DNA of 64,000 nt, taken from contig OY744615.1 of NCBI GenBank assembly GCA_963556255.1, forward strand, positions 23,573,191 to 23,637,190. The letters run 5' to 3'. How positions within the stretch are numbered: position 1 is the stretch's first letter; each line of letters opens with the position of its first letter. Below the pieces are notes generated by a model. It made no database searches. It was not told where the DNA came from and was given only the letters and a program-made list of their open reading frames with translations. This DNA comes from Allolobophora icterica (taxonomy: Eukaryota; Annelida; Clitellata; Crassiclitellata; Lumbricidae). The position numbers and the translations under genes are program-made. Shown here piece after piece: positions 1-64,000 of this stretch.

Positions 1-410
1 AAGGTGTCCAACCATGTCATGTTTGTGCTTGCATAGAAAAATCCTTCAACCTCATCATCATGCATCAGAGTCGTTTTACAAAGACATGTATAACAGCATG
101 TTTACTTTTACCTTCCCTATTCATCTGAGTTAGAGTTGGTCTATCTGGCAGCTTTTGGCTTAAGTGATGACAAGAACTGATATTGAAGAAACCACTTTTT
201 ACAAGATTTTTTTACCCAAGAAGAAGCAGTCACATAAGGATACAGTGGTTTTATCAAGCAACTACAGCAGCATTAAATGGACCAAAAGAGTAAACTATTA
301 AACTCATACGAGTACTTAAAATATTTTTTAAAGTAACCTGAAGAATACAGTGGTTTTTACCAAGAAACTACAGCAGCATTTGGACCTTAAAATACACCAC
401 CTGCAACTGT

Positions 411-647
411 TTAAAGGGCATACAAATTGTTTCCTTCTGATGAGATAAAATCAACATAGCACTGTCCATCTGTGAAACTGCAGCAGCCATAATCTCTGAT
501 GCCAGTGCTTCCTTTAACAGAACACAGTTTATCTAAGGGACAAAGGTTGGAACAGACACAGTCTGACTCAGTAAGACATAAGAGGTTACGAGAAGTGTTG
601 TAAAACTTGGATTTATGAAGGCTATTCTCTATCTTCAACAGAATCAC
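411..647 (-). CDS. Candidate cysteine-rich exon, possibly end of the LRR ectodomain gene
   Basis: Open frame on the minus strand ending in a stop, with a cysteine-dense stretch: ESDCVCSNLCPLDKLC, then a CC pair in RDYGCCSFTDGQC. It lies about 220 bp downstream of the last LRR exon of the same-strand gene. A Cys-rich hinge after the repeats is usual for LRR receptors, and the CCSF motif recalls the CC pair in LGR-type hinges. The best-looking acceptor (CCTTTAG, about 654) gives phase 0, which does not fit the phase-2 end of the LRR exons. A weaker AG near 625 would fit. The link to the LRR gene is therefore unproven and the boundaries are uncertain. Confidence 0.3.
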   Translation of the reverse strand: MILLKIENSLHKSKFYNTSRNLLCLTESDCVCSNLCPLDKLCSVKGSTGIRDYGCCSFTDGQCYVDFISSEGNNLYAL

Positions 648-865
648 AAAACGCTAAAGGTTTTGGTGATGAAAAGATCACTCCAGACTCAGAAAGAAAA
701 CCAGCAATGTGGAAGATGCACTGGTAAAACTGGAAAACACGACTGTTATTTGGAAATATCAGTCTTGTCTTTTCCAGTTCTGACCAAATTGTAATGACTG
801 TTTTGGGTACCAGTTATGAAAATATTTTAAAGCTTCAAATGAATAACAAAATTCAGACCACTTAC

Positions 866-937
866 AGTTTTGCTAATGCTGGCAAAACATCAAATGTCCC
901 TGGTTGGATCGTCTGAATAGTTGTTCCAAGAAGATAT
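866..937 (-). CDS. LRR exon 5 (repeat 4) of the LRR ectodomain gene
   Basis: 72 bp, acceptor TTTGATAG, donor GTAAGTGG. It reads YLLGTTIQTIQPGTFDVLPA then LAKL after the Leu codon split over the junction, which is a clear LRR (I..I..G.F..L..L.KL). Phase 2 in and out. Confidence 0.78.
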
Positions 938-3900
938 CTATCAAATCACATAACCAGATAAATCATACAAATATATCAATACACTACATATAATAAAATA
1001 AAGCATAAAATAATGGACAAAAGAATGCTATATTTCGTGTCCTTTGATGCCCAGTTGGGTCAAAAATTTAACAAAAGCATCATAATAAGAAAGTAAAGAA
1101 AAAGATAACATCCAAAATGCAGAAGCTTACTAAACAAAACATAAAGAGAGTTAGAACTGAGCCAGTAGACAAATTAAGGAACATCGATAAAAATTATAGA
1201 CAAAAAGCATAGACACCAGAGAAGATACCATCCAACACAAAATACAATAACAGCAAAAGGAAAAGCACCAGAGAAACATAACAACCAGCATTTCTTCCAG
1301 TTCTATTATTGCCAATCGATGAAACAGGAGATGACAAATTGGAAAAGGATGGAACGACTGATCGTAGAAATGGCAGCGCAGAAGGAATAAAATCAATATT
1401 ACACATCACTGATGGAAGACAAAGTCAGCAGCCTGTACCAAATCAGAGGATATCTCAAATTAGATCTCAGATTATGTTACATCTCATACATAGTTGATCA
1501 TCAACAACTGAATAAGATATTGGTCAGAAGGGTCAAAGAAAACGTGATATACATATCAATACAGAAAACTGTTGTTACAACGCAGAGCATTATAACCCAA
1601 CAGCTGCATTATAACCAAATCTATGTTATCGCTGAATCTAAACTACAAACAAATCAATAACACAACTGGAACTGCCAGCATGTACAACTAAAATCACTCA
1701 AAAATGAAAATCATATGAAAATCAAAACCTAAGCGATCAAAAGTAACGGTATAATCCAAATAAAACTACGGGCCATAAATAATTAAACTATAACGCAAAA
1801 CCTACTCAAATAAAAACTACTCGGTAAATACAAATTCAAACTCTAAATCAATCCTTACAAGAACTGTCTGAAACCACGCTCGATGTCACTGTAACAGTCC
1901 TGGCATACATATTTTGCCAACAGTTGTCTTAGTCTACAGCAAGCAAAAAGATGCAGTATCTATCGCTAGGTAATTATTTGCCTGTGTTTGGAGTACCACT
2001 TTTAAACAACTTGAAATGCATACTAGGACTGTTGTTTTTCACACATCGACCTGACTTTCCATGAGGATGGGGATAGAGTAATGGTAACACTCTTGGCCAG
2101 GAGAGCAGCAGGAGAGCAGCAGCAGTACGCGGTTCGATTCCCGCAATTATTATTATGAAGCAACTGCTTCCTAAATGTTACTATTATATGAAGCAACGAG
2201 TTCATCAGTACGGATGTCAAATTGTTCGGTGAAATGTGGCTCAGCTACAGGAGTCCATTCTGAGTGGGTACCCAACATTCAATTTATAGTCTGTCATATA
2301 AATACTTTAATGAAAACCATGTAATCTGTCGGAATAACAAATGACTTTTACGGTGCACTGCATGTACTAAAGTCACCTGGTCAATTGCTAGTCGTCGTTA
2401 ATCACTACAATTCAATATATCAAATGCAATTTGCTAGATTACAAGCAGTTCATAAGATTAAATGCAATTGCTAGATTAATAATTAATGCACGTTATTGTT
2501 CAAGAAGTTAAACAGTTGCCTCATCTGTTGTGATTAAACAGTGAAATATGCAAAATAAATATGGACTCCAATATACTGCTAAAACTTTTACTTCTTCAAC
2601 TGAAACAACACCAGTGGTGGCAGCCAACAAGATCTCGTTTAAGATCTTGTAAGACAAAGATCAGTAAGTGTGTCATTTTAGAATAGTAAATTAAACAGTC
2701 ATCGAAAAGGTGGCATGGAATGTAAATTAGTGTCGTCCTTTGGACAACTGTTTAATTTTCCACTCTAAAATTATGCACGTGAATTTTCATACCCACTTAA
2801 GCTTAATTCAAAAGTTAGACATCACTGTTCTTCCCAACATTGCATTAGAAGGGTCAGCCACTGAAGAACATTTAGTCCCCCAACCCCTACACTGCAATAT
2901 CTTTCAGCGTATCAATGCATAAGACAGGACTTTAATTTGTATTGACTCCTAGACACTACGAAAATTTCTGATTGGTAACTATTGCCTGCACAACACATCC
3001 CAAACCAACCACTGGCCTCAGTTTCACAGACAACAGACAACTACCCATAATTAAGCCACGAGTACATGACTAAGGAATCTGTTTAACCCTTTAACAATGA
3101 GAGGGATTAGTTTTCCATACATTTTAGTACATGTTCGTCATTAAAGTGTTACATGATTATGCTTCTTCTGCCAGATTTTGGATATATATTCGGTCACTGA
3201 TTTCATGGCCTGGGTGTGACCCTTTGAATGGGTACCCCAAGGCTCACTGACAGTCCTATTTATCAATGTATGTATAGTATATTCCTACTCACAGTCGTTT
3301 TAGCTTAGGCATTCCCTCAAACATTGATGCATTGAGAAAGCTCAGCTTCATTCCTGACAAGTCTCTGAAAATCAACAGAATTTACACAAGAAGGTTACTG
3401 TTTATCATGTGTTTATTTATTTCTTACACTTGGTACACTACCACTATTTAACGAAAGGCAATTGTGTATGGAGGACTTGCTCAAAGTCCTTACATGATGC
3501 AGGGACCATGGACAAGTCCTTGTCTTACAGGAGGCTCAAACCTCCATTCCAAGCATTATAAGGTGAGTGCTCAAGTTAAGAGACGGTGTGATGCGTATTA
3601 CTCACTCCCATCATCGTTAGTGGATAGAGATTATGTTGACAAGAAGCAGTGGCATACAGGGAAGACCTTCAGAACAACTCCTTACTCATGAGGTTCAAAA
3701 AGGAAAATATTAGTTACTGGAATGTACTTTATGATCCATTACTAATAAAATTTAGAATTTTTACCACACAAACAGAACTAACCAACCAAAGTAAAGCCCA
3801 ATAATTAAATACAAAAACAGTCAAACAGATTCGAACAAATACAGACTTACTGATTTTATCAAACAAGCCACACAAAAATACAACAATTTCTGCAGTTGAT

Positions 3901-4293
3901 AAGAAATTTTGACATGAAGCGAAGAAACTGCAATCCCAGAAACCCACATTCCTCTATAAGTGATTTTCAGGTCTTGGCAACTGACAATTTCTCATAATAC
4001 AATTATCAGAATTCAACGGAGAGCACAAAAAAGCTATGGCGCAGCTAGAGCAACCTCCCCCAATATCTAATCAACACAAATGTTTCCCCTATGCCAGCAG
4101 CAATCTTGTGCACCACTGCAGGAGACAACAACATCCCTCAGCAGGATTTCCATCAACATACCCATTAATTTTCCCATAGGATACCTAAGGAAATTGCCAT
4201 TGTTCAACCAGAATACATGCCAGGCAAATTTACATCTATTCTAGTCTAGTGATTCTAATATGTTGATAATATGTATCAATGTAAACATATAAT

Positions 4294-4343
<50 letters not shown>

Positions 4344-7300
4344 TATATATATGTACATACATTATAAAGTGCACATATACATATATATATAATCATATAT
4401 TATAGACAGATTACAGATAGATAATGTATACATAATATATATAGTGTATACATACATATATACATATATATATAGTTGCTGCAGATTATAGCATGACATC
4501 AGATCCTCCTTAGACAAGGAAGTAAAGAGAGACAGGCTCCAGTTCCAGAGGCACGGCTGGCCTAGAGTTGGCAAACCCCTGATAAGAATCTCATTGCTGC
4601 CAACAAAACCAGAGTGATATTGTATCAGGGACTGGGCTGGATATCATCAGGTACACACCCTGCATAAGAATAGTTATCTTGCCATCCCGCCCCCCCCCTT
4701 GCTTAGGGCAGAGATCTCCTTACTAGTCGATGGCTGATACAGTATTTCACCCAAGCAAAAAGGTTGGTTACCAGTGAAAACAGGTCTAATAAATCAACTA
4801 CTTGTTGCACTGAAACTTAACCCTTTGCAAGCTAGTTATTTTAAGCCCTTGTTCTAGCCATGGGCACTGGGCAGATATGTTGGTTTTTTTGGTCCATTTC
4901 ACCCCTTAAGAGTAAAAACGTTATATCTCATCAACCACTGAAGACAAAGTTAAAAGGTAATCAAGAAATTTGTGGTTGCGATGCATGGTAATGCAGTTTC
5001 AACGAATTTTGAACAAGCATATGTCATTGTAATTTAATGTACTTGTATTGTGCTTGCATATTTTCAATACGATAGGCACAATGTCTTTCTACATTCCGCA
5101 AATGTTTTAGCTAAACATATGCCACTAATATAAAATATAAATATAAATAATATAAATAATATAAAAAACAGATGTTAATGATAGCGTTTCTTCAACAACA
5201 GAGTCAGGAAACTGTCTTTGTTATTTGCTGGTTTGATATATAAACAATTGTTTTTGAATGCACCACTGCTTCTGTCAACACTAGCTTCATAATCTGGGTG
5301 GTAGACAATTTCCAACTAAAGAGACACCAATAGCTTTCAGCATCCAAAGTGAAGCTCATGAATAATTAGATCAATTCGTCTATCTTGGAAGGCTAATAAC
5401 TGCATATGGCAACATCGAAAAAGACATACAGAGGGGTACTGGAAGTACTTTACAAACAGTTGGAAAATTGAACTGGATATGGAGAAGCAGACAAAAAAAG
5501 AAAACAAAAACATGATTAACCCACTCTGCTATACAAATCACTGTTGGAAAATGTGAAAGCAGGATAAGAAAAGAATTTTCACAGCAGAAAATAAGTTGGC
5601 TGTGGAAAAGTTGCAGGAATTTGGGGATTATAGAAGATTAGAAATGATGACATAAGACAGTTCTTCTAAAGGTATCCAGACAACTAGGTTAGACAAAATC
5701 ATTCAGCAAAGTCTTCGATGGTTTGGCCATGTGGAGAGAATGCTAGTTGATCAAATCCCACACAATGCACTACATGAAAGATTCAAAGGAAAACACAATG
5801 GGAAATACCCAAGGCTGTGCTGATATAAATGAGTACGTAACAGGACTTGGATTAACTTTGACAGCAGCACTCGACTTGACAAATGACTGAGGAAAATGGA
5901 TATCATATACTTGCACCAATTTGTGTGTTTTGCGCATTTACAGTGCATTTAGTTACATTAACTTGCACTTTATAAATCTTCATATAATAACATTAAATAA
6001 TTCCTGTTAAATGGCTAGTGTCAGGAACTGATGATGATGATAATATAAATGCAGCAGGGACTGGAATTCAAACAGTACAGAAATACAAACTAAAAGACCT
6101 GCTCACTGAAGTGACTTAGACCTACTAGATATACAGATCAACAAGTGACACATGAATAATAAATAGATGCATGCCCTTCCCCCACCCCGGTAGATATCCA
6201 GGTATTTAAAAATATATATGCATATGGTGTATTCCGAAAGATAATGCAGTTTCAAACATAAAAGCACATGGAACAGTGGTAAGCAGCTTCCAACCCCACC
6301 AGTACCACCATTGTCATAAGTAGCATCAATATTATACTTACAGCTTCTCCAGGTTCTCCAGGCCATTAAATGACTTGGCCTGGATGCGAGAAATTGGATT
6401 CCCACTCAAGTTGCTGAAAATAAACAAAATCCAACTCACAGTTCAATGGTAATAAGTCACCCACCCTGACCTGCAGTACAGAAGCCATATCAAATGACAG
6501 ATGTATCACACAGAATAACCAGAGTGTTTGAAAACATTCACACACCCACAGGTCCCACACAACGATTATACAATACGTAGGCAAACAAAGCAAATGTTTA
6601 TATAAATGTGTGCATTGCATGTTTCTGTTCAACCGCTATCTTTTGTGCTTGTAGTTCTGGTTGCAGGTGTGCACCTAACCTTAATAACCGACATCTAGGT
6701 ATAGATAATTTTCGTCTTTGGTCATGATAATTTTCGTGTTTGATCATGATAATTTTGGTCTGTGGTCTTGATAAATAGAGACTTGGTTATCGCTTGCTGG
6801 GTTCTCCATCACAACATTTGGACTGTTACCTGGTAAACAAGAATGCATTCCTTCAGACTTTGTCGGAAATTAAATAATGTTTCAGTTCTGGTCACTATAA
6901 TCATTAACCTTATACACTCAAGAATTCCTTCAGTGCATGTTAGATACATGCCATTAAAAGCCAGTCAAGAGGGAGTCATAATATCCAGCGTTGCCAACAA
7001 CTGGTAATACAACAACATGGAAAAAATAGAAACTGAGATTTTAATCCCCTGTAAATACAATACACCTTAATCAACTGACTTTAATTAATCTGCACATGCA
7101 GAAAATGTCTGACAGTGCTTGATTTACAGGTGGCACTCGCATCCAAAGACACCTTAAGTATACATACTCTGTGTCTTATTATAGTTTGTGAGTTCTCTCC
7201 TATGACTAGCCAAGCATTCTCGTGCCATTAGATTCACATTCTCAAACTGCACAGCAAATCATGAAGCTTGTTGTTTCAGCCTTCCAACACATGAGTATTG

Positions 7301-9458
7301 GTACTCCTTGGCTCCATGTATTCACTTAAGAGTTCAGTTCATAGAGGGCCACTGAGTTCATAATTTCGTATGCATCTTTAAGTTCTGGTACAGAATCAAA
7401 TCACTAACATCTGAATGGTGCAAATAGTGTATTTATCTTAATTTTCAACTCTTTTTCCTTTTAAGAGTTCTTCAGAACATTTCAGATGCATTCCCAAATA
7501 AAAATAGTTAGATTTCACTGGTCAGTTATTTGAAGTGCGGGCAGTGAGGTCTATGACCTTACCACACAGGAGGTCAATATGAGTCAGTGGTTCTTGGCTG
7601 GACAAGCTGAATTTATGCATCACCTGGCATCAAGCTGAGCCAAATTTCATCTGAACACAACTGGACCATAACTGACTTCATTGCCTCTAGCTGTCTAGCA
7701 CAAACTAATGGCCATGTCTCCTTCTCACTGTCGGCCAAACAGAAGGTCACCAGGTCAACTAATAGCCAATTAGGATGCAGCATGATTGATGAGCTAAAGG
7801 GGAGTCCTAGGGGATATATATGGTCAGCACTACAAATCCATAGAGGATATGACAAATTCATAATATAGTTTTCAAAACATTTCTACTGGTCAACAATAAT
7901 TTATCACACTTCAGAATTTCAGAAAGAAGTCTGTAAGCTTCACAGAATATGCATGAGCAAATTGTTCATTCTCAAAAACCTGCAATTTTTTTCTATTTTA
8001 ATTATATTTGGTTTTATTGATCTATAGAAACAGCGAAACAAATCACTAATCACAGACAAAAAGTGGAGAAAAATTAAACACTTCGAAAAATAAGCAAGAG
8101 CAATTGGAATCAAATTTTTAAAGTAGAAATATGAAAACACTTTTTAAAAAGTTACACAGCTAAAGTGCAAAACTCCAGAAATGACATGTACCGTAACTTC
8201 TCAAGCAAGCATGAATGTTACATTATCAATTGGACTTCAACAAGTGCCTGCAACTACAAAACTCCATTCATTGTACACACAGTTGAGCTATTGTCATAGC
8301 TGGCATGTGAAACAAAAAGGGCCACAGGACCATTCCAACCTAGGTTTACAAGTCAACAAGTTAGTAGAACTGTCAGGTGTTAAGGCAATCCCATAAAAAA
8401 TTTGCCCATTTGCCCCCAAGGCACATTAGTCGTCCTTCTTAAGTATTGGTCCAGACAGCCATGGAGAGGAGACAGTGAAATCCAATGCCAAGACTTGGTT
8501 TACACAAAGCTAAGCTTTCAAGGACAAAGGTCACATCATCCACAAACTTCACATGGCCACACTACCAATATTTACAGATGATAGTTAAGCCGATAAGAAT
8601 AATAAAAATGCACACACGGCATTTAACAGGAATTTGTACAGTACTAGTCTTCTGAGCAGAACAGTCAGTCTCAGAGGCACTGTGAATGATGTCTCAGAGG
8701 CACTGTGTATGACAGTCTCAGAGGCACTGTGATTGTAGGAGCATCTCCAACTGTAGCAGAAAAAGATTAAGATCACAGCCCTGAACATTCTGAATGCTCA
8801 CATGAATATTCAGATACATTTCAAACAATACTGAAGTCACAGCAATAGTAGATTGGAGCTTCCTCTCTGAGCCATTATGAAGAACATGCTCTACAGTAAG
8901 GTCATATTCTGGGACCTCTTTTACATTAGAATAAGTCACACTATTTATAGTGAAGCATGTCTCTATTGCCACAGCAACAACAAAATATAGCATGTACAAG
9001 TAATGGATCCTGACTATCACTATCAGACAACCAGTACATGTATGGAGAAATATACAGGTCTCTATGGCCTGTGAACGGCAAGATCTTGAGTGTTTCTTGA
9101 TGTTTAACCAGGAACCTCTTTTAATCTCATATTTCATCTGACACATGAGGAAAACACAGTGTGCCTTTCTCAGTCACTGTATCAGAACATTCCTCGTCCC
9201 ACCACCCGGCAACCAGCGTCCACTTAACGGAGAACAAATGCAGCTGTAAGACCAACAGTGGTGGGGTGGAGGCAGCGCAGATAATTTCCCTCAGGGAATT
9301 TGGAAGGCTACAGTTCACTCATCAGGGCAGCATACTGGTCATCCAATAAATCAAAACCACACATTCAGGCTCACTTGGCATCTACCAGCATATTACCACA
9401 CCTCCACACACAAATCCTAATATACAAACATATATATATATATTACATGCAGATGTGT

Positions 9459-9495
<37 letters not shown>

Positions 9496-9534
9496 CATGT
9501 ATATATGTTTTGTGCTGCCATTATTTGAACAACT

Positions 9535-9573
<39 letters not shown>

Positions 9574-9607
9574 ATGAACTTTTTGGTGAAAGAAAGATTG
9601 ATATATA

Positions 9608-9647
<40 letters not shown>

Positions 9648-12244
9648 CTTTGTATAATACTCTCTAAATATAGATTGCAAGATGTGTGTGACTGAGTGTT
9701 TGTGTAAGTAATGGTCTTTTCTTAGGAAAAACAATCTCGATTCAAAATACACAGGATCCAAATTGAAGCCATCTCTGCATTTTCTCCATCAGAACATAGC
9801 TCTGAATTCTGCACTGAGGGTGCCAGAGTTCTCACAAGCATTCAACCACCCGAAACCAATTAGGCAGGTTGGGTCAGCATCAGTTCAGGGTCAGAATGCA
9901 AGGTCAGCCAGGTGAGAAGGATGTCATCTGACCCCAGGAATCCAGGGTGCTTCTCTCTTCTTCCACTTTTCACTTTCTGTCACTCTGTCTTTCTATATAC
10001 ATATGTCTCTTCCTAGCATAAACTAATTTTGAAGACTTCTACAGCAACACACTCTACTGTCACTTCCAGCAAGAGCAAGAGTTGAATCAAGGTCAGAGAG
10101 GTCAAAGAGACACCAGGAGGCTATGAAAAGTAATAAACCAACAAGATTAGTATAGATTTAAGCTTCATCACAAATCTGGTCAACTTGACACCAGTGAGTT
10201 CAGATTTCTACCCACTACAAACACCATGGCAAATACTGTCCTGGTTAAGAGGTGAAAGTCTAAGTTACTGTGCTGCATTGTTGGGGGTTAAAGTCCCATC
10301 AGTGTAAAAAGATATTTCAAGATTTCTATTCTACTATAACCTCTATATTACAAAGAAGCGTTCTGTAAGCCAACTTCATTTTGAGGCAGCCACTGCTACA
10401 AGTGTTGGCCACTGCTCTTTCTTCATGAAGAAAAACAGTGGTAATTACTATAAAGTGATATAAAACAGAACAGAAGGATGAGAAAGATGAGGGTCAGACC
10501 CTAAATAATATTGAATGGCAAAAGTAATTTCAATACATTAAAATAAACTTACAGTTTGATCAACATTGTTAAGCCGTCAAACGAATTCTTCTCCAAAACA
10601 CTGATGTCACTTCCACTCAAATCCCTGCCAGAAAAAACAAATACAAGACTCTACCAGTTGCATAATTAGAACTTAAGTACACAATATTAATTAAGTACTA
10701 CAACACATGTCCTGTAGTTATGTTGCTACGTTTGTGCCTCACCGAACGATCCTTGAACTTTGAGATCACACTTCGAGAAGCTCTATACAGACAGGTGCAC
10801 AAGACCTTTAATCTTTTTACACACTTTACAACTAACTTGGTAACTATATTACCAACTTTTATCTCAATGTTCAAAATAATACTCAGGGACTCATATAAAC
10901 TTTGGAGCAAATTAGGGAACAGAAGGCGGTGGATAATACTCCCACTGACATTACAGCTTTGCAAATGCCTCAAGATCAGTGCACAAAATTCTAGATATAG
11001 ACGTATTTGAAATTTGGCAAATCTTTTCTTAAAATCAGAATGCACCAAGCTTTTTCATAATGTCAGGTAATAATAAACTTGCATGCAAAATACTGGTAGT
11101 CAGTTCAATTACCAGATACTCATCAACAGCCAATTACCAGGTGGCTGGAAGCAGTCAAAGTGTTGGAAAGCTTAGGCTGTTTCCAGAGGAGCTTTAAAGG
11201 TGTACCTTGTGGGTTAGACAGGCAAGTTGGTATGTATATTATATTGGAATTCAATATAGGAAGTCAATGAAGCTGGAGCAGGAGAGTATTGGGAAGTCAT
11301 CATTTGCTGCAGACACTCAGCGATTCCAGAGAAAATGCAAATCCGGATGACTTTCAGATGGTTTTCTCANNNNNNNNNNNNNNNNNNNNNNNNNNNNNNN
11401 NNNNNNNNNNNNNNNNNNNNNNNNNNNNNNNNNNNNNNNNNNNNNNNNNNNNNNNNNNNNNNNNNNNNNNNNNNNNNNNNNNNNNNNNNNNNNNNNNNNN
11501 NNNNNNNNNNNNNNNNNNNNNNNNNNNNNNNNNNNNNNNNNNNNNNNNNNNNNNNNNNNNNNNNNNNNNGTATTACTCAAAAAAGTCTATATTGTTTCTG
11601 TTATACCACTATTAAATAAAAATAATTATCTAATAGTAGTAATTAGCTATTCCAGTCCTGGAAGTTTTTTTTAAAGCCTAAGAGATTGTAGCTACATTTA
11701 GTAAAAATTATATTGATAGCATATTACTGTCAGTATTATTTTGTTACACACGATTTTCAATACGTGTTACTTTTAAACATTCCTCTGCCTAGGAAGTGTT
11801 AGAAAACTTAACTACCTGGGCAACTCCAGTAAGTTAACAAGTTCAAATGTGTGGTCAGGAAAGTATGTCTACAGTAACAGCACATGTCACCATGACTGTG
11901 CTCTGTCCAGTTCATGACATATCCAAACCACACTGGTTTCTACTGTCATCAGGTACAGTTTAAGAGAATTGCTAAACAGATACTTACAGGATTACTGTGT
12001 TCTTTGGCAGGCTCATGACGAACTGGCTGATGTTCGAGACTGGAGGGTTGGCATTCTGGCACAAGGCTCTTCTTCCTGGGGCACCATCTGACTTATCTGG
12101 GGCTGGGGATCTCTCAATAACAGTGCACCGACAGATTGACGGACAACTGTAGGCCCCGCCTTCACTGAATGTTACCATGACAATTATAACAATGAGAAGA
12201 ATGGCCAGGGCTGTTGTCATTGCTGTGCTGCAGATGCCAGCCAT
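866..12244 (-). CDS. LRR ectodomain protein gene (5 visible exons, 3' end not resolved)
   Basis: Minus-strand spliced gene. Coding exons are 12244-11988, 10624-10553, 6413-6342, 3364-3293 and 937-866. Exon 1 encodes a hydrophobic signal/anchor segment (residues about 10-25) and an LRRNT cap with CPSICRC (Cys 34, 38, 40) and Cys 62. Each following exon is exactly 72 bp, starts with the third base of a Leu codon after an AG and ends in CT before GTAAGT or GTGAGT, so every exon is one 24-residue LRR. This one-repeat-per-exon, phase-2 design is known from LGR-type receptors, Slit and LRIG genes. The repeats show the LDLSG...F.GL..L.KL pattern. It is a secreted or cell-surface LRR protein, and an LGR-like receptor is one possibility. 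No transmembrane bundle is visible in the window. More exons may lie in the gap or off the left edge. Confidence 0.8.
2050..2155 (+). mobile_element. tRNA-derived SINE relic
   Basis: An A-box-like stretch (GATAGAGTAATGGTAACAC) is followed after about 50 bp by a Pol III B box, GGTTCGATTCCC, in tRNA order and spacing. A duplicated CAGGAGAGCAG lies between them. There is no cloverleaf, so it is a retroposon relic rather than a tRNA gene. Confidence 0.5.
3087..3146. mobile_element. Tiny TTAA-flanked inverted-repeat element, degenerate copy
   Basis: TTAA followed by CCCTTTAACAATGAGAGGGA and a right end ATTAAAGTGTTA. It is the decayed sister of the intact 57-bp element at 53790-53846, sharing GAGGGATTAGTTT and TTTTAGTACATG. 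TTAA targets and CCCTTTAAC ends resemble piggyBac-type MITEs. Confidence 0.5.
3293..3364 (-). CDS. LRR exon 4 (repeat 3) of the LRR ectodomain gene
   Basis: 72 bp, acceptor TTGATTTTCAG, donor GTGAGTA. Encodes DLSGMKLSFLNASMFEGMPK then LKRL, one LRR in phase 2. Confidence 0.8.
4299..4475. repeat. (TA)n / TACATA-rich microsatellite cluster
   Basis: Two runs of pure TA dinucleotides separated by ACACACATA and TACATACATT variants, inside an LRR-gene intron. Confidence 0.85.
5369..5822 (+). pseudogene. Decayed RTE-type endonuclease/reverse transcriptase C-terminal region
   Basis: The plus-strand reading starts DQFVYLGRLITAYGNIEKDI and later gives LRWFGHVERM and IPHNALHERFKGKHNGKYPR, broken by stops and frameshifts. 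This FVYLG...G....DI.RR and LRWFGHV.RM series is the C-terminal signature of RTE/BovB-like non-LTR retrotransposon polyproteins, which reverse-transcribe their RNA at nicked genomic targets. Only the last part of the protein remains, so it is dead. It sits in an LRR-gene intron in antisense orientation to that gene. Confidence 0.75.
6342..6413 (-). CDS. LRR exon 3 (repeat 2) of the LRR ectodomain gene
   Basis: 72 bp, acceptor TTTATTTTCAG, donor GTAAGTAT. Encodes NLSGNPISRIQAKSFNGLEN then LEKL, a canonical LRR in phase 2. Confidence 0.85.
8665..8732. repeat. Short tandem repeat of GTCTCAGAGGCACTGTG, three copies
   Basis: Three consecutive copies with 6-9 bp variable linkers (AATGAT, TATGACA). 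Confidence 0.7.
9428..9640. repeat. Three (TA)n microsatellite tracts
   Basis: Pure TA runs separated by short unique pieces with CACACACA flanks. Confidence 0.85.
10553..10624 (-). CDS. LRR exon 2 (repeat 1) of the LRR ectodomain gene
   Basis: 72 bp, acceptor TTTTTTCTGGCAG, donor GTAAGTTT. Encodes DLSGSDISVLEKNSFDGLTM then LIKL. It joins exon 1 in frame through a split Leu codon. Confidence 0.85.
11370..11569. other. Assembly gap (200 N)
   Basis: Exactly 200 unresolved bases inside intron 1 of the LRR gene. The round number suggests a placeholder, so an exon could be hidden here. Confidence 0.99.
11988..12244 (-). CDS. Exon 1 of LRR ectodomain gene: signal segment plus LRRNT
   Basis: The ATG at 12244 opens 85 codons plus 2 bases before a strong donor (CCT|GTAAGTAT). 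Residues 10-25 are strongly hydrophobic (TALAILLIVIIVMVTF), as in a signal peptide or anchor. CPSICRC with Cys 62 is the LRRNT pattern CxxxCxC...C. The following SLPKNTVI leads straight into the first LRR exon. Confidence 0.82.
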
Positions 12245-12674
12245 TACAAGTTTTCAAAAGTACTCAACAAACTCCACTGAACTGGAACACAGCTGGAACA
12301 GATCATAACTTTCACTAGAACTTCATGGTAATATAACAACCAGTCTCCACAAAGGCTTTCTTTTGATAGGAAGTCTCTCAGACAGCATGCTTGTGATAAT
12401 TCGCAAGGCAACTGATTACGAAGAGATTTTTTTCAAAACAACACATGGCTTCCAAGATGTCTAGTTTCTAATAGTTTCCTAGACAGCTCATTTTCAAAGG
12501 ATGGAGTAGATTGGTCCAGTTGGAACAAGGAGTGTCCTCTATCAAATGTTCAGTTCCAACTCAACCAACGTCCTATATACAAAGCTACCCTACATGGCTG
12601 GTTTTAAATGCACAGCTTCCGAAATAGCGATATTCCAACAGATAGTCACCAAGACAACTGATTTCGAAATCATG

Positions 12675-12688
12675 GTTGCCACGGCAAC
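12675..12688. promoter_or_regulatory. Perfect palindromic RFX X-box motif upstream of the LRR gene
   Basis: GTTGCCACGGCAAC is two perfect half sites (GTTGCC / GGCAAC) with a 2-bp spacer, matching the RFX consensus GTNRCC-N(0-3)-RGYAAC. It lies about 430 bp upstream of the LRR start codon. A weaker related site, GTCACCAAGACAAC, lies about 30 bp away. RFX factors commonly control ciliary genes. Function here is inferred only. Confidence 0.45.
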
Positions 12689-13588
12689 AAGCATCCACGG
12701 GCAAGTCAATATCCACAAATCCTTGACAAATACTGCATCAAATTGATTGGTCTGTGCGTGCTCCTCAGCATTCAGAATGGTAATACGACGAGATTTGTTG
12801 AGGCGCGAATCGACGGACACTTCTCCGAGGCTGGAGGTCGAGCAAAGAGACGGAAAGGAAATAAGATAAACCAGTCGCCTGAAACACCAAACACGCACAA
12901 AATCAATGACAAACTCTCTCGGCAAATGTCCTAACACTTCAGGCGCTGCAAAAGTATGATGGCTGGGTGAAAGGAAATGACACCCAAACAGGGTATCACA
13001 GCCCAAGAAATTCTCAGTTCAATAGAAGCAGCTGGTTTATATAAATAGCCAGAAATATCTACCAAGTTTAATTCACACAAAATAATCTTATTTTAACAGG
13101 CTAAAATATATCAGTGATCAGTTCAGCATGTATTACATCTAGTATGCATATGAATCAGGTATCTAATGTCTATAACAGATAGTTACCTCAAGAACCTACC
13201 AGTTGCAACATCTTTATTTAAGTAATGCTAGATAAATTTTTTTTCAGATTTCCACAAATTTTCGTATTCTTTGTAGATTTTCCATGCAGCATACACTGCT
13301 GTCATTAGAATTTTCTATCACATGAGGTTTCCTGGAAACATGCATTCATCTTATGCACAGATATCAGCCAAATTGCATATATATAGTGTGTTAGTTTCAA
13401 TGCACTTGCACTTGTCAAATGAACAGAAACTACAGTAGAAACCTGTTTACATGGGTGAATCTGCTTAACATTCAGTAAATCTATGGCTCCCAACGACACC
13501 TTTTTAACACCCAAGACCTGTTAACACACGGTACTCGAACTTGCTGCAAAGCAGTCTGTATGAGCTGTACAGTCATTCGATTAGGGAC

Positions 13589-13636
13589 GCTAGTGGCAAC
13601 TAGCTTCAGCAGGGTTTAAAACCAGTTGCCACTAGC
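13589..13636. repeat. Perfect 13-bp inverted repeat (hairpin)
   Basis: GCTAGTGGCAACT (13589-13601) and AGTTGCCACTAGC (13624-13636) are exact reverse complements with a 22-base loop. They lie within a possible decayed DNA transposon whose outer repeats share AATCTGCTTAACA in opposite orientation (about 13460 and 13760). Confidence 0.6.
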
Positions 13637-14384
13637 AACTGTTGTCCGACCATCCACGTGGCTGTGCACAGACCGATACATGGTAAGTTTCTGTACCATG
13701 TGCTAACACGTCTTGCATGCTCAAAAGATGTCCCTGGGAGCTACAGTGTAACAACATGTTAAGCAGATTTTCATATAGATGGGCTGCACGTACTGGGTTT
13801 GCCCCGTATACTCCAGTTTAAATACTGGTATACAGTGATAGTGTACAATATGGTTAGAAATGTATTCAACAGATCAAAATACATTTAAAACTATGGAGTA
13901 ACTAGTTGGAATATAATATATTATGTTATGGTACTACACAGCTTATGGCCTGCAATGTAATATCATAATATAATAATAACAATTGGAGAATGAAAAAACA
14001 ACCTCTGGCAGTAAAACCAGAAGATCCCCCTCCCTCCCTCTCTCTCTGTCTGTCTGTCTGTCTTTCTCCATCTGTCTCTCCTCCATTAAGTTAGCATGGA
14101 GACCCATCACAAATCAGGAGCCTCTGGAAAACACTTAAGTCAGAAGCCTCTTACAAAAACAAATGGAGGGTGTATCTCACCAGGTCAAATCAGGCCGTGA
14201 CTGTGACGTATCTCAATTACCATTGCAAACGAGGTTACATATGTGCCTTCTACCAGCACAGCAACAGCAACAGCAGAGCAGCACAAAAATAGCACCTTAG
14301 CACAATGGTGGAATGTACACACAGCTGTGGCATCTACACAATACTTGCATTTAACCACATTAGCAACACCACGAGCTATCAAAT

Positions 14385-14452
14385 GTTGTGCTATGTAGTG
14401 TTAAAATGCCAGTGCTGATATATCAACACTGGCATCTTAGCACAATATAACA
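14385..14452. repeat. Imperfect hairpin around TGATATATCA
   Basis: ATGCCAGTGCTGAT and ATCAACACTGGCAT are near-perfect arms, extended outward by TTGTGCTA and TAGCACAA. It resembles a short palindromic MITE, with no clear target duplication. Confidence 0.5.
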
Positions 14453-14919
14453 CACAGAAAGAGACTTGTCAGCAAGGTAAGCATCGGTAATAGCTCCATT
14501 AACCATTATATAGGCATGGAGCACAATTACAGCTTGCACGATGCAGTAAATGTATTTTTAATGCATATTAAATCATGTAGTCATGTAGAGTTGTGCAGCT
14601 GATAGAATAAATAATTTACATACAAACAATACAATATCATCAGGAATCACAACAAAGTAGTAGAAAATCGAAGCAACATCTCTCCAGAACAATTCCAGCA
14701 TATCTCATCAAACACGTATTCGACTGCACAAAAACAGAGTAACCATAAACATTCACAACTTTTCTTACAAAGTCTGCTAGCCTCCATTTTCCCATTCCAC
14801 ACCATCAGGACGTGATCCAACTGGCTAGGTACCAGGATGATGCAAGGGGCACGTGCATCTTTAAACTGCCATCAGTATTCTACAAAAGTGACTCTTTACA
14901 AAAGCTTGGGAGTGCAATA

Positions 14920-15000
14920 CAGTGTAATGGTCAGAGTGCTGGAAGGTCAACCTATAGGTTGGGGGTTCAAATCTCACCTAAGGAAAACACTTTTTGAGAT
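14920..15000 (+). mobile_element. tRNA-derived SINE head
   Basis: A-box-like GTAATGGTCAGAGTGCTGG and B box GGTTCAAATCTC in tRNA spacing, followed by non-tRNA sequence. Retroposon rather than tRNA gene. Confidence 0.5.
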
Positions 15001-16039
15001 TTCTGCTCCACCCATGCCGCTTAGCCAACTCAGCTATGATAACTACACTGACCACCATATCCTATCGGTGGGAAGACAAGGCAGCAAGGCTAAGAAACCT
15101 GTAGGAAAGTGGTCCTTGTCCTGAACAGACACATGAAGAGACAAGAGGAGGCCAAAGCATGACATCACTTGTGGCGCATTCATGACTAGATAAGCTATAA
15201 TAGGTGATCATAAAGAATCAGTTGATATCATACATTGTATAATAAAGAACAGACTTACTTATATGAAGCAGAGATAACTAGGTAGATTAGTGATTGATAG
15301 CAACCATCGTAAAAATGATGGAATAAGCAATTTCAGCTGAGTTTCCCATTCAAGCATTAACTCTCCTCAACTAAGTCTTATTATACTTATATCCATGGAT
15401 TTGTTGGTTCAATTTTAGATTGGCTTTGCTATATAATTAGCTGAAAGGGTCAATGATGGCAACCATCAGCTCTGGTCATACAACTAAGGTGCCAGACCCA
15501 GCCTGTGACCATACAGCTTATTTCTTGGGCCACTCATCTACAAGGCTATCTGACCCAGGTCACAGCTGTAAGCTGTCCTATGTGCATGTCAGTATGCTGA
15601 TGCCATTCAGCTGTATTCACCTTATCATCAACTGATTAGGGAGCCAAATACTTCAGCAGTCATTGTAAAGCACAAGCATGGATGTTGCAAAATTGATTTC
15701 AGTTGAACCTAGCAAAAATGAAGAGAACCCAATGCACATGCCAGGCATGATCAAAGATAGATGAGAAAACACAAGGATTTGCCAAGTTACACAACTCATT
15801 ATCCATAACCTAGATGGTGAACAATCTTTGAATAACTATGCCAAATCATTTTGCAGGATCTACTTCTATCAGCTGCATCACACATAAGCCATACAGTGTG
15901 ACATGTCGTTAAACACTGCTGCAACTCCGACTCCCTTCACTCATTCTGCTGGCCTGCTTCATCCTAGCAGGCCAGCAGAAGTTTAAAATATGTCTGATCC
16001 AATCAATCCTCAACTGTGCTCCGTGAGTGGTGGCCAGCC

Positions 16040-16257
16040 AGCTAACATACACATGGGACACAGTAGCCAGTTGGTTAGGTGCTCACCTTTCAATGTGGAG
16101 AATACAGGTTTGAGCCTCCCAGAGATGGTTACTGCGTAGAGACCTTGAGCAAGTCTTTCACTCACAATTATTGTGCCACTCATTGTGCCATGGCACTCAG
16201 TGCCATCAATTTATGCTTAGTCATTAAACAGTGGCACTTAATCAATGCAAAATAAAA
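16040..16257 (+). mobile_element. tRNA-SINE ending in a (GAT)n tail
   Basis: A-box-like GTAGCCAGTTGGTTAGGTGC, B box GGTTTGAGCCTC, then the core ACCTTGAGCAAGTCTTTCAC, which is shared in diverged form with the SINE at 48598-48835 (ACCTTGGGCAAGTCGTTCAC). The body ends in an A-rich AAAATAAAAATG that runs directly into the giant GAT array, so the array may have grown from the SINE tail. Confidence 0.65.
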
Positions 16258-16697
<440 letters not shown>

Positions 16698-16699
16698 GA

Positions 16700-17480
16700 A
16701 CACTAAATACAGCTCATTCTAAGTACCTTACAAATGTGTTGTACCCTACGACAAGTGCATTTTAACACATTTTGCAACTGTATGCTGTACAGAGTCAAAG
16801 GCAACAGTAGGTAATTGCAGTGGGAGACTGTTCCAGGTGGACAGTCCAATGCAAGTATTAAACAGTGCAATACAGCCATGCGTCACTATTTAATTGCACC
16901 ACATGATTTTAAAATCATCACGATCGTAATTATGTACGGACTCCTAACAGCTTCTCGTGAATCGGTTAAATCAGACTCATAATCAGCATCACCACTACCG
17001 TCAAATAGTACAATAACCTGTCCATTGTTGTCATCGTCGTCACAGTATTTCAATTTTAATTAAAATATCACGGTACATATCATAACACTAAGGAATATAT
17101 TAACTTACAGAAAAATTGTATATACAATTCTGCAATAATCCTCCGATACAGAACGGTTCAAATTCAATACGAGCTGTAAGTCATACGAGCGCACCAGTAC
17201 GATGAAAACAAGTCCGATATCGTGGCAACTAAAACGATGTCAAAAACTAGATCAGCAAGAGGAATAAAGCCTGATTCAACTGCAAGCCAGAATTAATTCT
17301 CACTCTTGGCACATAGCGTCATTTTGCGGCTCTTAATCGACGACTTAATCTCGCACCTCTAAGTCTTTTCAGGGCAGCCATTGTCAAACTCAACAAGCAC
17401 ATCCAATCAAATGCTACTGGTTATGTAGCGCTATACTTCTTTGATATATTAAGTACATAAGTAGGAAAGTTTCAGATTTT
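16700..17480. other. Intergenic sequence, no recognised gene
   Basis: Unique sequence. A 20-codon minus-strand ATG frame near 17380 starting MAALKRLRGARLSRRLRAAK was seen, but nothing else supports it. Confidence 0.4.
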
Positions 17481-17499
17481 TATAGCAATTCCAATTGCG

Positions 17500-17907
17500 A
17501 TGAATGTTAAACTTTATTCATGCTCATTACGGAGTTTCAACTTTCTCAATTTACATCAAAATTGCCGCCGACTATACTACGAACTCACCAAAACCTCACC
17601 ACTTGCTATATCTCCGCAGGTCTTACACTCAAAACTGAAAACACTACTCTTTCACAAATCCTATCCCGATTCCTTCTCCTCTCCCTACCTCCCTCGCCGT
17701 TTAAACGCTAAGCACCACCCACCTTAGCCGTCTTTCTGTCTACCTGACTGACTCCTTTGGATCTTGACCTGGAACCGATTCGCCCCCGTCCCCACCGCCT
17801 ATCGATTTCGATTTGACTAAGCGCCTGTGAATAAGCTGGTTCCCGCGACTCAGCTTTTTGGGCGCTGTAGAAATCCGGAGATTACGATTACGATTACGAT
17901 TACGAAT
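17500..17907 (+). mobile_element. 5'-truncated LINE 3' end with (GATTAC)n tail
   Basis: The last codons of a non-LTR polyprotein (SKLKTLLFHKSYPDSFSSPY) are followed by a 3' UTR with TGTGAATAAGCTGGTTCCCG, GGGCGCTGTAGAAAT and a tail of tandem GATTAC units. The same UTR recurs at 44040-44365, 48490-48560 and, more diverged, 58440-58615, which defines a family. Confidence 0.7.
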
Positions 17908-18755
17908 TGGACAATGATCCCAGACGACACACTGCCAATGTCGTACAAGACTGGCGCAAACTTGTGTGCTAGCTTGGATCGTGCAAGGAGCAATATAATG
18001 TAACCCAAAGGCCTCATTAAATTAATTTGGTGGGTCGTGCATATCGAACTGGTAAGGAAAAAGGTCACGCTGAGCTGGAAAGCAATGACGGTCATAAGAA
18101 AACCGAGCTGCATCCGAAAATCAAAGCTGTGAATATCAGCATGTGCGCTCGGTCTAGGCACGCGCAGTTTAGGCCTATAACACGAACATAAAAGTCACTT
18201 AAATAGTGTTAAGACTGATAAATAGTCAGTTTCAGTGCCAGGTAAGAACTTTCAGTTTCAGTGTCAGGTAACACTGAGATTTCGTAACTTAAAACAGAGG
18301 TTTTCAAACTTTTTGGACCAGGGACCCCTATTAGGCATAGCTCGCGGACCCCCAGTATTTACAAAGCAAAATTTAGGCCCCTATAGATTCTTAAAATTTA
18401 ATAAAAAAAAATAACAGGCAGATAGACTATTTCCACACTACACGCTTGCTTGACGCTGAGGACTATTAAAATATAAAAAGTAACACTAAATAAATTGTAA
18501 TTAATTCCCTGCAATAACTATGGAACACAGTCACGGCCAAAAGCCAGTAATGTCAGCGAGAGGGATGTGCTTGCTTTGCTTTACAAAAATTGTCCGTAAT
18601 TGCTGTTAGTTTGGATAGGCCTACGCACTGTTTTCTTACGTTTCGGAAAGTTATCCATAATACAAACAGCAAAATTATATAGTTAGCATATAACAGCGAA
18701 CGTGAACGAAATAGGGATATGCTTTGCAAATCTCTGTATTATCGTTCATCTAAAG

Positions 18756-19596
18756 CAGGCATGGGCAACTTCTTTTAACAGAGGGCCGACCTAAGATTTT
18801 AAGGGCAGCTCAGGGGCCGCATGCTAATCGCGGGCTAATTTTTGCAGATTCATTTGCCCAAGAAAATAAGACAATATTAATTTTATTCAAACTAACTATT
18901 GCTATTATACCCGTTACTGCTAAATTTATGTTAAACTAAATGAAGATAATTTTTATGATGAAAATATAATTATCCTAATTACCTACTGTACAGTCCTACA
19001 CTAAAATAAAATACTAAATATGTTAAAAGTTTCTTCAGCTTAAAAATATATATATAAAACCGTTAGTGTACAATGTATCCATATGCTTGGTGTGCTATAT
19101 TTAATAATTAATGTGAAATCTGACACTTCTTGTCACGACACAATTTATCCAGCATGGTTGATTTTAAAAAAAAATTCATTAGAAAGATTGTCATTTGTTA
19201 GTCTGCATCTGCTTCTGTATTTTTTCAATTTCATCTTTGAGAAGAATTGTTCACAAATATCGGTGCTTGGAAACAGTGCAACCATTTTCAGGGCATGAAA
19301 TCTAAGTGAAGATGGCTTCCAAAGTTTCGAACCTACCCACTGTGTGGTATTGTTTCAGGCAGAAAGTAATTACATTGATGAATGAGTAGTGAACTAGTTG
19401 ACTAGACAAGAGGCCGGATTCTTAATAATTAAGAAACAGATGTTTTAATGTCGGCCTACGTACAGAGATTCAGAAATTCATGTATGGCCGGATAAAAGTG
19501 CCAGATACAATGCTAATATTAAAGACGTGTCAAGGGCCGGTTGAAAAGTCCCCGGGGGCCGGATCCGGCCCGCGGGCCGTATGTTGCCCACCCCTG
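18756..19596. mobile_element. hAT element B nested in element A
   Basis: 841 bp. The left end CAGGCATGGGCAACTT and right end TGTTGCCCACCCCTG are inverted repeats. The 8-bp duplication ATCTAAAG is exact on both sides (18748-18755 and 19597-19604). It contains GC-rich subterminal blocks (GGGCCGGATCCGGCCCGCGG) and a fossil hAT dimerisation domain on the minus strand. Confidence 0.92.
19145..19306 (-). pseudogene. hAT transposase C-terminal (hATC) fossil of element B
   Basis: The minus-strand frame LKMVALFPSTDICEQFFSKM, then KLKKYRSRCRLTNDNLSN, ends in a stop. It matches the hATC core (FgSTy.CEq.FS.Mk..Ksk.RsrLTdehL) of GTF2IRD2/ZBED5-like transposases. Only the last ~53 residues survive, so element B is non-autonomous. 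Confidence 0.8.
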
Positions 19597-20398
19597 ATCT
19601 AAAGGCTAAAACCAGGCGAATTCCACAAATTTCTAATTCTACAAGTCCAGAGTACACAATCCGGAAATAGACCAGCATATTGCCAATGAAGCCTTTACTG
19701 GAGGAACCACTAGAGTCCATTTTTGACATTTTTTAAAAGCTAACTACGTCTTGTAATACTTAATGCTGTAGACTATTAAAGCAAGTGTGTTTTTTCAGAA
19801 AACCCAAGTCAGTCCAGAGTTACAATTATAAGAAAATATAGGCTGGTAAAACTGGCGGCTTCAGGTCGACGGCACCAACGGCACGAACTTTTATTGAAAG
19901 AAATATATACTTTAAGGCCAAATGCACTGTTCAGAAGAAGTGACTAGTATATATTAAAGTTTCTTTATTGAAAGCACACGTAATATATGCCTATAATTCA
20001 TTATAAGTCGTTTTTCAATGTCAATAAAGAAAACTTGGATAGGATATGGACAACGGCACAATGGCAAGAAGCAAGGACTTTTTATAGAAAGGACTGGTAA
20101 CTGCCTATTTAACGCCTTTGGAAAAGTTATGGCGTCCGTAGAGTGTAGCGCCTCTAGCGGCAAATGCGTATAAAGTGTTTAATCGTTGAATAATTATTTC
20201 TTCGGCAATAAACAATTGCCTTTATATATCAAAGCATTATATTTAATGGGCGCTATATTGTCCATTACCATATATATGACATTTTAAATACACTTTAAAG
20301 CTAATTTCTAATTACTTTTGCAATGCACAAGCGTGCCGCATTGGACTGACACTGTCTTAAGAATTCTTTAAACATCGTATAATATAGTATTACCGCAT

Positions 20399-20505
20399 TT
20401 GTATAGCGCCCCTCACAGGTGAGGCCACTCTAAATCCCTGCCAAGTATTTGCGTATTTGTATAGCGCCCCTCACACGTGAGGCCACTGTAAATCCTTGCC
20501 AATGA
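20399..20505 (-). repeat. Two tandem copies of a LINE-type 3' end
   Basis: The phrase TTTGTATAGCGCCCCTCACA...GTGAGGCCACT.TAAATCC.TGCC occurs twice, 61-62 bp apart. It includes the short hairpin CCTCAC..GTGAGG. The same 3' end appears at 62998-63040 attached to LINE coding sequence. Confidence 0.7.
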
Positions 20506-20599
20506 CGAATGCAACCAAGCCATTAATGAAATCGATGAGAAATTTTTGTTCTAAGAAAGGTCATGTTTGGTTGTGTGTGCGTGTAGTTGTGCGTGTATG

Positions 20600-20690
20600 T
20601 GTTTTTGGAGGTGTGTGTGTGTGTGTTTGTTTTTCTTTATGCGTTTGTGTGTACGTATGTGTTTCTGTATGTTCTCCTCTTGTTTCCGTC
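20600..20690. repeat. Degenerate (GT)n tract
   Basis: Imperfect TGTG/TGTGCG run within the giant element. Confidence 0.7.
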
Positions 20691-20959
20691 ACTTGGGGAT
20701 TGTCCTCCATCCTCCATTTCCTTTACCATTCACTTTAGCCTTATATCAAAATATTGTTTTTATCATATACGCCAGCTTCTATTCATACGCAGGTGTCTTT
20801 CAGTCCATACTGTCACTACGCTGGTCCACGCTTCTATCTGCACTCAGATGCACTTCAGTAAGGCTTTGTACATTGGCCTTTCCTCCTCCAAATAAACCAA
20901 GCTTCAATCTATTCTTTATGCTTCTGCTCTGCTTATATATGTGACATTCCTGAATTTGC

Positions 20960-21392
20960 CCATATATCTGCTTTTATTCGTAACTCCCTCAACTGGCTCC
21001 CTGCCCAACAAATAATTCAGTTCAAAACCATCACCCTCATGAGCAACTGCCTCACTGGTTCCGCTCCGTCTTACCCTATGAATTTCTTAATCCCTTTTGC
21101 TTCCTTGCCTGAGAGAGCTTCCTTGCTATCCTCAGCCCTTGGCCTTTTGGTTTTTCCACGTATGCACTCTTCCACCACCCAATGTGGAGGCCCAATGCTT
21201 TGCCTATTTGTGTCCTTCAGCCTCTAACAGTCTTCCCCATGCCCTCCGCCAATAGCTTCTTTCCCTCTCTCCTTTTCACTTCCATACTTGAAAACTTTAG
21301 TTTTTGCCGGTGCTTGTATTGATGCAAGTCTAGAGCGCCGCTTATCTGAGTGGCGCTATATAAATATTCGATTACAATTGCAATTACAATTA
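20960..21392 (+). pseudogene. 5'-truncated LINE, C-terminal end plus 3' tail
   Basis: The plus-strand frame NWLPAQQIIQFKTITLMSNC, then LTGSAPSYPMNFLIP, parallels the HWLPIAQRISYR..ALVSRCLLGCAPSYL segment of the intact LINE at 50336-53407. It ends in GGCGCTATATAAAT plus ATTCGATTACAATTGCAATT. Frames are broken. It inserted in the giant element or an ancestor of it. Confidence 0.7.
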
Positions 21393-21399
21393 TGTACGG

Positions 21400-23120
21400 T
21401 TGTGTACAATTTCATTACTGTTACAGTTCGAATGGCAAGTATCCAGACGTGTCATCCGGGGGTAGGCCTAATATGCCAGTCTTTTCTTTTATAAACTCTT
21501 TTTTTAGTGTTATATAGAAGCTTTGCTAAATGAATGTATTAATCCGTGTTAGGTGTTAAGAGCAAGACTAAGACTTTTTGTTTTAAATGCAAAACCAATA
21601 CTGTTATACACTAACTCAACTGCACTGCAAACCAAGACCGATGTATAGGTCTACTTAGGCCTACAGCACAACAAGACTAGTATCAATATGTTATAATCTA
21701 CACAAGGCTTCTTTATTAAAGTTTATTAAAACTGTTACTTATCATTTATAGGAATTTTTTAGGTGAAAAGTAAAGCAAACACAACGCAGGTATTTTCATT
21801 TTCCAATACAATTAATGTCATATAGGCCTACTAATGACGCGCAGGTATGCCTATACCTAGTTCTATAATAGCCTACAGCGTTGCAATGTCCTACGCTGAT
21901 TTTCGAAATGTAGTTTACTTAATTTACATTAAATTGAAGCAATATCTATAAAATTATGATATACCTTTCTTATTTATTTGTAAAGCGAAAGACATATAAT
22001 TCTGTATTCTTCTTCCTATAATTAGCAGCCTACAATTAACCGTTTCATATGAAAACAGCATAGCTTTTGTTAATTTGTTTACCTGTGTAGAGGCGCTTAT
22101 ACACCCTCAGCGCTATAATTGTGTCGCCACTATCTCAGCCTTACAGCCGAGTTACACATTATTCTCATGAGTAACCATTCCTTTTAATATACATTCCTTG
22201 TGCACCATGTGAACTCTGCAATATATGATGCTTAAAAGCCCTTCATATATTACCTAGGCCTACGCAGTGACTTTCTAATACATATATCTGTTTCTTTACG
22301 CTATTTTTTTACTTACTTATGAATGACACAGTGTTATCCAATATCACCTACTAATTGGCCAGTCCAAGCCTCTACAGGAAGATCAATAAAGAAAACGACA
22401 TATCGGATTGGTGCATAGCGTATCTTCAAAAACTTTACCACTTATAACAGTACACACTTCATTGCAGAAACATTGGTGAAAAGGGCATTTTACACGTACG
22501 CCTATAAGCCAAAGGTTATTTATTAATATAATTACTTACTTTATAATATAGTATGTATTACTTATGAACTGTATTAGACACTTTGCCGAAATGACAAGAT
22601 ATAGGCCTACAATAGCCTGCCAAGTTACTAGGTTGACTGCTTATAATAGGGGACGCGTTTTATACAGGAAGACCAATAAAGAACTGTATTGGAACTGCTG
22701 TAGAAGATCTGACATGTCTGGAAATGGATATGACGGTGAATGATGCTCTTGAAGTTGCGCAGAACATGGAATAATGGATGAACTGCTTTGCCCTATGTGC
22801 ATTTGTGCACTGTATTGACAAAGTACTAAGTAAATGAAGTATTATTTATTTCTGAATGTAATTTAATGTGAACACTTTGTGAAATGAAATTTTTATTTCC
22901 ATATATGATTATGAATGAAAATACTCTAAGCAATAACAATAACTCTACTGCTTATAGTATTTTAATTCATAGTCATCTATGGAAATAACTTAACCTTTAT
23001 TATATGTTATGCTTTCACAAGGAATACTTACACTACCGTTACAGAAATGTTTCATAAATGACCTAAGGTATTTCATTTCATGTCATTCAATAAAGCACAG
23101 GTGAAAGGTTATGAAAGTAA
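21400..23120. other. AT-rich interior of the giant element
   Basis: No recognised gene. The motif AGGAAGA(T/C)CAATAAAGAA occurs twice (about 22377 and 22667). Confidence 0.4.
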
Positions 23121-23129
23121 AATTTTTTA

Positions 23130-24235
23130 TGTACTTGATATGTAACAAGTCGAACACACAACATTGCACAACTCAACATATACCTAACCAATACTAATAT
23201 TGCATTTTACAAATAGCGCAAAGTTCAAACTATCTTCCTATCTTTCTCTCCTACTATCTCTGCTCCCATATGCCCAAAAGAAAAGAAAGAAATTCAAATA
23301 TTTGCTCTGTATACCTCTCTTCTGACCTCTTTCAAAGTATCTCTCTATCTGGCTGGCCTACTGTCTCTCAATAGGCCTACTACCTTTGAAGAAATGTTTC
23401 ATAAATGACCTAAACAATATCACTGACCAATACCAATATTGCATTGTCAATATAGCGCAAGCATTACTCCGTCGCTTTATATAACTGTCTTCTCACGTCT
23501 TTCAAACTATCTGTCTATCTCTCAGACCTACTATCTCTCAACACTAGCGTTAAAGAAATTTTTCAGAAACCACGTAAACACCCAACTTTGCTAAATTCAA
23601 CATATACCTTAAAAAAAACCAATATTGCATTGTCAATATAGCGCAAGCGTTACTTATTCGCTCTTTCAAACTTAAACCTATCTCTGTATCATTATCTTTC
23701 TCCTACTATCTCGGCAGCCATTTGCCCAAAAAAAACAAAGACAGTTAAACACACTACTGCATCACTAGTTCACAACTCTACATATTCCTCAACAATACCA
23801 ATATTGCATTGTCAAACTTCAAACTATCTCTGTATCATTTTCAGTGTCCTACTATTTCTGCACCCATTTGGCAAAAAACAAAAACAAAGACAGTTAAACG
23901 CCCTACTGCATTAGTACTTCACAACTGTAAATATACCTCACCAAGAACAATATTGCATTGTCAAAATAGCGCACGCTTCACTTAGTCGCTATTTAAAAGT
24001 TCAAACTATCTCTGTATCATTCTCTGTCTCCTACTAAGTGGGCAGCCATTTGCCCAAAAACAAACAAAGACAGTTAAACACACTACTGCATGACTATTTC
24101 TTAACTCTACATATATGTCGGCAATACCAATGTTTCATTGTCAATGTAGCGCAAGCTTTACTTATAATATTCGCTCTTGCAAAGTGCAAACTATCTCTAT
24201 ATCATTCTCTCCTACTATTTCTCAACTAACATGCA
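23130..24235. repeat. Diverged tandem repeats, period about 140-190 bp
   Basis: At least six degenerate copies sharing CAATATTGCATTGTCAA, TATAGCGCAAGC, CAAACTATCTCTGTATCATT and TTTGCCCAAAAA, in the same order and orientation. They are older and much more diverged than the satellite further right. Confidence 0.7.
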
Positions 24236-24486
24236 CACAAACCAAAGTGGAAAGTCAAATACACAACGCACGAGAATTGCACCATTTCTTCGTGTTCAAT
24301 TACAACCTGTTCTTCCTATACATTTCCTCAGCCTCCTGCCTTGTCACTTCCCTCATTTCTTGTATTGCAAAGACAATAACCTAAAACCAACATACAAAAC
24401 AGTTCAACATGTACATATTGCTTAACAATTAATCTTAAATAACATATATTCCATTATATTTTTAACTAATTATAATTGTTACTAGA

Positions 24487-24574
24487 TGTTTGCCCGTCCT
24501 AAGACGGTAGGCCCTATACTAATTGTTTCTATAGGGCCTATAGAAACAATTTGTTTGCCCGTCCTAATACGGTA
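24487..24574. repeat. Palindrome flanked by direct repeats
   Basis: AATTGTTTCTATA-GGGCC-TATAGAAACAATT is a perfect 13-bp-arm palindrome, flanked by two direct copies of TGTTTGCCCGTCCTAA.ACGG (24487 and 24552). Confidence 0.65.
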
Positions 24575-25593
24575 TTTCAATAGATTTAGAAGGGGCTCCT
24601 ATGTGTCGTTACCCAGGCTACGTAGAGAATTAAACTGATAGCCTACACTAACATCGCAGGCAATAATCGCAGGTTACGCAATATACTAAACGCTAAATAC
24701 TCATAATTTCGTTAAGAATTTCGTTGACAGACAATTGTAACCCAACATTCATTTACTTTGCACAAAATCTTCAGTGAAATATGAAACCGGAAGGACTTCC
24801 TTGAAATACTACATGAACCTAGCATACTTCACATGTTACATTATGTGTGTTTCTGTCTTACACTTCCTTCAAATCATCTTATAAAAAATACAGTTATCTT
24901 TCCCTCTTTATTCCTGGTCTTTCCCTTCCACAAAATCACTTACTCACGTACACAACATTCATTTCTATTAGTAACATAATTAGAATATTAGAATATTTCT
25001 AGTAGTTATATAATGTACTGTTAGTAACATAATTACTTGTAGTACTAACGTCATTATAAAATTTCATCCATTTCTAGTACTAACATAATTGGAAAAAACA
25101 TATAAAAGCCATACATTCATCTTCTCTTCATTATATGAATTGCCATATTCACCTATCAGTCATCTTTCCTTCAGCTGCTGTTACAACGACATTCACTAAA
25201 CAGCAATCGTCATCACCTTCTTCAGCTACTTTGTTATGCCATTCGTCTGAACGAGTCTGTATTTACATATGAAATTCAATTTCTTTGACACATTTCATTA
25301 ATCTTTCAATCACAGTCTGAAACTATCCGTTACGTAACGAAACCATATATAACTTTTCATAATAGCCTAGCAGTATGGCATCTGTTTATACAATTACCCA
25401 CATACAGTGTAATGCAACTTTTAACTTTTAACTTTACATATTGCAATTTAATTGAACTACATTGTAATGAATTCCATTTGTTCCATGCACATACCAGTCT
25501 CTATACATTCGTTCTTACCTCACCTTCAAATACCTTATTCTTTGTATATTAATTACTACAATAAACGACATTCTCCTTGGTATTTTCGTTTAC

Positions 25594-25662
25594 CGATGAT
25601 CCTGGAAGGCCGTCACGTGTAATGCACTTGTCCACTGGTCCTTCAACGTCGTCACTATGAAT
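25594..25662 (-). CDS. Repeat exon 3 of the cargo gene
   Basis: 69 bp, acceptor GTCCAG, donor GTAAACG, phase 0-0. Encodes IHSDDVEGPVDKCITRDGLP then GSS. Confidence 0.6.
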
Positions 25663-27257
25663 CTGGACCGTTTCCTAACACTTTAAATAAGTGAGAGTCA
25701 TTTAGTAACTCCCTTTCCATAGTTTAATGTCATTTCATTTGTCGCCGTTCATAATTTCGTTAAGAATTTCGTTGACAGACAATTGTAACCCAACATTCCA
25801 CGTTAATAATGTAATACCGTTTAATGAAGTACATTTCTTCCACCCACCTCATGCTGTATACATTCGTTCTTAACTGACATTCAAATACCTTTATATCTGT
25901 ATATAAATTAATACAATAAACTAAATTTTTCTGTGTACTTTCGTTTACCGATGATCCTGGAAGGCCGTCATGTGTAATGCACTTTTCCACTGGTCCTTCA
26001 ACGTCGTCACTATGACTCTGCACTGTTTCCTAAAATTTAAAATAAGTAACAGGCAATTAGTAAGTCCCTTTGCATATTTTCACATATTTGTCGCCTTCAA
26101 TAATTTCATTCACAGACAATTGTAATAGAAAAATGCCACTCTTCATAGAAATGTATACATATTTCAGTACATTACATGTTCCTCATACAGGTTTCTGCAG
26201 CAACATTCTAGTGGAACGTTCATAATTGAAGACCGTGTAATTAAGTACATTTCTTCCATACAACTACCATGCTCCATGCTCCATACATTCGTTCGTAAAT
26301 GACCTTCAAATACCTTAATATTTGTTTATTAATAAATACAACAAAAGACAATTTTTTCTGTATTTTCCTTTACCAATGATAGTGGAACGCCTTCAGTTGT
26401 AATGCACTTGTCCACTGGTCCTTCAACGTCGTCACTATGAATCTGCACTGTTTCCTAACAGTTGAAATAACTAACAGTCATTTAGTAAGTCCCCTTGCAT
26501 AGTTTCCTATATTTCTCGCCGTTAAGAATTTCATTCAGATACAACAGTTACTGTAACAGAACATTCCAGTATTCCCAGAAATGTATACATAGTTCACTAC
26601 ATTACATATTTCTCAATCTCATACCGGTTCTGGCAGGAACATTGCAGTGGAACGTTCTTAAGTAAAGAGTTTGTAATGAAGTCTATTTCTGCCATACAAA
26701 TAACAGGCTCCAGACATTCGTGCTTAACTTACCTTCACTGCATTTTCTTCTCCATTATCAGTGCAATTGTGACATGTCCATTCCTCATATGGAGCTTTTA
26801 TAGTGTCAGTTAATGCTTTGATGCACTTCGTGTGATACCAATTGGCACATATTGAGCATTTTATCATTGGTTGTCCGTTATACGGAACGTGACAAACGCA
26901 GTACACCATTAACTTTGACACCTTTACATGTGTTGTCTCTTTTAATCGCATACGAATATGTGTGAAAGGAACATCAATTTCCCAGTCGCTTTCCAAGAAC
27001 TGTCTGCAACTGTTCATTAGCACACACTCGTCATACACGCTTCCCGTAGGATCCTGACGCAGGCAGCAGGAAACTGCTGCTGCCAAAGCGTAAAAACCGC
27101 AGAGGCGTGAATTGTTCGACTGTATATCGAACATGCGTACGTGAAATGTGATCGTGTCACGTAGCGGGTCATCGTTCCAGTCGTCGTTATCACGCAATAG
27201 AGACGACACCTGTTCGTGAATAATAGACACAGCACTTACTAATAAGCGGCCATCCAT
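25594..27257 (-). CDS. Cargo gene of the giant element: ULP-like fragment + PHD finger + triplicated exons
   Basis: Minus strand, four visible exons joined in phase 0: 27257-26733, 26442-26374, 26017-25949 and 25662-25594. The first exon carries QSNNSRLCGFYALAAA, resembling the catalytic Gln/Cys region of C48 (ULP/SENP) cysteine peptidases, with Leu where the usual Asp precedes Cys53. It is followed by a complete C4HC3 PHD finger. The next three exons are 69-bp near-copies encoding HSDDVEGPV(D/E)KCIT. The N-terminal half of a ULP domain (His, Asp) is not visible, so the gene may be truncated or start further upstream. ULP proteases cleave ubiquitin-like modifiers and PHD fingers read histone tails. 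Its role in the element is unknown. Confidence 0.6.
25949..26017 (-). CDS. Repeat exon 2 of the cargo gene
   Basis: 69 bp, acceptor CAGTGCAG, donor GTAAACG, phase 0-0. Encodes SHSDDVEGPVEKCITHDGLP then GSS. Confidence 0.6.
26374..26442 (-). CDS. Repeat exon 1 of the cargo gene
   Basis: 69 bp, acceptor CAGTGCAG, donor GTAAAG, phase 0-0. Encodes IHSDDVEGPVDKCITTEGVP then LSL. Flanking intron sequence is also repeated, showing tandem duplication of 355- to 425-bp blocks. Confidence 0.6.
26733..27257 (-). CDS. ULP-like/PHD exon of the cargo gene
   Basis: 175 codons ending AAG|GTAAGT (phase 0). PHD ligands in frame numbering: Cys120, Cys122, Cys134, Cys137, His142, Cys145, Cys162, Cys165, all present. 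A ULP-like Gln46...Cys53-Gly-Phe-Tyr-Ala-Leu-Ala segment precedes it. ULP-PHD fusions are familiar from large animal transposons (family knowledge, not proven here). The upstream start is uncertain: an AG near 27265 could be an acceptor. Confidence 0.65.
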
Positions 27258-27400
27258 ATATTACCTACGCTTAGCTGTACGTACACATAGGGGGCCTGCC
27301 AAATGTACGCTTTTATACAGCTGTGAGGGTCCTTTTAACATGCTATGTTTTTCCTTACGTAATATATGGATGACCCCTAAACACTGATTATAGCTATATG

Positions 27401-27582
27401 CAGGGACGTATCTAGCGTTGGGCTTGGGGGGGCTTAAGCCCCCCCCCCAACGAAGTTGAAGCCCCCCCAAACAAGTCAAGCCGTTGTATGCTTACGGCTA
27501 AAATTCGTATGAACACTGTATAAATGTTGCCATGTTCAAAGCTTAAGCCCCCCCCAAACGAAAAAGGCTAGTTACGTGCCTG
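27401..27582. mobile_element. 182-bp hAT MITE
   Basis: The left end CAGGGACGTATCTAGC and right end GGCTAGTTACGTGCCTG are inverted. The exact 8-bp duplication GCTATATG flanks it (27393-27400 and 27583-27590). The interior has C-rich runs (AAGCCCCCCCC) and is non-coding. Confidence 0.92.
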
Positions 27583-27830
27583 GCTATATGTCATGCGGAA
27601 TAATTTCAAATGTTTAATTCTGTGTTGATATTAGTGGCCGCTGACATTCGTTACAAGGTGTCTCATATTTACAGAGTTAATTCGAAAAGTTTCTATTTAG
27701 GTCTCATGGAATCTCTTTACTTCTAATGCATTGTGTTAATAATCACATTGTCTGTTACATAAGTTTGATTTGTCCTTCTCATACACATCCCAAAAGTCAA
27801 CATTCTTGTATACACAGGTACTAGTGAAAT

Positions 27831-30800
27831 GCGGTTTGAGATTTGGAGCGTTGTGTGTGTAGGCCTATGTAAGGAATGGACGAATGTCTTATTTGCCCGT
27901 TAATAAACCTGTGAAGACGCTATAGAAGCTGTATGTGTATTTGTTTGTGCGTGTTATAGGCTTATAGTGAGGCGCATTGCTATATATATACAAATGAATT
28001 GGAGTCAGCGGTTTGAGATTTGGAGCGTTGTGTGTGTAGGCCTATGTAAGGAATGGACGAATGTCTTATTTGCCCGTTAATAAACCTGTGAAGACGCTAT
28101 AGAAGCTGTATGTGTATTTGTTTGTGCGTGTTATAGGCTTATAGTGAGGCGCATTGCTATATATATACAAATGAATTGGAGTCAGCGGTTTGAGATTTGG
28201 AGCGTTGTGTGTGTAGGCCTATGTAAGGAATGGACGAATGTCTTATTTGCCCGTTAATAAACCTGTGAAGACGCTATAGAAGCTGTATGTGTATTTGTTT
28301 GTGCGTGTTATAGGCTTATAGTGAGGCGCATTGCTATATATATACAAATGAATTGGAGTCAGCGGTTTGAGATTTGGAGCGTTGTGTGTGTAGGCCTATG
28401 TAAGGAATGGACGAATGTCTTATTTGCCCGTTAATAAACCTGTGAAGACGCTATAGAAGCTGTATGTGTATTTGTTTGTGCGTGTTATAGGCTTATAGTG
28501 AGGCGCATTGCTATATATATACAAATGAATTGGAGTCAGCGGTTTGAGATTTGGAGCGTTGTGTGTGTAGGCCTATGTAAGGAATGGACGAATTTCTTAT
28601 TTGCCCGTTAATAAACCTGTGAAGACGCTATAGAAGCTGTATGTGTATTTGTGTGTGTAGGCCTATGTAAGGAATGGACGAATGTCTTATTTGCCCGTTA
28701 ATAAACCTGTGAAGACGCTATAGAAGCTGTATTTGTTTGTGCGTGTGATAGGCTTATAGTGAGGCGCATTGCTATATATATACAAATGAATTGGAGTCAG
28801 CGGTTTGAGATTTGGAGCGTTGTGTGTGTAGGCCTATGTAAGGAATGGACGAATGTCTTATATGCCCGTTAATAAACCTGTGAAGACGCTATAGAAGCTG
28901 TATGTGTATTTGTTTGTAGGCTTATAGTGAGGCGCATTGCTATATATATACAAATGAATTGGAGTCAGCGGTTTGAGATTTGGAGCGTTGTGTGTGTAGG
29001 CCTATGTAAGGAATGGACGAATGTCTTATTTGCCCGTTAATAAACCTGTGAAGACGCTATAGAAGCTGTATGTGTATTTGTTTGTGCGTGTTATAGGCTT
29101 ATAGTGAGGCGCATTGCTATATATATACAAATGAATTGGAGTCAGCGGTTTGAGATTTGGAGCGTTGTGTGTGTAGGCCTATGTAAGGAATGGACGAATT
29201 TCTTATTTGCCCGTTAATAAACCTGTGAAGACGCTATAGAAGCTGTATGTGTATTTGTGTGTGTAGGCCTATGTAAGGAATGGACGAATGTCTTATTTGC
29301 CCGTTAATAAACCTGTGAAGACGCTATAGAAGCTGTATTTGTTTGTGCGTGTGATAGGCTTATAGTGAGGCGCATTGCTATATATATACAAATGAATTGG
29401 AGTCAGCGGTTTGAGATTTGGAGCGTTGTGTGTGTAGGCCTATGTAAGGAATGGACGAATGTCTTATATGCCCGTTAATAAACCTGTGAAGACGCTATAG
29501 AAGCTGTATGTGTATTTGTTTGTAGGCTTATAGTGAGGCGCATTGCTATATATATACAAATGAATTGGAGTCAGCGGTTTGAGATTTGGAGCGTTGTGTG
29601 TGTAGGCCTATGTAAGGAATGGACGAATGTCTTATTTGCCCGTTAATAAACCTGTGAAGACGCTATAGAAGCTGTATGTGTATTTGTTTGTGCGTGTTAT
29701 AGGCTTATAGTGAGGCGCATTGCTATATATATACAAATGAATTGGAGTCAGCGGTTTGAGATTTGGAGCGTTGTGTGTGTAGGCCTATGTAAGGAATGGA
29801 CGAATTTCTTATTTGCCCGTTAATAAACCTGTGAAGACGCTATAGAAGCTGTATGTGTATTTGTGTGTGTAGGCCTATGTAAGGAATGGACGAATGTCTT
29901 ATTTGCCCGTTAATAAACCTGTGAAGACGCTATAGAAGCTGTATTTGTTTGTGCGTGTGATAGGCTTATAGTGAGGCGCATTGCTATATATATACAAATG
30001 AATTGGAGTCAGCGGTTTGAGATTTGGAGCGTTGTGTGTGTAGGCCTATGTAAGGAATGGACGAATGTCTTATTTGCCCGTTAATAAACCTGTGAAGACG
30101 CTATAGAAGCTGTATGTGTATTTGTTTGTGCGTGTGATAGGCTTATAGTGAGGCGCATTGCTATATATATACAAATGAATTGGAGTCAGCGGTTTGAGAT
30201 TTGGAGCGTTGTGTGTGTAGGCCTATGTAAGGAATGGACGAATGTCTTATTTGCCCGTTAATAAACCTGTGAAGACGCTATAGAAGCTGTATGTGTATTT
30301 GTTTGTGCGTGTGATAGGCTTATAGTGAGGCGCATTGCTATATATATACAAATGAATTGGAGTCAGCGGTTTGAGATTTGGAGCGTTGTGTGTGTAGGCC
30401 TATGTAAGGAATGGACGAATGTCTTATTTGCCCGTTAATAAACCTGTGAAGACGCTATAGAAGCTGTATGTGTATTTGTTTGTGCGTGTTATAGGCTTAT
30501 AGTGAGGCGCATTGCTATATATATACAAATGAATTGGAGTCAGCGGTTTGAGATTTGGAGCGTTGTGTGTGTAGGCCTATGTAAGGAATGGACGAATTTC
30601 TTATTTGCCCGTTAATAAACCTGTGAAGACGCTATAGAAGCTGTATGTGTATTTGTGTGTGTAGGCCTATGTAAGGAATGGACGAATGTCTTATTTGCCC
30701 GTTAATAAACCTGTGAAGACGCTATAGAAGCTGTATTTGTTTGTGCGTGTGATAGGCTTATAGTGAGGCGCATTGCTATATATATACAAATGAATTGGAG

Positions 30801-33800
30801 TCAGCGGTTTGAGATTTGGAGCGTTGTGTGTGTAGGCCTATGTAAGGAATGGACGAATGTCTTATTTGCCCGTTAATAAACCTGTGAAGACGCTATAGAA
30901 GCTGTATGTGTATTTGTTTGTAGGCTTATAGTGAGGCGCATTGCTATATATATACAAATGAATTGGAGTCAGCGGTTTGAGATTTGGAGCGTTGTGTGTG
31001 TAGGCCTATGTAAGGAATGGACGAATGTCTTATTTGCCCGTTAATAAACCTGTGAAGAAGCTATAGAAGCTGTATGTGTATTTGTTTGTGCGTGTGATAG
31101 GCTTATAGTGAGGCGCATTGCTATATATACAAATGAATTGGAGTCAGCGGTTTGAGATTTGGAGCGTTGTGTGTGTAGGCCTATGTAAGGAATGGACGAA
31201 TGTCTTATTTGCCCGTTAATAAACCTGTGAAGACGCTATAGAAGCTGTATGTGTATTTGTTTGTGCGTGTTATAGGCTTATAGTGAGGCGCATTGCTATA
31301 TATATACAAATGAATTGGAGTCAGCGGTTTGAGATTTGGAGCGTTGTGTGTAGGCCTATGTAAGGAATGGACGAATTTCTTATTTGCCCGTTAATAAACC
31401 TGTGAAGACGCTATAGAAGCTGTATGTGTATTTGTGTGTGTAGGCCTATGTAAGGAATGGACGAATGTCTTATTTGCCCGTTAATAAACCTGTGAAGACG
31501 CTATAGAAGCTGTATTTGTTTGTGCGTGTGATAGGCTTATAGTGAGGCGCATTGCTATATATATACAAATGAATTGGAGTCAGCGGTTTGAGATTTGGAG
31601 CGTTGTGTGTGTAGGCCTATGTAAGGAATGGACGAATGTCTTATTTGCCCGTTAATAAACCTGTGAAGACGCTATAGAAGCTGTATGTGTATTTGTTTGT
31701 AGGCTTATAGTGAGGCGCATTGCTATATATATACAAATGAATTGGAGTCAGCGGTTTGAGATTTGGAGCGTTGTGTGTGTAGGCCTATGTAAGGAATGGA
31801 CGAATGTCTTATTTGCCCGTTAATAAACCTGTGAAGAAGCTATAGAAGCTGTATGTGTATTTGTTTGTGCGTGTGATAGGCTTATAGTGAGGCGCATTGC
31901 TATATATACAAATGAATTGGAGTCAGCGGTTTGAGATTTGGAGCGTTGTGTGTGTAGGCCTATGTAAGGAATGGACGAATGTCTTATTTGCCCGTTAATA
32001 AACCTGTGAAGACGCTATAGAAGCTGTATGTGTATTTGTTTGTGCGTGTTATAGGCTTATAGTGAGGCGCATTGCTATATATATACAAATGAATTGGAGT
32101 CAGCGGTTTGAGATTTGGAGCGTTGTGTGTGTAGGCCTATGTAAGGAATGGACGAATTTCTTATTTGCCCGTTAATAAACCTGTGAAGACGCTATAGAAG
32201 CTGTATGTGTATTTGTTTGTGCGTGTGCTATGCTTATAGTGAGGCGCATTGCTATATATATACAAATGAATTGGAGTCAGCGGTTTGAGATTTGGAGCGT
32301 TGTGTGTGTAGGCCTATGTAAGGAATGGACGAATTTCTTATTTGCCCGTTAATAAACCTGTGAAGACGCTATAGAAGCTGTATGTGTATTTGTTTGTGCG
32401 TGTGATAGGCTTATAGTGAGGCGCATTGCTATATATATACAAATGAATTGGAGTCAGCGGTTTGAGATTTGGAGCGTTGTGTGTGTAGGCCTATGTAAGG
32501 AATGGACGAATTTCTTATTTGCCCGTTAATAAACCTGTGAAGACGCTATAGAAGCTGTATGTGTATTTGTGTGTGTAGGCCTATGTAAGGAATGGACGAA
32601 TGTCTTATTTGCCCGTTAATAAACCTGTGAAGACGCTATAGAAGCTGTATTTGTTTGTGCGTGTGATAGGCTTATAGTGAGGCGCATTGCTATATATATA
32701 CAAATGAATTGGAGTCAGCGGTTTGAGATTTGGAGCGTTGTGTGTGTAGGCCTATGTAAGGAATGGACGAATGTCTTATTTGCCCGTTAATAAACCTGTG
32801 AAGACGCTATAGAAGCTGTATGTGTATTTGTTTGTAGGCTTATAGTGAGGCGCATTGCTATATATATACAAATGAATTGGAGTCAGCGGTTTGAGATTTG
32901 GAGCGTTGTGTGTGTAGGCCTATGTAAGGAATGGACGAATGTCTTATTTGCCCGTTAATAAACCTGTGAAGACGCTATAGAAGCTGTATGTGTATTTGTT
33001 TGTGCGTGTGATAGGCTTATAGTGAGGCGCATTGCTATATATATACAAATGAATTGGAGTCAGCGGTTTGAGATTTGGAGCGTTGTGTGTGTAGGCCTAT
33101 GTAAGGAATGGACGAATTTCTTATTTGCCCGTTAATAAACCTGTGAAGACGCTATAGAAGCTGTATGTGTATTTGTGTGTGTAGGCCTATGTAAGGAATG
33201 GACGAATGTCTTATTTGCCCGTTAATAAACCTGTGAAGACGCTATAGAAGCTGTATTTGTTTGTGCGTGTGATAGGCTTATAGTGAGGCGCATTGCTATA
33301 TATATACAAATGAATTGGAGTCAGCGGTTTGAGATTTGGAGCGTTGTGTGTGTAGGCCTATGTAAGGAATGGACGAATGTCTTATTTGCCCGTTAATAAA
33401 CCTGTGAAGACGCTATAGAAGCTGTATGTGTATTTGTTTGTGCGTGTGATAGGCTTATAGTGAGGCGCATTGCTATATATATACAAATGAATTGGAGTCA
33501 GCGGTTTGAGATTTGGAGCGTTGTGTGTGTAGGCCTATGTAAGGAATGGACGAATGTCTTATTTGCCCGTTAATAAACCTGTGAAGACGCTATAGAAGCT
33601 GTATGTGTATTTGTTTGTGCGTGTGATAGGCTTATAGTGAGGCGCATTGCTATATATATACAAATGAATTGGAGTCAGCGGTTTGAGATTTGGAGCGTTG
33701 TGTGTGTAGGCCTATGTAAGGAATGGACGAATGTCTTATTTGCCCGTTAATAAACCTGTGAAGACGCTATAGAAGCTGTATGTGTATTTGTTTGTGCGTG

Positions 33801-35913
33801 TTATAGGCTTATAGTGAGGCGCATTGCTATATATATACAAATGAATTGGAGTCAGCGGTTTGAGATTTGGAGCGTTGTGTGTGTAGGCCTATGTAAGGAA
33901 TGGACGAATTTCTTATTTGCCCGTTAATAAACCTGTGAAGACGCTATAGAAGCTGTATGTGTATTTGTGTGTGTAGGCCTATGTAAGGAATGGACGAATG
34001 TCTTATTTGCCCGTTAATAAACCTGTGAAGACGCTATAGAAGCTGTATTTGTTTGTGCGTGTGATAGGCTTATAGTGAGGCGCATTGCTATATATATACA
34101 AATGAATTGGAGTCAGCGGTTTGAGATTTGGAGCGTTGTGTGTGTAGGCCTATGTAAGGAATGGACGAATGTCTTATTTGCCCGTTAATAAACCTGTGAA
34201 GACGCTATAGAAGCTGTATGTGTATTTGTTTGTAGGCTTATAGTGAGGCGCATTGCTATATATATACAAATGAATTGGAGTCAGCGGTTTGAGATTTGGA
34301 GCGTTGTGTGTGTAGGCCTATGTAAGGAATGGACGAATGTCTTATTTGCCCGTTAATAAACCTGTGAAGAAGCTATAGAAGCTGTATGTGTATTTGTTTG
34401 TGCGTGTGATAGGCTTATAGTGAGGCGCATTGCTATATATACAAATGAATTGGAGTCAGCGGTTTGAGATTTGGAGCGTTGTGTGTGTAGGCCTATGTAA
34501 GGAATGGACGAATGTCTTATTTGCCCGTTAATAAACCTGTGAAGACGCTATAGAAGCTGTATGTGTATTTGTTTGTGCGTGTTATAGGCTTATAGTGAGG
34601 CGCATTGCTATATATATACAAATGAATTGGAGTCAGCGGTTTGAGATTTGGAGCGTTGTGTGTAGGCCTATGTAAGGAATGGACGAATTTCTTATTTGCC
34701 CGTTAATAAACCTGTGAAGACGCTATAGAAGCTGTATGTGTATTTGTGTGTGTAGGCCTATGTAAGGAATGGACGAATGTCTTATTTGCCCGTTAATAAA
34801 CCTGTGAAGACGCTATAGAAGCTGTATTTGTTTGTGCGTGTGATAGGCTTATAGTGAGGCGCATTGCTATATATATACAAATGAATTGGAGTCAGCGGTT
34901 TGAGATTTGGAGCGTTGTGTGTGTAGGCCTATGTAAGGAATGGACGAATGTCTTATTTGCCCGTTAATAAACCTGTGAAGACGCTATAGAAGCTGTATGT
35001 GTATTTGTTTGTAGGCTTATAGTGAGGCGCATTGCTATATATATACAAATGAATTGGAGTCAGCGGTTTGAGATTTGGAGCGTTGTGTGTGTAGGCCTAT
35101 GTAAGGAATGGACGAATGTCTTATTTGCCCGTTAATAAACCTGTGAAGAAGCTATAGAAGCTGTATGTGTATTTGTTTGTGCGTGTGATAGGCTTATAGT
35201 AAGGCGCATTGCTATATATACAAATGAATTGGAGTCAGCGGTTTGAGATTTGGAGCGTTGTGTGTGTAGGCCTATGTAAGGAATGGACGAATGTCTTATT
35301 TGCCCGTTAATAAACCTGTGAAGACGCTATAGAAGCTGTATGTGTATTTGTTTGTGCGTGTTATAGGCTTATAGTGAGGCGCATTGCTATATATATACAA
35401 ATGAATTGGAGTCAGCGGTTTGAGATTTGGAGCGTTGTGTGTGTAGGCCTATGTAAGGAATGGACGAATTTCTTATTTGCCCGTTAATAAACCTGTGAAG
35501 ACGCTATAGAAGCTGTATGTGTATTTGTTTGTGCGTGTGCTATGCTTATAGTGAGGCGCATTGCTATATATATACAAATGAATTGGAGTCAGCGGTTTGA
35601 GATTTGGAGCGTTGTGTGTGTAGGCCTATGTAAGGAATGGACGAATTTCTTATTTGCCCGTTAATAAACCTGTGAAGACGCTATAGAAGCTGTATGTGTA
35701 TTTGTTTGTGCGTGTGATAGGCTTATAGTGAGGCGCATTGAAGATTTGGAGATTTGGAGCGTTGTGTGTGTATAGGCATATATGTAAATAATGGACGAAT
35801 TTCTTATTTTTAAATGAAAGTCAGATTCACTGTGTGCCCGTTAAATAAACCTGTGAAGACGCTATAGAAGCTGTATGTGTATTTGTGTGTGCGTGTGATA
35901 GGCTTATAGTGAG
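27831..35913. repeat. 8-kb satellite array, 177-bp monomer with higher-order structure
   Basis: About 45 near-identical monomers beginning GCGGTTTGAGATTTGGAGCG. Full copies are exactly 177 bp apart (27831, 28008, 28185, 28362, 28539). Deletion variants form composite units. The diagnostic GAATTTCTTATT variant starts units at 28539, 29145, 29751, 30543, 31324, 32103, 32280, 32457, 33063, 33855, 34636, 35415 and 35592, giving 606, 779-781 and 792-bp units and a 3,312-bp super-repeat. Each monomer has TATATATATA and an AATAAA. The last copy (about 35741-35913) is degenerate. Confidence 0.95.
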
Positions 35914-36476
35914 GGAAGAAGGAAGAAAAGGAATGAGGTTGCGAGAAAAAGAAGCAAATGGGCAGGCGAAATAATACAATAGGGCCTACAATACAAAGCG
36001 CTTTTAACAGCACTGAAAGTGGTTGGCAGAAATTGACGGGTGGCAGTCCAAATACGGCGGCTATTATGCTCTTCTTTCACACTCCTGTAGTAACATATGA
36101 CCACCTGCTTGGGGGTCATTTCAAAAAATTTTTGTGTTTCAAAATAGGGTTTCTATTATTTCTTAAACGTATTACGCTATATGTAATAAATGCAGAAATC
36201 ATTAAACAAGCGATCATTAAATAAGCGAAACGGCTACAACAGGTGGTTAAAAAATTGATGCAGGGTAGCAGAATAGGACAGACTCGGCTGACTTTCAAAG
36301 CTGGCTGTTCTAAAGGCTGATAAGCCGCTGAATGCGCCTTCCAACCGATTATAAAAAGCCGCTGACTGCGCCTTAGGCCGCTGACGGCAGGCGCTGGCGC
36401 AGACTGCATACGCAGCTGAAATGGACTTGGAGTTGGAGTTGGACTTGGACTTTCGTGCCGCCAGTTTTACCGGGCC
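35914..36476. other. Right subterminal region of the giant element
   Basis: No recognised gene. GC-richer end with repeated AAGCCGCTGA(A/C)TGCGCCTT (about 36320 and 36357) and repeated TTGGA(C/G)TTGGA near the right terminus. Confidence 0.45.
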
Positions 36477-37089
36477 AGAAAATATAGCGTTTATGTAAAA
36501 ACAACTAGCCTAGAGTCCTAGCTAGAGCTTCGGTGTTTCTTCCATGGAAAAAACAATCAGGCTCATATTCAGTGTTGATTTTCTAAATGAAACACTTGTA
36601 GACTTTCAAAGTTTGTTTTGTGAATATCTTAAACTTTTTAAAATTGAATCTATTTGTAGGCCTACTTCTGATGAAGGCTTCAAATACATCGCGCTTACAT
36701 TGGGTGCATAAATGATTGGCAGTCGATTAGCAGAAATTATAGGCCCTATATTAAATTTTATAAAAACACACGTGTTATTAGGCTGGAAATGTAACGTGAC
36801 CATTAGCCTACATCTTATTTACGTCACTGTAGGCCCTAGTACGCAAAGAATAATTATCAGCAGCATCACAAAACTGGTGTGATCGAATACCCAATTGGAT
36901 CCTTGTAGATCATACAGTTACAGGCACACTATAAGTAGCGTATGAATTTGAAAACACAGGCTGTTAATGCTAAAACCATGCAATGTTAAGCATCACATTA
37001 TTTTCAGAACGCTCTCGCGGACCCCCGCCAAATCCTTCGCGGACTCCCAGGGGTCCGCGGACCACAGTTTGAAAAACTCTGACTTAAAA

Positions 37090-37291
37090 GATACTCTGCG
37101 AACACTAGAGCTAAATGTGCGCACACAGCCGTACAATTTTCATCTTGTAATTTATAATCTTTTGTGTACAGGAACACTAGCGACACCAAGTAGGCGGTAC
37201 AAACATGTGTGTGAAGACAGTTTCATGTAAATCGTGTATGTAACGAAATTTGTTTAATTTATTAAATATTTCGGAATAAAACTGTCATATC
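37090..37291 (+). promoter_or_regulatory. Short 5' region of DHX34 next to the hAT A target duplication
   Basis: Only 202 bp separate the ACTTAAAA duplication from the DHX34 ATG, so promoter and 5' UTR either lie here or within transposon sequence. No clear TATA box was identified; TTTATTAAATATTTCGGAATAAA precedes the start codon. Confidence 0.35.
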
Positions 37292-40200
37292 ATGTCAAGT
37301 GATAATACAGCACGTGTGCGTTCAAGTCAGAACTGTAAATCGAACAACTCTAAGAAGTACAACAGAGAGCACAAGCACAGGGACAGAAGTCCAGCAGAAA
37401 GCTTTCGCGAAACCAAACGATACACAACGGATGAGTCTGCCAGTAGAAGTAACAGAACAGATAAACACGAACCGTCATACAAGAAATCTCGTAGTTACCG
37501 TGACGGCCCAGAAGCAGATAATCGTGAAGATCGAAGGCACAGAAGATATGCTGAAGATTCGGAGGAACAGTCGTCCAGCGAGCGACTGGCTTCTCCTGGG
37601 GTCCGTCGGAGGAAACAGGCTGAGGAGGACGACATCGACCGTAAATCACGCCAAGTCGGCGACACGGATCAAAAGGAAGAAGCAGGTGTGTTGAATGATG
37701 ATGTTGATATAGACTGGGAGGCGTACAGATCAATTCTCGATGGGATATTCTTTCGCGAAGTTGACGTTATTAAACGAAACAGCCAAGAATATCACGACTT
37801 CTGGCTGTTTCTTAAGAAGTACGAAGATTTTCAGAGGAGAAACCCACACAGAAGATCAAAGATGCTTACGGAAGACCTTGAGAACAGTGTTCACAGTGGT
37901 CAATTAGACATTCCAAACGTTTACAACAAACGATACCGGATAAATATTTCGTTGGGTTGTAAGAACATGGACAGTGCCCTTCAAAGGCAACCAAAATATT
38001 GTCGCAGTGGAATGCCTGAGCTGACAGCAATACAACTGAAATACTTTCAACAGGTTCTTCTACACTATTCTGACTTTCAACAGAAGCAAAAATTTGCAAG
38101 ACTCAAAAAGATTAAGAAGGATCAGCAAAACTTACCAATACACCAATATAAAGCAGAAGTACTAGAAGCAGTTGCACAGAACCAAGTCGTGGTGGTTGCA
38201 GGTGACACAGGATGTGGCAAATCAACGCAGGTGCCTCAATACCTGTTAGAAGCTGGCTATGAGAACATTGCCTGCACCCAACCACGACGAATTGCGTGCA
38301 TTTCACTGTCAAAGCGAGTGTCTTTTGAGACATTGAACGAGTATGGGTCAGAGGTTGCATTTCAGGTGCGATTTGAAAAAAGTCGGACAAAAGCAACAAA
38401 AATCCTGTTTTTGACCGAGGGACTGCTTCTTCGGCAGATAGAAATTGATCCAAGCCTCAAGCAGTACAACGTGATCTTGATTGACGAGGTCCACGAGCGA
38501 CACATTCACACGGACTTCCTGCTTGGTGTAATCAAGTGCATCCTTCACCAGAGATCCGACCTGAAGCTGGTTCTCATGTCGGCAACTATAAACATCGAGC
38601 TATTCAGCGGTTACTTTGACAATGCACCAGTCTGTAAAGTTCCAGGAAGATTGTATCCCATACAGCTTCAGTACATTCCCAAAGATGCCACGGAAGTAGG
38701 AGAGAAGAAAGATCGCCTGGATCCTAGTCCCTATCTGAGAATCTTACAGCTGATTGATCATAAATATCCACCAACTGAAAGAGGAGATGTGCTGATCTTC
38801 CTCAGCGGACTGTCGGACATCATGTCGGTGGTTGAGGCTGCCAAAGAATATGCTCAGAAAGTGAAATCTTGGATTGTTCTTCCACTTCACAGTGCACTTT
38901 CGATTGCCGAGCAAGATAAGGTCTTTGACTATGCCCCAGAAGGAATCCGAAAGTGTGTTGTGTCGACCAACATTGCTGAAACTTCTGTGACAATTGATGG
39001 AATTCGATTCGTAGTTGACTCGGGGAAGGTCAAAGAGATGAACTATGACACAAAATTTGGTATGCAGAAACTACACGAGTTTTGGATCAGCCGAGCAAGT
39101 GCCGAGCAACGCAAGGGTCGAGCAGGAAGAACAGGTCCAGGAGTATGCTATCGTCTTTACTCCGAGTCTGATTATGATGCATTTCAGGATTATTCCACTC
39201 CAGAAATCCAACGAGTGCCACTCGACAGTCTCCTATTACAATTGATATCAATGGGGCTTCCCGATGCACGAAAGTTTCCTTTTATAGAACCTCCACCTAA
39301 AGCAAGCATTGAAACATCTATTGCATTTCTTAAAGAACAAGGTGCTCTGCTTGAAAATGAGCAAATGACCCCAATTGGTGAGCTGCTGGCTCAGCTCCCT
39401 GTTGACGTAATTGTAGGTAAAATGCTCATTATGGCATCAGTGTTTGATATGATCGATCCTGTCCTTACAATCGCTGCTGGACTGTGTGTCCACTCCGTAT
39501 TTACAACTAAAGCACATCGTGACTATGATGCCACGCAGCTGCGGAAGTCGTTCGAGTCGGACCATGGTGACCCACTAACACTATTAAATGCGTTTGATTC
39601 GTGGGTCAAGGTGAAGGCCGATGGTGGTGACAGCCGGAAGTGGTGTAGGAGGCGAGGACTAGAAGAGCAGCGTTTCTACGAAATGACTAAACTCAAACAG
39701 CAGTTTCGTGAGTTGCTTATAGATCATGGACTCCTGAACCGGGAAGTTACGGACACGTACGTTGACCCTGAGGACCGACGCAAGAAAGTGATTGACCGAC
39801 GCAAATTGAGCGAGCTGAGGCATGAGCACAGGAAAACATCCAGGAAGCGCAAGGTGCTTAAGATGGAGGATGATGACTGGGATATTGAACATGGTGAGGA
39901 ATCTGATGAGAAAGCAGAGGATCCTGTTGAAGATCTTGACGGAAGCATCAAAGATCTAGAATTTCGGCTGAAGAACGATATGACATCGTTGCACGAGAAA
40001 GCAAATGCCAGTCGCAGTCTAACACAAAAGGAACTGATCATGCTGAAGGTGATACTGTGCAGCGGCCTTTATCCACAGGTTGCCATTGCAGATGAGCACA
40101 ATAGCTTCAAAGCAGAAACTGATCAGGTTTTTCACACAAAGAGAAAGGGTTTTGTACTTCTCCACCCAACCAGCGTGTTCACTTTGAACCCAGATGTCTT

Positions 40201-41122
40201 GCAGCTGAAAGACCACGAAATTAAGGAAGTCCCAGGGAAGTCAAGCAGTCGTGGTCAGCTAAGCAATAAGCATCAGCTTTTGGCTTTTCTGACGCTTCTT
40301 GAAACTACAAAGCCTTACCTCATGGGGTCAATGCGAGTTCCCGCACTGCAAACGGTTCTGCTTTTCTCCAACAGTCTCGACACGAACCAGGATTTTCGGA
40401 GAATTGCATGCGACGGGTGGCTTGAGGTTCAGTTTGAAGATGGAGAGGATGCAGAAGCAATTATTGATGCTGTAATAAAGCTTCGAACAACGTGGCACCA
40501 CTTATTGAAGCAAAAACTCGATTTGTGTGGACGCCATCCAGGTGCTGACAAGGTTCTTCAGCGGCGGAAACTGCGACATACGCAAGCAACACTAAGCACA
40601 AAACTGGCCGAGTTCCTGCACACCGACATCTACTACTACGTCCGTAGGATCCATGCCGCGGAAATTCAGACTCTTTACCATGGTCCCAGTATGGTCATTG
40701 AAGACAGCCGATCGCAGAATCTTCTTCGTGATTTGGTTCATCTGGGGGGAGAACCACATCCGTATAAGGGTGGCCTGCAGGTTACACCTTATCTGGTCTA
40801 TGACTGTCTCCAGGAGGAAGAGATGGCATCTCTTTGGGGTGAATTCACCCAGTGCATGCAGCGCCATTGGACGTGTCCCGAATGTAACAGTGCAATGATA
40901 GTCACAGTAGCCGAGAGACTGAGGCATCAGCAGGACTGCCAGAAAGAACAGTTGGTTGGTGATGCAGAAAAGGCAATAAGAAATGCTGAGGAAAAGGTGA
41001 AAATGGATGCACTTGACCGCACTCGAAAGCTATACCACTGCCCAACGTGCAAGAAAGACTTCAGATTCACAACAGTAGAAATATTCAAGCACAAGAAAGA
41101 CTGCACATCTGAAGGCAGCTGA
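37292..41122 (+). CDS. DHX34: ATP-dependent RNA helicase DHX34 (DEAH family), intronless
   Basis: A single uninterrupted 1276-codon frame. Residues 1-135 are a charged Arg/Ser/Glu-rich tail. Helicase motifs: I GDTGCGKS (304-311), II DEVH (398-401), III SAT (430-432), V STNIAETSVTIDG (558-570), VI QRKGRAGRTG (606-615). Winged-helix/ratchet and OB-fold regions follow (RKWCRRRG..EQRFYEM..LK.QF). The C-terminus has two C2HC fingers: Cys1195/1198-His1212-Cys1216 and Cys1250/1253-His1267-Cys1271, as in animal DHX34. In human cells and nematodes DHX34 promotes nonsense-mediated decay by remodelling UPF1 complexes. Slightly longer than the human protein (about 1143) through its N-terminal tail. The ATG chosen is the first in frame and precedes the conserved IDW..YR..LDGIFFRE block. 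Confidence 0.96.
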   Translation: MSSDNTARVRSSQNCKSNNSKKYNREHKHRDRSPAESFRETKRYTTDESASRSNRTDKHEPSYKKSRSYRDGPEADNREDRRHRRYAEDSEEQSSSERLASPGVRRRKQAEEDDIDRKSRQVGDTDQKEEAGVLNDDVDIDWEAYRSILDGIFFREVDVIKRNSQEYHDFWLFLKKYEDFQRRNPHRRSKMLTEDLENSVHSGQLDIPNVYNKRYRINISLGCKNMDSALQRQPKYCRSGMPELTAIQLKYFQQVLLHYSDFQQKQKFARLKKIKKDQQNLPIHQYKAEVLEAVAQNQVVVVAGDTGCGKSTQVPQYLLEAGYENIACTQPRRIACISLSKRVSFETLNEYGSEVAFQVRFEKSRTKATKILFLTEGLLLRQIEIDPSLKQYNVILIDEVHERHIHTDFLLGVIKCILHQRSDLKLVLMSATINIELFSGYFDNAPVCKVPGRLYPIQLQYIPKDATEVGEKKDRLDPSPYLRILQLIDHKYPPTERGDVLIFLSGLSDIMSVVEAAKEYAQKVKSWIVLPLHSALSIAEQDKVFDYAPEGIRKCVVSTNIAETSVTIDGIRFVVDSGKVKEMNYDTKFGMQKLHEFWISRASAEQRKGRAGRTGPGVCYRLYSESDYDAFQDYSTPEIQRVPLDSLLLQLISMGLPDARKFPFIEPPPKASIETSIAFLKEQGALLENEQMTPIGELLAQLPVDVIVGKMLIMASVFDMIDPVLTIAAGLCVHSVFTTKAHRDYDATQLRKSFESDHGDPLTLLNAFDSWVKVKADGGDSRKWCRRRGLEEQRFYEMTKLKQQFRELLIDHGLLNREVTDTYVDPEDRRKKVIDRRKLSELRHEHRKTSRKRKVLKMEDDDWDIEHGEESDEKAEDPVEDLDGSIKDLEFRLKNDMTSLHEKANASRSLTQKELIMLKVILCSGLYPQVAIADEHNSFKAETDQVFHTKRKGFVLLHPTSVFTLNPDVLQLKDHEIKEVPGKSSSRGQLSNKHQLLAFLTLLETTKPYLMGSMRVPALQTVLLFSNSLDTNQDFRRIACDGWLEVQFEDGEDAEAIIDAVIKLRTTWHHLLKQKLDLCGRHPGADKVLQRRKLRHTQATLSTKLAEFLHTDIYYYVRRIHAAEIQTLYHGPSMVIEDSRSQNLLRDLVHLGGEPHPYKGGLQVTPYLVYDCLQEEEMASLWGEFTQCMQRHWTCPECNSAMIVTVAERLRHQQDCQKEQLVGDAEKAIRNAEEKVKMDALDRTRKLYHCPTCKKDFRFTTVEIFKHKKDCTSEGS

Positions 41123-42051
41123 ATACCAATGGCCGACAATAAGACATTTGTTAAAAGTATGTGAACTAGTTGGTCTTTATGTCTTAAAATTTTACACATT
41201 GAAATGTGAAAATGCCAAGTGCTGTTTGCAGTGATGCTGTGGTTAAACCTGTATTATAGAATTGCAGCACTCCTATCGCCTTGTTTAAAGTCTTATACAT
41301 AATAAAAAAAATTACCTGTAGTACTGCATTAGTGGTTCAGCTTTGACAGTCGGTATTTGAAAACTGATCGAATTTTTCATGAGTGTACAAATTTTTTCAG
41401 TTCCTAAACATTTATTGTAAAAATTCATGACCTATTCATTTCTGTCAAAACATTTGTCTTTTGATAAAGTCATTTATTGTAAATTTATTCACCATGCATC
41501 AGATATGTTCGTCATATCGTTTGAAAAATTCTTCTGTTATAAAACATTTCTAAATCTTTGTAAGAGTCATCGTTGAAGGTAAAATTCATACCTAATTCAT
41601 TATGCAATATGCAATATATTTAAGCAACAGTTCTTTCTTAACTAGTAATGTGCAAACAAATGCTTGCCAGAGGTCACATGTGTAAATAATAAACGTTCGC
41701 AATGTTTTTCTTTGAAGAGATCTGATGGCCAAATTGCATTCATGCCGAAACAGAGGTTCATCTGAGGATGATCGGACTCAGTTCATCATTCAACCAATCA
41801 TTATTCATACTTGATACTGTTTTCATCATGAAAACAAATTCTTTTTTGGAAGAACGGCATAATGAAGGACAATTGGTTTTGTCTGCAATAAAAGAGGACA
41901 AGAAATGTTTTTACCAAACATCTTGTAAACAAGTAAATTAGCAGCAAGTTTTATTGAAAATGTGGTTGACCGTGGTAACCAACATTCCACATTCAAATGG
42001 AAACAAACTATACCTAAGTTTATGAAAGTACAACCTACAAGTCACATATAA
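41123..42051. other. Convergent intergenic region between DHX34 and the PCGF6-like gene
   Basis: About 0.9 kb of AT-rich DNA holding the 3' UTRs of both genes. No ORF or repeat of note. Confidence 0.5.
41301..41306 (+). terminator. Candidate DHX34 polyadenylation signal
   Basis: AATAAA about 180 bp after the DHX34 stop, in AATAAAAAAAATT. Another AATAAA lies near 41685. Confidence 0.4.
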
Positions 42052-42057
42052 TTTATT
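42052..42057 (-). terminator. Polyadenylation signal of the PCGF6-like gene
   Basis: AATAAA on the minus strand 30 bp after the stop codon of exon 9, which supports that exon as terminal. Confidence 0.6.
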
Positions 42058-42086
42058 CATGTTAAATCAATACATGTCTGTCTAAT

Positions 42087-55535
<13,449 letters not shown>

Positions 55536-55964
55536 CTACATTCAGAAATTTATAAATTTAATTCAAAAACACTTTTGTAATCTGAGACATCAGTAATAAA
55601 TATGTATTTGGGAAACCTATTAAATTTATGAAACTGGCATAATTCTACAATCAATTCCACGAAATTATAAGTGTTGTAAGTAATCAGAAACTTTCTTTTA
55701 AATAATTTAGGGTTTTCTGCTTTCCAGTAATTTAGTACTCGTGTAATTCAACAATTTATTTATAAATATAAGAAATTTTTGGTAAATAAATAAGCAGTCT
55801 TGCTATCTTTCCTTCCTATATTACCAAGTCTGTGAAGTTTCATGATGAAAATACTAAGCCTGTGAAGTCTTAACATGAAATTTAGTAATACAGCAATGAA
55901 TACATTTGTAACTGGAAGATAAGACACTAAGACAGACACAATCACTACACTGGCAAGAACGTGT

Positions 55965-56190
55965 GCTGCGTCCCACTGTGTAAGAGAGCATGCGGATCGC
56001 GATTCGCCTCCCAAAGGTGGCTCATTTCTGAGATTTAAATCTCGGGCTAGCACGGTCCGTACACTGGGACCTTAAATGGCGTGGGTCCTATTCAAATGGG
56101 CAGCGGTGGTGAAGGATCTCGCCCTATCACTTCCTTGAAAAACCAACAGGGTCGAGGCCATACGGTAGCTATATAAAAACGTGTACATTT
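55965..56190 (+). mobile_element. Possible SINE or retroposon fragment
   Basis: Contains GATTTAAATCTCGGGC (B-box-like), GGGTCCTATTCAAATGGGC and a tail-like GTAGCTATATAAAAACG reminiscent of the LINE/SINE 3' end GCGCTATATAAAT. Confidence 0.35.
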
Positions 56191-56947
56191 ACATTTTACT
56201 ATGATGAACGCGACGCCGACAAATCCCGCGTGCAACCAGTTCAACACATTTAGTTGTTTATATTGCTAATATTATGAGATTCACCGTTCACCTTTTGAAA
56301 CTCTCAATACTAATATAATTTAAAATTTATTAATTCTTTAATTCAAAATTATTTCCCACGTATATTTTTTTACAGAATGATAATAACACTAAATCGTATT
56401 AGAATTTTAGCTAAAAGGCCGTGATGCAGGTTGAAACGGAGTATGCTCGGAGTTACTTCGAGTTCGAGTAGGCCTCTACTACACGGTACACCACAGCATA
56501 AATAATTGTAATTATTTATACTGTGACTACACGCAGCGCTATTATAAAGATATCCGCGTAAATTGAACGCTAGTTTATACTATGTTTGCGAATACGTAAT
56601 TAAGTATTCGCAAGCACATGTGCGTGATACTTGTTTGGCGACTGTCAGTGGCACCTGCACGCGGACGCAATAGACGCATTTGCGAGTATACCTTTTGACT
56701 ATAACAGTAAACAAACAGATAGGCCTATTAATGACACTAATGAGAACCTCTAAATGTAAATATCTGAATCTAAATATGACAAAATAATTAAGGTTTAAGA
56801 ATTTCTGGACGGCAAAAAAATATGTATTAGTAGGCTAACAGCTAGCACACTGTGCAGTGTGCACACAACAATGACAATATGCTATTGTTATTAGTTCTAT
56901 GGTTACACTCTAGGCCTATAGCATGAGCCCCTACTTGTACCACTTGT

Positions 56948-57030
56948 ATCGACCAACGAATCGGCCAAAATCGACCAAAATCGGCCAAAATCGACAAAAC
57001 AATCAGACAATATTGGCCATTAATCGACCA
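56948..57030. repeat. Minisatellite of ATCG(A/G)CCAAA units
   Basis: Several head-to-tail near-copies of ATCGGCCAAA and ATCGACCAAA. Confidence 0.6.
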
Positions 57031-58439
57031 AAGAATCTGCTATTTGACGCTGAAATAACAGACACAATCTCAGAAAACGCCATGCCAGTTGCATCTATGC
57101 CTACAGAAAAGTGAAACAGTCTTAATATCAGAAAACAGGGACAAAAATAAATGCATATCTTGCAGACAGATTGTTTGCTGTTGCCACGTTCTCCTTAAGT
57201 TCAATTTGCACAGTCTAGCTTATTCAAATTTGCTTTTGGCTTACAAATTCGTTTTGACATTACCCTCATCACAAGTTGCTTCATTCACAAAAACTAAAAT
57301 ACATTTTGAACAGATTAAGAAATTTGCTGTCAGTGAAGTTTAGTCCTTCATGCTGAAGGCTTGTGAAAAGGCCCGTCTTCTCAAAATTAATAATGATGGA
57401 TCATGGAATCGACGTTTTAGCGTCAACTTGTGATATGATGAAAAAACTAAGATACTAGGCCTATAGGTGCATATGTGAAGTTGTGTCTACTAATTCTATC
57501 AAGACGTTAGGTTTTTGAAATAAACTAAACTGTGCACAGTGCATTACACAAATGTGACGGTTTCAAGCATAATTACGAATTTATGAAAAATCACAAATTA
57601 AAACGCACAGGCCTACGTGAACTGGTAAAAATAGAGGTCAAACAGTTTTTCCGCGCTCACACGCGATAAAATCTGTTGACCATTTTTCTGTTTTTTCAAA
57701 ATTTGGAGAGGACAGATGTGTGGTGTGTCTGTTCAATGTGGGGTCTTGTCCCCCTCAAACCCCCGGGATCGCCGCCCATGTCTTTTAGTATTCATTTAAC
57801 AATATTATGCCATTTGGCCCTTTAATAACTAAAAATGTCCTCCATTTTATGTTAAATGTTACAAAAAGGCCCCGTATCATGAAAGGTGTCGTGCCTTCGG
57901 CGCTCATAATTTGGGCCGCCCATGACCAAATTTCCCGGGCCGCTTTTGCAAGCCCTGCTCACTCATCTCATCCGTGGAAGGCCAGCGAACCCTTAACTAT
58001 TTCATCGGTGACTGCTAGTGGTCATGTTTGAGCCCATTGCGGACCCAAGAAAGTTGATGCCAAAGAAATTCATTATTTGACGACCAAACGGTCTGGCTGT
58101 TACGCACATTTCATCTTACACAGATCTGTGACGTGAGTAGACCTACGTAAGCCTACGCGAGTGCGTATGCTACCATCAGTGCTACCTAGACCTACCAATC
58201 AATGGGCGTGCTATGGACCTATTAGCTGCCTAGTGCGTCCGACGAAATCTATGCTTTTGCCGAGTTTCGAATTCTTTGGTATACAAAACTTATCAGATTG
58301 GAGCACGCGTATAAATCTAAATACTAGTGATTATAATAGCCAACATTTTAGAAGTTAATCTGATCAAAGCTTGTGACATTGATTCGCATTTGGAGCCAAC
58401 TTGAGCACTGTAACTAAGTATGTGATCATGATCGATTCG

Positions 58440-58615
58440 CCTCCTCTCTTGATCTGGACCCTCCGGTAATCGGACTCGGACCTCTTTTGGACTACTCTGT
58501 AGAAAAACCCCTATGATTTGAATTTTGACGCAGTGCTCGTGAATAGGTTGGTGCCCTGCGCTTGGCCTTCAACTGGCGCTTTATAAGTTCGGAGATTACG
58601 ATTGCGATTAAGAGA
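58440..58615 (+). mobile_element. Diverged LINE 3' end with GATTAC tail
   Basis: TCGTGAATAGGTTGGTGCCC...GGCGCTTTATAAGTTCGGAG followed by ATTACGATTGCGATTA, aligning with the tail at 17820-17907. Confidence 0.6.
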
Positions 58616-58619
58616 GTCT

Positions 58620-59340
58620 GAGCAATTAGGAGAATTAATATTCATTCTTTTCACAGACACAAATCTGTAATGTTTCAAGCTAATTAGTTGCCATTATTTT
58701 GAGGCGAATATGACTTTTTTAGCTCTCAAAGACTTGCCACAAGTCGAAAGCAAACCGAGGTGATTACATGGAGAGGAGATGACGCTAAATACAGAAATTT
58801 CATACTTAACGCGGTTGAGGGAATGAGTCATAGGTCTTGAGAATGCATCATTTGCTTTGCGAGTGGATCATTGACCTACAGGATGCATTAGCCTTGGAGT
58901 TGCATCATTAGCCTAGGGAATGGACGCTAAAGTAATGCACCACTGTTTTGGGAAGAGGGGCGTCTCTTCGCTGATATAACAAACAATTTCGGGAATTTTT
59001 TCCTCTAGTCGCGCTCATAGCTGACTGTGAATCTTGGCTAAATAGATATCTGATTACCAGTAATTTAGGCCAAGTCTTTGACTATTTTTTGTTCAAACAT
59101 AGGCCTATAAAGAAGACACGGTGGACTTAAATTTCGTAAACCTCAAATAGAGCAAGCAAAAGTTCGCTACAAATGCAGAAAATATTATAATTAATCTGAA
59201 ATTAAATTAATTGAACAAAAGTCTTTAAATACCCAAAGAACAAAGTACAAGTTTAAAATTAAATTTGCAACTTAAGAAGACGCAGATATCCAAATCGACT
59301 TATATATGTATTTATATATACATATGTAGCCTATATATGT
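58620..59340. other. Intergenic, nothing recognised
   Basis: AT-rich unique sequence without supported features. GAATG(C/G)A(T/C)...ATTA pieces recur loosely near 58840-58930. Confidence 0.4.
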
Positions 59341-59344
59341 AAGC

Positions 59345-59640
59345 ATGCATGCATGTATGTATGTATGTATGTATATATGCAACTATGCATATATGTATGC
59401 ATGTATGTATGCATATATGTGTGTATGTATGTATGTATGGATGTATGTATGTATGTATGTATGTATGTATGTATGTATGTATGTATGTATGTATGTATGT
59501 ATGTATGTATGTATGTATGTATGTATGTATGTATGTATGTATGTATGTATGTATACATACGTATGTATGTATGATTGCTGTAGTGTATACATACGTATGT
59601 ATATATATTTGTATGTATTTATGTGTGTATGTAAGTATGT
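59345..59640. repeat. (GTAT)n tetranucleotide array
   Basis: Long ATGT/GTAT repeat with minor interruptions (GCATGC, ATATATGC), just beyond the 3' end of the SCP gene. Tyr/Val/Cys/Met reading frames over it are artefacts. Confidence 0.95.
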
Positions 59641-59816
59641 ATTCTGTGCATATGCATATTTATATTACACTTGTCATGGATATCTCGAAGGCGCAAGCAT
59701 ATGCTGACTGTAGAGATAGTTTTGAGAATGTATAAAGAGGAAAAAGAGACGCAAAGTGCGATGATTCACATCGCTGCATCTGTGTAGACATCATCAGTGT
59801 CTAGATGCACCAGACA

Positions 59817-63788
<3,972 letters not shown>

Positions 63789-63899
63789 CTTCAGGCGTTT
63801 ACGACTGGCACAGCACAAGACCTATCAATTAAAACAGGTGAAATTTACTGATCCATAGGGCCTATATGCAGTTGACATATTAACACTGAGTCATATTTT

Positions 63900-63900
<1 letters not shown>

Positions 63901-63934
<34 letters not shown>
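63901..63934. repeat. Self-complementary (TAA)n(TTA)n tract
   Basis: ATAATAATAATAAT followed directly by ATTATTATTATTAT: two mirror blocks that form a perfect hairpin. Confidence 0.85.
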
Positions 63935-64000
63935 GAAGATGGTCACTCCAGAGATTAATTTTCACATATTTAGTATCTGACTCCTGAGGGATTATATGTA

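What the first reader, a model, noticed from the sequence alone, without database searches (positions are those of the whole stretch)
19841..36476. A 16.6-kb transposon-like unit carrying a chromatin-type gene and an 8-kb satellite
Seen: inverted ends sharing GGTAAAACTGGCGGC and an exact 10-bp duplication, AGAAAATATA, on both sides. Known: 9-10 bp duplications are typical of Mutator-like elements, and some plant MULEs carry ULP-type genes. Inferred: the whole block, including the ULP/PHD gene and satellite, moved as one unit, an animal counterpart to gene-carrying MULEs. No transposase is visible, so it may be trans-mobilised.
Basis: partly seen in the sequence, partly recalled or inferred. 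Interest (0 to 1): 0.88.

Follow-up and report, generated by a model that had tools for sequence, protein, structure and literature searches.

The report
Satellite-swollen Mutator-like transposon lacking transposase
A 16.6-kb block of what is likely an animal genome carries matching inverted ends and an exact 10-base duplication, and is likely a Mutator-type jumping gene in which no transposase was found, which keeps part of what is likely its own protease/chromatin-reader gene, and nearly half of which is tandem satellite DNA.

Summary
Observation confirmed: 19841-36476 is bounded by inverted ends (15 bp exact, GGC tips) and an exact 10-bp direct repeat, AGAAAATATA; one such hit in the window, none in 400 model windows. 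Interpretation partly supported. A 10-bp duplication and GGC tips fit Mutator-like elements; none of 103 frames scanned outside the satellite matched a transposase. The "captured" gene is better read as the element's own: the C-terminal half of a Ulp1-like protease plus a PHD finger, continued by predicted exons. Of 65 related proteins retrieved, four carry a transposase-tail-like motif upstream and one is fused to a Ginger-type integrase. Ulp1 in animal Mutator transposons was in print in 2010 (PMC2836005). The protease half with the catalytic His was not found in the window. The satellite (49 monomers, 11 types) holds a 2.73-kb block repeated with one mismatch, so part of it likely grew in place; "all 16.6 kb moved together" is not shown. 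PHD plus internal satellite most resembles Rehavkus, but the TIR is shorter and the array much longer. Genome-wide copies, the decisive test, could not be examined: the genome search did not complete (23 requests).

The parts
19831..19840 (.). left target-site duplication AGAAAATATA
19841..19859 (+). left terminal inverted repeat GGCTGGTAAAACTGGCGGC
20386..20502 (+). two subterminal 58-bp direct repeats (about 89% alike)
   Evidence: TRF; self-BLAST
20689..21182 (+). degraded non-LTR (LINE) fragment nested in the element: 43% aa identity over 82 aa and 27% over 83 aa to the LINE frame at 50336-53428, one in-frame stop
   Evidence: tblastn E 5.8e-19
23153..24261 (.). diverged tandem-like repeats (66-91% alike), overlapping the 3' flank of the predicted gene
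   Evidence: self-BLAST; TRF
24300..24380 (-). predicted last exon (VIVFAIQEMREVTRQEAEEMYRKNRL, stop); acceptor TTTTAG
   Evidence: read from sequence, no transcript
25149..25256 (-). uncertain extra exon (open acidic frame after AATACAG); its GATAG/GTGAAT donor would put the last exon out of frame
25594..25674 (-). predicted acidic exon copy 3, 81 nt, phase 0
25949..26029 (-). predicted acidic exon copy 2, 81 nt, phase 0
26374..26454 (-). predicted acidic exon copy 1, 81 nt, phase 0
26733..27209 (-). main exon: C-terminal half of a Ulp1-like cysteine protease (Q-x6-C present) plus PHD finger; ends at a consensus donor AAG/GTAAGT
   Evidence: PHD E 1.4e-7; relatives; model
27831..35910 (.). 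satellite array, main monomer 177 bp, 49 monomers of 11 exact types, higher-order repeats, a 2.73-kb block repeated with one mismatch; right edge read by eye
36457..36476 (-). right terminal inverted repeat (minus strand GGCCCGGTAAAACTGGCGGC)
36477..36486 (.). right target-site duplication AGAAAATATA

Best explanation
The block 19841-36476 has inverted ends and an exact 10-bp flanking duplication, and is likely one insertion of a non-autonomous Mutator-like DNA transposon, predicted to be moved in trans by a transposase encoded elsewhere. Shown: the ends, the duplication, the PHD-encoding frame, the satellite, and no transposase match in the 103 frames scanned outside the satellite. Inferred: the element descends from one whose protein carried a Ulp1-like protease and PHD finger C-terminal to its transposase; the DNA-cutting part and the protease half with the catalytic His were lost, while the Q..C half plus PHD, followed by three tandem acidic exons, stayed open. 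Inferred: the transposase of an intact relative binds the short GGC..TAAAACTGGCGGC ends and joins them to a target cut with a 10-bp stagger, which gives the duplication; the target lies about 0.8 kb before a DHX34-like gene, in line with the reported tendency of Mutator elements to insert in or near genes. Inferred: the satellite lengthened in part by unequal exchange after insertion, so the inserted unit was probably shorter than 16.6 kb.
For: Ends and duplication beyond chance. MULE duplications are 8-11 bp and TIRs can be as short as 13-14 bp; G/C bases at the first three TIR positions are reported for most arthropod MULEs (PMC6446971 passages; PMC13359780 passages and section 12). 65 relatives retrieved in three searches; 51 of 65 match the window at E<=1e-3, each in this one exon; 31 of 51 start exactly at 27212, 8 at 27221-27260, 12 further in, none beyond 27260, so the N-terminal half is not found. 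P0010, P0011 and P0012 keep H, D, Q and C in Ulp1-like order. An NA.VES.F-type motif upstream of the module occurs in P0020, P0033, P0043 and P0058: 4 of 65, or 4 of the 9 that reach more than 150 aa upstream of the DHW motif. In a tree of 37 relatives plus the window, the window falls with P0020, P0033, P0043 and P0030 in a 32-row group (100/99), apart from the integrase-fused P0061. Ulp1 in Mutator transposons of hydra and lancelet, and Ulp1 and PHD aligned between Ginger1 and Mutator transposases: PMC2836005 passages. Satellite block 29699-32428 equals 33011-35740 with one mismatch.
Against: No second copy of the ends was seen, because the genome search did not complete; P0001 (one residue different, short contigs) may be another copy of the exon or an allele. 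No transposase was found, so the superfamily rests on duplication length, tips and the protein module; introns could hide a split domain from the frame scan, and only Pfam was used. The TIR is only about 20 bp, the next 400 bp not alike. The Ulp1 label rests on relatives and motif order: Pfam, NCBIfam and a PDB profile search gave no Ulp1 hit for the window frame or for P0010-P0012; of 15 relatives scanned, Pfam C48 passes its cut-off only in P0056, P0061 and P0062, and P0011, P0015, P0020 and P0030 instead brush Josephin, another cysteine protease, below cut-off (E 0.008-0.05). 'Transposase tail' for the upstream segment is my recall; no library hit supports it. The label 'tail' does not cluster significantly in the tree. 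16.6 kb exceeds the 1.4-10.0 kb reported for arthropod MULEs. The three exon copies differ mostly by amino-acid-changing codons (7, 5 and 3 against 0, 2 and 2 synonymous), no sign of purifying selection.
Confidence: 0.66

Rival explanations
1. A small non-autonomous element with these ends inserted first; the gene piece and the satellite arrived or grew later by separate events, so the 16.6-kb unit never moved as such.
For: Near-identical 2.73-kb satellite block and only 11 monomer types among 49; nested LINE piece; the satellite begins about 620 bp upstream of the exon, on the side where the missing N-terminal half would lie.
Against: The gene piece belongs to a protein family found with a transposase-like motif and in Mutator and Ginger transposons, which is what such an element should contain.
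Confidence: 0.2
2. Not a Mutator element but a transposon of another or undescribed superfamily that makes 10-bp duplications and carries a Ulp1-PHD tail, for example a distinct Rehavkus-type line.
For: Rehavkus is described with a 9-bp TSD, PHD finger and minisatellite before the 3' TIR (PMC6446971 passages), and a 164-bp satellite in the inverted termini of Rehavkus-1_TC (PMC10218199 passages). The Ulp1 module also sits on a Ginger-type integrase in P0061, so the module does not fix the superfamily.
Against: Ginger1 makes 4-bp duplications and Zisupton 8 bp, which do not fit 10 bp.
Confidence: 0.2
3. Gene capture: a host Ulp1/PHD gene fragment was picked up between the ends, Pack-MULE style.
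For: Only part of the gene is present and it keeps what look like introns.
Against: Relatives of the protein are transposon-borne. PMC8277862 reports no Pack-MULE in 100 animal genomes (passages), but it looked only at inner lengths up to 5 kb.
Confidence: 0.07
4. Chance: an inverted 15-mer and a 10-bp AT-rich repeat fell together, or the block is an assembly artefact of the satellite.
For: The duplication is AT-rich; the window has 24 inverted 15-mers against 1.9 on average in models; near-identical satellite blocks are a known assembly hazard.
Against: 0 of 400 model windows match; the 10-bp repeat abuts GGC on both sides at base precision. The unique left and right parts do not depend on the satellite length.
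Confidence: 0.05

Closest known systems
MuDR-type (Mutator) DNA transposons with a Ulp1 domain in hydra and lancelet (Repbase Reports 2008 and 2009, cited in PMC2836005)
   Same: Ulp1-like protease module, with Ulp1 and PHD aligned between Mutator and Ginger1 transposases in that paper's figure legend; Mutator-length duplication here.
   Different: Here no transposase is recognisable, the His half of the protease is not found, and nearly half of the element is satellite.
Rehavkus (Rehavkus-1_TC, Rehavkus-1_HR)
   Same: PHD finger; tandem repeats inside the element near one end; TSD of 9 bp against 10 here.
   Different: Rehavkus TIRs are given as 26-400 bp, here about 20; [quoted passage not shown] Ulp1 was not mentioned for Rehavkus in the passages read.
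Ginger1 DNA transposons with Ulp1 or Ulp1-PHD tail
   Same: Related Ulp1 module (P0061 is an integrase plus this module).
   Different: TSD 4 bp (CCGG or CCGT), 5' ends TGTNR, gypsy-like integrase; P0061 lies outside the window's group in the tree.
Kaonashi / KI-MULEs and Pack-MULEs of plants
   Same: A Ulp-type protease gene inside a Mutator-like element (recalled; title and listing, KI-MULE in a passage of PMC8277862).
   Different: No evidence here for capture of a host gene; plant elements were not compared.

Membership tests
Mutator-like elements (MULE) | 8-11 bp target-site duplication | tested here: met
   exact 10 bp; range from PMC6446971
Mutator-like elements (MULE) | terminal inverted repeats (13 bp to over 1 kb), G/C at the tip | tested here: met
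   19/20-bp ends, 15 exact, GGC tips; ranges
Mutator-like elements (MULE) | MULE-family DDE transposase, its own or in an autonomous relative | tested here: inconclusive
   its own: none among 103 stop-to-stop frames of at least 38 aa in 19851-27840 and 35740-36466 (Pfam; satellite left out). A relative in the genome could not be sought (genome search did not complete). So it is called Mutator-like in structure, not a proven MULE
Mutator-like elements (MULE) | several copies with different duplications | not tested
   The genome search unanswered
Rehavkus | PHD finger | tested here: met
   PF00628, E 1.4e-7
Rehavkus | minisatellite next to the 3' TIR | tested here: inconclusive
   the array ends about 550 bp from the right TIR, but that is the 5' side of the PHD gene
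Rehavkus | TIR 26-400 bp | tested here: not met
   about 20 bp
Rehavkus | 9-bp duplication | tested here: not met
   10 bp
Rehavkus | Rehavkus transposase | not testable with these tools
   no reference sequence at hand; no transposase recognised in the element
Ginger1 | 4-bp CCGG/CCGT duplication and gypsy-like integrase | tested here: not met
   10-bp AT-rich duplication; no rve domain in the frames scanned
Zisupton (KDZ) | 8-bp duplication | tested here: not met
   10 bp exact beside GGC on both sides; 8 bp stated in PMC12730594 passages
Pack-MULE | captured host gene fragment | tested here: inconclusive
   gene piece has transposon-borne relatives; a parental host gene could not be sought
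Ulp1/C48 cysteine protease | catalytic His, Asp, Gln and Cys in order | tested here: not met
   window exon has Q-x6-C; the His half was not found in the window. P0010, P0011 and P0012 have all four (in P0011 H89, D108, Q145, C152)

The most novel reading that the evidence does not exclude
A Mutator-like element that has turned from a gene carrier into a satellite carrier: it keeps only the protease/PHD chromatin-reader half of its ancestral protein as a working accessory gene, grows an 8-kb higher-order satellite inside itself, and seeds that satellite at new sites near genes whenever its ends are mobilised in trans.
Probability: 0.1. Interest if true: 0.65.

Novelty: new variant of a known kind. 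Interest (0 to 1): 0.4.

Why it matters
If copies exist elsewhere, this is a clean case of a DNA transposon serving as vehicle and nursery of a higher-order satellite; whether satellites come from transposons or ride in them is an open question (PMC10218199 passages). It also gives a set of 65 Ulp1-PHD relatives for sorting out which transposases they belong to: one sits on a Ginger-type integrase, four downstream of another, unnamed transposase-like motif, which suggests exchange of the module between superfamilies. As it stands, it is one locus without its engine, and its components are known.

Tried and rejected
Tried: TIR pattern in viral contigs gave one match, L001, inside a 337-aa frame of a contig with phage-like genes, taken as chance. 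Ulp1-PHD profiles in viral contigs: 25 and 68 pattern matches, none a relative. Rfam on the window at gathering scores: no match. PHROGs on P0010-P0012: no match; NCBIfam on P0010-P0012: no match, and one weak unrelated hit for the window frame. PDB by sequence: the matches shown lie on the PHD part for the window frame (60 of 79 shown) and, up to E 0.5, for P0011; nothing credible for the protease part. Satellite frame NKTFVHSLHRPTH resembling the His motif of P0010 (E about 5): taken as chance. ORF start at 27257 as the true start: I read 27212 upstream as intron because most relatives begin to match there, after a CAG that could be an acceptor; but that Q is also coded in relatives without an interruption there, and eight proteins match up to 27221-27260 (one of them the near-identical P0001), so this is not settled. 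A TATAAAAG at about 27310-27317 on the minus strand was considered as a promoter and left unsupported. Host-gene capture, Ginger, Zisupton and hAT were considered and set lower (see rivals and membership). The neighbouring hAT as target of the insertion: rejected, it ends 234 bp away.

Not in print, as far as searched: a Mutator-type element with an 8-kb higher-order satellite did not appear in the titles and abstract starts listed; only open-licence papers are held. Papers seen: PMC6446971, PMC2836005, PMC10218199, PMC8277862 and PMC12730594 as passages only; PMC13359780 as passages and section 12; all others as search listing only.

Rows dropped: the tree used 37 of the 65 retrieved proteins plus the window (mostly short or partial ones left out by me; P0058 also left out); its 'tail' label included P0015 and P0045, where only a few residues of the segment remain. 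14 of 65 proteins gave no hit to the window at E<=1e-3. Only 11 of 65 were aligned for the upstream segment; the motif was then looked for in all 65. The third protein search scored only the 7,995 candidates sharing most words.

Mended on checking: the count of proteins with the transposase-tail-like motif (four by motif, not six), the distance satellite to exon, the LINE identities, and two membership rows (to inconclusive).
Full report
What was checked. The two ends read as described: AGAAAATATA / GGCTGGTAAAACTGGCGGC at 19831-19859, and GCCGCCAGTTTTACCGGGCC / AGAAAATATA at 36457-36486. The 15-base core occurs exactly twice in 64 kb. Searching for exact inverted 15-mers (simple repeats filtered) within six bases of exact 10-base direct repeats gave one hit in the window and none in 400 second-order Markov windows. 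With 12-base words chance hits do occur (4, 3 and 2 in 60 first-order model windows for duplications of at least 8, 9 and 10 bases), so the strength lies in the 15-base core, the 10-base duplication and the GGC tips together; the 12-base scan recovered a hAT element with its 8-base duplication. Further in, 400-bp stretches of the two ends are not alike beyond shuffled sequence.

What is inside. 103 stop-to-stop frames of at least 38 aa outside the satellite were scanned with Pfam, and only the PHD frame gave a convincing hit; no transposase. Introns could hide a split domain. The PHD frame on the minus strand reads as the C-terminal half of a Ulp1-like protease plus a PHD finger. It runs into a consensus donor and then three tandem 81-nt exons in phase 0, each with acceptor and donor, and a plausible last exon with a stop. 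Splicing is predicted from sequence only. The three exon copies are 89-94% identical, their flanks 78-85%; most differing codons change the amino acid, so selection on them is not shown.

Relatives. Three searches returned 65 proteins in all (P0001-P0065). P0001 differs by one residue and comes from short contigs (longest 965 bases): another copy or an allele. Of the 65, 51 match the window at E<=1e-3, each in this exon; 31 start exactly at 27212, eight a little upstream (27221-27260, one of them P0001), twelve inside; none reaches further. The half bearing the catalytic His, clear in P0010, P0011 and P0012 (RFVQIL...DHW, then FDS, YDS or FDG, then Q and C), was not found in the window (one search gave no credible match for it). 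Of 15 relatives scanned, Pfam recognises C48 above cut-off only in P0056, P0061 and P0062; four others brush Josephin below cut-off. The Ulp1 label for the window piece is therefore an inference through relatives and motif order.

Whose gene is it. P0020, P0033 and P0043 carry, upstream of the module, a shared segment with an NA.VES.F motif and RP..F block; P0030 keeps the RP..F block, and P0015 and P0045 a few residues of its end. A motif search of all 65 adds P0058: four with NA.VES.F, out of nine that reach more than 150 aa upstream of DHW. I read this as the tail of a DDE transposase from recall; no library names it. In a tree of 37 relatives plus the window, the window sits in a 32-row group (100/99) with P0020, P0033, P0043 and P0030, while the integrase fusion P0061 lies outside; the root is a midpoint and P0062 and P0013 are long branches. 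PMC2836005 (passages) reports Ulp1 in Mutator transposons of hydra and lancelet and aligns Ulp1 and PHD of Ginger1 with Mutator transposases. The economical reading is that the gene is the transposon's own module, not a passenger.

The satellite. 27831-35910 holds 49 complete monomers of 11 exact types in the order AAAABCGABCGABCDDABCEFHBCEFAIJBCEDBCDDABCEFHBCEKAI. Positions 29699-32428 recur at 33011-35740 with a single mismatch. That is recent unequal exchange, or an assembly fault; either way the present length need not be the length that inserted. A degraded LINE piece (20689-21182, E 5.8e-19) is nested towards the other end.

Filing. The duplication length and GGC tips fit Mutator-like elements (PMC6446971, PMC13359780). 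Rehavkus, a Mutator relative, has a PHD finger and a minisatellite near one end, and Rehavkus-1_TC bears a 164-bp satellite in its termini: the closest architecture. But the TIR here is too short, the duplication is 10 not 9, the array lies on the 5' side of the gene, and no transposase is there to test, so it is not filed as Rehavkus. Ginger1 (4 bp) and Zisupton (8 bp) fail on duplication length.

Setting. The insertion lies about 0.8 kb upstream of the start of an uninterrupted DHX34-like reading frame (37280-41122) and 234 bp right of a small hAT element (18756-19596).

Limits. The genome search, the decisive test, was requested 23 times and never answered; structure prediction was off. The verdict therefore rests on one locus.

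Noticed in passing
18756-19596: Small non-autonomous hAT element with ends CAGGCATGGGCAAC / CAGGGGTGGGCAAC and an exact 8-bp duplication ATCTAAAG.
   Followed up: partly
42319-45005: hAT element with ends CAGCGTTTCCCAAAC, 8-bp duplication GCCTAAGG and a hAT transposase C-terminal frame (Dimer_Tnp_hAT, E 1.6e-4).
   Followed up: partly
37280-41122: DHX34-like helicase read as one uninterrupted 1280-aa stop-to-stop frame, with a DHX34-type C2H2 finger; possible intron loss or retrocopy (3' flank seen, no long poly-A noticed).
   Followed up: partly
50336-53428: Open 1030-aa non-LTR retrotransposon frame (endonuclease-like start and reverse-transcriptase-like end, recalled, not scanned); a second, broken one at 61572-63118.
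   Followed up: no
16258-16696; 54817-55200; 60430-60900: Very long, nearly perfect microsatellites: ATG x146, ATC x128, ATCC x118.
   Followed up: no
24701-24750 and 25749-25798: Identical 50-bp stretches in different predicted introns of the gene, pointing to recent local duplication or conversion.
   Followed up: no
P0061 (eel Synaphobranchus kaupii): Gypsy-like integrase followed by a Ulp1 (C48) domain, a distant relative of the window gene: the module is shared between transposase types.
   Followed up: partly
11370-11569: A 200-base gap of N in the assembly.
   Followed up: no
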